A DNA stretch of 64,000 bases from Allomuricauda sp. (GTDB lineage Bacteria > Bacteroidota > Bacteroidia > Flavobacteriales > Flavobacteriaceae), in the NCBI GenBank assembly GCA_017795045.1, contig CP051244.1, positions 2,130,446 to 2,194,445 on the forward strand, in the 5' to 3' direction. The notes under the pieces are model-generated. The model was given only the letters and a program-made list of their open reading frames with translations. It did not search any database and was not told the DNA's origin. This document shows, piece after piece, positions 1 to 64,000 of the stretch. The position numbers and the translations under genes were made by a program. The first letter of the stretch is position 1. Each line of letters starts with the position of its first letter.

Positions 1-772
1 AAACGGTACCATTTTGATCTACAACGGGCTTACGTTCCGAAATGTTCTCAAAAGTATGGGTGATGATATCCCCGGGCCGCATATGGGCCAACTGATCTTC
101 CAAGGTATATTCGGGGAGATGGCACTCCACAAAAATGGGGCGATTGGTTTTTTCCCCAGCCTCAATAGTACGTTCAAAGGGGGTCCAATCCTTACCATTG
201 TAATGCCCAATCTTGATACCAACGATGGTGTTGGGATATTGGTTGATGATTTCCACGGTCTTGGCCACATTCATTTCACTGATGTCGCTTTCAAGTTCAT
301 CTCCGGTCATACCATGACCTGCAATATTGAGAAAGGCCAGTATGCGGGTCTTCGAATGGTCAATGACCTGTTGCTTGAATTGGGGGAAATTTCGCCAACC
401 GGAGGTTCCGGCATCCACAACCGTGGTGACCCCTGCCTTAAAACTGAAATCGTCAGGGGATAGACTGTAGATTCCATTGGCAAATTTTTTCGCCTCGGGG
501 CCAACAAAAACGTGGGTGTGCGTATCGATCAAACCTGGTACTACAAACAGCCCTGTCGCATCCACGACCACTTTGGCCGTTTCGCTGGAAATATTTTGCG
601 AAACTTCCGCGATTCGTCCATTTAAAATGGAAACATCGGCAATGGTGTCCACCTGGTTCGCTGGATCAAAAACATGTCCGTTTTTAAGGAGTAAATCAAC
701 CTCTTGGGCATAAATGTTGGAAATCAGCAGAGTTGTAATAAACCCGAAGATGACCTTGAAATAGCTGTCCAT
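1..772 (-). CDS. Exported amidohydrolase, cog3964 type (partial, C-terminus outside window)
   Basis: About 257 codons read leftward from an ATG at 770-772 and run off the left edge. The N-terminus is a Sec signal peptide (hydrophobic stretch ending in IYAQ), so the enzyme should be periplasmic. A PGLIDTHTHVF segment carries the HxH metal ligands of the amidohydrolase superfamily. The VVDAGTSGWRNFPQF and VGIKIGHY segments are nearly the same as in the complete paralogues at 774-2039 and 59725-60972; the Lys of the latter is the probable bridging metal ligand. Its start lies one base after the stop of the 774-2039 gene, so the two are co-transcribed tandem duplicates. Members of this group are often misnamed dihydroorotase; characterised relatives hydrolyse acetylated or N-acetyl-D substrates. 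The exact substrate is unknown. Confidence 0.85.
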   Translation of the reverse strand, partial: MDSYFKVIFGFITTLLISNIYAQEVDLLLKNGHVFDPANQVDTIADVSILNGRIAEVSQNISSETAKVVVDATGLFVVPGLIDTHTHVFVGPEAKKFANGIYSLSPDDFSFKAGVTTVVDAGTSGWRNFPQFKQQVIDHSKTRILAFLNIAGHGMTGDELESDISEMNVAKTVEIINQYPNTIVGIKIGHYNGKDWTPFERTIEAGEKTNRPIFVECHLPEYTLEDQLAHMRPGDIITHTFENISERKPVVDQNGTV

Positions 773-773
773 A

Positions 774-2039
774 CTACTTATTGCTAAAATCCGTTCCAGC
801 CATTCCGTTCAGGTCCCAAACAACTTTACCGGCTCTTAGGGTAAGTTGGGTCTCCAGCTTCTTTTTTCCTTTAAGGGTATTTCTACGCACATCCAAAAAC
901 CCAAAATCTCCCTCCCGTAAACTAAATACGGCAATGTCTGCTTCGGCGCCTACATCCAAATGTCCCAAGTCCGTCCTTCCGATGACCTGGGCAGGTGCCC
1001 AAGTTGCTCGGGCAATAACATCTTCCAATGAGAATCCCATAGCCATAAATTTGGAAAGAACATTGCTGAGGTCCTTCATCCCGGAATTCATACTCTGGGT
1101 ATGTAGGTCGGTACTGATCACATTGGCCTTAAACCCTTGTTGGGAAGCAGGTACGGCCTGACGCCAAGAAAATGCCCCACCTCCATGGCCCACATCAAAA
1201 ACAATACCCCTTTCCTGAGCCTTAAAGACAAAAGGTTTCACCTTGTCATTTTCGTCCACTATGGTTTCACGTTGTGTTGGTCCATACGAATAGGTATGGG
1301 TAAATATATCACCAGGACGGAGATGTTCCATGAACAGGGATTCTATGGAGTTGGGTGGGTCATGCTCACCAAAATCGACCATTACGGGGACGTTGGCCCT
1401 TTTACCGGCTTCAACCGCTAAATCCACTTGATCAAAACCGCCCCAATAGTGGGCCGCTTTTATGCCAACTAAAATTTCGGGATAGAGTTTTGTGATGGAA
1501 TAAGCTGTCATCTCAGGGTTCATGTCGCTTAAGTTTTGTTCATCAAACCTACTTTTCATGCCATGGCCCACAATGTTGAGAAGCGCCAATACCCTTGTTT
1601 TGGCCTTGTCTATGGTCTGTTCTTTAAACAAAGGGAAATTTCGCCAACCTGATGAACCTGCATCCACGACCGTGGTTACCCCGGACCTGAAGGTAAACCC
1701 ATCTGGCATTACACTGGTCTGGGCATTGGCAATATAGTCATCCAACTGGTTGCCCATAAATACATGGACATGCATGTCTATAAGGCCAGGAGTGACATAA
1801 TACCCCGAAATATCTATGGTTTTTTCAGCCTTTTTCCCTGATATGCTCTTGGTTACACTTTTTATTTTTCCATCCTTGATACCTATATCCATAGGGGTAT
1901 TGATGTTATTTTTCGTATCAATAAGGTGACCTCCTTTCAGAAGTAGATCATATTCTTGGGCATGCAGCCCCAAGCTGATGGCAAATAAAAATATGGGAAG
2001 TAAGAAACGCAGTCGGTTTAGGTTGGTGTGGAAATTCAT
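774..2039 (-). CDS. Exported amidohydrolase, cog3964 type
   Basis: A 421-residue metallohydrolase. I chose the ATG at 2037-2039 because it gives a clean Sec signal peptide (NRLRFLLPIFLFAISLGLHAQ); the frame stays open to 2225, but that would place 62 residues before the signal sequence. Metal-site features are PGLIDMHVHVF (HxH), VGIKAAHYWGG (bridging Lys and His), DVGHGGGAF and STDLHTQ. Overall it aligns closely with the paralogues at 1-772 and 59725-60972. Known cog3964 enzymes cleave acetyl groups from alpha-substituted D-type acids, and family members often sit beside SelA-like PLP enzymes, as the third copy does here. It leads a leftward operon with the partial paralogue, one base apart. 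Confidence 0.85.
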   Translation of the reverse strand: MNFHTNLNRLRFLLPIFLFAISLGLHAQEYDLLLKGGHLIDTKNNINTPMDIGIKDGKIKSVTKSISGKKAEKTIDISGYYVTPGLIDMHVHVFMGNQLDDYIANAQTSVMPDGFTFRSGVTTVVDAGSSGWRNFPLFKEQTIDKAKTRVLALLNIVGHGMKSRFDEQNLSDMNPEMTAYSITKLYPEILVGIKAAHYWGGFDQVDLAVEAGKRANVPVMVDFGEHDPPNSIESLFMEHLRPGDIFTHTYSYGPTQRETIVDENDKVKPFVFKAQERGIVFDVGHGGGAFSWRQAVPASQQGFKANVISTDLHTQSMNSGMKDLSNVLSKFMAMGFSLEDVIARATWAPAQVIGRTDLGHLDVGAEADIAVFSLREGDFGFLDVRRNTLKGKKKLETQLTLRAGKVVWDLNGMAGTDFSNK

Positions 2040-2298
2040 GTGGTTTAGTTGGTTTAGTGAATCTGTTGATATATGGCTTTGCAGCTTGGGAAAGCGTTTG
2101 AGGACAAAAAGGTTCTTTTGCTTTTCCAGCTCATATAATAGTACACTTGAAAAAGGCATTACCCTATACTCTTGTTTTGCTATGTCGTTGGAAACAAGAT
2201 GGATATTTGAAGGTCGTTGTGGCATCAGTACATAAAAAAATAACTAATGTTGAAGATATGAACTCTATCTTTAACCAACCATTTTAACAAGAGCAAAA

Positions 2299-4497
2299 TT
2301 GAGAACTAAAACTAAGAAAATCATTGGATTTACCCTTTTCTTGCAGTTATTGGGTGTGGGATGCGGGGAAAATACCAAAACGGAAAGGACATGGAGTATG
2401 TACAAGGCGGATAACGCCAGTACCAGTTATTCTCCATTGAAACAGATACATAAGGAAAATGTTTCAAAGTTGAACCCGGCATGGACATTTAGACCCATGG
2501 ATGCCCAGGAGGGTACCAGATTCTCCAGGAATGAATCCAATCCTATTGTAGTGGATGGGGTCATGTATACCACTTCGGCCAGACACCGTTTGTATGCACT
2601 CGCAGCTGACACGGGAAAAATGGTGTGGTCTTTTGACCCTTTCTATGGAGGAACTGGTGGAGGGGTGAGTAGGGGAGTGACCTATTGGGAAGATGGCGAC
2701 GATAAAAGGATATTGTTTACCGCGGGCGACCAGCTTTTTGCTGTGGATGCAATGACAGGAAAGCCTGTTCTGTCCTTTGGAGAAGAAGGTAAGGCCAGTA
2801 TGAATGTTGGACTCAGGGGCGACCCAGACGCCATTTCGGTTATCCCAACATCGCCCGGAATTGTCTATGGTGACCTGTTGATCATGGGGACCGAGGTCTC
2901 TGAGCTGTATGGCGCTGAACCTGGATATATTAGGGCATATGATATTAGGACTGGCGCTTTAAAATGGAAGTTTCATACCATTCCCAAGCCTGGAGAAGTC
3001 GGCTATGATACGTGGCCCAAAGATGCCTATAAGTATGCAGGCGGTGCCAACAATTGGGGCGGTATGAGTGTGGATGAAAAGCGGGGCATGGTCTTCGTTT
3101 CCTTGGGGTCTCCTACCTATGATTATTATGGCGCCGACCGGGTGGGAATGAATCTTTTTGGTAATTGTGTGGTTGCCCTTGATGCGGGAACTGGGGAGTA
3201 TATATGGCACTTTCAGACCATTCATCACGATCTATGGGACTACGATTTGGCGGCACCTCCAAATTTGGTGACCTTGGAGCGGGATGGAAAAAAAGTGGAT
3301 GCCGTTGCACAAACTTCCAAAGTGGGGTTTCTGTATGTGTTGGATAGGGAAACTGGAGAGCCTTTGTTCCCTGTGGAAGAGAGGGAGGTTCCGGCATCCA
3401 ATATACCTGGGGAATACGCTTGGCCCACCCAGCCCTTTCCGCTTAAGCCCGCACCCTATGCGAGGCAATCCATCACCGTGGACGATTTAAGTTTTTACTC
3501 CCAAGCATCCCACGATTCCTTGTTGAAAGAATTCAATTCATATCGTTATGAAGGACTCTTCACACCGCCCGATACCGTTGGAACCTTTATGTTTCCGGGC
3601 AGCAGGGGAGGTTCAAGCTGGGGAGGGGGCGCTTACGACCCCAATACGGGTGTACTGTACGTTAAATCCAATGACTCCCCCGAAATCAGTATGCTGAAAA
3701 GAGTGGAAAAAACGAAAAGCGAAGATGAAAACGCTTCACTGTATGAAAAAGGGGAACAGTTTTACAAGAATTTTTGTTTGAGTTGCCATGGAGCCGATAA
3801 AAATGGACAGGAACCCGACTATCCATCACTTTTGGGCTTGAAAATGAAGATGGATCGTGGGGAAGTCTTGAAAAAAATCGAGGACGGTGCCGGGAAAATG
3901 CCTTCGTTTTCCAGTGTACTTCCCGGAGAGGAAGAAGCTATTTTGGCGTATCTGTTCGAGCAAAAAAATGCAAGGTCCAGACGGGAGGATCGTTGGCTTA
4001 AGGAAGTGCAGGCCAATGAAAAGGCCAATACTGAGGAACAGCAGGATACCCTACCAAGATATTTGAACATTCGGGCCTATGGGTATTTCAGGGACAGTGA
4101 AGGCAGACCAGGAATTAAGCCACCATGGGGTATGTTGAACGCCATTAACCTGAACACTGGTGAATATGAGTGGAAAATTCCGGTGGGAAACTATCCTGAC
4201 CTGCAAGAGGAAGGAGCACCCATAACGGGAACGGGAGGTTCGGCCGGACCCATTGTGACTGCTGGTGGAATTGTTTTTTTGACGGGAACCCACGATCAAA
4301 AACTATTTGCTTTCGACAAGGATAATGGGCAACTGCTTTGGGAAACGCTGTTACCAACATCGGGAACGGCCACTCCCAGTACCTATATGATGGATGGAAA
4401 GCAATATTTGGTCATTTCCCTGGCAGGAAACGAGGATGAGCCAGGAGGGTATATCATGGCTTTTGCATTACCTGAAAGCGAAGGAGGGGGAAATTGA
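2299..4497 (+). CDS. PQQ-dependent dehydrogenase lipoprotein with internal cytochrome c domain
   Basis: A 732-residue quinoprotein dehydrogenase. The N-terminus is a lipoprotein signal (FLQLLGVGC), so it should be anchored in the periplasmic face of a membrane. Propeller repeats cover roughly residues 30-440 and 590-725 (for example WTFRPMDAQEGTRF, ALDAGTGEYIWHFQTIHHDLWDYD). A c-type cytochrome domain with CLSCH at residues 493-497 is inserted between them. Such enzymes oxidise alcohols or aldoses and pass electrons from PQQ to heme and on to the respiratory chain. The start appears to be TTG at 2299: an in-frame TAA lies at 2272 and the next ATG is past the lipobox. It is divergent from the amidohydrolases and convergent with the 4510-5514 gene. 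The substrate cannot be told from sequence. Confidence 0.88.
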   Translation: MRTKTKKIIGFTLFLQLLGVGCGENTKTERTWSMYKADNASTSYSPLKQIHKENVSKLNPAWTFRPMDAQEGTRFSRNESNPIVVDGVMYTTSARHRLYALAADTGKMVWSFDPFYGGTGGGVSRGVTYWEDGDDKRILFTAGDQLFAVDAMTGKPVLSFGEEGKASMNVGLRGDPDAISVIPTSPGIVYGDLLIMGTEVSELYGAEPGYIRAYDIRTGALKWKFHTIPKPGEVGYDTWPKDAYKYAGGANNWGGMSVDEKRGMVFVSLGSPTYDYYGADRVGMNLFGNCVVALDAGTGEYIWHFQTIHHDLWDYDLAAPPNLVTLERDGKKVDAVAQTSKVGFLYVLDRETGEPLFPVEEREVPASNIPGEYAWPTQPFPLKPAPYARQSITVDDLSFYSQASHDSLLKEFNSYRYEGLFTPPDTVGTFMFPGSRGGSSWGGGAYDPNTGVLYVKSNDSPEISMLKRVEKTKSEDENASLYEKGEQFYKNFCLSCHGADKNGQEPDYPSLLGLKMKMDRGEVLKKIEDGAGKMPSFSSVLPGEEEAILAYLFEQKNARSRREDRWLKEVQANEKANTEEQQDTLPRYLNIRAYGYFRDSEGRPGIKPPWGMLNAINLNTGEYEWKIPVGNYPDLQEEGAPITGTGGSAGPIVTAGGIVFLTGTHDQKLFAFDKDNGQLLWETLLPTSGTATPSTYMMDGKQYLVISLAGNEDEPGGYIMAFALPESEGGGN

Positions 4498-4509
4498 ACC
4501 TCTCATAGC

Positions 4510-5514
4510 TTAGCGTATATGGGCAGTTTCTTTTTGAAGGTCCAAATATTTTTTGCGCACGAGTTTAGCGGTTTGATGTTCTCCCGTATGACTCCATCCC
4601 GGGGGCATGAACAGATATAATATTTTGTTTTTTAGGCCTGGAGCATTGACCACATCTTTGTAGAGTGCTTTGAATTCACCAAAATATACATCAAAGAAAC
4701 TTCCCGAATCCATCTCACGGGTTATACCATATTGGATGGGAAGGTGGTCTTCCTCATCTTGATAGGTTCCAAAAACCCTATCCCAAATGTTCAAGAGATT
4801 ACAGAAGTTGGTGTCCATATACAGGGGATTTCTACCGTGGTGGACCCGATGGTGCGAGGGAGTTAAAATAAGTTTTCCAAGGAACCCTAAACGTCCCTTT
4901 TGCAGTACATGCTCACCAACATGGATAAAAGTGGCATAGGTAATATCCAGCAGAAGAATGGAAAAGAACAGCTTTGGGTCAACTCCAAGGAGCATGCATG
5001 TTGCGGTGCGGATAAAGTCAGCATACGGGAACTCGAGAAAAAAATGCGCATGGTTTACAGATAAGTTCATGGTCTCCGCCGCATGGTGCGGGGAGTGGAG
5101 GCACCAGAGCAAACGAACTTTGTGGCCAAAATAGTGATAGATAAAACTGCCCAATTCCCAGACTACATATCCATAAATGAACCAATACCAAGTGTAAGAG
5201 GTCTGAAAAGGTGCATATTCTTGAAAGAAACCGATACACCACACAATGGTGCCCAATGAAAGAATACGGCCAATAACCCTATTAAAGACAATGATAAAGA
5301 AATTTACTTTGTACGTTCTTAATTGTTTCCTTTCCCTGAAAAAGACAATGAAGAACTCAACAAAAAGTAAAATGGGAAGCGCTAGGAAGACACAGGACAT
5401 GATACCATCAAAACTTTTGAAAAAGGCGTAGTTTTCTGTTTTTAAGGCTTCCAGTATGCTGGTGAAGCCCAAAAAGTTCATTATTTCCTCAAAAACTGCA
5501 TTCAAGAAATCCAT
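4510..5514 (-). CDS. Fatty acid hydroxylase / sterol desaturase family membrane protein
   Basis: A 334-residue integral membrane di-iron oxygenase. Histidine clusters typical of the superfamily are visible: HYFGHKVRLLWCLHSPHHA, then HVGEHV and TPSHHRVHHGRN, after several hydrophobic segments. Members hydroxylate or desaturate lipid chains or sterol-like rings in the inner membrane. The frame is open from a TTG at 5541, but those bases belong to a TATATTTG -7 element, so the ATG at 5512-5514 (MDFLNAVFEEI) is the better start. An operator-like repeat lies just upstream of that promoter, shared with the divergent mannose locus, which suggests common control although the functional link is unclear. 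Confidence 0.85.
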   Translation of the reverse strand: MDFLNAVFEEIMNFLGFTSILEALKTENYAFFKSFDGIMSCVFLALPILLFVEFFIVFFRERKQLRTYKVNFFIIVFNRVIGRILSLGTIVWCIGFFQEYAPFQTSYTWYWFIYGYVVWELGSFIYHYFGHKVRLLWCLHSPHHAAETMNLSVNHAHFFLEFPYADFIRTATCMLLGVDPKLFFSILLLDITYATFIHVGEHVLQKGRLGFLGKLILTPSHHRVHHGRNPLYMDTNFCNLLNIWDRVFGTYQDEEDHLPIQYGITREMDSGSFFDVYFGEFKALYKDVVNAPGLKNKILYLFMPPGWSHTGEHQTAKLVRKKYLDLQKETAHIR

Positions 5515-5538
5515 AAGTTGGTTGTATTTCACTTCGTT

Positions 5539-5546
5539 CAAATATA
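5539..5546 (-). promoter_or_regulatory. -7 promoter element for the desaturase gene
   Basis: Read on the minus strand the sequence is TATATTTG, a full match to the Bacteroidetes -7 consensus TAnnTTTG. It is about 25 bases before the chosen ATG at 5514 and ten bases from the operator copy at 5556-5576. I see no convincing TTTG -33 element at the expected spacing. Confidence 0.55.
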
Positions 5547-5555
5547 CTACTTTTT

Positions 5556-5576
5556 ATGTATGAACATATGAACATG
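5556..5576. promoter_or_regulatory. Operator-like repeat, copy 1
   Basis: The 20-bp sequence ATGTATGAACATATGAACAT occurs here (5556-5575) and again exactly at 5754-5773. It contains two direct units, TGAACATA at 5561 and TGAACATG at 5569. The site sits just upstream of the minus-strand -7 element of the desaturase gene. The GntR regulator at 25721-26479 is the obvious candidate binder, by proximity only. Confidence 0.55.
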
Positions 5577-5597
5577 TATATAGGTAAACGATTTACG

Positions 5598-5607
5598 AAA
5601 ACGTTTT
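5598..5607. promoter_or_regulatory. AAAACGTTTT palindrome
   Basis: A perfect 10-bp palindrome with a central CG, of the form recognised by LacI/CcpA-type regulators, lies between the two divergent promoters. A second small inverted repeat, GTAAA-CGA-TTTAC, precedes it at 5584-5596. No LacI-family gene is in the window, so this is only a possible second operator. Confidence 0.3.
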
Positions 5608-5717
5608 ATTGGTTCTATTGGGTCGGACCAACGAGAGTTTGCTATAAGTGTCATATTTAGGCTATCAATAATTCAAGGGTTACTATAATAATGAATTGCC
5701 AAAAAAGAAACATTTTT

Positions 5718-5748
5718 TTTGGCAACATGCAATAAATATCTATATTTG
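5718..5748 (+). promoter_or_regulatory. Promoter of the mannose utilisation operon
   Basis: A TTTG element at 5718-5721 and a TATATTTG element at 5741-5748 are separated by 19 bases, matching the Bacteroidetes housekeeping promoter pattern (TTTG, then TAnnTTTG). The -7 element runs directly into a triple TGAACATA array (5747-5774), so a bound repressor would cover the start site. The leader to the first ATG at 5988 is about 230 bases. Confidence 0.65.
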
Positions 5749-5774
5749 AACATATGTATGAACATATGAACATA
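5747..5774. promoter_or_regulatory. Operator-like repeat, copy 2 (triple unit)
   Basis: Three copies of TGAACATA start at 5747, 5759 and 5767. They include the 20-bp exact duplicate of the site at 5556. The array overlaps the end of the -7 element and the expected transcription start of the rightward operon, as expected for a repressor operator. The rest of the 5775-5987 leader shows no gene or strong structure. Confidence 0.6.
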
Positions 5775-5987
5775 ATGTGCCTGATTTTTGATTGGCCAAA
5801 GATGGGCCGGGTTGGGTAAAAGAGATGATATTTTAATAGAATTATTTGAGTTGTTGGGTTTAGTTCTAAAAATGGATGATGGGAAGAAGGAAGTGTCGAT
5901 TCAATGCTTTCGGTCTTCCCATTTTCATTTGATGACTTGTTCAACAAAGTGTACCGTTAACTAAACTATCCTTCAAACTATGTATTT

Positions 5988-6422
5988 ATGAAATGTTTGC
6001 GATTGATTTTATTACTGTCGGTCATGGCTGTATTAAGTTGTGATGACGACCCAGAACAAAACCCCGAAGGGTTTACCGAGTTCGTCACCAACATTGATGG
6101 TGACTGGAAGATTGACCAAGTGCTCCAGAATGGGAACGATATCACCGATCTTATGGATTTTCAATCTTTTTCCCTGCAATTATCGTATGAAAACGGGATA
6201 CCATCTTCGTATACCCTTTCCAATTTGACAACACCTTTTGCTTTGGAGCAGGCGAGTGGGAGCTGGTCATTTGATGATCCTGTATATCCTACCAAGATCA
6301 ATTTTTCGGATGGTACAAGCCTGGATATTCAGGGAGCAGTGCTTTCTGGTGGGGATGAGCTTACAGTGACAGTTCCAATGGGCTGTACCTCTAATACATA
6401 TACATACCGATTGAGCAAATAA
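5988..6422 (+). CDS. Small lipoprotein, DUF5004-like
   Basis: A 144-residue lipoprotein (MKCLRLILLLSVMAVLSC, lipobox LSC) with an acidic DDD directly after the cysteine, a pattern often linked to surface export in Bacteroidetes. The mature part is a short beta-rich domain (DGDWKIDQVLQNGNDIT, then GSWSFDDPVYPTKINF) resembling the DUF5004 lipoproteins found beside SusCD pairs. It is the first gene of the mannose locus, 22 bases before the next one. A surface glycan-binding or accessory role is likely from context; no catalytic motif is seen. Confidence 0.65.
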   Translation: MKCLRLILLLSVMAVLSCDDDPEQNPEGFTEFVTNIDGDWKIDQVLQNGNDITDLMDFQSFSLQLSYENGIPSSYTLSNLTTPFALEQASGSWSFDDPVYPTKINFSDGTSLDIQGAVLSGGDELTVTVPMGCTSNTYTYRLSK

Positions 6423-6444
6423 CCAGAAACTAACATGCACTGAA

Positions 6445-7410
6445 ATGAAAAACAAACTATACAAACTAAAACGCATCCTGTTTCAGCCAAAAACACTGTT
6501 TCTGCTGTTTTTGTTGTTGAGCATGTGCATTACCATCAATAATGTAAATCAACCCTCTTCCATGGGTATTGGAGAGAGAATGGACATCACTATAGATGTT
6601 GATGTTGCCCCTGCCGAAGATGCGGCCCACAACATTATATTTGGCGTTTTGGCTCCTGAGGCTTGGGACATAGCTTCCAATGCCACGGTTTCCTATACTT
6701 CTGATAATGGAAATGGGACCATGCGACTGGCCAATGGTGCCGACCCGGATTATACTACTCCCATTATGGATCTTGCCGGAATCGGTGAAAATTATGGTCT
6801 GGTAGAGTGGGTGGTGTTCATCTCCGATGAAACGGTATCCGGTGCAAATGGCGTAAACTTTTCCGGACAGATCCAACTTTCCATGGATGTCGGGACCGAT
6901 AACCTTAAAACACAACTGGGATATATTGTGGGAACTTCGGGATATGGCATAACTGCGGGAGAGACCGATATAAGGTTCACTCCTTGTATGGAGGTGACCG
7001 GAGGGGCTAATCCGTTGATAGACCTCTGTGGTCCACTTCCCTTTCCCGTGACCTTTCAACCGGCGGAATATACGTATGATGACATTATCCATATCGGGTT
7101 TGATGCCACAAAGGGACCCGAAGGATCACCAACAGCGCTTTCAGGGGCTACTGATGTATATCTCTGTGCCAAAGCTGTTATAGATGGACAAGCGGTTGAG
7201 GTGTGCGATAACGCCAGTATCACCAAAATGCGCAGTACCGGCAATGACCAATGGGAAATATCCATATGGCCCAGACAGCTTTTCAATGCTTTGCCAAGTC
7301 AGGAAATTGCGGATATCACCTTCAGTTTTATCAATGAAAATGGAGATGTCGAGGTCAAGAATCCAGATACCGGGGAAGACTTTCAACTAATAGCCAACTG
7401 TACGAATTAA
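6445..7410 (+). CDS. Exported SusCD-associated protein, DUF4961-like
   Basis: A 321-residue protein with one hydrophobic N-terminal segment (TLFLLFLLLSMCITI) followed by beta-sandwich-like sequence. The N-terminal half (GIGERMDITIDVDVAPAED) reads as an immunoglobulin-like domain. The C-terminal half (DDIIHIGFDATKGPEGSPTALSGATDVYLCAKAVID) resembles the module of DUF4961 proteins encoded just before some susC genes. Four conserved-looking cysteines could form disulfides outside the cytoplasm. Four bases separate it from the SusC start. It is probably a surface glycan-binding component; the name is tentative. Confidence 0.6.
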   Translation: MKNKLYKLKRILFQPKTLFLLFLLLSMCITINNVNQPSSMGIGERMDITIDVDVAPAEDAAHNIIFGVLAPEAWDIASNATVSYTSDNGNGTMRLANGADPDYTTPIMDLAGIGENYGLVEWVVFISDETVSGANGVNFSGQIQLSMDVGTDNLKTQLGYIVGTSGYGITAGETDIRFTPCMEVTGGANPLIDLCGPLPFPVTFQPAEYTYDDIIHIGFDATKGPEGSPTALSGATDVYLCAKAVIDGQAVEVCDNASITKMRSTGNDQWEISIWPRQLFNALPSQEIADITFSFINENGDVEVKNPDTGEDFQLIANCTN

Positions 7411-7414
7411 AAAC

Positions 7415-10400
7415 ATGACGATTATGAAAAACAGAACAAAAGGCCTTGTTGTCATTTTTTTGGTGCTTGGCAATCTTATGGCCTTTGCACAAAATATTAC
7501 CATTCAAGGGGTGATCACCGCAGAGGACGATGGTCTTCCGTTACCCGGGGCCAACGTAGTGGTGAAGGGTATGGCCATTGGTGCCTCCGCCAACTTTGAT
7601 GGAGAATATACCTTGGAAGTCCCGAGTGGGGATGTAACCTTGGTCTTCAGCTATCAGGGGTTTAGCTCCCAAGAGGTTCCGGTGGGCGGACAACGAACCA
7701 TCAATGTGGCCTTGAAAACGGATGTGAACGAATTGGACGAGGTGGTCATCATTGGTTATGGAAGCACGACCAAGAAAGATCTTACGGGGTCTATTGCCAC
7801 CATTAAATCCGAGGATTTGGAGTCGGTACGTTCCACTACCGCCGATGACTTTGTACAAGGAAGGGTCTCGGGACTGTTGTTGACCCAAACTTCGGGTCAA
7901 CCCGGGGGTGCCACTTCTGTCCGGATTCGAGGAAGTAGTTCCATCAATGCCAGTAATGAACCTTTATACGTAATCGATGGTTTTCCTGTGGACAACAACA
8001 GCGACAACCTTTCCGCTGGTGTGGCCGAGGGGCCTTCCATCAATGCCCTTTCTACCTTGAGTGCCAACGATATTGCCTCCATAGATGTGTTGAAGGATGC
8101 TTCCGCTACGGCCATTTATGGTTCCCGTGGGGCCAATGGGGTCATCATAATTACCACAAAGAGAGGATTGAACGGGGATGCCCAAATCAATTACGATACC
8201 TATTTAGGGGTCAGCGAGGTTATAAAAAAGCTGGATGTGCTCAATGCATCACAATTTGCATTTTACGTGAACGAGTCCAGGTACAATGGTTCGGGAGACC
8301 CTAGGTTTTATACAAACCCAACCTCTTTTGGAGTGGGTACCGATTGGCAGGATGAAATTTTTAGGACGGCCATTACCAAAAGCCACGACCTTTCTATAAA
8401 GGGAGGGAACCAAGATATCAAGTATGCTGTTTCCGGGTCGTATTTAGATCAGGAAGGAGTGGTTATTGAAACCGATTTTAAACGGTACAATTTTCGGGTA
8501 AACCTCGATTTTAAGGCTACGGAAAAATTGTCCATTGAGAACTCCTTGAGTTTGAACAGGACCAATTTCAATACGGCCAGGACCGAGACCACAGGAGGGG
8601 TGGAGGTTGCCAGTAGTGCCATAACAGGGGCATATCAATTCAATCCCCTGTTGCCTGTTTTTGATCCCGAAGGGAATTATACCAAAGGAAATTTCATTGT
8701 TCAGGACGATGGAACCTTTGTGAACGAAGTAAGCAACATTCAAGAACAGATTCCCAATTTCCCAAGCCCAGTGGCTTATCAAAATCTATCGGAAAGCAAG
8801 GGTAAGGCCACAAGGATATTGGACAATTTGGCCATTAAATGGGATGTGGCCAAAAATCTACAGTTGAAGACTACTTTAGGTGTGGATTTAAACATCAACG
8901 AACAGTTTTATTTTAGGACCGAGGAAATCGATTTTGGAAATTCACCAGGGGCTTTTGCGGCCCAAGCAAAGAATACGGCCACCAGCTATTTGGCAGAATC
9001 CACGTTGAATTACACTAATACCTTTAACAATAGACATCGTGTGAATGCCTTGGTAGGGGCTTCGTGGCAAGATTTCACCATTGAATCCCTTTCAGGGAAT
9101 GCCTTGGGATTCCCAACGGAAAATTTTGGTTCCAATAACTTGGGACTTGGATTGAACCCCGGGGTCAGTTCCAACATCATAGAATCCAGATTGATTTCCT
9201 ATTTTGGAAGGGTCAACTACATTTTGGACAACAAGTACATTTTTACGGCCACTTCGCGGGTTGATGGCTCCTCCAAATTTGGGGATGGCAATAAATATGG
9301 ATTTTTCCCATCAGGGGCTTTCGCATGGAATGTTTCGGAAGAAGATTTTCTTCAGGACTCCGGACTCTATCTAAAACTGCGTTTGGGGTACGGAATCATA
9401 GGTAATGAGTCCATTGCACCCTATTCCGCGCAATCCACATTCAAGCCTACCTATCATTCCTTTAATGATAATGAGGTGGTGGGGCAATTGCCCAGTACAC
9501 CGGCCAACAGTGCCCTTAAATGGGAGCGTACCGAACAATACAATATTGGTTTGGACCTCGGATTTTTCAATGACCGATTGGGATTCACTATTGACGGATA
9601 CCGAAAAAATACGGAAGATTTGTTGCTGAACCTCCAAGTACCCTCACAAACCGGATATATCCAAAGTGTGGTCAATGCCGGAAGTGTGCGTAACGAAGGA
9701 ATTGAATTGGGCATCAATGCACAAATGTTCAAGGGGAAGTTCAATTGGGACGTTAACCTGACCGGGGCCTATAATAAGAACAAGATTTTGGATTTGGCCG
9801 GCTTGGACAATATTCCAACAGGCTTTGGGATTCTGGGTATTAACAATTGGCAGTTGCTTGTGGAAGGTGGCGAGATCGGAGCATTCTACGGTTATGTTTC
9901 GGATGGCATCGTTCAATTGGATGACGACCCTGCAACCACCCCTAGGTTTGCAACCGACACCTTTACCCCCGGAGAGCGAAAGTATAAGGATTTAAATGGA
10001 GATGGTGTCATCGATGCCGATAATGACAGGACCTTCATCGGAAATCCCATTCCAGAATACACCTTTGGGATAAACAATACCATAACCTGGAAGAACTGGG
10101 ACCTTAACATTTTCATGCAAGGGGTGTACGGCAATGAAATAGCCAACTTCAACAGGATCAACCTTGAAAATTTAAATGGACAAGGTAACGTACTGTTGGA
10201 GGCTTTCTCAAACAGATGGACCCCGAACAACCCCAGCAATACCTACACTAGGGCCGCGGATGGTCCTCGGAACATTGTGTTTTCCGATCATTATGTAGAG
10301 GATGGCTCTTACTTAAGATTAAAATCGGCCACTTTGGGGTATTCCATACCGGGTAAATTTTTGTCCAGGATGAAAATCAACAAACTTAGATTTTATCTCA

Positions 10401-10552
10401 CGGGAAAGAACCTGTTCACCCTTACCGATTATAGCGGAGTGGACCCTGAAGTCAGCTTTGGAGGACAGAACAACAACCTTAGTGCAGGAGCGGATTTTGG
10501 GGGATATCCTACCTCAAGGACCTTTCTCTTGGGTCTTAACGTAAACTTTTAA
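7415..10552 (+). CDS. SusC-family TonB-dependent outer-membrane transporter
   Basis: A 1045-residue TonB-dependent importer. After a signal peptide (LVVIFLVLGNLMAFAQ) come a carboxypeptidase-regulatory-like domain (about residues 30-110), the TonB-box region ELDEVVIIGYGSTTKKDLTGSI, a plug domain with LYVIDGFPVDN and IYGSRGANGVIIITTK, and a large beta-barrel ending in LLGLNVNF. It lacks an STN signalling domain, which fits control by a cytoplasmic repressor rather than an anti-sigma factor. A second ATG at 7424 (MKNRTK) is an equally good start. With the adjacent SusD it should import mannose-rich oligosaccharides. Confidence 0.95.
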   Translation: MTIMKNRTKGLVVIFLVLGNLMAFAQNITIQGVITAEDDGLPLPGANVVVKGMAIGASANFDGEYTLEVPSGDVTLVFSYQGFSSQEVPVGGQRTINVALKTDVNELDEVVIIGYGSTTKKDLTGSIATIKSEDLESVRSTTADDFVQGRVSGLLLTQTSGQPGGATSVRIRGSSSINASNEPLYVIDGFPVDNNSDNLSAGVAEGPSINALSTLSANDIASIDVLKDASATAIYGSRGANGVIIITTKRGLNGDAQINYDTYLGVSEVIKKLDVLNASQFAFYVNESRYNGSGDPRFYTNPTSFGVGTDWQDEIFRTAITKSHDLSIKGGNQDIKYAVSGSYLDQEGVVIETDFKRYNFRVNLDFKATEKLSIENSLSLNRTNFNTARTETTGGVEVASSAITGAYQFNPLLPVFDPEGNYTKGNFIVQDDGTFVNEVSNIQEQIPNFPSPVAYQNLSESKGKATRILDNLAIKWDVAKNLQLKTTLGVDLNINEQFYFRTEEIDFGNSPGAFAAQAKNTATSYLAESTLNYTNTFNNRHRVNALVGASWQDFTIESLSGNALGFPTENFGSNNLGLGLNPGVSSNIIESRLISYFGRVNYILDNKYIFTATSRVDGSSKFGDGNKYGFFPSGAFAWNVSEEDFLQDSGLYLKLRLGYGIIGNESIAPYSAQSTFKPTYHSFNDNEVVGQLPSTPANSALKWERTEQYNIGLDLGFFNDRLGFTIDGYRKNTEDLLLNLQVPSQTGYIQSVVNAGSVRNEGIELGINAQMFKGKFNWDVNLTGAYNKNKILDLAGLDNIPTGFGILGINNWQLLVEGGEIGAFYGYVSDGIVQLDDDPATTPRFATDTFTPGERKYKDLNGDGVIDADNDRTFIGNPIPEYTFGINNTITWKNWDLNIFMQGVYGNEIANFNRINLENLNGQGNVLLEAFSNRWTPNNPSNTYTRAADGPRNIVFSDHYVEDGSYLRLKSATLGYSIPGKFLSRMKINKLRFYLTGKNLFTLTDYSGVDPEVSFGGQNNNLSAGADFGGYPTSRTFLLGLNVNF

Positions 10553-10563
10553 AAGTCAAAATC

Positions 10564-12063
10564 ATGAAACAATTCAAAAAATATAGAATGTACTTCGCTG
10601 CCCTGATTTTGATCTTGGGTTGTGAAAGTGCCTTGGAAGAGGAAGTGAAGACCTTTTATACCGAGGATACATTTTACCAAACAGAGCAGGACGTCAAATT
10701 GGCCATTAATGGGATTTATGGACATTTGGGGGCCACTTTTGATGAAACATTGAACGCCAAGGGGCTATATTTTGCCAACTATTGGACGGCGAATGCTTTG
10801 CTGTCGGATGAAGGGGAAACCAGTTTCAATAGAGGGGATGGATACAACCAGCTCTCTGCAATGGCCCATACACCAGAGAATACCATAGCATTGGAAATTT
10901 GGTCCAATCTTTACTTGGGCATCAACGCGGCCAACATGGCCATCGTTAATATCCCGGACGTTGAGATGGATGGGGATACCAAAGATGATTTGTTGGGCGA
11001 AGCCCATTTCTTGAGAGGACTTCTCTATTTTGAATTGGTGCGTTTCTTTGGCGATGTACCGTTGCAATTGGAACCCCAAAAAGTATTTACTTCAAGTGCT
11101 TTCTTGGGTAGGGCATCCGTTTCCGAAGTCTACACCCAGATTTTTGAAGATCTGTCCATAGCAGAAAGCAGCCTTCCCTCCGAACAGATTGGGGTGGACA
11201 ATGGTCGGCCCACCAGCTGGTCGGCCAAGGCTTATATGGCAAAAGCAGCACTTCAGCAAGGGGAAAACCTTCAATTGGCAAAAAGTAAGCTGGAAGAAAT
11301 CATGACCAGTGGACGTTTTGAGCTTTGGGAGGACTACGCGGACGTTTTCAAAATTGCCAACAATAATGGCAAGGAAGTCTTGTTTGCCATAAGCTTTTTG
11401 GAGGGTACGGATTTGTTCACCACCCTGTGGGAAGGTGGACATTTGGTCTACAGGACACTCCCAGGCGGGGTATATGGCGGTAGGCCCAATGGTGGAGGCT
11501 TGGAGATACCTACCATGGCCCTGTACAATTCCTTTGATGATGAGGATAGAAGAAAAGAAGTGACTTTTATGACCGAAGATGTCATCAACGGGGAGTTGGT
11601 GGAATTTGATGCGCCCCATATCGTAAAATATTGGGACCGGGTAGCCGAGCCTCTGGTGAACAATACGGCCAATGACCTTCAGCTCATCCGTTATGCGGAC
11701 ATATTACTTATGTATGCCGAAGTGTTGAATGAGCAGAACAATGGAAGCACTCCCGCTGCATTGGATGCCATCAATGAAGTGCGGAAAAGGGCAAGATTTG
11801 CCGATGGGGTGGAGCGCAATATTCTTCCAGATTTATCCGCAATGGGATACGAAGCTTTCAAAGAAGCCATACTGGAAGAACGAAAAAAAGAACTTACGTG
11901 GGAAGGCCATCGTTGGTTCGATTTGGTTCGATTTGGCAAACTGGAAGAAAAGGTTACCGAGGCCAAGCCCGGGGTTCCCGTGGCAGCAAGACATAACCTG
12001 CTTCCCATACCCCAAAGAGAAAGGGATATTAACCAAAACCTGACACAGAACACAGGCTATTGA
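10564..12063 (+). CDS. SusD/RagB-family surface lipoprotein
   Basis: A 499-residue lipoprotein (LILILGC lipobox, then ESALEEEV). It has the SusD layout: an early FYTEDTFYQTEQDVKLAINGIY segment, TPR-like helices with EAHFLRGLLYFELVRFFGDVPL, and the C-terminal QLIRYADILLMYAEVLNE and HRWFDLVRFGKL signatures. It caps the partner SusC barrel and captures glycan at the cell surface. It follows susC by 11 bases and is almost directly followed by the GH92 gene (stop at 12063, next ATG at 12065). Confidence 0.95.
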   Translation: MKQFKKYRMYFAALILILGCESALEEEVKTFYTEDTFYQTEQDVKLAINGIYGHLGATFDETLNAKGLYFANYWTANALLSDEGETSFNRGDGYNQLSAMAHTPENTIALEIWSNLYLGINAANMAIVNIPDVEMDGDTKDDLLGEAHFLRGLLYFELVRFFGDVPLQLEPQKVFTSSAFLGRASVSEVYTQIFEDLSIAESSLPSEQIGVDNGRPTSWSAKAYMAKAALQQGENLQLAKSKLEEIMTSGRFELWEDYADVFKIANNNGKEVLFAISFLEGTDLFTTLWEGGHLVYRTLPGGVYGGRPNGGGLEIPTMALYNSFDDEDRRKEVTFMTEDVINGELVEFDAPHIVKYWDRVAEPLVNNTANDLQLIRYADILLMYAEVLNEQNNGSTPAALDAINEVRKRARFADGVERNILPDLSAMGYEAFKEAILEERKKELTWEGHRWFDLVRFGKLEEKVTEAKPGVPVAARHNLLPIPQRERDINQNLTQNTGY

Positions 12064-12064
12064 T

Positions 12065-14842
12065 ATGAACAACACTTTTTTTAAGGCCCTTAAGGTAGTT
12101 TGCATAATGTTGGTGACCTTGGGTGGTTTTTCGGGCTGGGCGTCTGAAAACATTGCCAAGCAAGCCACTGTGAGAGTCTCATCCCAGTTGGAAGGAAATG
12201 AAGCCTCTAATTTAATTGATGGATTGATCCGCTTGGATGGGCAGGGCGAATGGGCCTGCATCGGGGAGCGCAAGGCATGGGGAGCCAATACATTACCTTG
12301 GCTGCAAATGGATTGGGACGGACCACGGAGCATCAACAGCATTGTCATTTATGATCGTCCCGGTTTGGAGGAACACACCGCTGGAGGCGTTTTAAGGTTC
12401 AGCGATGGTTCCCTGATTCGCGTAAACACCATTCCCAACAATGGCGATGCCAAGAAAGTGGAGTTCCCAACAAAAACAGTGGAATGGGTGCGCTTTGAGG
12501 TCACCGATGGGGAAGGGCTACATCTAGGTCTATCCGAAATGGAAGTGTTTGCCTCACCCACTGATAGTACAAACCCATTGCATTGGGTGAATCCGTTTGT
12601 GGAGTCGGCCAAAGGCCGGTATTTTTTCTTCACTCCCGGTGCAAACCCCATGGGAATGGTAGCTGCGGCACCCGTGACCCGCAATAAAAATCAATATGGT
12701 GGAGGGTACAGTTACAATTCCACGGAAGTATTGGGTTTCGGACAGATTCACGGTTGGTGCCTTTCTGGAATACAGATCATGCCCACGTTGGGGAATATAG
12801 ACCCTACCTTGGGAGATCAAGGTTGGAAATCCAGTTTTAGCCATGACGATGAAGTGGCCATGCCGGGATATCAACGTCTGTATCTAAAAAAACATCATGT
12901 TTGGACAGAACTGACCAGTACCAAGCGTACTACCCTATATCGCTTTACATATACCCAAGCGGACAAGGCCAGTATATTGACCAATCTGGGAGGGTATTTG
13001 GGAAATTCAACCATGATCAATGCAGATGTCCGTAAAGTCAGCCAAAATGAACTGGAAGGTTCCTTTGATTCAGCTGGCAGGTTTTGGGGCGGACCGGAGA
13101 AGGTCAAAGTGTTTTTTGTTATCCAGTTTGATAAACCTTTCCAGAACTTGGACGGATGGAAAGATAAGGAGAGATTCAGCGATATTACCACTATAAAAGG
13201 CTCCGATACCATGACCCGTAGGGATTCGGTCGTTTTTGCTGGAATCACCCAGAGTTATTGGAATGCGCCCACTACCGGTGTTGCTGCTACCTATGATGTA
13301 AATGCAGGTGACGAGGTTCAGATGAAAGTGGCCATTTCGTACACCTCCGTGGAAAACGCCCGTAAAAATCTTCAAACCGAAGCACCCCATTGGGACTTTG
13401 ACCGCTATAAGGAAGATACTTTCAACATATGGGAAGAGCAGTTGGGAAAGATTGAGGTCAAGGGAGGAACAGAACAACAACGGATAAAATTCTACACAGA
13501 CCTATGGCACATTTTGTTGGGAAGAAGGATCCTGAACGATGTCAGCGGGGATTATCCCGATTATACCCAGGGAGAGCGCCAAGGAACCTTCACAAAAGCC
13601 AACCTGAAAGTAAGAACGTTACCCAAGGATAAGGATGGCAAGTCAAGGTTCAACATGTACAATTTTGATGCACTTTGGCTTACCCAATGGAACCTGAACA
13701 TTGTTTGGGGGTTGGCTTGGCCGGAAATTTTGGATGATTTCTCGGCTTCCTTGGTACAATATGCCGATAATGGCGGACTGTTGCCCAGAGGTGCCATAGC
13801 AGGCGGATATTCCTATATCATGACAGGAAACCCGGCAACGAATATGTTGGTGAGCACCTACATGAAGGATTTGATGACAAAAACAAATCCCAAACATGCC
13901 TTCCAAGTGATGAAACGCAATCACATGCCCGGTGGTATGATGAGCGATTCCGCAGAGGACCTTGAGTTTTATATGGCCAATGGATACTGCCCCGATAATG
14001 CCGGAAAGACCCTGGAGTGGGCTTTTCAGGATTGGTCGCTTTCCCAAATGGCAAAGAAGATGGGGAAGACAAAGGATTATGCTTATTTTTCAAAAAGAGC
14101 TGAAGGGTGGTCCAAATTGTTCCATCCCGACTTAAAGCTGGTATTGCCCAAAGACCGATTGGGGAATTGGCTTCATACGGATTTGCTATCCGGTCAGGGT
14201 TGGGTAGAGTCCAACGCGTGGCAAGGAACCTGGTCGGTGTCCCACGGTATTACGGAATTGTCTAAGCTTATGGGTGGAAACGATGTATTATCGGACAAAC
14301 TCAACTTTGCTTTTGAGCAAGCAGCTCCCCAGGATTTTGTATTTGGATATTCGGATGGATATGTCAGTTATGCCAACCAGCCGGGCTGTTCCAACGCCCA
14401 TGTCTTTAATCATGTGCAAAAACCATGGCTTACACAATATTGGGTGAGAAGGGTGAACGAACAGGCTTACGGTGCCACGACCGTGGACCAAGGCTATGGT
14501 GGACACGATGAGGACCAAGGCCAGATGAGTGGCGTAAGTGCGTTGATGTCCATGGGACTTTTTAGCTTGACGGGGAACAATTCCATCACCCCCAAATATG
14601 AAATTACCAGTCCGGTTTTTGACGAGATAACCATAAAACTCAACCCAACCTATTATGAAGGAAAAGAGTTTACCATCAAAACCTTGGACAACAGTAAAGA
14701 GAACAGTTATATCCAAAAGGCAAGGTTGAACAATGAGCCGCTCCAAACATTTTGGTTTACCCATGATGTTTTTCAAAAGGGAGGGGAGCTTATCCTGCAA
14801 CTTGGGCCTGAACCCAATACCAATTGGGGAATTCAAGATTGA
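12065..14842 (+). CDS. GH92 family alpha-mannosidase with N-terminal discoidin-like domain
   Basis: A 925-residue exported exo-alpha-mannosidase candidate. After the signal peptide, residues about 30-160 form an F5/8-type C (discoidin) domain (KQATVRVSSQLEGNEASNLIDG to LGLSEMEVF). The GH92 N-terminal beta-sandwich and catalytic (alpha/alpha)6 region follow. Signatures include VNPFVESAKGRYFFFTPGANPMGM, GGYSYIMTGNPATNMLVS and GGHDEDQGQMSG (residues 812-822), the last containing the acidic residues that act as base and bind calcium in this family. GH92 enzymes are Ca-dependent inverting alpha-mannosidases. Linkage cannot be read from sequence. This gene gives the locus its probable alpha-mannan or mannosyl-glycan substrate. 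Confidence 0.9.
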   Translation: MNNTFFKALKVVCIMLVTLGGFSGWASENIAKQATVRVSSQLEGNEASNLIDGLIRLDGQGEWACIGERKAWGANTLPWLQMDWDGPRSINSIVIYDRPGLEEHTAGGVLRFSDGSLIRVNTIPNNGDAKKVEFPTKTVEWVRFEVTDGEGLHLGLSEMEVFASPTDSTNPLHWVNPFVESAKGRYFFFTPGANPMGMVAAAPVTRNKNQYGGGYSYNSTEVLGFGQIHGWCLSGIQIMPTLGNIDPTLGDQGWKSSFSHDDEVAMPGYQRLYLKKHHVWTELTSTKRTTLYRFTYTQADKASILTNLGGYLGNSTMINADVRKVSQNELEGSFDSAGRFWGGPEKVKVFFVIQFDKPFQNLDGWKDKERFSDITTIKGSDTMTRRDSVVFAGITQSYWNAPTTGVAATYDVNAGDEVQMKVAISYTSVENARKNLQTEAPHWDFDRYKEDTFNIWEEQLGKIEVKGGTEQQRIKFYTDLWHILLGRRILNDVSGDYPDYTQGERQGTFTKANLKVRTLPKDKDGKSRFNMYNFDALWLTQWNLNIVWGLAWPEILDDFSASLVQYADNGGLLPRGAIAGGYSYIMTGNPATNMLVSTYMKDLMTKTNPKHAFQVMKRNHMPGGMMSDSAEDLEFYMANGYCPDNAGKTLEWAFQDWSLSQMAKKMGKTKDYAYFSKRAEGWSKLFHPDLKLVLPKDRLGNWLHTDLLSGQGWVESNAWQGTWSVSHGITELSKLMGGNDVLSDKLNFAFEQAAPQDFVFGYSDGYVSYANQPGCSNAHVFNHVQKPWLTQYWVRRVNEQAYGATTVDQGYGGHDEDQGQMSGVSALMSMGLFSLTGNNSITPKYEITSPVFDEITIKLNPTYYEGKEFTIKTLDNSKENSYIQKARLNNEPLQTFWFTHDVFQKGGELILQLGPEPNTNWGIQD

Positions 14843-14886
14843 ACGTATAGCAAAAAGGAACCTTCCATCAACAGAAGGAGTCAGCA

Positions 14887-17800
14887 ATGAAAAAAGGGAT
14901 TGTAACATCTGGGATTTGGTCTTTTGTACTCTTGATTTTGGGTGCGTCGTGCACGGAGGGTACAAAGCGGGGGGAATACCTCTTCCAGCCAGTGGCGGCC
15001 AAAGCCTCTGGGATCCATTTTTCCAATGACCTTCCCTTGGATGACGATTTGAATATCCTCAACTACATCTACTACTTCAATGGTGGAGGTGTTGCGGTGG
15101 GCGATATCAACAATGACGGATGGGACGATCTTTTTTTAACGGGAAACCAAGTTTCCAACAAATTATACCTGAACCAAGGCAATCTAAGGTTCAAGGATAT
15201 CACCGAAGAAGCAGGTCTGGAGTCCAAAGGATGGTCTTCTGGAGTGAGCATGGTGGATATCAATACAGATGGTTGGTTGGATATTTATGTTTCCCGATCT
15301 GGACATTTAGATCCAGAACAACGAAAAAATCTGCTTTACATCAACCAAGGTGATGGAACCTTCGAGGAAATGGCCCAGGAATATGGGTTGGCAGATGCTT
15401 CGTATTCCACACAATCCGCTTTTTTGGATTATGACAAGGATGGTGATTTGGACATGTACCTGCTCAACCATATGCACCAAATGACCGGGATGAACAATCC
15501 TGTGCCACGAAAACTGAATGGGGAATCCGAAAGCAATGACAAACTGTACCGCAACGATGGTGTTGGTCCATTGGGGCACCCGGTCTTTACGGATGTTTCT
15601 GATGAAGCCGGTATTACGATTGAAGGGTTTGGTCTTGGGGTAGGGGTAAGTGACCTTGATCAAGATGGGTATCCGGATATTTACGTGTCCAACGATTTTA
15701 TTTCCAATGATATCCTATATATCAACCAAGGGGACGGAACTTTTAAGGACAGATCCAAGGAGCTTCTCAATCACCAAAGCCATAATGGTATGGGCAATGA
15801 CATTGCCGATATCAACAATGACGGTCTTACCGATGTTTTGGTATTGGATATGCTGCCTTCGGATAATCGTCGTAGGAAACTGATGCTGAACAAACCCAAC
15901 CACAACCTTTTTGAATTCAGCAAAAGTGTAGGCTATCAACCCCAATATATGCGGAACACCTTCCAATTGAACAATGGAAGCCAAGCCCCGTTCAGTGAGG
16001 TGGGCCAACTTATGGGTATTAGCAGTACGGACTGGAGTTGGGGTGGATTGATGGCTGATTATGACCGCGATGGTCTAAAGGATATGTTCATCACCACGGG
16101 CTACCTCAAGGATATGACCGATTTAGATTTCATCGTGTATCGTAGAAAACAGTTCAAGTTTAGGACTAGGGAGGAAGCGGACAGTATATACTTGGCCAGT
16201 ATCAACAGACTGCCCGAGGTAAAGCTCCAAAACTATTTTTATAAGAACAATGGCGGGTTGAAGTTCATGAACACTTCATCTACATGGGCCCCTGAATCCC
16301 CTGGTTTTTCAAATGGGGCGGTGTACGCAGATCTGGACAATGATGGAGACCTTGACATTGTCACCAACAACATTAATGAGAAGGGCAGTGTACTGGAGAA
16401 CACCTCTTCCCATAATGGAGGACATTCCCTAAAACTCAATTTTAAAGGTCCAAAGACCAATCCAAATGGGATAGGGGCAAAAGTATGGGCCTATGCCGGG
16501 AGTACGGTTCAGTTTTCAGAGAACTATACCACCAGAGGGTTTCAATCCAGCGTGGCACCCTCACTGTATTTTGCATTTCCGGAAAATCAAAAAATGGACA
16601 GCCTTATCGTGGTTTGGCCAGATGGAAAAGGAAAGACCTATTCCAATGGTGGGATGGACACTACATTGACACTAGAGTATTCCGATGCTTCTGAGGTGTC
16701 TGAGCGGATTCGTACGGTCGAAAAAAATCAAATGTTTTCCAAGGTTGATAAGATGATTCCTTTTGAACATCAGGAAATCCCTTTTTCTGATTTTGATATA
16801 GAACCGCTCATTCCACAAAAATTTTCCAGCAATGGACCTTCCCTTGCAGTTGCCGATGCCAATGGTGATGGTCTGGATGACCTTTTCATTGGAGGCTCGC
16901 ATGGTTTTTCAGGTCAGCTGTATATCCAACGCAAAGATGGCCGCTTTGAAAATAAAACCTTTGAAAGTAAAGCAGGGCATGAAGATGTTGGGGCCATATG
17001 GTTTGATGCGGACGGCGATGGGGACAATGACTTATATGTGGTCAGTGGAGGGTCGGAATTCTCACTGATGAAGCCAGGACATTATCAGGATAGATTGTAT
17101 ATAAATGATGGTCAGGGGAATTTAACCATGGCCGAGGATGCTTTGCCCAACATGAACACGAGTGGGGGCAGTGTGATTGCTTCGGACTATGATCAAGATG
17201 GGGATTTAGATCTTTTTGTAGGTGGAATGGTTGTTCCCGAAAGCTATGGGGTGGCCCCCAAAAGCTATGTGTTGGAAAACAACCAAGGGAGGTTCACCGA
17301 TGTCACCCGCTCAAAATTGGGTGAACAGGAATTGGGAATGGTTTCCGCAGCCCTTTGGACCGATGTGGACAATGATGGTTGGGTAGATTTAGTGGTTGTG
17401 GGGAAATGGATGCCGGTAACCCTGTACAAAAATCAAAAAGGAAGTTTTGAAAAAGTTGTATTGCCCAATTCATCGGGTTGGTGGAACAGCATCAATGGTG
17501 GGGATTTTGACAATGACGGGGATATGGACTATATCGTCGGGAACCAAGGAACCAATAGCGTGTATAGGGCATCAGGGGAATATCCCATGGAGCTGCATGT
17601 TGGGGATTTTGACAAGGATGGCAGAGTGGACCCCTTGATCACGCAATATGGTCTAAGTCCCGATGGGGCTATGATGAGCTACCCGCTGGCATCAAGGGAT
17701 TTATTGGCAGAACAAATGGTTTCCATTAAAAGTAGATATAAAAATTATCGTTCCTATGCCGATGTCCAGATTGAGGATCTCCTTTTGAACAATATGGCCG

Positions 17801-18372
17801 ATAACCCTATCAAGAGAACCGTGGAAAATTTGGAGAGCCTATATATTGAAAACAAAGGAGGGGGCAAGTTCAATGTAAAGCCCTTGCCCATGGAGGCCCA
17901 ATGGGCGCCAATTATGGGCACTACCATCACAGATGTGGACTTGGATGGGAACTTGGACGTCATCCTTATAGGCAATTTTTACGAGTACGAAGTGGGCTAT
18001 GGACAGAACGATGCCTTTTTGGGACTTGTCCTAAAAGGGGATGGTACGGGAAACTTCAAACCAAAAAATCAAAAAAATACCGGCTTTATGGTCAATGGAA
18101 ATGCCCGCGCTTTGGTCCGGGTACTGGGGAAAGAGGGGGAACTGTTGGTTTCTTCCATCAATAATGATAGCCTTAGTGTACACCACAACAATCAAGGTTT
18201 GGGAAATGTGATAATGGTCCCGCAAGATGCGCAATCGGGCATCATCACCTTGGAAAATGGTAAACAACGAAAAATGGAATTCTATAATGGCGAGGGGTAT
18301 TTGTCCCAATCCACCAGAAAGGTGCAATTGCCCAAGAATGCCAACATTAAGTTTAACACAAAACAGAAGTAA
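14887..18372 (+). CDS. FG-GAP/VCBS repeat lipoprotein with ASPIC/UnbV-like domain
   Basis: An 1161-residue lipoprotein (LLILGASC). It carries about fourteen calcium-loop repeats of the form DxNxDGxxDxxxxx (for example DINNDGWDDLFLTG, DYDKDGDLDMYLL, DFDNDGDMDYIVG) arranged as two propeller-like halves. An ASPIC/UnbV-type segment (NPNGIGAKVWAYAGSTVQFSE to VVWPDGKGK) separates them near residues 510-600. Such CRTAC1-like proteins are common beside SusCD pairs in marine Bacteroidetes and are thought to bind glycan or stabilise surface complexes; none of this shows enzymatic activity. It lies six bases before the kinase-isomerase gene. Confidence 0.85.
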   Translation: MKKGIVTSGIWSFVLLILGASCTEGTKRGEYLFQPVAAKASGIHFSNDLPLDDDLNILNYIYYFNGGGVAVGDINNDGWDDLFLTGNQVSNKLYLNQGNLRFKDITEEAGLESKGWSSGVSMVDINTDGWLDIYVSRSGHLDPEQRKNLLYINQGDGTFEEMAQEYGLADASYSTQSAFLDYDKDGDLDMYLLNHMHQMTGMNNPVPRKLNGESESNDKLYRNDGVGPLGHPVFTDVSDEAGITIEGFGLGVGVSDLDQDGYPDIYVSNDFISNDILYINQGDGTFKDRSKELLNHQSHNGMGNDIADINNDGLTDVLVLDMLPSDNRRRKLMLNKPNHNLFEFSKSVGYQPQYMRNTFQLNNGSQAPFSEVGQLMGISSTDWSWGGLMADYDRDGLKDMFITTGYLKDMTDLDFIVYRRKQFKFRTREEADSIYLASINRLPEVKLQNYFYKNNGGLKFMNTSSTWAPESPGFSNGAVYADLDNDGDLDIVTNNINEKGSVLENTSSHNGGHSLKLNFKGPKTNPNGIGAKVWAYAGSTVQFSENYTTRGFQSSVAPSLYFAFPENQKMDSLIVVWPDGKGKTYSNGGMDTTLTLEYSDASEVSERIRTVEKNQMFSKVDKMIPFEHQEIPFSDFDIEPLIPQKFSSNGPSLAVADANGDGLDDLFIGGSHGFSGQLYIQRKDGRFENKTFESKAGHEDVGAIWFDADGDGDNDLYVVSGGSEFSLMKPGHYQDRLYINDGQGNLTMAEDALPNMNTSGGSVIASDYDQDGDLDLFVGGMVVPESYGVAPKSYVLENNQGRFTDVTRSKLGEQELGMVSAALWTDVDNDGWVDLVVVGKWMPVTLYKNQKGSFEKVVLPNSSGWWNSINGGDFDNDGDMDYIVGNQGTNSVYRASGEYPMELHVGDFDKDGRVDPLITQYGLSPDGAMMSYPLASRDLLAEQMVSIKSRYKNYRSYADVQIEDLLLNNMADNPIKRTVENLESLYIENKGGGKFNVKPLPMEAQWAPIMGTTITDVDLDGNLDVILIGNFYEYEVGYGQNDAFLGLVLKGDGTGNFKPKNQKNTGFMVNGNARALVRVLGKEGELLVSSINNDSLSVHHNNQGLGNVIMVPQDAQSGIITLENGKQRKMEFYNGEGYLSQSTRKVQLPKNANIKFNTKQK

Positions 18373-18377
18373 AGTCC

Positions 18378-21065
18378 ATGCAGGACCAAAACAAATTTTA
18401 TCTGGGGATTGATATAGGAGGTAGCCATTTTGCCCTTGGTATGGTGGATGCATCGCAAATGGGATTGCTCATGGAAACGGTGGAACGTTATCCAGTGGAC
18501 GGTAATCTGCCGGCTCAGGATTTTTTGGACCATTTGCTTTCTGCCATAAGGGAATCCATTCAAAAGTTCAAAAGGCCCATAAGGGGCATTGGTCTGTCCG
18601 TGCCCGGTCCATTTGACTATGCCAATGGGGTTTCCCATATCCGTGGACTCAACAAATACGACGCACTGTTTGGGGTCAACCTGAAACTCTTTCTGTGGAC
18701 TCACTTACAGGATGCCTTGGCGTCCCCAGATAACATTGTCTTCATTAACGATGCGGACAGTTTTGTTCTAGGGGAGACCTATACCAACAATCTCGATAAG
18801 GGAAAGGTTTTGGGGGTAACCTTGGGAACCGGAATAGGCTCGGGCTTTGTCATTGATGGAAATGTGGTTACCGAACATGCCAACATACCCAATGAAGGCA
18901 ATATTTATAACCTTCCCTTTAAAAACAAGAGAGTGGAGGATTGGATTTCCACCCAATGGTTTTTGGAAACTTTTACCAAGACCACGGGCATCACGGTGGG
19001 CAATGTGAAGGAAATTGCCGAGCATGCGGAAACTTTGGAAAAGGCCAAGGAAATTTTTGAACAATACGGACAGCATTTGGGTGAAGTGATGACTTCTCTT
19101 TCGGAAGTGTTCAAACCAGATGGCCTTGTTATTGGAGGAAGCATATCCAAGAGCTATCACCTTTTCAACGAAGCTTTTGAAGCTTGTTTCCCCGTCCTCC
19201 CCAATATTCATATTACTAAAGGCACGGCCCATGCGGCCATTTTAGGTGCCGTCATACATTTAACCATTAAACAGAATAAATTGAGCACAAAAAGAAACAC
19301 GGAGCAGTATGTGATGCCAATGCAGGCAGATGGGTCAAGAACAGGTGAAGGCTATACGGTGTACCCCTCTTTTGAGATTTCTACGGGGACTGTTTCCATG
19401 GGCGTGGAGAGCCTCGTGGATGAACTTCCCAAAACAGGATGTGTTCTCATAGACGGTTATATGGGGGGATACTGGGAAGAATTTATGGCCCGTTTGTCCA
19501 GTGAACTCCAAAAAAGAAATGTAAAGCATATCAATTATGCTATGGCTTCTGCGTACAAGGAGGTTTCGGTCATAGAAGAGATGGTGGCTCCCTATTTGGG
19601 AGGCGACGACCCTGTTTTTGGAAAGATATTTCCCGGAGATCTAAAGGATTTTTTCGATGAGGAAAAATTGCAATCCATTAAACCGGAGGAGGGTGTCCTC
19701 AATATCATCTATGGGCCTGGGGCAGCCTTGAGTGGTTGGGAAGGGACCGTGATTTATATGGATATTCCAAAAAATGAGATACAGTTTCGTTCCAGGGCAG
19801 GGCAGGTTACCAATTTGGGCAATATTATGGTGGCTGATAAAAAACATCAATACAAGCGCATGTACTTTATTGATTGGCCAGTCTTGAACAGACATAAACA
19901 CCAACTGCTGAAGGATATGGACTATGTTGTGGACGGGCAGTTTGAAGGTGATGTCTCATGGTGTTCGGGAGATACCTTGCGAACAGCACTTCAGGAAATG
20001 TCTGCCCATGCCTTTAGGCCAAGACCTTGGTTCTCACCCGGGATTTGGGGAGGGGATTGGATGAAGGAAAAATTTGATGGCTTGGCACAGAATGTGCCCA
20101 ACTATGCATGGTCTTTTGAGCTCATTGCACCAGAAAATGGGATTGTGATTTCAAAGAGCGGTGCACGGTTGGAGGTTTCCTTTGATTTTTTGATGTTCCA
20201 GGATAATCAGGCCATTCTGGGCAAAGCGGCAGATATTTTTGGAACGGATTTTCCCATACGGTTCGATTATCTGGATACCGTGAATGGACAGAACCTATCC
20301 GTACAATGCCATCCCACCTTGGAATACATGCGGGAAAATTTTGGGGAAAACTTTACCCAAGATGAAACCTATTATATTTTGGATGCCGACGCCGGTGCCC
20401 AGGTGTATCTTGGATTTAAGGAAGGGGTGCAAAAAGAGGAATTCCAAGAGGCCTTGGAGCAGAGCCATGCCCAAGCAAAGCCCATGCCGGTAGAGAATTA
20501 TGTGCAAACGTTCGATGCCAAAAAACATGACCTTTTTCTTATTCCAAATGGAACCGTGCATTGTTCCGGTATAGGGAACTTGGTTTTGGAAATTAGCAGT
20601 ACTCCTTACATATTCACTTTTAAGATGTACGATTGGATGCGCATGGATCTGGATGGAAAACCACGACCATTGAATATTGAACGCGGTGTGGCCAACCTGA
20701 ATATGGAATGTCAAGGAGATAGGGTAGAAGCGGAATACATTTCCAAACCACAAGTGGTACAATCCGGTAATCATTGGAAGAAGGTAAAGTTACCCACCCA
20801 CCCAAAGCATTTTTATGAAATCCATAGATTTGAGTTCACTGACGAAATGATCATTGATACAGAAGAACAATGCCACATCCTCAATTTGGTGGAAGGCACT
20901 AAAATACGGGTGGTGGCCCAAAACAGGAGTATGGACATCCACTACGCCGAAACCTTTGTGGTCCCTGCTGCGGTAGGACGTTACAAGATTGAAAATTTGG
21001 GTGAGGGAGAGGCAAAAGTGATCCAATCCAATGTAAAACCAGAATTCTGTAAAACCGGATTTTAA
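18378..21065 (+). CDS. Fusion: ROK-family sugar kinase + linker domain + type I phosphomannose isomerase
   Basis: An 895-residue cytoplasmic protein with at least two enzymes. Residues 1-300 are a ROK kinase (LGIDIGGSH phosphate loop, FINDADSFVLGE with the catalytic Asp, GVTLGTGIGSGFV), but the CxCGxxGC zinc motif usual in ROK proteins is absent. Residues about 565-895 are a type I mannose-6-phosphate isomerase: LSVQCHP (Q643, H645), DETYYILDADAGAQVYLGFK, and FLIPNGTVHCSGIGNLVLEISS, which supply the zinc ligands. The middle (about 310-560) contains VLIDGYMGGYWEE at 356-368, which looks like a degenerate nucleotide-binding loop. With GH92 upstream, the natural reading is mannose to mannose-6-phosphate to fructose-6-phosphate in one chain. 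Kinase specificity is inferred. Confidence 0.88.
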   Translation: MQDQNKFYLGIDIGGSHFALGMVDASQMGLLMETVERYPVDGNLPAQDFLDHLLSAIRESIQKFKRPIRGIGLSVPGPFDYANGVSHIRGLNKYDALFGVNLKLFLWTHLQDALASPDNIVFINDADSFVLGETYTNNLDKGKVLGVTLGTGIGSGFVIDGNVVTEHANIPNEGNIYNLPFKNKRVEDWISTQWFLETFTKTTGITVGNVKEIAEHAETLEKAKEIFEQYGQHLGEVMTSLSEVFKPDGLVIGGSISKSYHLFNEAFEACFPVLPNIHITKGTAHAAILGAVIHLTIKQNKLSTKRNTEQYVMPMQADGSRTGEGYTVYPSFEISTGTVSMGVESLVDELPKTGCVLIDGYMGGYWEEFMARLSSELQKRNVKHINYAMASAYKEVSVIEEMVAPYLGGDDPVFGKIFPGDLKDFFDEEKLQSIKPEEGVLNIIYGPGAALSGWEGTVIYMDIPKNEIQFRSRAGQVTNLGNIMVADKKHQYKRMYFIDWPVLNRHKHQLLKDMDYVVDGQFEGDVSWCSGDTLRTALQEMSAHAFRPRPWFSPGIWGGDWMKEKFDGLAQNVPNYAWSFELIAPENGIVISKSGARLEVSFDFLMFQDNQAILGKAADIFGTDFPIRFDYLDTVNGQNLSVQCHPTLEYMRENFGENFTQDETYYILDADAGAQVYLGFKEGVQKEEFQEALEQSHAQAKPMPVENYVQTFDAKKHDLFLIPNGTVHCSGIGNLVLEISSTPYIFTFKMYDWMRMDLDGKPRPLNIERGVANLNMECQGDRVEAEYISKPQVVQSGNHWKKVKLPTHPKHFYEIHRFEFTDEMIIDTEEQCHILNLVEGTKIRVVAQNRSMDIHYAETFVVPAAVGRYKIENLGEGEAKVIQSNVKPEFCKTGF

Positions 21066-21079
21066 TCATTGATAAAAGC

Positions 21080-22429
21080 ATGGAAGCACAAAAGAACAGC
21101 TACCTTTTTAAGATTACCGCCATTGGAGCATTGGGGGGATTTTTGTTTGGTTACGACACAGCCGTGATTTCGGGAGCCATTGGTTTTATGGAAACCAAGT
21201 TTTCCTTGACCCCTTCACTAAAAGGTTGGGCCGTATCCAGTGCCATTTTGGGTTGCATCTTAGGCGCGCTGACCGCTGGGTATGTGGCCGACCGGATCGG
21301 TCGGAAAAAGGCCCTCATCATAACAGCTTTGCTGTTCGCCATATCGGCCATTGGTTGTCTGTTGGCCCCAAGTTTTACCCTTTTGGTCATTGCGCGGATT
21401 ATTGGGGGTGTAGGTGTTGGTGCTGCTTCCATGCTTTCGCCATTGTATATATCGGAGATTTCTCCGGCGGAAAAAAGAGGGTCTCTGGTCTCCCTATATC
21501 AATTAGGGATAGTGTTGGGGATAATTATTGTGTATTTCTGCAATTATTTGGTGGCACAGGCAGGGGATGAAGCTTGGAACGTTGCATATGGGTGGCGCTA
21601 TATGTTAGGGTCAGAGGCTTTGCCAGCCCTATTGTTTTTGGGCGCCCTGTTCTTGGTTCCCGAGAGCCCTCGGTGGTTGTCCAAGAACGGGAACAATGCG
21701 GCGGCCCTTCACATTCTGGAAAAGCTGAATCCGAAGGAGAAAGCCATGGAAATCCATCAAGGCATCCAAAAAGCGTTACAGCAAGAAAAAGGCAAACTAT
21801 CCGAACTCTTTGAAAAAGGGTTCCGGACTGCGATCATCATTGGGGTGGTATTGGCTCTTTTTTCACAGATTACAGGTATCAACGCCATCATGTATTACGC
21901 CCCTGAAATTTTGAAATCGGCAGGGTTTGGGGTGGATTCAGCCCTTATGCAGACCGTTCTGATAGGAGTGATCAATTCAATTTTCACCTTTGTGGCCATT
22001 AAGTACATTGATAAAGCAGGTCGGAAAAAACTATTGTTATGGGGAATTTTGGGAATGATCGTTTGCCTGTTGGCCATTGGGGCCTTATATCAGTTCGATG
22101 CCCTTGAAGGACCTTGGCTGCTGATTTTCATCTTGGGATTTGTGGCTTGCTTTGCGTCTTCCTTAGGCCCTATTCCGTGGGTGTTGATTTCTGAAATTTT
22201 TCCAACAAAAGTACGGGGAGTGGCCATGTCCATATGCATCATGGTCTTATGGGTAGGGGTTATGCTAATATCACAATTCACTCCCGTATTATTGAGTGAC
22301 CTTGGACCCTCCTATACATTTTGGTTGTTTATGTTAAATGCCATTTTCCTGTGGGTTTTCACGTATAGGATGATTCCTGAGACCAAGGGCAAGACCTTGG
22401 AGGAAATTGAAATGGGATGGAAAAAATAA
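21080..22429 (+). CDS. MFS sugar porter (XylE/GLUT type)
   Basis: A 449-residue twelve-helix inner-membrane symporter. Sugar-porter signatures are present: GGFLFGYDTAVISGA in helix 1, YVADRIGRKKAL in the first cytoplasmic loop, VPESPRWLSKNG before the central loop, DKAGRKKLL in the second half, and PETKGKTLEEIEMGWKK at the C-terminus. It would bring the free hexose released by GH92, presumably mannose, into the cytoplasm for the ROK-isomerase fusion encoded 14 bases upstream. Confidence 0.92.
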   Translation: MEAQKNSYLFKITAIGALGGFLFGYDTAVISGAIGFMETKFSLTPSLKGWAVSSAILGCILGALTAGYVADRIGRKKALIITALLFAISAIGCLLAPSFTLLVIARIIGGVGVGAASMLSPLYISEISPAEKRGSLVSLYQLGIVLGIIIVYFCNYLVAQAGDEAWNVAYGWRYMLGSEALPALLFLGALFLVPESPRWLSKNGNNAAALHILEKLNPKEKAMEIHQGIQKALQQEKGKLSELFEKGFRTAIIIGVVLALFSQITGINAIMYYAPEILKSAGFGVDSALMQTVLIGVINSIFTFVAIKYIDKAGRKKLLLWGILGMIVCLLAIGALYQFDALEGPWLLIFILGFVACFASSLGPIPWVLISEIFPTKVRGVAMSICIMVLWVGVMLISQFTPVLLSDLGPSYTFWLFMLNAIFLWVFTYRMIPETKGKTLEEIEMGWKK

Positions 22430-22437
22430 ATCTAATA

Positions 22438-24420
22438 ATGAAGAAAATAGCTTTTAAGCTCTTATGTTCCTTTATAGTACTTGTACCCATGTTGGTGTGC
22501 GGGCAGATAGAGTTGCCTCCCATTTTTTCTTCCCATATGGTATTGCCAAGGAATAAGCAAATTCCTCTTGAAGGGAAGGCAGAGCCAAGGACTACATTGA
22601 CCATTACCATTGGAAGCCAAAGCCATACGGCGAAAGCGGATAAAAATGGAGTTTGGAAAGTGAATCTGCAACCCATGGTTGCCGGAGGACCTTTCGTTCT
22701 CCAAATTGAAGATGATCAAGGGAGGGAATTGACATTGGACAACCTATTGGTCGGGGACCTATGGTTATGTGCAGGGCAATCCAATATGCAGTACACCCTG
22801 AACATGCTGCGGTATAAGGAAACCCCGGATGACAACTATGATTCTCCCAACCTTCGGTTGTGCTCGGTATGGGTAGACCGGGATTATCTTCCAAGAAAGG
22901 ATGTACCCAATGCCGTATGGCAGGAAGTGTCCAAGGAAACCGCCCGGAACTTTAGTGCCGTTGGATACTTTTTCGGGAAAAACCTAGTTGGGGAACAAGA
23001 AGTTCCCATAGGTCTCATCAGTAGTAATTTGGGGGCTACGGCCATAGAAACCTGGATGGGTATGGACGTTCTCAAGACATTTCCGCAGTTTGATGAGGTT
23101 ACGCAGAAGGTGGGTAAAATCAACAAAAGTTTTAAAACCCTGGATTCTGAATTGGAAAAGTTCAGAAAGAAATGGGATGATAAATATTATTTAAAAGGAC
23201 CTGGAATTGAGGGAAAATGGTACGAAGAAGGGTATGATTATTCCAATTGGGAAGAATGTACCTTGCCCGCTTTCTGGGATGATTTTGGGTACGCTTCACA
23301 TGACGGCAGCATGTGGTTTAAGCGAACCTTTGATTTGGACTCCGTTCAAATGGAAAACGATTTCAACATAGTACTCAACCAAATTGATGACTACGACAGG
23401 GTTTGGGTCAATGGGGTGCAAATAGGGGAGTCCTTTGGAAAAAGTAATTTCAGGAATTATTCCGCACCCAAGGACATCCTTCGGGAAAAAGGGAATATAC
23501 TTACGGTACGTGTCTTTGATGTTGGCGGGAAAGGAGGAATCTATACCAATGCTTTTTGGGGCAATTCCATCCTTAATGGGACTTGGAAATATAAAAAAGG
23601 CGTACGTATAGATAGCAGTCGGTTTCCCCAACCCGAAGTGGCCAATGGCAGTCCATTTTCGCACCCCATGCTCTTGTATAATGCCAGCATAGCTCCATTG
23701 CATAAAATACCCATAACCGGAGTAATCTGGTATCAAGGGGAATCCAATGAATCCAGGGCTGTGGAATATGGCTCCTTGTTACCGGCCATGATACAAGATT
23801 GGCGGAAGCAATGGAACAATCCTAAAATGCCTTTTTTGGTTGTTCAATTGGCAAACTATAGGCAAGAGGATGCTGAACCTAAGAATAGTCAGTGGGCCGA
23901 ATTGCGGGAGTCCCAAATGAAGGCCACCGAACTGGAGCATGTGGATATAGTGAATGCAATAGACATTGGGGATGCCAATGATATCCACCCTTACAACAAA
24001 AAAGAAGTGGGTAGGCGATTGGCCCTTTTGGCACAACACCATACCTATGGTAAAACCCTTAAAAAAAGTCCTGTTTTTAAAGGCAGCACCCTGTCGGATT
24101 CTATTATCACCATTGAGTTTGAGACCTATGGCAGTCCATTGAAAAGTATGGATAAGCATGGCTATGTAAGAGGTTTTGCCATGGCGGGAGCAGATGGAAA
24201 GTTTTATTGGGCCAAAGCCAAGGTTTTGAATGATACCCAAGTGGCGGTATATCATGGGGATATTAAAAAGCCAATGTATGTCAGGTATGCTTGGTCTGAT
24301 AACCCTGGACCATTGGATTTGGTAAATGCGGATGGACTCCCGGTCTTTCCTTTTAGAACCGATGATTTTGAGTTGAGTACAGAAAAGAATAGATATAGCT
24401 ACGATCCCCATGCATTTTAG
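22438..24420 (+). CDS. Sialate O-acetylesterase-like SGNH hydrolase
   Basis: A 660-residue exported esterase. An ATG at 22417 overlaps the previous gene, but the one at 22438 gives a standard signal peptide (MKKIAFKLLCSFIVLVPMLVCGQ). The SGNH block I is AGQSNMQ with Ser115; the Asp/His block is NDIHPYNK. The catalytic domain is interrupted at about residues 255-385 by a beta-galactosidase-like jelly roll (YSNWEECTLPAFWDD to DRVWVNGVQIGES), as in other Bacteroidetes members. It probably removes O-acetyl groups from the glycan so that the mannosidase can act; the name does not imply sialic acid here. Confidence 0.88.
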   Translation: MKKIAFKLLCSFIVLVPMLVCGQIELPPIFSSHMVLPRNKQIPLEGKAEPRTTLTITIGSQSHTAKADKNGVWKVNLQPMVAGGPFVLQIEDDQGRELTLDNLLVGDLWLCAGQSNMQYTLNMLRYKETPDDNYDSPNLRLCSVWVDRDYLPRKDVPNAVWQEVSKETARNFSAVGYFFGKNLVGEQEVPIGLISSNLGATAIETWMGMDVLKTFPQFDEVTQKVGKINKSFKTLDSELEKFRKKWDDKYYLKGPGIEGKWYEEGYDYSNWEECTLPAFWDDFGYASHDGSMWFKRTFDLDSVQMENDFNIVLNQIDDYDRVWVNGVQIGESFGKSNFRNYSAPKDILREKGNILTVRVFDVGGKGGIYTNAFWGNSILNGTWKYKKGVRIDSSRFPQPEVANGSPFSHPMLLYNASIAPLHKIPITGVIWYQGESNESRAVEYGSLLPAMIQDWRKQWNNPKMPFLVVQLANYRQEDAEPKNSQWAELRESQMKATELEHVDIVNAIDIGDANDIHPYNKKEVGRRLALLAQHHTYGKTLKKSPVFKGSTLSDSIITIEFETYGSPLKSMDKHGYVRGFAMAGADGKFYWAKAKVLNDTQVAVYHGDIKKPMYVRYAWSDNPGPLDLVNADGLPVFPFRTDDFELSTEKNRYSYDPHAF

Positions 24421-24480
24421 TGATGGATTGTAATGGTAAAATGAATAAATAACGGGTCTTGGAGCCTAAAAAGATGACAT

Positions 24481-25716
24481 ATGGAATACATAAAATCAAT
24501 ACGTTCTTTTAAGCAACAATGGATGGGCGTTGCGGCGATTACATTGTTGTGCACCTCCTGCGTTGACAAAAAAGAGACAAAAAAGAACGACAAGGACAGT
24601 GCACCGGAAGTAAATATTGCCATGGCAGGCGAATCAACAGAGTGGAGTGAACTCTTCATTAAAAATGAAGGATGGTTTGGAGGAGATGGCATTTTTGGAA
24701 TTCCTATGGATGGTAAGGAGTTTGTTCCGGCGACGGAGAGTACGGTGACGCTGTTTACTTTTGGGGATACTATGATTGGCCACCATGATGGGGAAACCCT
24801 CTTGCCGGAAGACTTTTTGATGATCAATAATTCGGTGGGTATCCTTACAGGAAAAGAACCGGATTCGGAAAAGATCACCTTTCACTGGAAACAAAGCAGT
24901 GAAGGTAAGGCCGAGGGCCTTTTCAAACCCAATACGCCAAACGCAAGACCACATGATTATTATTGGTTGGGGGATGGCTTTGTCAATACGGAAGGGGATG
25001 GCAACCTGTATATTTACGCATATCCTGTAAGGGAAAAAGACACCACCGGGATTGGTGGGTTCACGTTTGAGCAGGTAGGGGTGAACCTATTGCAAATTCC
25101 AAAGAACAGTCAACCTCCATATGTGGAGCATAAGCAATTGGAGACCCCATTTTTTGATTCGGAAACCCAAACCTCATTTGGTAGTGCCATTTACGTGAAT
25201 ACAGCGTCGGCAGGAGCACCTAACCCTGATGGATATATCTATACCTATGCAGTTTCCAACCAGGACGGGACAAAGGGACTATTGGTGGCCAGGGCCTTAC
25301 CGAAGGATTTTGTCAATTTTGGACAATGGAAATTTTGGAATGGGACCGATTGGGTGGCCAATATGGCAGATGCGGCATTGATTGCCAGGGATGTTTCCAA
25401 CGAAATGAGTGTTTCTCCGCTATCGGATGGCAGCATTATACTTGCCTACCAGCGTTACACCATGGGACCGGAAGTTGCCATACAAGTTGGGGAATCCCTT
25501 GTAGGACCATTTGCCGAGCCCAAAATTGTTTACAACACCACTGAAAATGACACGAACAAAACGTATTTCACCTATAATGCCAAGGCCTACCCGCATCTTT
25601 CCAAGCCGGGAAGCCTCTTGGCCAGTTACAATGTAAATTCATTCGATTTTTGGGCAGATATTTTAAAGGACCCCAACCTTTATCGACCTAGATTCCTTGA
25701 GATTCCTTTGGAATAG
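24481..25716 (+). CDS. Lipoprotein with five-bladed-propeller-like domain (DUF4185/DUF5005-like)
   Basis: A 411-residue lipoprotein (ITLLCTSC lipobox) with a Lys/Asp-rich linker. The mature part has features of a glycoside-hydrolase-like five-bladed propeller: GWFGGDGIFGIPMDG near the start, TLFTFGDTMIG (an Asp in a position often used in these folds), YYWLGDGFVN, a repeated YTYAVSNQ, and NEMSVSPLSDGSIILAYQRY. It resembles DUF4185/DUF5005 proteins, some of which are glycan hydrolases. It is the last rightward gene of the mannose locus. An uncharacterised glycoside hydrolase or binding protein are both possible. Confidence 0.6.
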   Translation: MEYIKSIRSFKQQWMGVAAITLLCTSCVDKKETKKNDKDSAPEVNIAMAGESTEWSELFIKNEGWFGGDGIFGIPMDGKEFVPATESTVTLFTFGDTMIGHHDGETLLPEDFLMINNSVGILTGKEPDSEKITFHWKQSSEGKAEGLFKPNTPNARPHDYYWLGDGFVNTEGDGNLYIYAYPVREKDTTGIGGFTFEQVGVNLLQIPKNSQPPYVEHKQLETPFFDSETQTSFGSAIYVNTASAGAPNPDGYIYTYAVSNQDGTKGLLVARALPKDFVNFGQWKFWNGTDWVANMADAALIARDVSNEMSVSPLSDGSIILAYQRYTMGPEVAIQVGESLVGPFAEPKIVYNTTENDTNKTYFTYNAKAYPHLSKPGSLLASYNVNSFDFWADILKDPNLYRPRFLEIPLE

Positions 25717-25720
25717 AATC

Positions 25721-26479
25721 TTAACGTTTAATGTCTATACTGTAGGTAAACTGATCGGCCCTATAATACCCAATATTGTATTCTATGGGCCTGTTACCGG
25801 GGTCGTAGACTACCCGTTTTCTTTGGAGAATGGCCGAGTTTACGGGCACCCCCAACTTTTCTGAAAGGGGTTTGTTGGCTAAAATGGCACTTATCTGTTC
25901 CCTTGAAAGTACTGGGACAGTATGGTATTCATGCTCCAAAATATCGTAGAGGTGGCGTCCAAAATCCTCATTTCCCGTGATGCCAATTCTGGGGTGAAAA
26001 TAACTTATGAAATACACAAAGGGCCCATTGTCCAATCCCCTGAGCCTTTCCAATTTAAAAACTTCCTGGCCTTCCTTGATTTCCAGTTCCCCGGCAATTT
26101 CAATATCGGCCATGATCTTGGAAACCTTGATCTCATAATTTCTGAAATCAATCCCCTGGGCATGCATCTCCTGACTAAAACTTACCCAATTGGACAGTTT
26201 GGTCTCGACCTGTTTTTTAGCCACTTTGGTACCAACTCCTTTTTTTCTGATTAAAAGTTTTTCCTGGACCAACCTATTGGTGGCTTGCCGGATAGTGTTC
26301 CGTGAAATACCAAGCCTTTTGGAGAGATCTACCTCTTTGGGCAAGAATTTTCCATTCTGGTATTCCGGGTCATTGATCATGTCACGGAGTATCTCCTCAA
26401 CCTGTAGATGTAGGGGCACAGGGCTGTCATGGTCTATGCTTAGGGACTTAAGGTTGTCCATGTTCTTTTGTTCAGACAT
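25721..26479 (-). CDS. GntR-family (HutC/UTRA) transcriptional regulator
   Basis: A 252-residue regulator. The winged helix-turn-helix is at about residues 18-85 (PVPLHLQVEEILRDMI, LPKEVDLSKRLGISRNTIRQATNRLVQEKLLIRKKGVGTKV). The C-terminal half is a UTRA ligand-binding domain (IKEGQEVFKLERLRGLDNGPFVYFISYFHP to VVYDPGNRPIEYNIGYYRAD), which usually binds a sugar phosphate or similar effector. It is convergent with the last gene of the mannose locus, four bases apart. It is the best candidate repressor for the TGAACATA sites at 5556 and 5747. Confidence 0.93.
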   Translation of the reverse strand: MSEQKNMDNLKSLSIDHDSPVPLHLQVEEILRDMINDPEYQNGKFLPKEVDLSKRLGISRNTIRQATNRLVQEKLLIRKKGVGTKVAKKQVETKLSNWVSFSQEMHAQGIDFRNYEIKVSKIMADIEIAGELEIKEGQEVFKLERLRGLDNGPFVYFISYFHPRIGITGNEDFGRHLYDILEHEYHTVPVLSREQISAILANKPLSEKLGVPVNSAILQRKRVVYDPGNRPIEYNIGYYRADQFTYSIDIKR

Positions 26480-26533
26480 GAAGCAAACTTATAAAAATTG
26501 TTCTAATAACTACCTATTCTCCACTGTTGGATT

Positions 26534-27772
26534 TTATTGGGGTCCCTTGTAGATGAGTTGGTCCAACCTGATTTCACCCAGTTTTCTGGTCAATTGGGCG
26601 TCTGAATATAACTCCATAACGGGATCCAAGAAATGGTAGGTGAAGTTTGGATTGTAAACAAAAGGGTTGGCAGTATCAAAGTCCTTGAAAACAGACTTTA
26701 CCTTCATGGTCAGCTGTAGCAGAACACTTTTATCATTGATAAGGGCCTCTGCCTTTTCCGGATTCATTTTGAAGAGTACTTCGGCATTGATGTAGTCCAC
26801 TTGCTCCGTTTTACCATAGAATTGATTCCCGTATGTGGTTTCTGGTGAAAAGGTGTTGAAGTATTCCAAAGCTGAAACCCCTAAAGGAGGTCTCTTTATG
26901 GGAAGTCGTAACCAAAAACCTCCATGATCAAAATCATATTGACCTTGAAATTTAACAGCATACACAAGCTGGAAATCATGGGTGCCATCAGCAAAAAAGT
27001 CTTCGCTCCATTTTAGGATGATATCCAAGTATTTCTCAACAAAGGACACGTATCGCTCATTTTCAGTGAAGTCATCAGATTGGTGTCCCCCCCATTTTCT
27101 TACAAATGGACTTTTACCGTCACCACTCCAATCGTTCATAAAATACTCTTTTTTCAAAGCATCGGTCCCCATGCTGAATGCAAATTCCAACAAGGTTTTT
27201 TGGGCGAGACTCGATTTGGCTTCCTCTTCCACAATGGTTCCTTTGGTTCTTTGGGTAAGGGCGGTCCGGTCCATCACCTTAAAATGATCCTTTAAAATAT
27301 GGATACGGGCCAGATGGGCAAAACCCGTATATCCCAAACCAGTCAAGTTTCTTTTCTCGGCTGCCTCTTTGGAAAGGTCCACTTTTTTCGGATTGTCGCG
27401 CATCATATAAAAATCTATGGCCCCAAACCGGGGAAGATCTTTATGTTTTTGGAGGACAATATCCTTGAAAGCAGGGTTTGGGGACGGCAATACCATAAAT
27501 TCAGAAATGTCAGGAGAAGGAGATGTCTGTTTTTTTGGGGTGCTCTGTTTTTGTTGGGAGGATTCTTTCCCAGTTGAAGGCACGTTGTCTTTATTTGGTT
27601 TTTCGGGTTGTGGATCTGTGCCCTCAAAAACAGCATCCACTTGCTCATCGGCCTTTTTCAATAGTTTTTCTTCGGCTTTTTGCTTCAATTTTTTTAAAAA
27701 TTGGGCATTTGCATCCGTGGTCTGGGAAAAGAAACAGAGAATTATTACAACAAAGATATATGTGGCTCGCAT
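26534..27772 (-). CDS. Secreted protein of unknown function, paralogue A
   Basis: A 412-residue exported protein that I do not recognise as a named family. After the signal peptide comes a charged, coiled-coil-like QFLKKLKQKAEEKLLKKADEQVD stretch and a Pro/Lys/Ser-rich linker. The shared core begins with LPSPNPAFKDIVLQKHKDLPRFGAIDFYMM and ends with YSDAQLTRKLGEIRLDQL. The same opening and ending occur in the three genes upstream, so this is the last of four tandem paralogues. The gap to paralogue B is five bases, indicating one operon transcribed leftward. Confidence 0.75.
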   Translation of the reverse strand: MRATYIFVVIILCFFSQTTDANAQFLKKLKQKAEEKLLKKADEQVDAVFEGTDPQPEKPNKDNVPSTGKESSQQKQSTPKKQTSPSPDISEFMVLPSPNPAFKDIVLQKHKDLPRFGAIDFYMMRDNPKKVDLSKEAAEKRNLTGLGYTGFAHLARIHILKDHFKVMDRTALTQRTKGTIVEEEAKSSLAQKTLLEFAFSMGTDALKKEYFMNDWSGDGKSPFVRKWGGHQSDDFTENERYVSFVEKYLDIILKWSEDFFADGTHDFQLVYAVKFQGQYDFDHGGFWLRLPIKRPPLGVSALEYFNTFSPETTYGNQFYGKTEQVDYINAEVLFKMNPEKAEALINDKSVLLQLTMKVKSVFKDFDTANPFVYNPNFTYHFLDPVMELYSDAQLTRKLGEIRLDQLIYKGPQ

Positions 27773-27777
27773 GGTTT

Positions 27778-28974
27778 CTAGTATTTGGATTGCAATGTCT
27801 TTAGGTCTATTTCCCCCATTTTATTGGTAAGGGCAGCATCGCGATAAATTTCAATGATCGAATCTTCCAGCTCATACTCCCAAGCCACATGGGTTGGGTT
27901 GCTGAGCTTTGGGGATACCTTTACCTTAAGAACGGCAAATACAGGGGACCTTTGTTGAAGGTTCAAGGTCTTCGCCATGGAAGGATCAATGGGTACAAAG
28001 TGTTTCTTGGCATTGTTGGCCAATGCCTTTTCATTTTCAGTGAAGGGTAAAAACTCGGAATGATGGAGCATAAAACTGCTACCCACCAAGGAGAAGATAT
28101 TGTTTATCCAGTACCCCTTGTTTTTAAAATCGTATTTCTCCGAAACGAGTGCCCTGTTCACATAATAGACCGTTTCACTGCCGTTGGCATAAAACGTTCG
28201 GCTCCATTCTTGTAAAGGCTCCAAATAGTTCTTGACGAAACTTGTATAGCTACGGTTTTGGGCAAATTCATTTTTTCCGGCCCCACCCCAATAGGCTACG
28301 TGTTTTCTTTCCCCGGCAGGATTATAGAAATTGCATGGCGATTTTGCCTCTGGGTCGCAAAAATATTCCATGAGCACCTTATCCGAAGAAGCATATCCGG
28401 CAAGTTGTAGCAAATGGTGTTGGGCAAACTCGGAATTTTTGAATTCCTGCCCCTTTTCTTGTTGGGAAGAGTTGGACTTTGTCAATTTGGAGCGATTGAT
28501 ATCCGCATAGGTTTCCTTTAAAAATTGAAGTTCCATGAGTTTTTCATACGCTTTGTTGTCGGTAGGTTTTGTAGTCCCCCGCACAAAATAAAGCGCCCCA
28601 TACCTAGGAAGTCCCTTATGGGACTGTATGGTGATATCAATAAAATCTGAACTGGGCGATGTATAGGTGATTACGGAACCTTCCGTGCCAACAGGATAGG
28701 TTGTGGAGGCTTTCTTTTGATTGGGTACCGATGACGGTGTCTTTGTTTCACTCTGGGTATTGGTGGACTTTTCCGTTTCTTTTTTGGTTGATGAGGTATT
28801 CCCGTTTGTGCCATTCAGTATCTCATCGGTCTTTTCGTCCGCTTTTTGGGCAATCTTTTCCTCAACACTTTTCTTTAATTTTTTCAGGAACTGTCCCTGC
28901 ACATGGGTAGGGGCAGCCATCCCCAACAGGATAACGAACAGGATATAGTGTATTTTGATGTTCATCTTTTTCAT
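27778..28974 (-). CDS. Secreted protein of unknown function, paralogue B
   Basis: A 398-residue exported protein with the same plan as paralogue A: a signal peptide, a QFLKKLKKSVEEKIAQKADEKTDEILNGT helix, a Thr/Ser/Lys-rich linker, then the core from YTSPSSDFIDITIQSHKGLPRYGALYF to IYRDAALTNKMGEIDLKTL. A and B are the closest pair because only they have the charged helix and linker. Two cysteines (YFCDPEAKSPCNFYNP) may form a disulfide. No catalytic motif is visible. Confidence 0.75.
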   Translation of the reverse strand: MKKMNIKIHYILFVILLGMAAPTHVQGQFLKKLKKSVEEKIAQKADEKTDEILNGTNGNTSSTKKETEKSTNTQSETKTPSSVPNQKKASTTYPVGTEGSVITYTSPSSDFIDITIQSHKGLPRYGALYFVRGTTKPTDNKAYEKLMELQFLKETYADINRSKLTKSNSSQQEKGQEFKNSEFAQHHLLQLAGYASSDKVLMEYFCDPEAKSPCNFYNPAGERKHVAYWGGAGKNEFAQNRSYTSFVKNYLEPLQEWSRTFYANGSETVYYVNRALVSEKYDFKNKGYWINNIFSLVGSSFMLHHSEFLPFTENEKALANNAKKHFVPIDPSMAKTLNLQQRSPVFAVLKVKVSPKLSNPTHVAWEYELEDSIIEIYRDAALTNKMGEIDLKTLQSKY

Positions 28975-28985
28975 GCTTTTTTGGA

Positions 28986-30014
28986 TTATCTGGTTTTGGA
29001 TACCATGGTGTTGATATCGATTTCACCTACTTTTTGGGTGAGACCGTCATCGGAATAGATCATGATCGTGGGGCTGTTCAGGGTAAACGTGGTTTTCAAT
29101 TGGTCTGCCCTATAGTTTTCCAATCCGTTGAGGGATGCAGAGATGTCAAGCACCAGAAATATGGTTTGATGGTTTTCCGAAAAGGCTTCTGCTTTTTCCG
29201 GTGCCATTTTAAGCAAGATCGATGAGCCGTTGGGATGCACCAGTTTTCGTTCTGCGGAATTGGAGGGTTGTAGCTCCCACCATCGCAATAAAAAATCGTT
29301 TTGGTGCATTTGGTGGGTGTGTAACCAATATCCGCCATCCTTAAAACTGTATGTGCCAAGCTGGGTCTTTGCCACATAATACCCGTCAATAGTGTTGTTG
29401 GGGTATAGTGAGTTGCCCCATTTTTCCAATTTTGGAAACAGTTCGTTCACAAAAGCTGTGTAGGCCCTTAACTGCTGGAACTCGGAAGCTCCCCGACCAC
29501 CCCAGGAGCGGATGTTCCTCGGGTCGTTATAGTACCCATCTTCTTTGAAGATGGAAGCACAATCTTCCTCCTTTTCATTGCAGAAAAACCGTTTTAGTTC
29601 ACTCTTGGAGGATAGGGCATTGGCCAAGGCCAGCACATGTTGTTGGGCCGTGTAGGATTTCAAATCCTTTTCAAACATGGATTGGGTGCGTTCCGTAAAA
29701 AGATCGCGGTCCATGGCACTGAACATGTCAGCTTTAAAACGGATTTTCAAAAGTTCCAGCAAAGCGTGCCTACTGGCCCGGTTGTGGCTGGATTTTTTGT
29801 CCACCTCAAAGTAATTTTCAGCTTTGGAACTTACATAGGTGCCATCGGATTTTACAAAATACTCGTCCTGTATCCCAAAGCGAAGCTTGTTGTTATGGGT
29901 TTGCAATGAAAGGGATATAAAATTGGGCGATGGCGATGTAAAGACCTTCTCCTCTTGAGATTTTAAGCTGGGCAATACGGCCAAGGTCAGAAGCACATAT
30001 ACGATTTTTTTCAT
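28986..30014 (-). CDS. Secreted protein of unknown function, paralogue C
   Basis: A 342-residue exported protein that lacks the helix and linker of paralogues A and B; the core starts almost directly after the signal peptide (FTSPSPNFISLSLQTHNNKLRFGIQDEYFV) and ends IYSDDGLTQKVGEIDINTM. It keeps the internal WGGRGASEFQQLRAYTAFVNELFPKLEKWGNSLYP element that corresponds to WGGAGKNEFAQNRSYTSFVKNYLEPLQEWSRTFY in B. It has a cysteine pair, FFCNEKEEDC. It lies four-gene-operon style, three bases after D and 11 before B. Confidence 0.75.
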   Translation of the reverse strand: MKKIVYVLLTLAVLPSLKSQEEKVFTSPSPNFISLSLQTHNNKLRFGIQDEYFVKSDGTYVSSKAENYFEVDKKSSHNRASRHALLELLKIRFKADMFSAMDRDLFTERTQSMFEKDLKSYTAQQHVLALANALSSKSELKRFFCNEKEEDCASIFKEDGYYNDPRNIRSWGGRGASEFQQLRAYTAFVNELFPKLEKWGNSLYPNNTIDGYYVAKTQLGTYSFKDGGYWLHTHQMHQNDFLLRWWELQPSNSAERKLVHPNGSSILLKMAPEKAEAFSENHQTIFLVLDISASLNGLENYRADQLKTTFTLNSPTIMIYSDDGLTQKVGEIDINTMVSKTR

Positions 30015-30017
30015 TTG

Positions 30018-31031
30018 CTAAGGCGTTTTTAAAATAAGGTTGTCCATGGACAAGGTGGTGAAGTGTTGGGTCAGGGCTTCATCCAGATACACATCCATTT
30101 CCTTGTTCACATGGGAGTAACTGAATTCCAAGCGGTCATTTGGTCGAGATAAGGGCTTGCCCGAGTACACCATCTTTATTTTCTTTACCAAGTACAGTTT
30201 ACTAATGCCTTCTTTCATTAATCGCTCTGCAGTCCCTTCATCCATTTGAAGGAAGAAGTCCACATGGTTTTTTGAGTTACTTTTTTTAATCAGTTCGGTT
30301 TCAAAGGAGGCTGACGGCAGGAAGGTCACCGAATGGATACCACTGGATTTTAAGGAAAAGATATCGTTTAATTGGAGCGGATGTACCAACCAATACCCCT
30401 TTTGGTCAAAATCGTAGTTGTTGCCCACATGCAGGGTGGAAACATGATAGCCCACCATTTCATCATTTTTGAAGAAACTTTGGCTCCACTGCACCAAGGG
30501 GTCTAAGCATTGCTCTATAAAAGCCTTATAATTCCGGATTCGTTCAAACTCGTTTGCGCCTCGATTGGCATTTTCGCAAACCGGACCCGTACCCATGCTC
30601 TGCGCTATTTGGTTACGAAGATAGTTTTGTAGGTAGGCCGAGTTGCGTTGCTCTTGCGACATATTTCCCGAAACCGTGGTCAAACGTTCCCGATCAAGAT
30701 CACCCATAAAGGGTGTCCTATACTTGAGCCCTAGGAGGAGGGAGAAGTTTCTGTAGCCTAAACCAACCTCTTTGCTTTTTTCGGTATCGTAGGAGCCCCG
30801 TACCGGCCTTACGGTTCGCACGGGAGCTTTCCCCGTGTTGTTTTGGATTTTGTAGTTGTCCCTTGCGCCAAATCTTGGTAATCCTTTATGGGATTGCAGC
30901 ACAATGGGGATAAATTGGTCCGATGGCGGGTCAAAAACCAATAAACCATCAGATTCTTGCTGAGCATGGATATGTACAGCAAAAACCAAGGTGATGGTCC
31001 AGAGGTAGTATTTTAGTGATAGTTTTTTCAT
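30018..31031 (-). CDS. Secreted protein of unknown function, paralogue D
   Basis: A 337-residue exported protein with the common core: FDPPSDQFIPIVLQSHKGLPRFGARDNY, then NRGANEFERIRNYKAFIEQCLDPLVQWSQSFF, and a more diverged ending, VYLDEALTQHFTTLSMDNL. It is the first of the four paralogues in the direction of transcription and follows the 31041-31580 lipoprotein gene by nine bases. The conserved LPRFGA and GGxGxNEFxxxRxYxxF elements would make a usable family profile. Confidence 0.75.
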   Translation of the reverse strand: MKKLSLKYYLWTITLVFAVHIHAQQESDGLLVFDPPSDQFIPIVLQSHKGLPRFGARDNYKIQNNTGKAPVRTVRPVRGSYDTEKSKEVGLGYRNFSLLLGLKYRTPFMGDLDRERLTTVSGNMSQEQRNSAYLQNYLRNQIAQSMGTGPVCENANRGANEFERIRNYKAFIEQCLDPLVQWSQSFFKNDEMVGYHVSTLHVGNNYDFDQKGYWLVHPLQLNDIFSLKSSGIHSVTFLPSASFETELIKKSNSKNHVDFFLQMDEGTAERLMKEGISKLYLVKKIKMVYSGKPLSRPNDRLEFSYSHVNKEMDVYLDEALTQHFTTLSMDNLILKTP

Positions 31032-31040
31032 GTTGAGCAG

Positions 31041-31580
31041 TTATTCCCACGTAACGACACCATCCATGGTCAAAACCACATCGCTGTCCGTGTTGATTAC
31101 GGTCGTGCCATTAAAAACAACTTTCTTGGCATTGAAATCAACGCTGTATCCATCGCCGCAGGCGGTAAAAAAGCCTTGGTAGGGTGATGAGCAGGCATGC
31201 CGGAATTCTTCACCGTTCTTCACGATGGTCATGGAGATGGTCTTTTCAATATCCGGAGATCCCCCGGTTGAAAAATCAGCAGCAACGATTACAAAACCAT
31301 TCTGGTCATTGGTATAGACCAATTCGTTGTTTTCCACTCGGATGTTTTCGGAGAGCAGCATTATGGATTTATCTGTTCCCGTAAGTCCCACTTGGGCCAC
31401 GGCTATGTTGGCCACGGTAAGGGAGTTTCCAAATTCAGAGGTTTCTTCTCCGGACAGTTGTATGGTCCCGCTTGCCTTTCCTGTGTCATCGTTTTCGGGT
31501 GAGTCGCCATCATCTGAAGCACAGTTGGCAAAAATGGAAATCGATAGGACAAATAGAAAAAATAGAGGTGTTTTTAGCAT
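31041..31580 (-). CDS. Small lipoprotein of unknown function
   Basis: A 179-residue lipoprotein (SISIFANC lipobox followed by ASDDGDSPENDD, an acidic stretch that fits surface export). The mature domain is beta-rich, with two cysteines (FRHACSSPYQGFFTACGDGY). It opens the leftward operon with the four paralogous secreted proteins and is divergent from the sensor kinase at 31770. Function unknown. Confidence 0.7.
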   Translation of the reverse strand: MLKTPLFFLFVLSISIFANCASDDGDSPENDDTGKASGTIQLSGEETSEFGNSLTVANIAVAQVGLTGTDKSIMLLSENIRVENNELVYTNDQNGFVIVAADFSTGGSPDIEKTISMTIVKNGEEFRHACSSPYQGFFTACGDGYSVDFNAKKVVFNGTTVINTDSDVVLTMDGVVTWE

Positions 31581-31651
31581 TATAACAAGGATTTGGTCTT
31601 GATGAACCTCTAAACTATGGGTTTACCGGGCCATACACCACGACCATTTAG

Positions 31652-31680
31652 TTATCGTTACATATGTTAGGATTATCGTT
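31652..31680. promoter_or_regulatory. Direct repeat upstream of lytS-like gene and divergent operon
   Basis: TTATCGTT occurs at 31652-31659 and 31673-31680, 21 bases apart, each preceded nearby by TTAG. Two short direct repeats two helical turns apart is the usual layout for LytTR-type response regulators (about 9-bp repeats with a 12-13 bp spacer). The repeats lie in the 189-bp divergent region between the 31041-31580 operon and the sensor kinase, whose partner regulator is LytTR type. Confidence 0.45.
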
Positions 31681-31769
31681 GTGGTTTGTGCAATATTCGT
31701 ATTGTGGGGAAACTAAAGCGGTATAATGGGGCAAAACCGTTAAATTTGGAACTACACCAATTTCCAAAC

Positions 31770-33566
31770 ATGCCAGTACCCTTCAAAAGAGCCATTACCC
31801 TTTTTTTGATTTGTTTTCTTCCCCTTTGGGGAATTTCCCAAGAAAACCCAGCGGATTCGTTACAACAGGAATTGGCTTCCCATACCGCCAAAGATTCGGT
31901 CAGGGCCAATTTGCTCATCAAAATTGCAGGGAGCATGACCTATTCCGAACCACAAGGAGCTTTTCCCTATGTGGAAGAGGCCATAAGTATATCCAAGACG
32001 CTGGATTGGACCAAAGGTGAAGCCTTGGCGCTTCGGCAAAAAGGACACCTACACTATGTCATGGCCGATGAACTCAATGCCTTGGATGCCTATCAAAGCG
32101 CTTTACAGTTGAGTCACGCTATGCAGGACAAGGAGTTGGAGTCGACCCTAATAAGTAATATTGGGAACATTTATGCCGATTTGAAACAGTATGACAAGGC
32201 TTTGGAAAACTATGAAAGCTATCTTGCCTTTGCGGAATCCACGGGGAATGTCAATGAACAGATCAAAGGACTTTCCAACATTGCCATTGTCTATAACGAT
32301 ACGGAACGATACACCGAAGGAGTGGCTTATCTGGAAAAAGCCTTGGCATTGGCCAAAGAGGAAGGGAATGAACTTTTTGTGGCCGCCATTACCAATAATT
32401 TGGCCTTGGCGTATAAAAAATTGGAACAGTACCCAAAGGCATTGGAGCATTATCAAGATGCAGCTGCCCTGGCCCATACGATTGGCAATAAATATATTGA
32501 GGCGTCTGCCTTGAACAGTATTGGGATAGTGAACATACTCGTGGGAAATTATGATGCGGCCAGTGAGGTAGGACAGAAAGCGTTGGAATTGTCGCAGGAA
32601 ATTGAGGCAGTGGAATGGCAGGCCGATTCGTGGAAGGTGCTCAGCGAAATCTATGAACACGAAGGGAAAATGGAGGAGGCCTTGGGGGCATACAAGAATC
32701 ATGTCCAGTTACAGGACAGTGTCTTGAGCGAAGAAAAGAAAATGGAACTGACCCGAAAGGAAATGCAGTTTCAGATGGAAAGACAGCAAGCGGTGGCCGA
32801 TGAGGAAATCAAGCGTCAGCAACTGGTAAAGAACGGGTATCTAGCAGGTGCTTTGATCTTGGCACTGATTTCGGTTGGGGGTTATTTTGTCTATAAGCGC
32901 AGACGGGACGCCCTTGAGAAAAAGAAGGTGGCGGAATTCAATGCCAAGGTGGCCGAAACAGAGCTAAAAGCACTGAGGAGTCAAATGAACCCACATTTTA
33001 TTTTCAATTCGTTGAATTCCATAAGTGATTTCATTTCAAAAAAGGATGTGAAGCAAGCCGATGACTATCTGGTAAAATTTGCCAAGCTCACCCGTTCCAT
33101 TTTGGAGAATTCAGAGAAAAAATGGATCAGTCTTGAAGAAGATCTGGAATTGATGGAGCTGTACATGCAGTTGGAGTCGCTACGACTGGAAAACAAACTT
33201 CATTACAGCATTGTGGTGGATGAAAGCATTGACCCAGACAATACCTTGGTGCCCCCAATGATTTTGCAGCCTTTTGTGGAAAACAGTATTTGGCATGGGA
33301 TTGCCAAGCGAACCACGGACGGAACCATTGACATTACCATCAAGAATGAGGGGGATATGTTGTTATGCGTAGTGGAGGACAATGGAGTAGGGCGTTCCAA
33401 GAAGGTGCCCCAAGAGGAACATAAAAGTTCTTTGGGGGTGAAGATTACCAAGAATCGTATTGATATTATCAACCATCTTAAGAACACCAAGGGCTCCATA
33501 GCCATGATCGATAAGGAAATGGGACTTCGGGTAGAGCTGAAACTGCCCTTGGAACTTCAATTTTAA
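31770..33566 (+). CDS. TPR-containing LytS-type sensor histidine kinase
   Basis: A 598-residue sensor. The open frame begins at 31686, but ATG 31770 (MPVPFKRAITLFLICFLPLWGISQ) gives the signal peptide. TPR repeats fill roughly residues 45-300 in the periplasm, then a coiled coil, one membrane helix (GYLAGALILALISVGGYFVY), and a cytoplasmic His_kinase domain with LRSQMNPHFIFNSLNSISDF (His409) and ATPase motifs VPPMILQPFVENSIWHG and VEDNGVGR. The cognate response regulator starts seven bases downstream. Its position suggests it controls the divergent paralogue operon. Confidence 0.93.
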   Translation: MPVPFKRAITLFLICFLPLWGISQENPADSLQQELASHTAKDSVRANLLIKIAGSMTYSEPQGAFPYVEEAISISKTLDWTKGEALALRQKGHLHYVMADELNALDAYQSALQLSHAMQDKELESTLISNIGNIYADLKQYDKALENYESYLAFAESTGNVNEQIKGLSNIAIVYNDTERYTEGVAYLEKALALAKEEGNELFVAAITNNLALAYKKLEQYPKALEHYQDAAALAHTIGNKYIEASALNSIGIVNILVGNYDAASEVGQKALELSQEIEAVEWQADSWKVLSEIYEHEGKMEEALGAYKNHVQLQDSVLSEEKKMELTRKEMQFQMERQQAVADEEIKRQQLVKNGYLAGALILALISVGGYFVYKRRRDALEKKKVAEFNAKVAETELKALRSQMNPHFIFNSLNSISDFISKKDVKQADDYLVKFAKLTRSILENSEKKWISLEEDLELMELYMQLESLRLENKLHYSIVVDESIDPDNTLVPPMILQPFVENSIWHGIAKRTTDGTIDITIKNEGDMLLCVVEDNGVGRSKKVPQEEHKSSLGVKITKNRIDIINHLKNTKGSIAMIDKEMGLRVELKLPLELQF

Positions 33567-33572
33567 AAAAGT

Positions 33573-34325
33573 ATGCTAAAGGCTATTATCGTTGACGACG
33601 AACAACATTGCATCAACCGTTTGGAAGAACTCTTGCAGGAACACAAAGAGGAAATCCAGATTGTATCATGTTGCAAAACGTTGGAGGAAGCCAAAAGGCA
33701 AATCGGGAACCTTGGACCCGACATCCTGTTTCTGGATGTGCATTTGGGAGATGTGACGGGGTTTGATCTACTTTCCCAGTTGGATCACATAGATTTTGAA
33801 CTGATATTCACCACGTCCTTCGATAGCTATGCCCTGCAAGCGTTTAAATTTTCCGCATTGGATTATCTGTTAAAACCTATAGACAAGGATGATTTGAAAG
33901 AAGCTGTCAAAAGGGTACAGCAGTCCAAAAAACTAAAGGAGACTTCCCAGAAAATCGATGTGCTCTTCCATAACTTCAAGGACGGGGCCGGAACATCCAA
34001 AAGAATAGCGGTACCCACCATGGATGGGTTCGCCATGGTAGATGTGAAAGATATCATCAGGTTGCAGTCAGACGGCAATTATACCCATATTTATACCATT
34101 TCCAACAAACGGATAACCGCGGCAAGGACCCTGAAACATTTTGAGGGGCTGTTGGATACGGATGCATTTTTCAGGACCCACAAGTCCCATTTGGTCAACC
34201 TTTCCTTTGTGGACAACTATATCAAGGGCAAGGGGGGGTATGTGGTCTTATCCGATGGCACCAAGGTTGAAGTCGCTGTGAGACGGAAAGAAGAGCTGAT
34301 CCAAAAATTGATGCCCAATTCGTAA
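33573..34325 (+). CDS. LytTR-family response regulator
   Basis: A 250-residue regulator. The receiver domain (residues 1-120) has the acidic pair in AIIVDDEQH, phospho-acceptor Asp55 in ILFLDVHLGD, the Thr in IFTTSFD, and Lys in YLLKPIDKDD. The LytTR DNA-binding domain (about 150-248) has the signature RLQSDGNYTHIYT and FFRTHKSHLVNLSFVDNYIKG. It forms a two-component system with the adjacent kinase. Confidence 0.95.
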   Translation: MLKAIIVDDEQHCINRLEELLQEHKEEIQIVSCCKTLEEAKRQIGNLGPDILFLDVHLGDVTGFDLLSQLDHIDFELIFTTSFDSYALQAFKFSALDYLLKPIDKDDLKEAVKRVQQSKKLKETSQKIDVLFHNFKDGAGTSKRIAVPTMDGFAMVDVKDIIRLQSDGNYTHIYTISNKRITAARTLKHFEGLLDTDAFFRTHKSHLVNLSFVDNYIKGKGGYVVLSDGTKVEVAVRRKEELIQKLMPNS

Positions 34326-34405
34326 CGGAATTAGACTCCAATTGCATTGACGGATACGGATATTTTCAAGATATTTATGGAAGCTTGTCCCATACCAAAA
34401 AAAGT

Positions 34406-35248
34406 ATGCAAAAACAGGAGTTCGATATTATAAAATCCACAGGGGAGAAAACCAAGTTTTCCGTTACAAAGCTGGAAAATTCACTAAAAGCCAGTGGAGC
34501 GGACGATGCCTTGGTGAAAAAAATCGTCAATGTGGTCATGGATGAACTCTATCCGGGAATTTCCACCAAGGAAATCTACAACAGGGCATTTGCCATGCTC
34601 AAAAAGGCTAAATCGGTCTGTGCTTCAAAATATAAATTGAAGAAGGCCATTTATGAGCTGGGTCCCACGGGATTTCCCTTTGAGCGCTTTATAAGTGGCA
34701 TTTTGTATTATTCGGGATACACCACCCAAGTGGGGCAGATGGTGCAGGGCACCTGTGTGTCCCACGAAATAGATGTATTGGCCCGTAAAGATGGAATCTT
34801 GAACATCATTGAATGCAAGTTTCATGGTGAGGATGGCCTTAAGTGCAATGTAAAGGTGCCGCTGTATATTGCTTCGAGATACAATGATGTCAAAGGACCG
34901 CTTGAATCGGAAAAGGAATATGAAAAGACCGCAGGATGGGTGGTCACCAACACCCGATTCACCATGGATGCACTTCAATACGGACAGTGTGCAGGATTGA
35001 AGCTGTTGAGCTGGGACCACCCTTCCGGGAATGGGCTGAAGGATAGGATAGACAGGTTGAGGTTATATCCCATCACGGTATCCACCTTGCTATCGGGAAG
35101 GGAAAAACAGTTCTTGTTGAATAGGGAGGTTGTGCTGTGCCGACAGTTGTTGGAAGATAGTTTCTATTTGGACCACTTGGGGGTTTCCAATGGTAGGAAG
35201 AGCAGGATCATTAAAGAAATGCAGTCCCTGTGTCATACGCAGATTTGA
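34406..35248 (+). CDS. ATP-cone domain protein with PDDEXK nuclease-like domain
   Basis: A 280-residue protein. The N-terminal 90 residues are an ATP-cone (IIKSTGEKTKFSVTKLENSLKASGADDALVKKIVNVV), the nucleotide-sensing fold known from ribonucleotide reductase and NrdR. The middle holds a restriction-endonuclease-like core: HEIDVLARKDGILNIIECKFH gives Asp123, Glu136 and Lys138 in the D-x12-ExK arrangement. The ATG at 34406 is preferred to a TTG at 34385. It lies four bases before the beta-CASP gene, so the two are probably co-transcribed. An ATP- or dATP-regulated nuclease is plausible; activity is not shown by sequence alone. Confidence 0.78.
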   Translation: MQKQEFDIIKSTGEKTKFSVTKLENSLKASGADDALVKKIVNVVMDELYPGISTKEIYNRAFAMLKKAKSVCASKYKLKKAIYELGPTGFPFERFISGILYYSGYTTQVGQMVQGTCVSHEIDVLARKDGILNIIECKFHGEDGLKCNVKVPLYIASRYNDVKGPLESEKEYEKTAGWVVTNTRFTMDALQYGQCAGLKLLSWDHPSGNGLKDRIDRLRLYPITVSTLLSGREKQFLLNREVVLCRQLLEDSFYLDHLGVSNGRKSRIIKEMQSLCHTQI

Positions 35249-35251
35249 TGT

Positions 35252-36622
35252 ATGGAAAGACTTAAAGTTCATTTTTTGGGTGCTGTGGGCACGGTAACAG
35301 GTTCCAAGTTTTATTTGGAGACTGATGAAATCAAAATACTGGTAGACTGCGGCATGTTCCAAGGGAACAAGGAACTTCGGATACAAAATTGGGAACCTTT
35401 GCCCATTGAGGTTTCGCAGATTGATGTGGTCCTATTGACCCATGGTCACTTAGATCACTGTGGATATCTCCCTCTATTGGTAAAACAAGGATTTCAAGGA
35501 AGCATTTTGGGAACGGCACCCACCTTGGAGATTGCCAAGATCATTCTTGAAGATAGTGCCAAAATACTGGAAGAAGAAGCCGAAAGGGCCAATAAGGAAG
35601 GATACAGCAAGCACGACCCGGCACTTCCACTGTTTGATCAACACGATGTGGTGGCCACCTTGAAACTCTTTAAAAGTATAGAGGAAGAGGAAATTATAGG
35701 GATTTCACCCCATTGTTCGGTACGTTTTAGATATAATGGCCATATCATTGGTTCAACCTTTATTGAAATAGACCTTTTTGGTAAAAAGTTGGTTTTCTCT
35801 GGGGATGTGGGGCGCCTAAAGGACGATTTGCTAGATCCGCCCAAACGGCCACAATGGGCCGACTATCTTTTTGTGGAAAGTACCTACGGGGATAGAGAGC
35901 ATCCAGAAGAAGACCTTGAGTCCATTTTACGGGAACTTACCCAAAGAACCATTCAAAGAAGGGGGACCTTGATTATCCCATCTTTTGCAGTGGAACGATT
36001 ACAATCGCTAATGTACTTATTGTGGAAGCTTTATGACAGGAACAAAATCCCCAACATTCCCATATTTGTGGACAGTCCAATGGGAATAAATGTATTGGAG
36101 GTTTTTGGCCGATTTCCCAAATGGCATAAGCTCGCTCCAGAAGAATACCATAATATGTGCAACCATGTTACTTTGGTGAGTTCGTACCGGGAAACATGGG
36201 AAACCATTGATGATCCCAGACCCAAGATTGTCATTGCGGGCAGTGGTATGGTCACAGGGGGGAGGGTGCTCACTTATATCAAGCAGCTGGCGGATATGGA
36301 ATCCACCTCCATATTACTGGTGGGTTACCAAGCCGAGGGGACCCGGGGCAGACAATTGTTGGATGGCGCACAGGAATTGAAAATGTTCGGAAAGTATGTG
36401 CCGATCAAGGCCAATGTACAGCACTTGGAAAGTCTATCGGCCCATGCAGACCAAAAGGAACTATTGTATTGGCTTGAAGGTGTGGACAACGTACCGGAAA
36501 AAGTGTTCCTCATACATGGGGAAACCGAGGCCATGGCCGTTTTTAAGGACAAGATTCAAGAGGTGTTCGGATGGCACACCCATATTCCTAAACTCCATGA
36601 AACCGTTGAGATTTTACTTTGA
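35252..36622 (+). CDS. Beta-CASP metallo-beta-lactamase-fold hydrolase
   Basis: A 456-residue protein of the CPSF-like RNA-processing class. Motif 2 is THGHLDHCGYLP (His64, His66, Asp68, His69); the Asp and His of GSTFIEI and VFSGDVGR follow. The beta-CASP insert includes FAVERLQSLMYLL and IFVDSPMGINV, and the C-terminal motifs are VIAGSGMVTGGRVL and ESLSAHADQKELLYWL. Family members are endo- or exoribonucleases. It is paired with the ATP-cone nuclease-like gene and convergent with upp (17 bases). Confidence 0.9.
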   Translation: MERLKVHFLGAVGTVTGSKFYLETDEIKILVDCGMFQGNKELRIQNWEPLPIEVSQIDVVLLTHGHLDHCGYLPLLVKQGFQGSILGTAPTLEIAKIILEDSAKILEEEAERANKEGYSKHDPALPLFDQHDVVATLKLFKSIEEEEIIGISPHCSVRFRYNGHIIGSTFIEIDLFGKKLVFSGDVGRLKDDLLDPPKRPQWADYLFVESTYGDREHPEEDLESILRELTQRTIQRRGTLIIPSFAVERLQSLMYLLWKLYDRNKIPNIPIFVDSPMGINVLEVFGRFPKWHKLAPEEYHNMCNHVTLVSSYRETWETIDDPRPKIVIAGSGMVTGGRVLTYIKQLADMESTSILLVGYQAEGTRGRQLLDGAQELKMFGKYVPIKANVQHLESLSAHADQKELLYWLEGVDNVPEKVFLIHGETEAMAVFKDKIQEVFGWHTHIPKLHETVEILL

Positions 36623-36639
36623 CGCCTTGGGTGGGGACA

Positions 36640-37293
36640 TCATAATTTGATTCCATAACTCAGATCACCCGCATCACCTAAACCGGGAATAATGTATCCC
36701 TTACTGGAAAGTTTATCGTCTACGGCCGCTATCCATAACTGTGTGTCCTCTGGAAATACTTTTTGTACTTTTTCAACCCCTGGTTGGGAACCGATTACGG
36801 AAATGATATGGATTTTTTTGGGTGTACCGTGGTCTTTTAAAACATTGAGTACATTTTCCAAGGTCTTTCCTGTGGCCAACATGGGGTCCGTTAGTACCAA
36901 GATCTTGTTCTCCAGGGAAGGCGCGGCAAAGTACTTGACCACCACTTCAAAATCATCCGAATTGTTGGGATGGTGCCGGTATGCGGAAATGAACGCATTT
37001 TCAGCTGCATCAAAGTAATTCAAGATACCATGATGTAAGGGTAAACCGGCTCTGAGTACAGAACAAAGGACCAATTGATCGGTACAGCTCCGGATTTTTT
37101 TGGAACCCAATGGCGTAGTGACCTCTTTTTCCTGATAGGTAAGGGTCTTGCTCATCTCATAGCCCAAGACCTCACCAATCCGTTCAATGTTCCTTCTGAA
37201 CCGCATGGCGTCTTTCTGAATCTCTACGTCCCGTATTTCAGCAATAAAGGCGTTCAGTAGAGAAGGGGACGTATCAAAACGGTTGATGATCAT
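36640..37293 (-). CDS. upp: Uracil phosphoribosyltransferase
   Basis: A 217-residue cytoplasmic enzyme that makes UMP from uracil and PRPP. It has the PRPP-binding loop VLTDPMLATGKTLENVL, the conserved SVLRAGLPLHHGIL segment, and the uracil-binding C-terminus GYIIPGLGDAGDLSYG. Length is normal for the family. It is a housekeeping salvage gene that separates the two-component/nuclease region from the first ECF locus. A weak TATTTTTA element on the minus strand (37326-37333) could be its -7 box. Confidence 0.95.
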   Translation of the reverse strand: MIINRFDTSPSLLNAFIAEIRDVEIQKDAMRFRRNIERIGEVLGYEMSKTLTYQEKEVTTPLGSKKIRSCTDQLVLCSVLRAGLPLHHGILNYFDAAENAFISAYRHHPNNSDDFEVVVKYFAAPSLENKILVLTDPMLATGKTLENVLNVLKDHGTPKKIHIISVIGSQPGVEKVQKVFPEDTQLWIAAVDDKLSSKGYIIPGLGDAGDLSYGIKL

Positions 37294-37949
37294 ATTGATG
37301 TAGCGTTAGGATTAAAGGTCTTCCGTAAAAATAGCACATAATGCTCCTGATTTTACATGATATATCACTTATGCCGTTTCTTTGGCTTTCTTGATTTGTG
37401 ATGGGTTTATGATGATGGAGAGGCCACTTTGCCCAGCATCAAAAGCGTAAGATGGTAACACTAGGGTGATATAATGATAATGTACAATTAATTGGGGCGG
37501 GATGGTTTGGAACCGCTTCTTCAAACCAGACTTTTTTGGGAATCCAGAGCATGTCTTGCTTTTAACATATTGTATGTTGTTGTAAATCAAATAAATAAAG
37601 TGTAACTGATTATTTAGCACCTTCATTGATAAAAAAATGGTCAACAATAAGTTATATTAGCGAAATTCTTGATTTTATTAGAGAAAAGCGGTTAAAGAGG
37701 AATCCAGAAACACGACTGTTTTGAAATATCACAAAAAAACATTGTAATTTTAGGATTTTACCCAAAGAATATCGTTAAAAATTTGAAAATTTACAGGAAT
37801 TTTCAAGAATTGGCGGTGATGTACTTGATGATACGCTTAATATAGAAAAAAAATGGATGCGTATGGAACGCATTTGAAGGCATCCAAATACAACAGTTCG
37901 GGTAAGCGACATTAAAAGTATTTCCCCCTATTTTTTCTATCGCCAGAAA
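37294..37949. other. Intergenic region between upp and the ECF sigma gene
   Basis: I see no convincing gene in this 656-base stretch; a 92-codon frame on the minus strand has no recognisable features. It contains a palindrome AACATA-TTG-TATGTT at 37564-37578, a TATATTAG element near 37653 that could be a weak promoter, and a nested hairpin at 37855-37885 (GGATGC/GCATCC outside, ATGCGT/ACGCAT inside at 37857-37873) in the probable leader of the sigma gene. Confidence 0.5.
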
Positions 37950-38558
37950 ATGAATAAAGATTTTTATAGCGCAGAGGACTTTCAGTTTTCCCAATTTAAA
38001 AAAGGGGACAACCGCGCTTTTGAGTTTTTTTTCAATAAGTACTTCAATGATATCGTAGGGTTCAGTCAAAAGTTCATTGGTGATCGGGATAAGGCCAGAA
38101 GCGTATCCCAAGATGCTTTTATCAAATTGTGGACCAACCGGGATAAAATCCGTAAGATAGGAGGCATCCGTTCTTTTTTGTTCACTTCGGCCAAAACCGA
38201 TTGTTTGAACCTGCTTCGCCATAAAAAAGTCAAGAGAAGATATGAATCCTTGAAACTTCAGGAAAAAGAAAGATTATTGGACATGGAAATCCTTGATTCT
38301 TTAAGGTTTGATTCCATGACCTTTTCCGAACTTGAGGAATTGGTGGAAAAATCCATTGCTGAGATGCCTGAAAAATGTAGGCAGATCTTTATGAAGAAGC
38401 GCATGGAGAACAAGAAGAACAAGGAGATAGCCGAAGAAATGGACATTACTCTCAAAGCCGTGGAGGCCAACATGACCCGGGCACTCAAATTTCTCAAATT
38501 GAGACTCGCCAGCTACATTCCCTACATCCTGATTTTAATTTTTTTAACGCTTTTTTAA
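37950..38558 (+). CDS. ECF-type RNA polymerase sigma factor (Bacteroidetes SusC-linked group)
   Basis: A 202-residue sigma factor. Region 2 is NRAFEFFFNKYFNDIVGFSQKFIGDRDKARSVSQDAFIKLW; region 4 is SIAEMPEKCRQIFMKKRMENKKNKEIAEEMDITLKAVEANMTRALKFLK. The C-terminus is strongly hydrophobic (SYIPYILILIFLTLF), which is seen in some relatives and may help hold the factor near its anti-sigma. It is followed by fecR, STN-susC and susD in the same direction, the usual surface-signalling module. Confidence 0.93.
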   Translation: MNKDFYSAEDFQFSQFKKGDNRAFEFFFNKYFNDIVGFSQKFIGDRDKARSVSQDAFIKLWTNRDKIRKIGGIRSFLFTSAKTDCLNLLRHKKVKRRYESLKLQEKERLLDMEILDSLRFDSMTFSELEELVEKSIAEMPEKCRQIFMKKRMENKKNKEIAEEMDITLKAVEANMTRALKFLKLRLASYIPYILILIFLTLF

Positions 38559-38578
38559 AAAAAACTTAACTCGCATAT

Positions 38579-38606
38579 AGGGTAGCAAGTCTTTGAGGTG
38601 TACCTA
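38579..38606 (+). promoter_or_regulatory. ECF-type promoter before fecR 1
   Basis: AGGGT at 38579-38583 and TGTACCTA at 38599-38606 with 15 bases between GGGT and TGTA. The same GGGT-N15-YGTAYYTA pattern is found before fecR 2 (47892) and before the 54550 operon (54461). This supports an ATG at 38629 for fecR. Confidence 0.55.
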
Positions 38607-38628
38607 CTACAAACACCAAAGACTTTCA

Positions 38629-39756
38629 ATGGAATATCGTTTGATAACCAAATACCTATCAGAAGCAGCTTCCGAAGCCGAGGTGGCGCAAATTTTCCAA
38701 TGGATTGAAGCCTCTCCCAGTAACAAGGAGGCCTTCATGGAAATAAAGAAAATCTGGGCCTTGGGCACCAAAGGCGATGAGGACATTGAAAAAGCTTGGT
38801 ATGAAATCCAAGAGCGCCTCAAGATCATTTCGCGTAGAAGAAAAAGAACCAATATCCTTAAATATGCGGCCATCTTTATTGGACTGGTTGCGGGAGCCTA
38901 CGTTTGGTTGTCCCAAGAACCTGTGGAAAATCCAGGATTGATCATTGAGGACAGTGCCGTAGTCCTTAGTACGGGTGACAATACCACAGAGAAACTCAAT
39001 GTGAACTCAGAGCAGAACTTCTCGACCCAAGGAGGAAAAGTATTTGCTACCCAAGTGGGAAACAAAATTGTGTACAATGCCAATGAGTCTATAAAGGAGT
39101 TGGTGTATAATGAGATAAAGGTACCCCATGGAAAAACATTCCAATTGGTGCTTTCGGATGGGTCCTTGGTGCATCTCAATTCGGGCACTTCCATGAAATT
39201 CCCGGTCAATTTTTTACCAGATCAAGAAAGAAGGGTGTACTTGGACGGAGAGGCCTATTTTGAGGTAGCGAAGGACAAAAAGCGTCCTTTTTTGGTCGAG
39301 GCCAACAATATTGATGTCCAGGTTTTGGGAACACATTTTAATGTAAGTTCCTATAAAGGCACCGAACCTTTTGCTGTATTGGTGGAAGGGAGTGTTTCGG
39401 TATCGGATAAGCATGAGGGAGAAAGCTCTAGGGCTTCCCAGGTCATTGTACCCGGGCAAAAAGCATCGTTGACCTCGAATGGGTTTGCTGTTGAGGAAGT
39501 GGATGTGAACGATTACTTGGAATGGAGACAAGGAAGATTGATATTCAATAACGAGTCTTTCCAAGAGATTGTCTACAAAATTGAAAGAAGATATAATGTA
39601 GAGATCAACAACTCCTATACAGAGCTAGATCCCATAAAGTTCAATGGTAAGTTTGGAAACGAAACCATTATTGACCTATTGGATACGTTCAAGGAAAGTG
39701 CTGGATTTGACTACTATATTGAAGATAATAAAGTGATAATTAATCAACCCAACTAA
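38629..39756 (+). CDS. FecR-family anti-sigma factor
   Basis: A 375-residue single-pass inner-membrane regulator. The frame is open from a TTG at 38593, but the ATG at 38629 (MEYRLITKYLSEAASEAEVAQIFQWIEAS) fits the family N-terminus, which binds sigma. A membrane helix (KYAAIFIGLVAGAYVWL) follows near residue 85. The periplasmic FecR domain has VPHGKTFQLVLSDGSLVHLNSGTSMKFP and YLDGEAYFEVAKDKKRPF, then a C-terminal domain that contacts the STN domain of SusC. Its target is the sigma factor encoded just upstream. Confidence 0.93.
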   Translation: MEYRLITKYLSEAASEAEVAQIFQWIEASPSNKEAFMEIKKIWALGTKGDEDIEKAWYEIQERLKIISRRRKRTNILKYAAIFIGLVAGAYVWLSQEPVENPGLIIEDSAVVLSTGDNTTEKLNVNSEQNFSTQGGKVFATQVGNKIVYNANESIKELVYNEIKVPHGKTFQLVLSDGSLVHLNSGTSMKFPVNFLPDQERRVYLDGEAYFEVAKDKKRPFLVEANNIDVQVLGTHFNVSSYKGTEPFAVLVEGSVSVSDKHEGESSRASQVIVPGQKASLTSNGFAVEEVDVNDYLEWRQGRLIFNNESFQEIVYKIERRYNVEINNSYTELDPIKFNGKFGNETIIDLLDTFKESAGFDYYIEDNKVIINQPN

Positions 39757-39798
39757 AAACCACTTGCCAATGAATTAAAACAAACTGACTCAAAAAAA

Positions 39799-39818
39799 GG
39801 GAACGCGGCCACGTTCCC
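39799..39818. other. Hairpin after A-tract between fecR 1 and susC
   Basis: GGGAACG and CGTTCCC form a 7-bp stem with a 6-base loop, directly after a run of seven A. Read rightward it is a stable leader hairpin without a U-tract; read leftward it looks like an intrinsic terminator. An equivalent A-tract plus hairpin occurs between fecR 2 and its susC (49123-49160). Confidence 0.55.
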
Positions 39819-39873
39819 CTAAACAAATGATTTTAACTGAAGGATTGTTAATCAATCAAAATCTCTCAAAATT

Positions 39874-42800
39874 ATGAAAAACAACCATTGGTTTTCCTGT
39901 TTTTTGGAAAACATTTTAAACAAGAACCGAACATTGAAGGTTTCGATCTTATTATTTATATGTGTCTTGTTCAATCTCCATGCGAGTTCATATTCCCAGA
40001 ACACAAAAGTGACGGTGAGTGTGAACAACGCCCCTATTGAAATGGTATTGGGCCAGATAGAGAACCAAAGCAAATTCAAATTCTTTTATAAAACAGGTGA
40101 AGTTGATGTGAACAAAAAGGTGACCATCAACGTAAAGAACATCCCTATAAAAGATTTGTTACACAAAATCTTTGTTGGGGACAATATCTCTTTTGTAACC
40201 GTAAAGAACCAGATTGTCCTGAAGAGCAACAGACCCGCACAGCCTGTCTTTTCTGGAAAAACCCCTATGGCTGATAGGGAACAACCTGCTCCACAGATTT
40301 CCGTTAGCGGGACCATTGTGGACAGCAACGGAGTTCCTATTCTTGGAGCCTCGGTCATAGAAAAAGGGACCACTAATGGTACCGCGGCCGACTTTGATGG
40401 GAACTATGTGCTACAGGTTTCCGGTCCTGACGCCGTATTGGTGTTCAGTTCATTGGGATTCTCTACCCAAGAGATTGCCGTAGGAACCGCCACTACCTTA
40501 AACGTGACCTTGATGGAAGATGCACAGAGTCTTGATGAAGTGGTCATTGTGGGGTACGGTACCCAGCGTAAAAGTGACTTGACCGGTGCCATTTCATCGG
40601 TTTCTTCGGATGACGTACAAGGACAGCCTGTTGCCAACATCAACGAAGCCGTTCAGGGAAGAATCCCCGGTGTAGAGATCACTTCCAGTTCAGGTGAACC
40701 TGGAGCCCCCTTACAGATCAGGGTTCGTGGTATGGGTACTTTTGGAAATACCGGTCCACTATATGTTGTGGATGGTATGCCGGTAAACGTTACCGATGTG
40801 AACTCCATTGACCCAAATTCAATTGAGTCCATGGACATCTTGAAAGATGCCTCTGCTTCTGCCATTTATGGTTCCAGAGCTGCCAACGGGGTGGTTTTGA
40901 TTACCACTAAAGCAGGGAAAAGTGGCAAGCCTAAAGTAACGATAGACAGCTACTACGGTATTCAGGAGTTTACGGATTTCATTCCTTTGTTGAACTCTAG
41001 GGAATATGCACAATTGAACATTGATGCTTCCGCTGCGGCCGGAGCTACGGTAGAACCCGCATTTGCAAATCCTGAAAGCATCACAGTCGATACAGATTGG
41101 CAAAAGGCAGCCTATCAGGCGGCTCCTATCCAAAACTACAATGTATCTATTTCAGGAGGTAGTGAAAATGCCAAGTACTCGGCTTCTGGGGGCTATTTTG
41201 ACCAGGAAGGGATCATGGTATTCAGTAACTTTAAAAGGTATACTGCACGGGTTAAGAGTGAATTCAAGATTGGGGAAAAATTGACTATTGGGGAGTCCAT
41301 TAACCTTAGTAGGGGATTGGGACTCAATATGGGTCAAGGAAACAACTTGGATTTTGCCTACCTATTGGGAGCTTCACCAACCATGCCCATTTTCAGGGAA
41401 GGAAACCTTGGAGGGTATGCTGGTCCAAATGCGGCTGAAACAGGAAGGAACAACCGTGAAAATATTGTGGGTAGAAGGAACTTTAGACGTACCTATACCA
41501 CGATCAATAAGATATTGGGAAGCTTGTATGCCGAGTATCAGATCATTCCTAATTTGAAGTATCGTTTGAACTTGGGTATCAATGCAGGTTTCAATACCTC
41601 TAAATTGTATGTGCCCAAATTTGAGATGGAGAACAGGACCAACCTTGTTCAGCAATTGACCGAGAGCAAGAACGAGTCTTACGAATATTTGGTTGAGAAT
41701 ATTTTGACCTACGATAAGCAATTTGAAGATTTCTCCCTATCCCTTTTGGGAGGTTATACAGAGCAGAATGCTTTTTATAGCAACCTAGGAGGATCTATCC
41801 GTGAATTTCCTAGCAATGAGCTACAGGTAATTGACGCGGGAACAGGAAGCTTCACCATTCAAGGAAATGAGTCTGAGTGGGCTTTGAGATCGTATTTGGG
41901 AAGGGCCAATATTACTGTTTTGGACAAGTACTTGTTCACAGCGACCTTCCGTCGTGACGGTTCCTCAAGATTTGGTAGCCAGAACAGATATGGTAATTTC
42001 CCATCCGTAGCTTTGGGATGGAACATTTCCAGGGAAAACTTCATGTCTGCCATACCAGCCATCAGCAACCTAAAGTTAAGGGGAAGCTGGGGTAAATTGG
42101 GTAACCAGGATACCAATGACAATTATGTGAACCAGACCACTATCAATACCACACCAAGATATATTTTAGGGTCAGGCCAAGGCATAGCTGCCGCTGCGGC
42201 GGTAACCAGTTTGGGTAACCCTGCCTTGAAATGGGAATCCACAACACAGACCAACGTAGGTGTTGATCTAGGATTGTTGGATGGATCTATATTCTTCACC
42301 GCAGATTACTGGGTTAAGGATACTGATGGTGTTTTATTGCGTACCCCGATTTCCGTGGCCACTGGTATTGAAAGATCCTTGGGCCCATACGAGAACTCTG
42401 CAGGGATCAAAAACTCAGGTTTCGAATTCTTGTTGGGATACAGAAAAGATCGTGAGGATTTCAACTATGAGGTATCGGTTAACTTATCCACGGTTAAGAA
42501 CGAAGTCACTAGCTTGGGAGATGGAACAGCATCCATCATCAATTTGGTGAACAATGCCTATAACTACGGAACCTTTACCCGTACCACAGTTGGAGAGAGC
42601 ATGTCCAGTTTCTATGGTTATGTTGCCGATGGGATCTTCCAGAACGATCAAGAGGTGGCCAGCCATGCCACACAGCCTGGTGCCGCACCTGGAGACGTAA
42701 GGTTTAGAGACCTTAACGGAGATGGGGCCATCACGGATGCAGATAGAAAGGTGATAGGAGATCCATTCCCAGATTTCAGCTATGGAATCAACGGAAGCAT

Positions 42801-43287
42801 GTCTTACAAGAACTTTGATTTGAGCTTGAGCTTCCAAGGTGTTGCCGGAAAGGAACTTTACAATAGCCAGAGGGCTTATTTGGAAAGTATGGACGGTGAG
42901 CACGAGCAAATGGCCACTACATTGAACCGCTGGACCGGGGAAGGTTCCACAAATACGTTCCCAAGAGCGGTACGTGGAAATCCTAACGACAACACGCGTC
43001 CTTCAACACGTTTTCTTGAAAATGCTTCTTTCTTGAAATTGCGTAACATCCAAGTAGGGTATAGATTCCCAAAAACTATCTTGGATTCTGTTGGACTGAC
43101 CAATGCCAGGGTTTATGTGAGTGCCCAAAATGTGTTCACCATTACCGATTACTCAGGATATAACCCTGATGTACTTGGTGGATCTGGTTGGGCAACCAAC
43201 GATTTGAATCCTCTAGCAGTAGGGGTTGATACGGGAACTTATCCTTTGCCAAGAACCATACAAATGGGCGTGCAAATAGGATTGTAG
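39874..43287 (+). CDS. SusC-family TonB-dependent transporter with STN domain
   Basis: A 1137-residue outer-membrane importer. A long signal region (to LHASSYSQ) leads to an STN/secretin-like domain at about residues 45-115 (VTVSVNNAPIEMVLGQIENQSKFKFFYKTGEVDV), which signals to FecR. A carboxypeptidase-regulatory-like domain (SGTIVDSNGVPILGASVIEKGTTNGT), the plug (LDEVVIVGYGTQRKSDLTGAI, LYVVDGMPVNVTD, IYGSRAANGVVLITTK) and the barrel ending in QMGVQIGL follow. Substrate binding here should activate the adjacent sigma factor. Confidence 0.95.
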   Translation: MKNNHWFSCFLENILNKNRTLKVSILLFICVLFNLHASSYSQNTKVTVSVNNAPIEMVLGQIENQSKFKFFYKTGEVDVNKKVTINVKNIPIKDLLHKIFVGDNISFVTVKNQIVLKSNRPAQPVFSGKTPMADREQPAPQISVSGTIVDSNGVPILGASVIEKGTTNGTAADFDGNYVLQVSGPDAVLVFSSLGFSTQEIAVGTATTLNVTLMEDAQSLDEVVIVGYGTQRKSDLTGAISSVSSDDVQGQPVANINEAVQGRIPGVEITSSSGEPGAPLQIRVRGMGTFGNTGPLYVVDGMPVNVTDVNSIDPNSIESMDILKDASASAIYGSRAANGVVLITTKAGKSGKPKVTIDSYYGIQEFTDFIPLLNSREYAQLNIDASAAAGATVEPAFANPESITVDTDWQKAAYQAAPIQNYNVSISGGSENAKYSASGGYFDQEGIMVFSNFKRYTARVKSEFKIGEKLTIGESINLSRGLGLNMGQGNNLDFAYLLGASPTMPIFREGNLGGYAGPNAAETGRNNRENIVGRRNFRRTYTTINKILGSLYAEYQIIPNLKYRLNLGINAGFNTSKLYVPKFEMENRTNLVQQLTESKNESYEYLVENILTYDKQFEDFSLSLLGGYTEQNAFYSNLGGSIREFPSNELQVIDAGTGSFTIQGNESEWALRSYLGRANITVLDKYLFTATFRRDGSSRFGSQNRYGNFPSVALGWNISRENFMSAIPAISNLKLRGSWGKLGNQDTNDNYVNQTTINTTPRYILGSGQGIAAAAAVTSLGNPALKWESTTQTNVGVDLGLLDGSIFFTADYWVKDTDGVLLRTPISVATGIERSLGPYENSAGIKNSGFEFLLGYRKDREDFNYEVSVNLSTVKNEVTSLGDGTASIINLVNNAYNYGTFTRTTVGESMSSFYGYVADGIFQNDQEVASHATQPGAAPGDVRFRDLNGDGAITDADRKVIGDPFPDFSYGINGSMSYKNFDLSLSFQGVAGKELYNSQRAYLESMDGEHEQMATTLNRWTGEGSTNTFPRAVRGNPNDNTRPSTRFLENASFLKLRNIQVGYRFPKTILDSVGLTNARVYVSAQNVFTITDYSGYNPDVLGGSGWATNDLNPLAVGVDTGTYPLPRTIQMGVQIGL

Positions 43288-43323
43288 GAAACCGAGGAAA
43301 ATAAATCGAAAAAAATAGAGATC

Positions 43324-44763
43324 ATGAAATATATATATAAAATACTTACTCTTAGCTGCTTGGCCTTATCTCTAGGCAGTTGCGACAAAGATTTTTTGGA
43401 TAAAACTCCGCCAGATGCCATTCCGGTAGACGGGTTTTTTAACTCGGCCGAGCGTGCGGAGCAAGGGGTAAATGCCATTTATGCAACCCTACAGACCACT
43501 GAATTGTATTCAAACACCATGTCAAAATTGTACACTCCACCCACGGGTGAGGTGGTGCTTACCAATACTGGTGGTTATGGATTCAATGATTTTACCTATT
43601 CAGCTGCCGATGGTATCCTAATGGATGTGTACGGAAAACTGTATGAAGGCGTATTTAGGGCCAATACAGTAATCAAGGAAGTACCTTTGATGGAAGACAT
43701 CGATGCTGGCCTTCAGAGTAGGTTGGTGGGAGAAGCTAAGTTCCTACGTGCATTCTATTATTGGCACTTGACCACCTTGTGGAGCGATGTGCCCCTGTTC
43801 ACAGAGCCTTTTGAGGTACCTTCTGATGCCCTTGTGGCCAAATCCACCAGAGCTGCCATCTATGAAGTGATGATCCAGGATTTGATCGATGCGGAAGCAG
43901 TGCTTCCAGAGGTGTACGGAGCTTCAGATTTGGGTAGGGCCACCAAAGGAGCCGCACAGGCCCTTTTGGGAAAAGTCTATCTGTATGATGAAAACTATGA
44001 GCAGGCCGAAGCTTGGCTTGGTGAGGTAATCGATTCAGAGCTGTATGATTTGGTGGAGAACTTTGGGGATGTTATCAATATCAACAGTGAGAACAACGTG
44101 GAGTCCATTTTTGAAATCCAGTTTGCCGAAGTAGGTGAAGGAGACGTTGGTACCTTAAGGGTATCTTACAACAACCCACAGGTAAATGGAGGTTTTGGAA
44201 ACAATTTGCCCACACAGACCATTGTTGATGCTTTTGAAGATGGTGACCCAAGACTCAATGAATCCATATTTATTGATGGGGAAGTTTTTGCTCCTGAACT
44301 GAGCACGGAGAGTTTGAACTTGGACACCTATCAATCCGTATGGTCCGCAACAGGGTACAACCTAAAGAAAGGCTTGTTTCCCGTAATGTATGTGAACAAC
44401 AGAGGTACCAACTTCCCGGCCATCAGATATGCAGATGTATTGTTGATGTATGCAGAGGCTGCCAATGAATTGGATATGAGGGATGTTGCCCGTGATGCGG
44501 TGAACGAGGTTCGTGATCGTGTGGGAATGCCCTTGTTGGATGCAGGAACCACAGGGACCAAAGAAGCTTTGTTCGATGCCATTGTGCACGAAAGACAAGT
44601 GGAGTTGGCCTTTGAATACCATCGTTTCAATGATTTGAGAAGATGGGGATTGGCCCAAACTGTCTTGGGACCCAACGGTTATGCAGAACGAAACAGATAT
44701 TATCCATTACCTCAGGAAGAAATAGATACCAATGAAAACCTTGTTCAAAGACAAGGATGGTAA
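43324..44763 (+). CDS. SusD/RagB-family surface lipoprotein
   Basis: A 479-residue lipoprotein (ALSLGSC lipobox, DKDFLDKTPPDAIP). SusD signatures include FFNSAERAEQGVNAIYATLQ, EAKFLRAFYYWHLTTLWSDVPL, AIRYADVLLMYAEAAN and EYHRFNDLRRWGLA. It partners the STN-SusC encoded 36 bases upstream and captures the oligomer at the surface. Confidence 0.95.
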   Translation: MKYIYKILTLSCLALSLGSCDKDFLDKTPPDAIPVDGFFNSAERAEQGVNAIYATLQTTELYSNTMSKLYTPPTGEVVLTNTGGYGFNDFTYSAADGILMDVYGKLYEGVFRANTVIKEVPLMEDIDAGLQSRLVGEAKFLRAFYYWHLTTLWSDVPLFTEPFEVPSDALVAKSTRAAIYEVMIQDLIDAEAVLPEVYGASDLGRATKGAAQALLGKVYLYDENYEQAEAWLGEVIDSELYDLVENFGDVININSENNVESIFEIQFAEVGEGDVGTLRVSYNNPQVNGGFGNNLPTQTIVDAFEDGDPRLNESIFIDGEVFAPELSTESLNLDTYQSVWSATGYNLKKGLFPVMYVNNRGTNFPAIRYADVLLMYAEAANELDMRDVARDAVNEVRDRVGMPLLDAGTTGTKEALFDAIVHERQVELAFEYHRFNDLRRWGLAQTVLGPNGYAERNRYYPLPQEEIDTNENLVQRQGW

Positions 44764-44815
44764 TTGGTTCATTTTTAATGACAGGGGAAATTTAAAATAA
44801 GTTGAACAGTGAAGG

Positions 44816-44842
44816 GTGCCACATGAGTGAGTTCTGTGGCAC
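44816..44842. other. Stem-loop between susD and the PLP-enzyme gene
   Basis: GTGCCACA at 44816-44823 pairs with TGTGGCAC at 44835-44842 (8 bp, 11-base loop). There is no following T-run, so it is more likely a processing or stability element in the 157-base gap than a terminator. Confidence 0.45.
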
Positions 44843-44920
44843 TCGGTCACTGTCTTTTCAGTACAATTGGGAGGAAATGGACGGTATCATGGAATTGGAA
44901 TAACCCAAAAACAATAACAG

Positions 44921-46165
44921 ATGATTACAAGGAGAAAATTATTGAAAAACTTATCGGCTGTTCCGGTAGTAGGCGGATTGGTAGGTACCGGAATGGTATC
45001 GGCCTGTGAATTCAACAAGACCGACCCGGGAGCTGGAACAGAGGAACCGACCAGGAACTTTTTCGAGGAACTGGGCGTGACCCCGGTAATCAATGCGGGG
45101 GTTACCATGACCTTTTTATCGGGCTCATTGATGCGTCCAGAGGTTATGGCAGCCATTAACTCCACCGCCCATGATTTTGCCAATATGTACCAACTACAGG
45201 ACAAGGTAGGGGAAAAGATAGCCGAAATGCTTAACGTGGAAGCCGCTATGGTGACCTCGGGAGCAGCCTGCGCCATGGTATTGGGTACCGCTGCGACCAT
45301 AACAGGTATGGACCTGAAGAAGAGAAGGCAATTGCCGGACCTTCCCGATCCACGTCCGGAAGTTATTATGCAGAAAAGCCATAGATACGTATTTGATCAA
45401 GCAATCCCTACGGCAGGGGCCCGGATTGTAGAGGTTGATGGCGCGGAAGAAATGGAAGCCGCTATCAATGAAAATACAGTGATGGCTTTGTTCTTTAATG
45501 CGGCAAGAGGCCCCATTTCACACGAAGAGTTTGTAGCAATAGCCAAGCGCCATAATGTACCTACGTTTATTGATGCCGCTGCTGATGTACCCCCAAAGGA
45601 AAACTTGTTCAAGTTTCAAAAAATAGGTTTCGACCTGATTACTTTCTCAGGAGGAAAAATGATCAGGGGACCTCAGAGTGCCGGACTTCTTTTTGGTAGA
45701 AAAGACCTTATTGAAGCGGCCAAGTTCAACCATAGCCCCCATGAGGCTCCAATAGGTAGGCCCATGAAGGTCAACAAAGAGGAGATTTTTGGAATGTACG
45801 CAGCCCTTAAGGCCTATTTGGAAATGGATCATGAAAAGGAATGGCAGGATTGGCTGGATCGTATTGAGAACATTAAATCAAAGATAACTGCCGTTGAAAC
45901 GGTTAAGGGAGAGACCCATATCAGTCCTGGACCAGCAAATGCCTTTCCAAGTATGTTGGTGAGCTGGGATCAAGAAAAAGTGAAAATGAGCCCTAAAGAA
46001 GTAAGCGATGCCCTAAAAGCAGAGAACCCTTGCATATTTACCAATGTAAGACGTGGGAGAGATGGAGCCGAGGATCAACTGAGTGTGGGTGTTGTACTAC
46101 TTAAACCCGAACAGGTAGACTACGTGGCCGAACGTTTGGCCGACGTATTGAGTAAAGCCGTTTAA
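44921..46165 (+). CDS. Exported SelA-like PLP-dependent lyase (Tat-type lipoprotein)
   Basis: A 414-residue fold-type I PLP protein of the SelA-like/D-glucosaminate ammonia-lyase group. The PLP site is visible: Asp218 in PTFIDAAADVPP and Lys246 in TFSGGKMIRGPQSAGLLFG. The N-terminus is MITRRKLLKNL with a hydrophobic run and lipobox VSAC (Cys29), a twin-arginine lipoprotein signal, so the enzyme should act outside the cytoplasm. Members of this group remove ammonia or water from amino-sugar acids or similar compounds; selenocysteine synthesis is not implied. It follows the first ECF-linked SusCD pair and is closed by a terminator at 46279-46310. A longer paralogue lies at 61009-62643. Confidence 0.82.
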   Translation: MITRRKLLKNLSAVPVVGGLVGTGMVSACEFNKTDPGAGTEEPTRNFFEELGVTPVINAGVTMTFLSGSLMRPEVMAAINSTAHDFANMYQLQDKVGEKIAEMLNVEAAMVTSGAACAMVLGTAATITGMDLKKRRQLPDLPDPRPEVIMQKSHRYVFDQAIPTAGARIVEVDGAEEMEAAINENTVMALFFNAARGPISHEEFVAIAKRHNVPTFIDAAADVPPKENLFKFQKIGFDLITFSGGKMIRGPQSAGLLFGRKDLIEAAKFNHSPHEAPIGRPMKVNKEEIFGMYAALKAYLEMDHEKEWQDWLDRIENIKSKITAVETVKGETHISPGPANAFPSMLVSWDQEKVKMSPKEVSDALKAENPCIFTNVRRGRDGAEDQLSVGVVLLKPEQVDYVAERLADVLSKAV

Positions 46166-46278
46166 GGCTTTAAGATATTTGGCCATTGTATATCCAATGC
46201 AATGACCCCGCCGCTCTTGTAGTGGCGTGTAAAATCGAGCAATCATTGGAATTGTTTGGTTAGTTTTTTAGATTGTAT

Positions 46279-46310
46279 GGGGCGCAGGTGACAACCAGCG
46301 CCCCTTTTTT
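46279..46310 (+). terminator. Intrinsic terminator after the PLP-enzyme gene
   Basis: GGGGCGC at 46279-46285 pairs with GCGCCCC at 46298-46304 (7 bp, all matched), followed by six T. It is 114 bases after the stop at 46165 and closes the sigma-fecR-susCD-PLP unit. Confidence 0.85.
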
Positions 46311-46346
46311 GTTTTAAAATGAGCGTGTTAAGATTTTTACGCCATC

Positions 46347-47120
46347 TTATTCCAGAACCATGTAGCCAAAGTATTCAGGTCTGTGGAAAGCTGGTCTTTT
46401 TGCCATAGTGGAACTCCAACAGGCAAAGGTCGAGTTTTCGGCATTGTTCCTCCAATCTTTCTCGGTATGGTCTTCTTGGGAAATGATTCGGTAAAAATTT
46501 AATCGATATACATTGTCCGGCGTGTTTTCAGGGTATTGTAGCAACTTTAATGGGAGTTTCATATGTCCACCCCATGTATTGGTGTTTTGGTCTTTAAAAG
46601 CGCTATGTTCCACACCCATGGCGTTGGGGTCCAAATGTTCCGAGCTGAATTTCCCGTCACCTTTAAAGTTGTTGTGTATGGTGGCCAAAAACATGGCGTT
46701 GTTGGGGTTTAATTGAATCTCCACGTAGTCTTCCATGGGTTCTTTTCCTTTGCTGATAAAAAGCTCAAATACCTCTTGCGTGAACATGGGGGTGTTATCT
46801 TCGGTAAAATGGTTCTGGTCCATTCTAGGGTTGTCCCTGCATTCAAATTTTATTTCCAGAAATTCATCATCGTATTTTACCATGACCAGGGTTTCCTCTT
46901 CAATGGGCGCCCCTCCAACGCTGTGTTTAAAATGAAGGTCCCCCAATGGGGTAAAGGATTCCTTGTTTATGGTAAGTGTTGGTAATTCTTCAGTTTTGTT
47001 CTCAGTCATGGTTTGGATTGTTTCAGTTGGCACGGTACTTTTCTCCTCCTTTTTCTTCTGGTTACAGGATAGGTATAAAAGAGAGCAGAACAGAAGTGCA
47101 ATGGGTTTTGCGTTTTTCAT
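46347..47120 (-). CDS. CBM9-like carbohydrate-binding lipoprotein
   Basis: A 257-residue lipoprotein (LLYLSC lipobox followed by NQKKKEEKS linker). The mature domain resembles the CBM9-like module of sugar-binding proteins: DDEFLEIKFECRDNPRMDQ, MFTQEVFELFISKGKEPMEDYVEIQLNPNNAMF, and the closing FACWSSTMAKRPAFHRPEYFGYMVLE. These residues usually line a reducing-end sugar site. It lies leftward between the two ECF loci, downstream of sigma 2 in the same direction, and may belong to the sigma 2 transcript. Confidence 0.8.
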   Translation of the reverse strand: MKNAKPIALLFCSLLYLSCNQKKKEEKSTVPTETIQTMTENKTEELPTLTINKESFTPLGDLHFKHSVGGAPIEEETLVMVKYDDEFLEIKFECRDNPRMDQNHFTEDNTPMFTQEVFELFISKGKEPMEDYVEIQLNPNNAMFLATIHNNFKGDGKFSSEHLDPNAMGVEHSAFKDQNTNTWGGHMKLPLKLLQYPENTPDNVYRLNFYRIISQEDHTEKDWRNNAENSTFACWSSTMAKRPAFHRPEYFGYMVLE

Positions 47121-47243
47121 GGTTTATAGGGATGTTATTCGGTTTTGATTAATTATTCGGTTCAAGTTCAGTAGTGCAGATGTTCCCGGCTTTCCAGAAT
47201 CGAAAAATCTGGGACAACAGGATATTCGCTGTTTAAGTGTACT

Positions 47244-47816
47244 CTAGGCATTGTACATGAGAAAGAAAATGGTCTCATATTTATGCCCCAGTTTTTTCTC
47301 AAGGATTTTAAAGGCACGGGTCATATGTGCCTCAATGGTCTTGGTGGAAATTCCAAGATGATCTGCAATTTCAGTATGTGTGAGCCCTTCTTTTTTGTTG
47401 AGCAGAAAAATATGTCTACACTTTGTGGGGAGATTATTGATTTCCAGATTTACCAATCTAATGATTTCCTCAAGATTATCTTCCTCTTTTTCCACGACAA
47501 TATCTATGGCCTCCAGATATTTTTTTTCCAGATATAGAACAGATTTGTTCTTGCGGTATTCATCAATGAATTCGTTGTATACGGATTTGTATAAAAAGTT
47601 TTTGATCAAAAAATTTGGATTGAGCTTTTTTCGTTTTGTCCAAACCCTTACAAAGACGTTTTGTACAATATCCTCTGCTTTACCATGGTCGCTGGTCAGG
47701 GTATAGGCATAGGCACAAAGTCTTTGGTAATAGGCGTCCATCAAGTATTCATAAGCCTTTTCGTCACCCTTGATCAACCTTTTGGTCAAAAAGTAATTAT
47801 TGTTGGTATAGTCCAT
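47244..47816 (-). CDS. ECF-type RNA polymerase sigma factor
   Basis: A 190-residue sigma factor. Region 2: DEKAYEYLMDAYYQRLCAYAYTLTSDHGKAEDIVQNVFVRVWTKR; region 4: EINNLPTKCRHIFLLNKKEGLTHTEIADHLGISTKTIEAHMTRAFKILEKKL. Unlike the first locus, it is divergent from its fecR (118 bases between starts), so the sigma and anti-sigma genes are separately promoted. It is the best candidate for reading the GGGT-N15-YGTAYYTA promoters at 47892 and 54461. Confidence 0.93.
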   Translation of the reverse strand: MDYTNNNYFLTKRLIKGDEKAYEYLMDAYYQRLCAYAYTLTSDHGKAEDIVQNVFVRVWTKRKKLNPNFLIKNFLYKSVYNEFIDEYRKNKSVLYLEKKYLEAIDIVVEKEEDNLEEIIRLVNLEINNLPTKCRHIFLLNKKEGLTHTEIADHLGISTKTIEAHMTRAFKILEKKLGHKYETIFFLMYNA

Positions 47817-47891
47817 TTAGAGGTTGATGATTTTCCATCTACTTTATCGTTTTCGCCCGAAAAATTATAAAAAAAATCATAAAAAAATACA

Positions 47892-47918
47892 GGGTCAAAA
47901 AACTTTCACACGTATTTA
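47892..47918 (+). promoter_or_regulatory. ECF-type promoter before fecR 2
   Basis: GGGT at 47892-47895 and CGTATTTA at 47911-47918 with a 15-base spacer, preceded by an A-rich run. It sits 17 bases before the chosen ATG at 47935 and shares its layout with the sites at 38579 and 54461. Confidence 0.6.
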
Positions 47919-47934
47919 AGAGTAATTGCAAAGT

Positions 47935-49086
47935 ATGAATTCGACCCAAGGGCATAACCTAATCATCAAGTTCCTCAACAAGGAGGCCAATCGCAGGGAA
48001 TTGGAGGAGTTGGATGATTGGTTGAGTGACCAAAACAATATCACGATCTTTAATAATTTAGTTAGAATCCACTACCTAACAACGAGTTGCATGGCAGACT
48101 ACGACCTACATAAAGCCAAGGAATCCATAAAACAGAAAGTGAAGTCCAACAAAAGAAAGAGTAGACTTCATACGTACACCAAGATCTCTATTGCCGCATC
48201 CATATTGTTGGTGATCGGGTTGATTTTTGGTGGCCGCTATTTTCAGAAGGATACCGAAAGTATCCCCAATAAAATTGTCATCGGCTCCGATAAGGCGGTG
48301 CTCACTTTGGAAAATGGTGATCAGGTGGCGCTTGAGAAAGGCAAGAGTTTTCAAAAAGGCACCATCCGGAGCAATGGGGAGCAGATTGTTTATGGCATCC
48401 ATGAGCGCACAGACGATGAAGTCGATGTTTTATACAATTACCTGACCATACCTAGGGGAGGCCAGTTTTACCTTCAATTGTCCGATGGCACAAAAGTATG
48501 GTTGAACGCTGAGACCAAGCTAAAATATCCGGTAACGTTTTACGAGGGACAGACCCGCGAGGTAGAACTTGTGTACGGAGAGGCCTATTTTGAGGTCACA
48601 CCAAGTACCCAGAACAAGGGTTCGGACTTTAGTGTAATATCCAATGATCAGAAAATAAGTGTCTTGGGCACCGAATTCAATGTGAGTGCTTACAAAGATG
48701 ACGATGCGATCGTGACCACCTTGGTAGGGGGCAGGATTGCATTGGAAAAAGGCAATTCCAGAAAAACACTTCGCCCCAACCAACAATCACGAATCCTAAA
48801 GAACATGGACCAAATAGAAGTCGTTGATATAGATGCCTCCCAAGCCATCTCTTGGGTAAATGGGGTGTTTATCTTTGATGGGGAGTCCTTGGACGAAATC
48901 ATGAAAGTGCTCTCACGGTGGTATGACATAGATGTAATATTCGAGTCGGCCCAACGTAAGGATTTTAATTTTACCGGAATATTGGAAAGGACCAAATCAT
49001 TTGACGATATTTTGGCATTGATTGGTGTGGCGAGCCAAGGCGAGGTCAAATTTGAAGTGAAAAATAAAACTGTACATATAAAATAG
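47935..49086 (+). CDS. FecR-family anti-sigma factor
   Basis: A 383-residue single-pass membrane regulator. The ATG at 47935 (MNSTQGHNLIIKFLNKEANRRELEELDDWLSDQNN) is preferred to a TTG at 47926. A membrane helix (YTKISIAASILLVIGLIFGG) lies near residue 90. The FecR domain has IPRGGQFYLQLSDGTKVWLNAETKLKYPVTF and VELVYGEAYFEVTPS, and the C-terminal domain ends with DFNFTGILERTKSFDDILALIGV. It controls the divergently encoded sigma factor and receives a signal from the STN domain of the downstream SusC. Confidence 0.93.
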   Translation: MNSTQGHNLIIKFLNKEANRRELEELDDWLSDQNNITIFNNLVRIHYLTTSCMADYDLHKAKESIKQKVKSNKRKSRLHTYTKISIAASILLVIGLIFGGRYFQKDTESIPNKIVIGSDKAVLTLENGDQVALEKGKSFQKGTIRSNGEQIVYGIHERTDDEVDVLYNYLTIPRGGQFYLQLSDGTKVWLNAETKLKYPVTFYEGQTREVELVYGEAYFEVTPSTQNKGSDFSVISNDQKISVLGTEFNVSAYKDDDAIVTTLVGGRIALEKGNSRKTLRPNQQSRILKNMDQIEVVDIDASQAISWVNGVFIFDGESLDEIMKVLSRWYDIDVIFESAQRKDFNFTGILERTKSFDDILALIGVASQGEVKFEVKNKTVHIK

Positions 49087-49122
49087 GACAGTAAATAAGG
49101 AAATGCTGATTGCATAAAAAAA

Positions 49123-49160
49123 GGAAAAGGCTAACACATTCCACCGTAATAGCCTTTGTC
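49123..49160. other. Hairpin after A-tract between fecR 2 and susC
   Basis: AAAGGCTA at 49126-49133 pairs with TAGCCTTT at 49150-49157 (8 bp, 16-base loop), and flanking G/C bases extend it past one mismatch. It follows a run of seven A and matches the position and layout of the hairpin at 39799-39818. Confidence 0.5.
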
Positions 49161-49208
49161 CTCAGCGGATTAATTAAAACTATGTCTAACTAAACCAATT
49201 GCTAATTT

Positions 49209-52200
49209 ATGAAAATTAACTTGAATTTGGGCCGATCTAAAACAGGTTTTCGGCTCCTAAAGTTTCTGATGAAAACTTTTACCTTTTTATTTTGCACGCT
49301 GGCTTTTGCCTTGGGACCCAAAGAAGGGTTTTCCCAAGATGCCGATATTTTGATCGCAAAGGATCGAGTGCTCAGTGCAAAACAGGTTTTCAAACTTATG
49401 AACAAACAGGCCGACTATAAATTTATTTATAGGAACGACTTGTTGGAAGATGCGCCGGAAGTTCCGGTAAAACAAGGTGTTGTAAAAGCAAAACAACTTC
49501 TTGATATGTTGCTTACCCCTATAGATTTCACATATGAATTCACCACAAACAATACCATAGTGGTCAGAAAGAGGGTGAAATCCGAGGTAAAAGCCGAGGA
49601 ATCAAAAGTAGAGACCGTAGAGCGTTTGCAGCAACAAGTGAGCGGTACTATTCTGGATCAACAGGGAATTCCATTGGCCGGGGCAAATATTGTTGAAAAG
49701 GGCACCACCAACGGTACCCAGACCGATTTTGATGGGAATTATGCCATCTCTGTGGATGACAATGCCGTTTTGGTCATTAGCTATATTGGCTTTCAAACCC
49801 AAGAGATTCCTGTCAATGGTCAATCAACCATCGATATTACCTTGGTGGAAGATGCCAATCAGCTTAGCGAAGTGATCGTAACCGCCCTTGGTATCCAAAA
49901 GACCAGAAAGTCTTTGACTTATGCGGCCCAGGATATCGATTCTGATGAATTGAACCGGGTAAAACAGACCAACCCTATGAACAGCTTGTCCGGTAAGGTG
50001 GCCGGTGTGGCCATTACCAGAAGTTCATCTGGTGTAGGGGGTTCGGTAAAAGTGACCTTGCGAGGGAACAACTCTTTTGGCAACAACCAGCCCTTGTATG
50101 TGGTGGATGGTGTGCCTTTATCCAACCCAACGGCGTCACAGCCCACAAGTACCTTTGGTGGAGGTAGGGACGGTGGAGATGCCCTTTCCTTGATCAATCC
50201 GGATGATATTGAATCCTTGACCGTATTGAAAGGTGCTTCCGCATCGGCACTTTATGGTAATGCCGGTCTTAATGGGGTAATATTGATTACCACCAAGAAA
50301 GGCCGAGACGGTACCTTTAAAGTGGATTTTTCATCCAACATTACGGTGGATAGGGCTGCTTACATGATTGATTTCAGTGATGCGGCACAGCAGAATGTTG
50401 ATGATTTTCTGGAAACAGGTGTAAACAACATCAATTCCGTGTCCTTGTCCGGTGGAACAGAAAAGGCACAGACGTATTTCTCGTATAGCAATAGCTTTGC
50501 TTCGGGGATTCTTCCAGATAATACTCTAAAGCAACATACCATTAACTTAAGGGAAACCGCCAAGTTTTTTGATGATGTGTTGACCATGAATGCCAGTATT
50601 ATGGCATCTACCCAGCAAATACGCAATAGGGCTGTTTCAGGATTTTATTTCAATCCTTTGGTAGGGACTTATGTGTTTCCAACTGCCGATGGACGCCTAT
50701 CGGATTACGCCGATTTTGAGGAGTACAACCCAGACAGGAACATTCAGGTGCAGCGTTGGGTAAGGCCATTGTCCGATATTGAACAAAACCCCTATTGGAT
50801 TGTCTACAGGAACCCAAGGGAGGACACGAACAGAAAATTGTTGGCCTCCTTGAACTTGAATTTCAAGGTGAATGATTGGTTGTCCATCCAGACCAGGGGC
50901 ACCTATGATCAATCCTTATTGGATTTTGAGCGTAAGGCCTATGCTTCCACACAAGCCACGTTGGCCCATGAGAACGGGAGCTACACCTTTAATAAACAAG
51001 ATATCCGTCAGTTGTATGGTGATGTTATCGCCAATATCAATTACGATATCACGGAAACCCTTTCCTTTACCGCGAATGTTGGGGGTAGTGTAAAGCGAAA
51101 TACCACTGAAATCCTTAATGCGGACTCTGGATCACAGGGAGGGCTTCAATTTGCAAATGTGTTTACCCTTCAAAACTTTAATGCCAATTCACAGGTAGCA
51201 CTATCGCAAACGTCATTGAACAGGCAGATAAACTCTGTTTTTGCGAGCACTACTTTTGGGTATGATGAAAAGATTTTTATTGATCTTACGGCCAGAAATG
51301 ACTGGTCATCGACCTTGCCACCGGAGAACAACTCATTTTTCTACCCTTCTGTGGGTCTAACCGGGGTTTTAACAGAGATGTTTGATTTTGGCGAGAAGAT
51401 TTCTTTTGCCAAAGTACGAGGTTCTTACGCCGAGGTGGGGAATGATTTCTCCCCGAACCAGATCAACCCCAACAGAACCATTCTGTTTGGAAATGGAATC
51501 AGTCCTACCGATCCTATCAGACCTTTCCCCGGAACCACACCTAAGCCAGAAAAGCAGAAGTCTTTTGAATTGGGTACCGAGTGGAGGTTTTTCAGTAATC
51601 GTTTGGGCTTTGATGTAGGGTACTACAACACCAAGACGGTTAACCAGTATTTCCCCTTCCCAACTTCCGTTGCGGTTATTGGGGCACCCAATGCAGGTTT
51701 AAACTCAGGGGAGATTGTTAACAGGGGTATTGAGGCCACGGTTTTTGCCACGCCTATCCAGAGTGAGGATTTCCGTTGGAAGACCACATTGAACTTTGCA
51801 CGAAACAAGAACGTAGTGGAAAGCATCTATGATGGCACGGTTGCCGATGGACTTATTGAGCCTACATACTTTACCCTTTCCGGAGCAGGGAACAATTCCT
51901 TTGCTTCCTACTTGGTAGAAGGAGGTTCCTTTGGGGACATCTATGGCCGGGTGGTAAAAAGGGATGAGCAGGGTAGACCTGTTGTGGTTGATGGTGGTTT
52001 GGTGGAAAATGACCAAAACCCCGACAATGTTATCGAAGGTTTGGAAAAAGTGGGTAATGCCAATCCAGATTTTACTTTGGGATGGAACAACTCCTTTAGC
52101 TACAAAAATTTTAGTGTTGACTTTTTGATCGATGGTAAGTTTGGTGGTGAGACCATGAGCATGACCCAGGCCGCTGTGGAAGGGTTGAGCAACAACACAG

Positions 52201-52565
52201 CGCGTGAGACAGCCAATGGAGCCATCGAAGTGGTTGATATCAATGGTAATCCGGAAACTTGGACGGCACAACAATACTACGGTGCAGCAGGAGGAAGGAA
52301 TGGTTTTACGGGTGAATACGTCTATAGTGCCACCAATGTACGGTTGGCCGAATTGGCGTTGGGCTACACCTTTGATTTGGGAGAAGAATCTTTCTTCAGC
52401 AATGTGAGCGCCTCCTTGGTGGGAAGCAATCTGTTCTTCTTCTACAAGGATGCCCCACATGACCCCAATGTCAGTTTAAGTACGGGCAATGCACTACAGG
52501 GAGTGGATGTTCTAGGTCTTCCCTCCACAAGGAGCACAGGTCTAAACGTAAAACTAACTTTTTAA
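49209..52565 (+). CDS. SusC-family TonB-dependent transporter with STN domain
   Basis: An 1118-residue outer-membrane importer. After the signal peptide (FLFCTLAFALGPKEGFSQ) there is an STN-type domain at about residues 50-125 (VLSAKQVFKLMNKQADYKFIYRNDLLEDAPEVPV), a carboxypeptidase-regulatory-like domain (SGTILDQQGIPLAGANIVEKGTTNGTQTDFDGNY), the plug (LSEVIVTALGIQKTRKSLTYA, LYVVDGVPLSNP, LYGNAGLNGVILITTK) and a barrel ending GLNVKLTF. The ALGI(Q/E)K(T/R)xxxL(T/G)YA variant marks a different SusC subgroup from the two others here. It should signal through fecR 2. Confidence 0.95.
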   Translation: MKINLNLGRSKTGFRLLKFLMKTFTFLFCTLAFALGPKEGFSQDADILIAKDRVLSAKQVFKLMNKQADYKFIYRNDLLEDAPEVPVKQGVVKAKQLLDMLLTPIDFTYEFTTNNTIVVRKRVKSEVKAEESKVETVERLQQQVSGTILDQQGIPLAGANIVEKGTTNGTQTDFDGNYAISVDDNAVLVISYIGFQTQEIPVNGQSTIDITLVEDANQLSEVIVTALGIQKTRKSLTYAAQDIDSDELNRVKQTNPMNSLSGKVAGVAITRSSSGVGGSVKVTLRGNNSFGNNQPLYVVDGVPLSNPTASQPTSTFGGGRDGGDALSLINPDDIESLTVLKGASASALYGNAGLNGVILITTKKGRDGTFKVDFSSNITVDRAAYMIDFSDAAQQNVDDFLETGVNNINSVSLSGGTEKAQTYFSYSNSFASGILPDNTLKQHTINLRETAKFFDDVLTMNASIMASTQQIRNRAVSGFYFNPLVGTYVFPTADGRLSDYADFEEYNPDRNIQVQRWVRPLSDIEQNPYWIVYRNPREDTNRKLLASLNLNFKVNDWLSIQTRGTYDQSLLDFERKAYASTQATLAHENGSYTFNKQDIRQLYGDVIANINYDITETLSFTANVGGSVKRNTTEILNADSGSQGGLQFANVFTLQNFNANSQVALSQTSLNRQINSVFASTTFGYDEKIFIDLTARNDWSSTLPPENNSFFYPSVGLTGVLTEMFDFGEKISFAKVRGSYAEVGNDFSPNQINPNRTILFGNGISPTDPIRPFPGTTPKPEKQKSFELGTEWRFFSNRLGFDVGYYNTKTVNQYFPFPTSVAVIGAPNAGLNSGEIVNRGIEATVFATPIQSEDFRWKTTLNFARNKNVVESIYDGTVADGLIEPTYFTLSGAGNNSFASYLVEGGSFGDIYGRVVKRDEQGRPVVVDGGLVENDQNPDNVIEGLEKVGNANPDFTLGWNNSFSYKNFSVDFLIDGKFGGETMSMTQAAVEGLSNNTARETANGAIEVVDINGNPETWTAQQYYGAAGGRNGFTGEYVYSATNVRLAELALGYTFDLGEESFFSNVSASLVGSNLFFFYKDAPHDPNVSLSTGNALQGVDVLGLPSTRSTGLNVKLTF

Positions 52566-52574
52566 AAAAAACTC

Positions 52575-54188
52575 ATGAAAAATATATATAGATTGGGCGT
52601 TTTGGCAGCTACTTTAGGGTTTTTGGCTACGTCCTGTACTGAGAATTTTGAAGAACTCAATAAAAACCCAAGGGAAATAACCCAAGAGCAACTCGAAGGG
52701 GATTTTCAACATGTGGGATCCAAATATAAGCCCGTGTTTGAAAGTATCTATATTTTCAATCCCGGATGGCAGTACCAACTTCAGCAGAACTTGAACGCGG
52801 ATGCCTACGCAGGATATTTGACCCCTCCAAACCCTTTCCAGAACGGATCCAACAACACGACCTATAACTTGGTGAGCGGTTGGAACAATACCATCTGGTC
52901 CGTTCCTTACTCCAATGTCATGAACAATGTAAAAGACATTGAGAGTTTGACCCAAGGGGAATATCCTACCCTGTATGCGGTGTCCCTGATTTTGAAAGTG
53001 GAGGCCATGCATAGGGTTTCAGATGTTTTTGGTCCTATTGTATACACCAATTTTGGTGATTTGGATAACGCAGGGGTATATGATTCACAAGAAGAGGCCT
53101 ATGATGCATTTTTTGCTGATTTGGATACCGCCGTGGATAATCTTATGGCGGATATCGATAGCCCAAGATTTTCGGCGTTCGACCTCGCTTACGGAGGGGA
53201 TTATTCAAAGTGGGTGAGATTTGCCAATTCCTTGCGGTTGAGATTGGCTATCCGAATTTCCAAAGTAGCCCCTGAAAAGGCCAAGTTGCAAGGTGAAAAG
53301 GCCTTGAGTCATCCTCTGGGTGTAATGGCCAGCAATGACGATGGATTCTTTGTGACCAGTACCAACAGCCATCCATTGGCCCAAATTGATAATTCATGGG
53401 GAGATACCCGTATGAACGCATCCATGGAGTCTATTATGGGAGGGTATAACGATCCTCGAATCAGTGCTTATTTTTCAGAGGTCAATCCGGGGGATTCGGA
53501 AACCGAGCCCATTGTTCCCGGAACACTTAAAGGAATCAGGAATGGATTGCCCTTGTTGGATGGATATGCAGATGCATCGGCCCAAAAGGCCGACTATGTG
53601 AGATTTGCCGTAATCAATGACGATTTGACCCAGTACACGGCACAACTAATGACGGCTGCTGAGGTGGCTTTCCTGAAAGCAGAAGCCGCTTTGAGGGGAT
53701 GGAGTGGTGCTGGTGATGCACAGGCCAATTATGAAATGGGAATTGCACTTTCTTTTGAACAGAGAGGTGTGGGCAGTGCGGACGATTATATATCGGACAA
53801 CGTTTCCGTGCCTGCAGATTATGTGGATCCCGTATACCCGTCCAACAATATCAATGCCCTTACCGATGCAACCATTGCTTGGGATGGTGCTGATGACAAT
53901 GAAACCAAATTGGAAAAGATCATCACCCAAAAATGGATAGCGGTATTCCCTGATGGACAAGAGGCGTGGAGCGAGTTCCGTCGTACCGGATACCCCAAAA
54001 TTTTCCCGGTAGTGAGCAATCAAAGCCCCGGAACCATAGATACGGATATTCAAATACGAAGGATTCCTTTTGTGGATAGTGAACTTTCTACCAATGCCGA
54101 AGGCGTTGCCGGAGCCGTTTCCAAATTGGGCGGTCCCGACAATGGAGGCACTAGACTTTGGTGGGATACTGGCGCCCCTAATTTTTAG
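52575..54188 (+). CDS. SusD-like surface lipoprotein (SusD-like_2 type)
   Basis: A 537-residue lipoprotein (LGFLATSC lipobox, then TENFEELNKNPREIT). It belongs to the branch with FEELNKNP near the N-terminus, NVMNNVKDIESL, VEAMHRVSDVFGPIVYTNFGD, KWVRFANSLRLRLAIRISKV, and EIVEA-type C-terminal helices (VAFLKAEAALRGW, ITQKWIAVFPDGQEAWSEFRRTGYP). It is ten bases from its SusC and is followed by a terminator at 54224-54259. Confidence 0.93.
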   Translation: MKNIYRLGVLAATLGFLATSCTENFEELNKNPREITQEQLEGDFQHVGSKYKPVFESIYIFNPGWQYQLQQNLNADAYAGYLTPPNPFQNGSNNTTYNLVSGWNNTIWSVPYSNVMNNVKDIESLTQGEYPTLYAVSLILKVEAMHRVSDVFGPIVYTNFGDLDNAGVYDSQEEAYDAFFADLDTAVDNLMADIDSPRFSAFDLAYGGDYSKWVRFANSLRLRLAIRISKVAPEKAKLQGEKALSHPLGVMASNDDGFFVTSTNSHPLAQIDNSWGDTRMNASMESIMGGYNDPRISAYFSEVNPGDSETEPIVPGTLKGIRNGLPLLDGYADASAQKADYVRFAVINDDLTQYTAQLMTAAEVAFLKAEAALRGWSGAGDAQANYEMGIALSFEQRGVGSADDYISDNVSVPADYVDPVYPSNNINALTDATIAWDGADDNETKLEKIITQKWIAVFPDGQEAWSEFRRTGYPKIFPVVSNQSPGTIDTDIQIRRIPFVDSELSTNAEGVAGAVSKLGGPDNGGTRLWWDTGAPNF

Positions 54189-54223
54189 AGTTTACATGTT
54201 TAAGTTGAGTTAAGTTTGAAGCC

Positions 54224-54259
54224 GCGGGTGGGAAAGCCAGTTTTCTCGCCCGCTTTTTT
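54224..54259 (+). terminator. Intrinsic terminator after susD
   Basis: A 12-bp stem beginning GCGGG and ending CCCGC (two G-U pairs, 5-base loop) is followed by six T at 54254-54259. It separates the SusCD pair from the downstream enzyme operon, which therefore needs its own promoter. Confidence 0.85.
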
Positions 54260-54549
54260 GTTTTATATCTTGAATAATGGAATTCGAAGGCAAATGGATT
54301 CATAAGATATTAAGAGCTTTCAAAGAGGATTCTTTTTTTGAAGGCTTTCTTTTGAAAAAATAACAATTGTTTGCAATTTAAATCCAAGGAAATCGAAAAT
54401 TTAATAGCTTGCAGGATTATATATATGAAGATTTTTTATTAAAAATCACAAAAAAATATAGGGTTATTAAAGTTTCGTGCGTACTTATAATATGGGTGTA
54501 ATAAACTTGGGAAATTTTTCAAAAGGATATAAGGCCTACGGAAACTAAT
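54260..54549. other. AT-rich intergenic region before the amino-sugar enzyme operon
   Basis: No gene is visible between the terminator and the ATG at 54550. The stretch is AT-rich and holds the ECF-type promoter at 54461-54487; the remainder shows no strong repeat or structure. Confidence 0.6.
54461..54487 (+). promoter_or_regulatory. ECF-type promoter of the 54550-64000 operon
   Basis: GGGT at 54461-54464 and CGTACTTA at 54480-54487, again with a 15-base spacer, preceded by CACAAAAAAATATA. The surrounding 40 bases visibly resemble the region before fecR 2 (CATAAAAAAATACAGGGT). This suggests that the enzyme operon is co-induced with the second SusCD system by the same sigma factor. Confidence 0.6.
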
Positions 54550-55722
54550 ATGCGACTCAATTCAATAGACATTCTGAGGGCGTTGACCATGGTTTTTATG
54601 ATATGGGTAAACGACTTTTGGACATTGGATAATGTTCCAAAATGGCTTTTGCATGCCAAGGCAAGTGAAGATTATTTGGGCTTTTCCGATATTATTTTTC
54701 CCTTGTTTCTTTTTATAGTGGGTCTCAGTATTCCTTTTGCGATCAAAAATCGCTTAAAGAAAGGGGACTCGCGTGCATCCATCGCAAAGCATATTCTAAT
54801 AAGGTCGTTCTCCTTACTCTTCATAGGAGTCTTCATGGTGAACTACGAAACCGCATTTAGTGAAGGCATGATGATTGGAAAATATCTTTGGTGTCTGTTG
54901 ATGGCCCTTGCTGTATTTTTGATATGGACCCATTATAAAAGAAGCCCAATTCCTAAAAAATGGCATCTCCCACTTCAAGTTTTGGGAATGCTCATATTCT
55001 TGTTTTTGGCCTTGATCTACAAAGGAGGTGCCGCTGGAGAGCATTGGATGCGTCCACAATGGTGGGGTATTTTGGGATTGATTGGGTGGGCCTATTTGGC
55101 AAACGCCTTGATTTTTCTATATGCAAGGGGGAATTTTGCTATAATGATTGTAGTTTGGATTCTTTTCAATCTGCTTTCAGTGTTGGCCCAAACCGATTTC
55201 TCTTTGGAATTGAATGGTCCATTCAGATACTTCTCAACTTTGATCGGGGGTACTATACCCGGATTGACCTCGGCAGGGATTTTGGCTTCATTGATTTTTG
55301 AAAGATATGCCAAAATCAGCCTGAAGCAAGTGTATAGTATTCTTGCGGTTTTGGGGATTGTATGTCTTGTTTATGCATTGGGGACTCGCCCATTATGGGG
55401 AATCTCCAAGTTAAGGGCAACACCCTCATGGCTGGCCGTGTGCTCTGCCATGGGTTTTTTCCTTTTTGCCCTTCTGCACTTTATCGCTGATAAGAAGAAA
55501 ATTACAAAATGGGCCAAGATCATCGCCCCGGCAGGAACGGCTACATTGACCTGCTATATGTTGCCGTATATTATTTATCCAATGCGGACATTTGTGGGCT
55601 TCACCTTGCCAGATGTTCTGAACACCGGGGTAATAGGGCTTTTGGGTTCCATGGTATTTGCCCTGCTCGTAGTTGCGATTACGGGATGGTTGGAGAAGAA
55701 AGGAATTAAACTCAAGCTATAA
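54550..55722 (+). CDS. DUF5009/HGSNAT-like transmembrane acetyltransferase
   Basis: A 390-residue polytopic membrane protein with about ten helices. The opening RLNSIDILRALTMVFMIWVND and the loop LLHAKASEDYLGFSDIIFPLFLFIVGLSIPFA match the family of human heparan-alpha-glucosaminide N-acetyltransferase; His35 sits where the family has a conserved loop histidine. HGSNAT moves acetyl from cytosolic acetyl-CoA across the membrane onto terminal glucosamine. Here the next gene encodes a hexosaminidase-like enzyme, so N-acetylating a free amino sugar end before cleavage is a sensible role. Bacterial members are poorly characterised, so the reaction is inferred. Confidence 0.75.
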   Translation: MRLNSIDILRALTMVFMIWVNDFWTLDNVPKWLLHAKASEDYLGFSDIIFPLFLFIVGLSIPFAIKNRLKKGDSRASIAKHILIRSFSLLFIGVFMVNYETAFSEGMMIGKYLWCLLMALAVFLIWTHYKRSPIPKKWHLPLQVLGMLIFLFLALIYKGGAAGEHWMRPQWWGILGLIGWAYLANALIFLYARGNFAIMIVVWILFNLLSVLAQTDFSLELNGPFRYFSTLIGGTIPGLTSAGILASLIFERYAKISLKQVYSILAVLGIVCLVYALGTRPLWGISKLRATPSWLAVCSAMGFFLFALLHFIADKKKITKWAKIIAPAGTATLTCYMLPYIIYPMRTFVGFTLPDVLNTGVIGLLGSMVFALLVVAITGWLEKKGIKLKL

Positions 55723-55732
55723 AAACAGGATT

Positions 55733-56815
55733 ATGGGGAGAAAAATAACATTGCTGATTTTGCTACTTGCCACCACCTTAGGTTTTGGTCAATCTTCATT
55801 TGCGGTGAGAGGCTTTTGTATAGCCGCCCCATCCAAGGACAAAGTAAACGATTTTGTAAAATTCATTGAAAATGAACTGGCTCCCGGTGGAATCAACACC
55901 CTTGTTCTGAGGGTCGATTACAATTATGCCTATGAGTCCAGGCCAGAGCTTAGGGATGAGAATCCGTTGAGCAAGGAAGATGTAAAGAAATTGCTTGCGG
56001 TGAGCAGAAAGCACAACATCAATTTGATTCCACAGGTCAATCTTTTGGGACACCAATCCTGGCATAGTGATTTGAGCAAACTTTTGGAGGCCTACCCAGA
56101 TTTTGACGAGACCCCAAATGTAAAACTTCCGGAAACATACGAATGGCCCAATGCCGATAGACTTTATTGTAAAAGCTATTGTCCGTTGCATCCCAAAGTA
56201 CATGATGTTGTTTTTGATATAGTGGATGAGATTATGGAGGTTTTCGAGGCCAACGCTTTTCATGCCGGTATGGATGAGGTGTTTTATCTGGCCCATCCAG
56301 ATTGCCCGCGATGCCAAGGAAAGGATCCTGCCATGCTTTTTGCAGGGGAAGTGAACAAAATAAGCGATCATTTACAGAAGAATGGTAAAGAACTATGGAT
56401 CTGGGGCGATCGTCTCATAGATGGAACGGATTCAGGAATAGGAATGTGGGAGGGAAGCTATAACGATACCGCCAGTGCAGTGGGGATGATTTCAAAATCC
56501 GTGGTCATTTGTGATTGGCATTATGAAAAGGCCATTCCCACGCCAGCCTATTTTGCCATGAACGGATTACAGGTTATTGCCTGTCCATGGCGTAGGCCCA
56601 ATGTAGCAGAACAACAAGTGGAAATGATGCACTCCTTCAAAGAAAATTCAACCCCTGAAATGGCTGAAAAATATTTGGGGGTAATGCATACAGTGTGGTC
56701 ATCCGCTGATTCATTTATGGAGAACTATTACAGTGAAAAACCGGATGAGGCCAGCGCAGGAGTGGTGAATACCCTAAAAGCAATGATTGCCGCAACACAA
56801 GAGATAAAGAACTAA
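55733..56815 (+). CDS. GH20-like beta-N-acetylhexosaminidase (exported)
   Basis: A 360-residue exported protein; ATG 55733 gives the signal peptide MGRKITLLILLLATTLGFGQ, while the open frame starts at 55673 inside the previous gene. It is a lone TIM barrel of the GH20 type: VRGFCIAAPSKDKVNDFVKFIENELAPGGINTLVLRVDYNY, then NLIPQVNLLGHQSWH, and HAGMDEVFYL with the paired Asp181-Glu182 that in GH20 assist the substrate acetamido group and donate the proton. The usual N-terminal GH20b domain is absent, so this is a short variant. It would release GlcNAc- or GalNAc-type sugars. Confidence 0.75.
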   Translation: MGRKITLLILLLATTLGFGQSSFAVRGFCIAAPSKDKVNDFVKFIENELAPGGINTLVLRVDYNYAYESRPELRDENPLSKEDVKKLLAVSRKHNINLIPQVNLLGHQSWHSDLSKLLEAYPDFDETPNVKLPETYEWPNADRLYCKSYCPLHPKVHDVVFDIVDEIMEVFEANAFHAGMDEVFYLAHPDCPRCQGKDPAMLFAGEVNKISDHLQKNGKELWIWGDRLIDGTDSGIGMWEGSYNDTASAVGMISKSVVICDWHYEKAIPTPAYFAMNGLQVIACPWRRPNVAEQQVEMMHSFKENSTPEMAEKYLGVMHTVWSSADSFMENYYSEKPDEASAGVVNTLKAMIAATQEIKN

Positions 56816-56852
56816 ACTAAAACCAAACAATAGAGTAATACCCTTGACTAAA

Positions 56853-58667
56853 ATGAGTAATTTTTTGAACCAAACTAGCCAATCAAACTTTAAATGCGCT
56901 AACCTAAGGCGTGTTTTTACGTATCCCTTACTTTGTATGATTGCCGCAATTTTTCTTGTACAATGTACCTCAAAGGACAATGGATTGCCCCCCGGAGACC
57001 CGGACAACGCAGGTCTTTTCGTCCCAGATGGATTTGAGGTTGTGGCCGTTGTGGACAGCTTGAAAGGAAGAGCCAGACACCTTACCGTGAATACCAATGG
57101 CGATATTTACGTAAAGTTGAGATTCCCAAATGATGAAGGCGGGAATGCAGCACTTCGGGATACCGATAATGACGGTAAGGCCGATATCATTGAAACATTT
57201 GATGATTATATAGACCGCAGTAGTTACGGAACCGAAATGCGTATCCACAATGGATATCTATACTTCAGTTCGGTAACACGGATCTACAGACAAAAATTAA
57301 CGGACCAATTGGTGCCCGATACCGAACTGGAATTGATCTTGACGGACAGACAGCCTCCAAGACAGCACGATACCAAGCCTATAGCCTTTGATAATGAAGG
57401 AAATTTGTATACCGTGTATGGCGCTCCCTCCGATGTTTGCCAAGTGGATGATAGATCACCATTGTCCCCGGGAATGTTCCCTTGTCCCATATTGGAAGAT
57501 AGGGCTGGGGTTTGGAAGTTTGATGCCAACAAACTGAACCAGTTTCAGGAAGATGGGGAGAAATTTGCTACAGGTCTACGAAGCGTTGTGGGAATGGATT
57601 GGAACGACCAAGACAACAACTTATATGCCGTGGTGCACGGAAGGGATTATATGCATCCCACATGGCCAACCGAATTTACACCTTGGGAAGGTTCCGTATT
57701 GCCTTCGGAAGTATTTGTGAGGCTTAAGGATGGGGATGATGCCGGATGGCCATACCACTACTATGACCAAATCAAAGGAGACTATTTCCTTAATCCCGAA
57801 TATGGTGGTGATGGCGAAAAACAAGGAGAGGATGTGGACAAATTGACCGATCCCGTTGTTGGGTTTCTTGGACATTTTGCACCCAACGATATTATGTTCT
57901 ATGAAGGAGATCAATTCCCAGAGCGATATAAGAATGGGGCCTTTATAGCTTTTCATGGTTCTACCAGTAGTGCCCCATACCCGCAAACCGGCTACTTTAT
58001 AGGTTTTGTTCCAATGGAAAATGGAATTCCAACAGGACCTTGGGAAGTATTTGCCGATGGTTTCGCAGAGCAGGAAATCATCAAGAACACCAGTGATGCA
58101 ATGTACCGTCCCATGGGATTGGCAGTTGGGCCTGATGGTTCTTTGTATGTGTCGGATTCCGAAAAAGGTAAGATTTGGAGAATCATGTACAAAGGGGATA
58201 AGGACGAATTTGGTGAAGCTGAACTGGCTGGGATGGAAGAGCGCAAAAGAACGGCTTCCAACATTAAAACCCCTGTTGAGTTTGAGGATATAGTTGTTCG
58301 GGATAAAGATGAAAAAAGCAAGTACAGTGATGAAAATATAGGTGAAGGTGGAAAGCTTTTCAATACCTATTGTTCGGTATGTCACCAACGAAATGGTTTG
58401 GGCAACGATCGTTTCCCTCCCTTGGACGATGCCGAGTGGATATTGGGTGATAAAACACGCTTGATCAATGTAGTGCTTCAAGGTCTTAGTGGAGAAATAT
58501 TTGTACACGAAAAGTCCTATAACAACGTAATGCCCAAGTTGGACAGACTTACAGATGAGGAGATAGCGGGTATATTGACCTATGTGCGCGGAAATTTTGG
58601 AAACAAGGGCTCAAAAATAACCCCAGAAGAGGTGGCTAAAGTGAGAAAGGCGAACGAAACACCATAG
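56853..58667 (+). CDS. PQQ-type sugar (sorbosone) dehydrogenase lipoprotein with C-terminal cytochrome c
   Basis: A 604-residue lipoprotein (IAAIFLVQC lipobox). ATG 56853 is preferred to a TTG at 56844. Residues about 50-460 form a beta-propeller of the L-sorbosone/soluble glucose dehydrogenase type (GLFVPDGFEVVAVVDSLKGRARHLTVNTNGDIYVKL, TGLRSVVGMDWNDQDNNLYAVVHGRD, DGDDAGWPYHYYD, MYRPMGLAVGPDGSLYVSDSEKGKIWRI). A c-type heme domain follows with CSVCH at 507-511. Such enzymes oxidise aldoses at C1 to lactones with electrons going to heme. In this operon the substrate may be an N-acetyl amino sugar. Confidence 0.87.
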   Translation: MSNFLNQTSQSNFKCANLRRVFTYPLLCMIAAIFLVQCTSKDNGLPPGDPDNAGLFVPDGFEVVAVVDSLKGRARHLTVNTNGDIYVKLRFPNDEGGNAALRDTDNDGKADIIETFDDYIDRSSYGTEMRIHNGYLYFSSVTRIYRQKLTDQLVPDTELELILTDRQPPRQHDTKPIAFDNEGNLYTVYGAPSDVCQVDDRSPLSPGMFPCPILEDRAGVWKFDANKLNQFQEDGEKFATGLRSVVGMDWNDQDNNLYAVVHGRDYMHPTWPTEFTPWEGSVLPSEVFVRLKDGDDAGWPYHYYDQIKGDYFLNPEYGGDGEKQGEDVDKLTDPVVGFLGHFAPNDIMFYEGDQFPERYKNGAFIAFHGSTSSAPYPQTGYFIGFVPMENGIPTGPWEVFADGFAEQEIIKNTSDAMYRPMGLAVGPDGSLYVSDSEKGKIWRIMYKGDKDEFGEAELAGMEERKRTASNIKTPVEFEDIVVRDKDEKSKYSDENIGEGGKLFNTYCSVCHQRNGLGNDRFPPLDDAEWILGDKTRLINVVLQGLSGEIFVHEKSYNNVMPKLDRLTDEEIAGILTYVRGNFGNKGSKITPEEVAKVRKANETP

Positions 58668-58693
58668 GGATAACCAATTAAACCACTTTTTTT

Positions 58694-59707
58694 ATGAAAT
58701 CTGTATATCGTATAACAATGGCTATTAAGAATATGGGCGTTTGCAATTGCTTCCGTAACTTTAGGCTGATGACCGTATGCTTCGTGTTGCTGTCCACGGC
58801 ATGCAAGCAAAAATCAAACGACCAGTCAACGTCCGAAGCACAGGAAAATAGCACTAAAGAAGAATCCACCTTGTATCAGAGCAGCGTTTTTACTGAACCA
58901 TCAGGTTTTACCGGAGGAATAGAAGGACCTGCTGTTGACGCAAACGGTATTCTTTATGTGGTGAATTTTGAAAAGCAGGGTACCATTGGTCAAGTGGATG
59001 CTGCGGGGAATGCCTCCCTCTTTGTCACCCTTCCCGAAGGAAGTATTGGGAATGGCATTCGGTTTAACAGCAATGGGGATATGTTCATTGCGGATTATAC
59101 CATGCATAATGTGCTAAAAGTGGATATGGATACCAAGGAAATCAGTGTTTATGCCCACAATGACGAACTGAACCAGCCCAATGATATCGCCATTATGGAC
59201 AATGATATCATCTTTGCCAGCGATCCCGATTGGGCCAATTCAAAAGGACAGATTTGGAGAGTGGAAGAGGGGACCTTTACCTTGCTCGAAGGAGATATGG
59301 GAACCACCAACGGTATAGAGGTAAGCCCGGACAACAAAACACTTTATGTGAACGAATCCGTCCAACGCAATATATGGGCCTATGACCTTTCCCCCGAAGG
59401 GGAAATCAGCAACAAACGTTTGCTGACCAAATTTGAAGATTTTGGAATGGACGGTATGCGTACCGATGCAGATGGGAATTTGTATGTGACCCGTCACGGA
59501 AAAGGTACCATTGCCAAGATATCCACAACAAGTGGGGAAATCCTTGAAGAGATTCCTTTAACAGGTAAAAAAGCTTCCAATATTGCATTTGGCGGTGAGG
59601 AGGGAACCCAGGCATTCATTACCCTTCAGGATAATGGCAATGTGGAGACCTTCACTGTGGAGAGTCCAGGTAGGGCATTCCAAATGATAAAAGAAAGAAA
59701 AGAATAA
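58694..59707 (+). CDS. SMP-30/gluconolactonase-like lipoprotein
   Basis: A 337-residue lipoprotein (CFVLLSTAC lipobox after a long n-region; MTVCFVLL may be the real start). The six-bladed propeller shows family elements: GGIEGPAVDANGILYVVNF with the metal-binding Glu, GNGIRFNSNGDMFIADY, QPNDIAIMDNDIIFASDP, TNGIEVSPDNKTLYVNES, and DGMRTDADGNLYVTRHGKG. Family members hydrolyse sugar lactones in a metal-dependent way. Directly after a PQQ aldose dehydrogenase, the expected job is opening the aldonolactone in the periplasm. Confidence 0.85.
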   Translation: MKSVYRITMAIKNMGVCNCFRNFRLMTVCFVLLSTACKQKSNDQSTSEAQENSTKEESTLYQSSVFTEPSGFTGGIEGPAVDANGILYVVNFEKQGTIGQVDAAGNASLFVTLPEGSIGNGIRFNSNGDMFIADYTMHNVLKVDMDTKEISVYAHNDELNQPNDIAIMDNDIIFASDPDWANSKGQIWRVEEGTFTLLEGDMGTTNGIEVSPDNKTLYVNESVQRNIWAYDLSPEGEISNKRLLTKFEDFGMDGMRTDADGNLYVTRHGKGTIAKISTTSGEILEEIPLTGKKASNIAFGGEEGTQAFITLQDNGNVETFTVESPGRAFQMIKERKE

Positions 59708-59724
59708 CATAATCTCATAATACA

Positions 59725-60972
59725 ATGAAAATACATAAATTAAAGTACGCACTTATTGCTTTGGCAGTCTTATTCTGTTCAAAGGCCGTTCAAGCACAGG
59801 AATATGATTTGGTGATCAAGAACGGAACACTTATCGATGCCAAAAATGGCATTAACAAGAAAATGGATGTGGCCATTTCAGAAGGGAAAATTGCTGAGGT
59901 TGCCAGTAACATATCGGCCAAGAAGGGTAAGAAAGTTATCGACGCCCAAGATAAATTGGTCACTCCGGGACTTATAGACCTTCACGGACACGTTTTCTTC
60001 GGAACCGAAGAGAATTCAATGTACAGCGGAGGGTCGCACAGTGTTGCCCCTGATAACTTTACCTTCCGAAGTGGTGTGACCACCATCGTGGACGCCGGTA
60101 GTGCAGGATGGCGTAATTTTCAGGTTTTCAAGAAAAACGTGATCGATGAATCCAAGACTCGGGTATTGGCATTTTTGAACATTGTGGGCTCCGGTATGAA
60201 AGGTGGTGTGATCGAGCAGAACGTTAACGACATGGATCCAAAAATGACTGCCTTGACCGTTGGAAGATACAAGGAGTTGGTAGGGGTAAAGTTGGCCCAC
60301 TATTCAGGATTCGAATGGACCCCAACAGAAAGAGCTGTTGAAGCAGGTAAATTGGCCGAAGTCCCCGTAATGATCGATTTTGGAGGAAGTAGACCTATGT
60401 TGTCCATAGAGACCCTGTTCATGGAAAAGTTAAGGCCAGGGGATATCTTCACACATGCCTATGCCTCATTGGGTAGCAGGGAGCGAGTGGTTGATGACCA
60501 AGGAAAAGTGAAGCCTTTTGTTTTTGAAGCCCAAAAAAGAGGGATTGTTTTTGATGTAGGCCATGGAGGAGGAAGCTTTGCTTTTTCACAAGCAGTTCCT
60601 TCCATGCAGCAAGGATTTAAACCCAATTCCATCAGTACTGACCTGCACATAGGAAGTATGAACGGTGGTATGAAGGATATGACCAACATCATGTCCAAGT
60701 TTTTGAACATGGACATGCCCGTAGCGGAAGTAATTGCCATTTCCACATGGAACCCTGCCCAATACATCAAGAGGACCGATTTGGGGCATTTGAGTGTTGG
60801 TGCCATTGCCGATGTGGCCATTCTTAGCATTGAAAAAGGAGAATTTGGCTTTGTGGACACAAAGAATGAAAAGATGATGGGAGATCAAAAGTTTCAGTGC
60901 GAGGTGACCCTGAAGGATGGAAGGGTAGTGTATGACCTTAATGGATTGTCCAGCAAAGAATGGGACAAATAA
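59725..60972 (+). CDS. Exported amidohydrolase, cog3964 type
   Basis: A 415-residue metallohydrolase with a Sec signal peptide (LKYALIALAVLFCSKAVQAQ). Metal-site features: PGLIDLHGHVFFG (His87, His89), VGVKLAHYSGFEW (bridging Lys and His), FDVGHGGGSFAF and STDLHIGS. It is a full-length paralogue of the genes at 1-772 and 774-2039. Characterised family members hydrolyse acetylated alpha-hydroxy or N-acetyl-D-amino acids; N-acetyl-D-glucosaminate has that D-configured alpha-acetamido acid. With the SelA-like gene next door, N-deacetylation of the aldonate is a reasonable guess. Confidence 0.87.
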   Translation: MKIHKLKYALIALAVLFCSKAVQAQEYDLVIKNGTLIDAKNGINKKMDVAISEGKIAEVASNISAKKGKKVIDAQDKLVTPGLIDLHGHVFFGTEENSMYSGGSHSVAPDNFTFRSGVTTIVDAGSAGWRNFQVFKKNVIDESKTRVLAFLNIVGSGMKGGVIEQNVNDMDPKMTALTVGRYKELVGVKLAHYSGFEWTPTERAVEAGKLAEVPVMIDFGGSRPMLSIETLFMEKLRPGDIFTHAYASLGSRERVVDDQGKVKPFVFEAQKRGIVFDVGHGGGSFAFSQAVPSMQQGFKPNSISTDLHIGSMNGGMKDMTNIMSKFLNMDMPVAEVIAISTWNPAQYIKRTDLGHLSVGAIADVAILSIEKGEFGFVDTKNEKMMGDQKFQCEVTLKDGRVVYDLNGLSSKEWDK

Positions 60973-61008
60973 AAATGACCAAACTAAAACAAACTAATAC
61001 TTAAAAAC

Positions 61009-62643
61009 ATGAGCATGAAACGAAGGGAAATAATCAAACAATTGGGCGTTGTTCCTGTAGCGGGAAGCCTAATGGCCAGCCAATCAATGCTTGGTGGTAC
61101 ATTGGGAAGTGTTACAGGTCCATTGATGACCAAGTCATCCAAAGGCCCCAGTATTTATGAATCCTTGGGGATAGACACCATTATAAACTGTAGAGGCACC
61201 TTTACCATATTGGGGGGCTCCACAGAACGTCCCGAGGTGATAGAGGCCATAGAAGCCGCGTCTGGGTACTTTGTACAATACGATGAGTTGGCCGAAGGGA
61301 TTGGCCGTCGTTTAGCGGAAATCACCAAGGCGGATTGGGGAATGGTCTCCGCAGGTTGCGCCGCAGGCATGAAACACGTTACAGCTGCCTGTGTGACCGG
61401 TGGAAACCCAGAAAAACTGATCAGAATACCCCATATTGATGATTTTGAGAAGAACGAAGTCATCATCCCAAGAAGTTCACGAAACTACTACGATCACGCT
61501 ATCCGAAATATTGGGGTAAAAGTGATCACCGTGGATTCGCCCGAAGAAATGAGGGAGGCCATTAACCCAAGAACGGCCATGATCTATATCATGACCGGGG
61601 ATGACAATGAAACAGGAAAACCACTTTCATTGGAAGTGATCAGTGAAATTGCCAAGCCAAAGAGCATTCCGGTCTTGGCCGATGCGGCCGCGGAAGATTT
61701 AAGCATCCCTTGCGTTCACTTGGAGCGTGGTGCCACCGTGGTTGCCTATAGTGGAGGAAAGGCCATTTGTGGACCACAGTGTGCAGGATTGTTATTGGGA
61801 GACAAAGACCTTCTTATGGCAGCATGGCAGGCCAGTTCGCCACACCATGGACCTGGAAGGGACAACAAAGTAGGAAAAGAGGAGATGTTGGGGATGTTGG
61901 CCGCTGTTGAGGCTTGGACGACCAGAGATCACGATAAGGAGTGGCAGACCTGGTTGGGTTGGTTGGATGAGATTTCTTCCAAGTTGACCAAAATTGATGG
62001 AATCACTTCAGAAGTGACCTTGCCCAAAGGCTTGAACAACAGGACCCCTAGGTTAATCTTGAAATGGGACCCGGACAAACTTCACATTACTGGGGAGGAA
62101 GTGGCCGAGGAAGTAGCCCGTAACAAACCAAGGATAGCCATTGGAGGTTGGAGTAGGGGAGACAGTACTTCCATCACCATCACCCCAAGCCAGATGCGTC
62201 CTGGAAATGCAAAAGTGGTTGCGGACAGATTGTATGACTTCCTTTCGCAAAAGAGAGAGCCAATTTCAGATGAAATGGCATCCCCAAGTGAGGATATCTC
62301 AGGTCATTGGGAAGCAGACGTAAAATACTTTACAAGCAATAGTACCCATAAATTTTATTTGGAGCAGGATGGTAACTGGATATCAGGTACGCACACCAGT
62401 GAAAATGGCAGTCAGGATATGATCGGTATGATCGAAGGGGACGAAGTGGTACTCCGAAGCAGTTTTAGGATTCCAGGAAATGGTGTCAATTTTTGGTTCA
62501 TTGGTAAGATTTCCAATGGAGAGCTAAGCGGTTCCGTATTCCTTGGGGAATATTTAACAGCCAAGTTTTCTGCCAAAAAGGTATCTTACAGGCAAAATCG
62601 TAAAAAATTGAATGTACCGGGAGGCCCACCATTGGCTACCTAG
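61009..62643 (+). CDS. Exported SelA-like PLP-dependent lyase with extra C-terminal domain
   Basis: A 544-residue fold-type I PLP protein. MKRREIIKQLGVVPVAGSLMASQSM is a twin-arginine signal. PLP-site residues are Asp225 (IPVLADAAAEDL) and Lys251 (VAYSGGKAICGPQCAGLLLG). The group includes D-glucosaminate ammonia-lyases of the DgaE type. Residues about 425-544 are a separate beta-rich domain (DISGHWEADVKYFTSNSTHKFYLEQDGNWISGTHTSENGSQDM to GELSGSVFLGEYLTAKFSAKKVS), absent from the shorter paralogue at 44921. Its likely job in this operon is removing ammonia from an amino sugar acid to give a 2-keto-3-deoxy acid. Confidence 0.83.
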   Translation: MSMKRREIIKQLGVVPVAGSLMASQSMLGGTLGSVTGPLMTKSSKGPSIYESLGIDTIINCRGTFTILGGSTERPEVIEAIEAASGYFVQYDELAEGIGRRLAEITKADWGMVSAGCAAGMKHVTAACVTGGNPEKLIRIPHIDDFEKNEVIIPRSSRNYYDHAIRNIGVKVITVDSPEEMREAINPRTAMIYIMTGDDNETGKPLSLEVISEIAKPKSIPVLADAAAEDLSIPCVHLERGATVVAYSGGKAICGPQCAGLLLGDKDLLMAAWQASSPHHGPGRDNKVGKEEMLGMLAAVEAWTTRDHDKEWQTWLGWLDEISSKLTKIDGITSEVTLPKGLNNRTPRLILKWDPDKLHITGEEVAEEVARNKPRIAIGGWSRGDSTSITITPSQMRPGNAKVVADRLYDFLSQKREPISDEMASPSEDISGHWEADVKYFTSNSTHKFYLEQDGNWISGTHTSENGSQDMIGMIEGDEVVLRSSFRIPGNGVNFWFIGKISNGELSGSVFLGEYLTAKFSAKKVSYRQNRKKLNVPGGPPLAT

Positions 62644-62707
62644 TCTTCAAAAAAATGTATACAATAGAAAAATAAACAAACCTTAAATCATTTTTAAACA
62701 TTGTAAT

Positions 62708-63190
62708 ATGGAAAATCAAACATCAAGAAGATCATCTTTCAAACGAATTGGAGTAGGATTGGCAGCTCTATTTGGAGTTGGGGCAACTGCTGCGGCAAAA
62801 GCCATGACCGGTGGGGAAAAAGCCAAAAAGGAAATAGTTGGAGATATTGTGACCGACCAAGATGTTCCTTTGTTCTCTGGAGCCGTAAAACATGGAAACA
62901 CTTTGTATATTGCTGGTAAAGGGGCTCACGTTGAACCTTTCGAAATAAAAGCACATACCAAAATTGTATTGGACAACATCCAAAAGGAATTGGAAAAGAA
63001 CGGTTCCTCCATGGATAAAGTGCTAAAAGTGAATGTATATTTGGCGGATCTTAACGATTACCACGCCATGAATGAAGTGTACCGTGGACGTTTCGGTAAA
63101 AACCCTCCTGTAAGAACTACTGTCGCTACCTATGGTGGTGTTCCTGGGGATTCCTTGGTGGAGATTGATTGTATAGCTGCTTTGGACTAA
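62708..63190 (+). CDS. Exported RidA-family imine/enamine deaminase
   Basis: A 160-residue RidA (YjgF/UK114) protein with an N-terminal extension. Residues 1-30 (SRRSSFKRIGVGLAALFGVGATAAAKA) are a twin-arginine signal, which RidA proteins normally lack. The core keeps the catalytic Arg136 in NPPVRTTVATYGGVPGDSLVEIDCIAAL and the matching Glu. RidA hydrolyses reactive enamines and imines released by PLP lyases. It directly follows the PLP lyase gene, so it should speed hydrolysis of that enzyme's product in the periplasm. Confidence 0.85.
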   Translation: MENQTSRRSSFKRIGVGLAALFGVGATAAAKAMTGGEKAKKEIVGDIVTDQDVPLFSGAVKHGNTLYIAGKGAHVEPFEIKAHTKIVLDNIQKELEKNGSSMDKVLKVNVYLADLNDYHAMNEVYRGRFGKNPPVRTTVATYGGVPGDSLVEIDCIAALD

Positions 63191-63218
63191 ACAAATAGTA
63201 CAAACGATTAACTTAAAC

Positions 63219-64000
63219 ATGATGAAACATATGTTCAAACTGAACATTGCCATAGTATTTTTATTTTTTATCTCAATAGGTCTGAAAGGTCAGACAATCC
63301 CAAAAGAGGAGTTGATTTTCTTGACTTCGGAATGGAAGGGTGAACGTTTTGATGACGGACGTCCACGGATTCCGGATGGCCTTTTGGAACGTGCTAAAAA
63401 AATTGGCATAGACGACGCTTGGACCGTACTCAATAACGAGGGGTATACCAACCAGTTCGAAGGGAATTGGAAAATGATCCATGACGATGTTCCAGTAGTG
63501 GGCCGTGCGCTAACGGCCATGTATATGCCAAGCCGACCCGATGTTGAAACTAACATCAAAGCGCGTGGACATGCTGAGGGCAGAAAAGGAAATACCAATT
63601 CCTGGCCCATCGATATGCTTACCCAAGGTGACGTTTATGTTGCGGATGGCTTCGGTAAAATTGATGCCGGTACGCTCATGGGAGCTACTTTGGCCACTTC
63701 AATTTTCAGCAAGTCTGGCAATGGTGTGGTCTTCAACGGGAGTGCAAGGGATTTGGAAACTGTCAAGGAATTGCAAGGTTTCAATGCTTTTGTACGGGAT
63801 TTCCATCCTTCCTTTTTGGAGGAAATGGTGACCATGGGACTCAATGTGCCCATCCGCATGGGAGCTGCCATAGTACTTCCCGGTGATTTGGTGATCGCCA
63901 AACAAGAAGGTGTCCTTTTTGTGCCCGCCCATTTGGCCGAACAAGTTGTGGCCACTGCAGAGTTTGTGGCCCTAAAGGATGTGTTCGGTTTTGAGATGAT
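63219..64000 (+). CDS. Exported RraA-like protein / class II pyruvate aldolase (partial, C-terminus outside window)
   Basis: At least 260 residues from tandem ATGs at 63219/63222, running off the right edge. A Sec signal peptide (LNIAIVFLFFISIGLKGQ) is followed by an RraA-type domain: GDVYVADGFGKIDAGTLMGATLATSIFSKSGNGVVFNGSARDLETVKEL, with the ARD metal-site motif, then MGAAIVLPGDLVIAKQEGVLFVPAHLAEQVV. In this superfamily are HMG/CHA aldolases, which cleave pyruvate from 4-hydroxy-2-oxo acids, and the RNase E inhibitor RraA. Export and the neighbouring genes favour an aldolase acting on a 2-keto-3-deoxy sugar acid. Confidence 0.82.
   Translation, partial: MMKHMFKLNIAIVFLFFISIGLKGQTIPKEELIFLTSEWKGERFDDGRPRIPDGLLERAKKIGIDDAWTVLNNEGYTNQFEGNWKMIHDDVPVVGRALTAMYMPSRPDVETNIKARGHAEGRKGNTNSWPIDMLTQGDVYVADGFGKIDAGTLMGATLATSIFSKSGNGVVFNGSARDLETVKELQGFNAFVRDFHPSFLEEMVTMGLNVPIRMGAAIVLPGDLVIAKQEGVLFVPAHLAEQVVATAEFVALKDVFGFEM

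Follow-up and report, generated by a model that had tools for sequence, protein, structure and literature searches.

A possible operon for amino-sugar catabolism in Allomuricauda with predicted exported middle steps and a cytoplasmic ending

The last part of a 64,000-nucleotide stretch of an Allomuricauda sp. genome (contig CP051244.1; hereafter the window) carries consecutive rightward genes that point to the oxidative breakdown of an N-acetyl amino sugar, which raises the question of where in the cell such a pathway would run and how it would end. A sequence-only reading had suggested a non-phosphorylative pathway yielding pyruvate and glyceraldehyde outside the cytoplasm. The eight genes are present at 54550..64000 with the order and coordinates that it gave, and beyond position 64000 four more follow, encoding a DUF4440 lipoprotein, a BASS-family symporter, a KDG-kinase-like enzyme (KdgK) and a KDPG aldolase (Eda). 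Because every intergenic gap in this run of 12 genes is at most 64 bases, we infer a single operon and transcript. Its likely upstream boundary is a terminator-like hairpin after the SusD gene (54224..54253, + strand; 13 pairs, 7 of them G-C, then TTTTTTGTTT), and no + strand stem found in the scanned stretch was longer; similarly, a 16-pair terminator-like stem 3′ of the Eda gene (L007 4116-4150) is the longest + strand stem scanned in stretch L007. The terminator count itself carries no evidential weight, because shuffles gave more sites than the window stretch (17.0 versus 13), and a scan for sigma-70 promoters returned 22 sites versus 29.6 in shuffles for the window stretch and 5 versus 5.3 for L007. 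An identical order, comprising dehydrogenase, SMP-30 protein, amidohydrolase, PLP enzyme, RidA, RraA, DUF4440 protein, BASS symporter, KdgK and Eda, was found at L043, a MAG contig that begins within the dehydrogenase gene.

Leader calls, which were made by eye together with a home-made rule and are predictions from sequence, agreed with the earlier claim that all seven soluble products of the eight genes bear export signals. We found Sec leaders on the GH20-like protein (by eye alone), the amidohydrolase and the RraA-like protein; lipoboxes, visible by eye, in the leaders of the dehydrogenase and SMP-30 protein (labeled TatRR and Sec, respectively, by the rule); and twin-arginine leaders on the PLP enzyme and RidA. 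The genome encodes TatC, and KdgK and Eda have no export signal. To gauge conservation of the leaders we used sets of BLAST matches with coverage of at least 60% and identity of at least 40% (at least 30% for the PLP enzyme). The rule assigned an RR leader to 99 of 109 PLP proteins and 24 of 26 RidA proteins (the window's sequences counted), with the remaining two RidA proteins having R-K. Among the 10 PLP proteins scored as non-Tat, L067 and L116 have an RR leader behind an ORF start set too early, L090 is truncated at a contig end, and L057 and L084 are apparently leaderless. In addition, the R-R pair was invariant in 18/18 aligned PLP proteins, which were full-length and hand-picked from eight other genomes plus our own (with at least one fragment, L033 4059-4739, excluded). 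Judged from these alignments and rule calls, conservation of the twin arginine in the PLP enzyme and RidA exceeds chance. A leader was also present in 12/12 RraA sequences, and the 82 amidohydrolases divided into 64 with Sec, 7 with TatRR, 5 with lipoprotein and 6 with no leaders. These leaders support placing the middle steps outside the cytoplasm.

The first of these steps would fall to the gene at 56844..58667 (+), which encodes an exported lipoprotein sugar dehydrogenase with an AA12-like PQQ propeller and a cytochrome c domain (GSDH 37 bits, cut-off 25; Cytochrom_C 34.2 bits, cut-off 21.3). In a profile comparison with canonical GSDH the cytochrome region alone aligned, leaving the protein remote from characterized GSDH by sequence. 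The best Foldseek matches of its structural model (pLDDT 79.1) were the AA12 enzymes 6i1t, 6h7t and 6jt5 (E 6e-22 to 2e-21, probability 1.00), such that the modeled propeller most closely fits the AA12 PQQ pyranose dehydrogenases. His131, Arg202 and the CxxCH motif are invariant in 10/10 sequences, and by motif rather than by superposition His131 and Arg202 tentatively match the AA12 PQQ contacts His363 and Arg430 (accessible parts of PMC4332668 and PMC6881789), which are the catalytic His and Arg, whereas a Ser seemingly occupies the place of the Asn431 contact (accessible part of PMC6881789). The AA12 enzymes described there also differ in having an N-terminal cytochrome b rather than a C-terminal cytochrome c, and the located text of PMC4332668 does not include glucosamine or GlcNAc among the sugars assayed. 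PQQ-dependent sugar oxidation by the window protein is a putative activity, in which C1 would be oxidized outside the cytoplasm and the cytochrome domain would relay electrons. PqqE scored above cut-off in 0/9 genomes, and also in 0/14 control genomes so that the search had no positive control; PQQ would thus need to be scavenged. The genome, rated 92.5% complete, had no match to LPMO_10 (PF03067; 1 of 14 control genomes positive), and so the sugar acid would come from the dehydrogenase or by uptake. The adjacent exported lipoprotein (58694..59707, +) is SMP-30/gluconolactonase-like (PF08450 SGL 132 bits, cut-off 26.3), with Glu77 and Asn163 conserved in 13/13 sequences, and probably opens the lactone, which would give N-acetylglucosaminate.

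The exported amidohydrolase encoded at 59725..60972 (+) passed the NCBIfam cut-off of NF006689/PRK09237 (442.6 bits, cut-off 371), a model for the cog3964/PRK09237 amidohydrolases. Like these it retains the HxH, His244 and Asp306 ligands, which were kept in 80/80 sequences (two of the 82, of 350 amino acids or fewer, were excluded from the count); unlike these, most relatives of the window protein are exported. Position 218 is acidic in all 80 (61 Asp, 19 Glu) and in an alignment to 8je0 lies opposite a Cys, two before a His; by eye this hints at a possible swap of the strand-5 His ligand for Asp/Glu. We suggest that the enzyme is an aldonate N-deacetylase that would take acetate off N-acetylglucosaminate.

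Deamination would then be catalyzed by the Tat-exported PLP enzyme (61009..62643, +), which has a SelA/DgaE fold with a C-terminal beta domain and whose scores against DgaE/SelA-related models fall short of the cut-offs (150.2 of 385.3 bits and 128.1 of 600). It is a candidate glucosaminate ammonia-lyase that would eliminate water and ammonia, with the Tat-exported RidA (62708..63190, +; Ribonuc_L-PSP PF01042 76.2 bits, cut-off 27.3) presumably helping to hydrolyze the imine to give KDG. Structural comparison (VIA-align) placed the PLP enzyme in the SelA/DGL fold, and Cap15 fitted equally well, raising the alternative that the protein works as a Cap15-type, oxygen-dependent enzyme and that the pathway product is something other than KDG. 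A profile of the 18 PLP sequences scored the lyase above Cap15 (209.7 versus 181.1 bits), and an ammonia-lyase agrees with the presence of RidA, KdgK and Eda, which makes this alternative highly improbable. The likeness of the ammonia-lyase candidate to DGL-type systems extends to a related PLP enzyme and an Entner-Doudoroff exit; those systems differ from the window in that a PTS imports and phosphorylates the substrate. The residues differ as well. The places of lyase His162/163 are Gly-Asp or Asp-Asp in the window protein, depending on the alignment, and at each of the two places a His occurred in one row of each PLP set (n=18 and n=27). In the window protein the phosphate-arginine places 301 and 226 hold Arg and Asp, respectively, 332 holds Trp or Asp, and 346 holds Ser or a gap; the relatives have Arg at 301 in 1/18 and 5/27 and at 226 in 9/18 and 10/27, in a C-terminal alignment that is unsure. 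The arginine cluster of the lyase thus appears to be partly lost and at most partly kept. The Arg at 301 speaks against taking a loss of all three arginines as a sign of an unphosphorylated substrate.

How the route ends is indicated by the genes beyond the window. Eda cleared its curated cut-off (NF005499, 364.5 bits against 275). The best PDB match of the kinase was 2afb, a 2-keto-3-deoxygluconate kinase (327.5 bits, E 7.1e-97), and because it nonetheless missed curated cut-offs (495.1 of 700 for the fusion model NF041633; 209.3 of 440 for NF041332) we call it KDG-kinase-like rather than a certified member. Because these two signal-less enzymes continue the operon, together with the BASS symporter, the non-phosphorylative ending is poorly supported; and because they end the gene run, KDG is the predicted imported compound. 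BASS would bring KDG in, the kinase would form KDPG, and Eda would split it to pyruvate and glyceraldehyde-3-phosphate. BASS proteins transport small organic acids, which for plant members include pyruvate and chain-elongated 2-keto acids (accessible part of PMC10645422), and, counting against the proposed route, the ASBT of Neisseria gained no stability from ketopantoate. Residue comparison does not decide whether the symporter carries a keto acid: among 14 sequences the Thr112 place holds Val (6), Leu (5), Met (2) or a gap (1), and the Asn265 place holds Asn (13) or a gap (1).

Between RidA and the symporter lies the RraA-like protein (63219..64000, +, cut by the window end and 310 amino acids at full length; PF03737 66 bits, cut-off 24.5), to which the extracytoplasmic production of pyruvate and glyceraldehyde had been ascribed. 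If it did split KDG there, BASS could import the pyruvate, a substrate of plant BASS2 in the accessible part of PMC10645422, and KdgK and Eda could serve another sugar acid. The leader in all 12 RraA sequences fits such a role, as does the retention of the Arg-Asp pair in 12/12 and of the full D-x20-R-D motif in 9/12. RraA and BASS also lie next to each other or one gene apart at each of the 12 loci that showed both. However, KdgK and Eda belong to the same gene run, and the motif Asp, which is Ser in L063, is Ala in the window and L043, the pair of loci where KdgK and Eda come after RraA and BASS. Compared with HMG/CHA aldolase, in which Arg123 is catalytic and Asp124 a metal ligand (accessible part of PMC5065237), the window protein has counterparts of both but has the Ala in place of the motif Asp, which weakens an aldolase role. 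We therefore regard extracytoplasmic cleavage as quite unlikely and rejected it as the main ending, leaving RraA with an uncertain role and no clear step in the route. The RraA/BASS loci are the window, L028 with L030, L037-L040, L043, L055, L059, L062, L063 and L071.

Whether the exported core belongs to sugar catabolism at all was weighed against its neighbors elsewhere, using the best 80 of 587 confirmed PLP loci, a choice that biases the set to close relatives and in which absences are upper limits because 40/80 loci are shorter than 21.4 kb. Among these best 80 of 587, an amidohydrolase was detected in 38 and not in 42, RidA in 16, a lactonase-type gene in 17, any of three sugar dehydrogenase types in 19, KdgK in 2 and Eda in 5, and 32 had none of the sought neighbors. 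Conversely, 16 of 19 amidohydrolase genes lay at most 15 kb from a PLP gene (nine genomes, selected for having a PLP gene). Dehydrogenase and lactonase were both present in only 6 of the best 80 and both missing in 50, which would suit a core whose substrates are N-acyl-D-amino acids or comparable 2-acylamino acids, with the sugar genes serving a separate function; OngC, the counterpart in the cytoplasm, accepts D-serine and D-threonine for deamination as well (accessible part of PMC9537276). Against this, the dehydrogenase and lactonase share one gene run here with the KDG kinase and KDPG aldolase, and at other loci the core has dehydrogenases of three types and known or possible lactonases from three families nearby, so that we consider the acylamino-acid reading unlikely. 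Sequence supports the amino-sugar assignment of the earlier reading and its step order, from dehydrogenase through lactonase, deacetylase and ammonia-lyase to RidA. As for its expectation that the genes co-occur in homologous loci, the recurring core does so, and the first two genes of the run lie outside that core.

These two genes encode an HGSNAT/NagX-like membrane acetyltransferase (54550..55722, +; PF07786 HGSNAT_cat 35.5 bits, cut-off 22; NagX model NF046061 18.9 bits, below the cut-off of 480), which may acetylate GlcN in the periplasm, and an exported GH20-like beta-N-acetylhexosaminidase (55733..56815, +, its start reset from TTG 55673 to ATG 55733; PF00728 60.6 bits, cut-off 22.3). 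The latter matched the beta-N-acetylhexosaminidase 8bal with 267 bits, the D-E of its HAGMDE aligning with HVGLDE. Both were rejected as core members, since a search at E 1e-15 detected neither in the related PLP loci (n=80); by BLAST a single HGSNAT-like gene occurs among related loci, in L049. The fetched stretches of eight other GH20 loci contained no amidohydrolase or PLP gene, and HGSNAT adjoins GH20 in two of the eight (L123, L125). The GlcNAc assignment therefore rests on this lineage. GH20 enzymes may release GlcNAc or GalNAc, and the operon could instead serve a galacto-type sugar such as GalNAc or another 2-acetamido sugar, with KdgK and Eda acting on that epimer. The kinase does score, below cut-off, on bifunctional KDG/KDGal kinase models, and several paralogous modules in one genome suggest several substrates; but the closest kinase structure carries the name KDG kinase and the aldolase clears the cut-off of a KDPG aldolase model, making this alternative very unlikely. 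The substrate would be a gluco-type 2-acetamido sugar, with GlcNAc the likeliest, that either the GH20-like enzyme releases or the HGSNAT-like protein forms from glucosamine.

Together, the 12 genes may form an operon in which an amino sugar appears to be oxidized, deacetylated and deaminated outside the cytoplasm and its catabolism finished inside, a combined reading that we hold tentatively, judging it almost evenly balanced between true and false. The best-studied counterpart, the ong oxidative chitin pathway of Pseudoalteromonas prydzensis, performs similar chemistry in the cytoplasm (accessible parts of PMC9537276 and PMC12017989). The two share aldonate deacetylation, PLP-dependent deamination to KDG, a RidA partner, a KDG kinase and an upstream GH20 enzyme. 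According to those portions, however, OngB and OngC are predicted to be cytoplasmic, OngC is of fold type III, an SSS transporter imports the acid and an LPMO (AA10) produces it, whereas the window and most relatives have predicted Sec/Tat leaders, and the window has a SelA/DGL-like PLP enzyme, a BASS symporter and a dehydrogenase within the operon in a genome with no LPMO_10 gene. The ong deacetylase OngB is of the D-aminoacylase type; the best family of the window amidohydrolase was PRK09237.

A literature search, mostly without subscription journals, listed no paper that describes the route with exported enzymes. If the reading is true, an amino-sugar catabolic chain including PLP-dependent deamination and its RidA helper operates outside the cytoplasm and offers a convergent counterpart of the ong pathway. 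The way in which nitrogen release from residues of chitin-like material and glycans is assigned would then change in Bacteroidota and perhaps Acidobacteriota, and many exported SelA-like and RidA proteins would gain a function. It is conceivable, though we lean against it, that this is a general strategy in which Bacteroidota, Acidobacteriota and actinobacteria use a PLP-loaded, Tat-exported ammonia-lyase with a RidA that is Tat-exported too, an exported deacetylase and interchangeable dehydrogenases and lactonases to strip acetate and ammonia outside the cytoplasm and import the keto acid alone, with paralogous modules in one genome serving different 2-acetamido sugars. A cytoplasmic amino-sugar route may also exist, because the genome has a NagB-family gene (230 bits). 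In favor of the mixed route, the same genome contains a second kinase-aldolase pair (L009) near an amidohydrolase and a dehydrogenase, and genome G109 (L131) has a kinase (84%) and an aldolase (79%) at a distance of one gene from a dehydrogenase.

All eight genes named in the sequence-only reading are present on the + strand of the window at 54550–64000 (HGSNAT-like, GH20-like, dehydrogenase, SMP-30, amidohydrolase, PLP enzyme, RidA and RraA-like), with concordant Pfam and NCBIfam family calls. The operon continues past the right end of the window (G000:C1:2130446-2194445 in our coordinates) into the adjoining stretch L007, which adds four genes, at genome positions computed from that stretch: a DUF4440 lipoprotein (2194623–2195117; PF14534, 55.5 bits), a BASS symporter (2195178–2196284; PF01758; PDB 3zuy, 232.5 bits), a KDG-kinase-like protein (2196338–2197384; nearest PDB entry 2afb, 327.5 bits; under the NCBIfam cut-offs) and a KDPG/KHG aldolase (2197411–2198085; NF005499, 364.5 versus a cut-off of 275 bits). 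Because gaps across the twelve genes are at most 64 bases and terminator-like stems flank them, a single transcript is likely, as predicted from sequence. These stems, the longest on the + strand, are 13 pairs 3′ of the SusD gene (54224–54253) and 16 pairs 3′ of the aldolase gene (L007 4116–4150); weaker sites, of 5–8 pairs, lie within genes. Terminator-like sites were fewer than in shuffles in the window stretch (13 versus 17.0) and more numerous in L007 (8 versus 2.7). The aldolase gene is followed by one for an exported TIM-barrel protein and by a tRNA-Arg (L007 5240–5314). The tRNA lies right behind the operon, followed by genes that by eye look like mobilisation or relaxase genes (L007 5240–9849), as in an integrated mobile element.

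The seven products encoded 3′ of the HGSNAT gene have predicted Sec, lipoprotein or twin-arginine leaders, as had been proposed, with GH20 and the lipoboxes judged by eye and the remainder by a home-made rule; that rule finds no signal peptide on the kinase or aldolase. The probable start codon of the GH20 gene is the ATG at 55733, the TTG-start ORF running into the preceding gene, and TatC is encoded in the genome. The proposal of an exported oxidative amino-sugar route stands as far as sequence can tell, whereas its ending, cleavage outside the cytoplasm to pyruvate and glyceraldehyde, is probably wrong: 2-keto-3-deoxygluconate (KDG) would instead be imported for the kinase and Eda-type aldolase. 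For this specific pathway, with KDG imported, we put the chances slightly below even. R-D is retained in all 12 RraA-like sequences compared, that of the window included; at the first Asp of the D-x20-R-D motif, nine of the 12 have Asp and L063 has Ser, while the window and L043 (a MAG contig starting inside the dehydrogenase gene) have Ala.

Passages of PMC9537276 describe the oxidative chitin (ong) pathway, in which GlcNAc1A is converted to GlcN1A, KDG and KDG-6-P by OngB, OngC and KdgK, and RidA is essential with a role left undefined there; they place it in Gammaproteobacteria and one betaproteobacterium. The operon's predicted chemistry is similar, but it differs from ong in location, PLP fold, transporter and origin of the acid, and we file it as a variant form of oxidative amino-sugar catabolism outside ong itself.

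Sequence matches to the dehydrogenase are weak (GSDH, 37 bits; TIGR02604, 40.4 versus 122.2 bits), and those in the PDB chiefly cover the cytochrome part. The best fold matches of its model (pLDDT 79.1) are AA12 PQQ pyranose dehydrogenases (6i1t, 6h7t, 6jt5 and 6i1q; E 6e-22 to 2e-21; TM by target 0.72–0.75), followed by soluble PQQ glucose and aldose dehydrogenases (E ~1e-14); bacterial AA12 homologues are described as widely distributed in a section of PMC4332668. All ten dehydrogenases aligned share His131, Arg202 (in G-L-R-S) and the heme CxxCH, and by motif the first two would equate to the AA12 PQQ ligands given in an excerpt of PMC6881789. Because no PqqE above the cut-off was found in any of the nine genomes searched, PQQ would have to be taken from outside; an extract of PMC12124388 reports such import as widespread among Gram-negative bacteria.

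Glu77 and Asn163 of the SMP-30 protein are retained in 13/13 sequences. PF10282 lactonases and PF04909 proteins occur near the PLP gene at other loci, which would fit a lactone step served by different families. All 80 amidohydrolase sequences have HxH, His244, Asp306 and an acidic residue at 218 (61 Asp, 19 Glu), with Lys (70) or Arg (10) at 189; the acidic residue may substitute for a metal-ligand His. Tandem pairs of the Asp and Glu types occur in ten loci (L044, L045, L046, L048, L050, L051, L055, L062, L071 and L078); because no SMP-30 match was found in those ten, the Glu type may stand in for the lactonase, although L028 holds both a Glu-type and an SMP-30 gene.

The Schiff-base Lys of the PLP enzyme is invariant in the aligned sequences, as are its leader arginines (18/18). 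His162/163 of the related lyase, residues named in part of PMC9529869, are not retained; Arg226 is replaced by Asp in the window (Arg in 9/18 and 10/27 relatives), Arg301 is kept (Arg in 1/18 and 5/27), and at places 332 and 346 either the alignment is unsure or the arginines are lost. Lacking the His signature and scoring under the NCBIfam cut-off, the enzyme is not, by sequence, a member of the lyase family, but it may act in a similar way. Its sequence does not tell whether the substrate is phosphorylated; the predicted export of the enzyme and the kinase encoded downstream favour an unphosphorylated one. The 500-residue model (pLDDT 89.2) has an extra C-terminal domain of eight strands. 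Another Tat-type SelA-like PLP gene (44921–46165), 35% identical to the operon copy, lies directly 3′ of a SusC/SusD-like pair. PF14588, a second exported RidA-like family, occurs in nine of the loci included in a clustering (for example L050 11679–12254 and L008 12675–13262), and three actinobacterial loci (L100, L114 and L121) hold PLP, RidA and amidohydrolase triplets whose RidA proteins have twin-arginine leaders.

At E ≤ 1e-40, and counting the source genome, which has four copies, the PLP gene occurs in 3/246 genomes of the order and 8/395 of the phylum. The best 80 of 587 PLP loci from a named scan, in Bacteroidota, Acidobacteria and actinobacterial and Chloroflexi-type records, had as neighbours an amidohydrolase (38), RidA (16), a lactonase-type gene (17), RraA (8), BASS (6), Eda (5) and KdgK (2). 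An AA12-like dehydrogenase was present at 11, another GSDH at 5 and a quinoprotein like that at window 2299–4497 at 5 (any of the three, 19). Counting against our reading, 32 of these 80 had none of the sought neighbours and 50 had neither dehydrogenase nor lactonase; six had both. The order from dehydrogenase to Eda is preserved in L043. Nine genomes that carry the PLP gene hold 19 amidohydrolase genes, of which 16, by our own count, lie within 15 kb of a PLP gene; eight of the nine have KDG kinase matches.

Neither GH20 nor HGSNAT was found among the best 80 of 587 loci; BLAST revealed one HGSNAT-like gene, in L049. HGSNAT adjoins GH20 at two of eight other GH20 loci, both elsewhere in the phylum (L123 5595–8174 and L125 8026–10374, with no oxidative core in the stretch taken). 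Because this pair recurs without the core, the operon seems to join a hexosaminidase/acetyltransferase pair, an oxidative core and a KDG exit. The source genome (rated 92.5% complete) encodes a NagB-family gene, and no LPMO_10 was found in it.

G109 carries a close kinase (84%) and aldolase (79%) one gene away from a same-family dehydrogenase, at a site separate from that genome's PLP, RidA, RraA, BASS and amidohydrolase cluster, and the kinase of G398, G426 and G497 sits in what we take to be uronate operons. Because their genes occupy these other contexts, kinase and aldolase were probably recruited into the operon. Elsewhere in the source genome, L009 1936–9979 holds a second KdgK-like gene (39%) and, by eye, an Eda-like gene, beside an amidohydrolase, an L-lactate-permease-like transporter (PF02652, 601 bits) and an AA12-like dehydrogenase, perhaps a parallel route with a different importer.

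Two genes for amidohydrolases of the operon's family (1–2225, − strand) are oriented away from one for a PQQ dehydrogenase resembling the membrane-bound glucose type (2299–4497, + strand; TIGR03074, 449 versus a cut-off of 832.65 bits). A further cluster, at 14887–26479, holds an FG-GAP protein, a ROK-domain protein of unusual length (895 aa), a sugar MFS transporter, a SASA-esterase-like protein, a DUF4185 lipoprotein and a divergent regulator that is GntR-like by eye.
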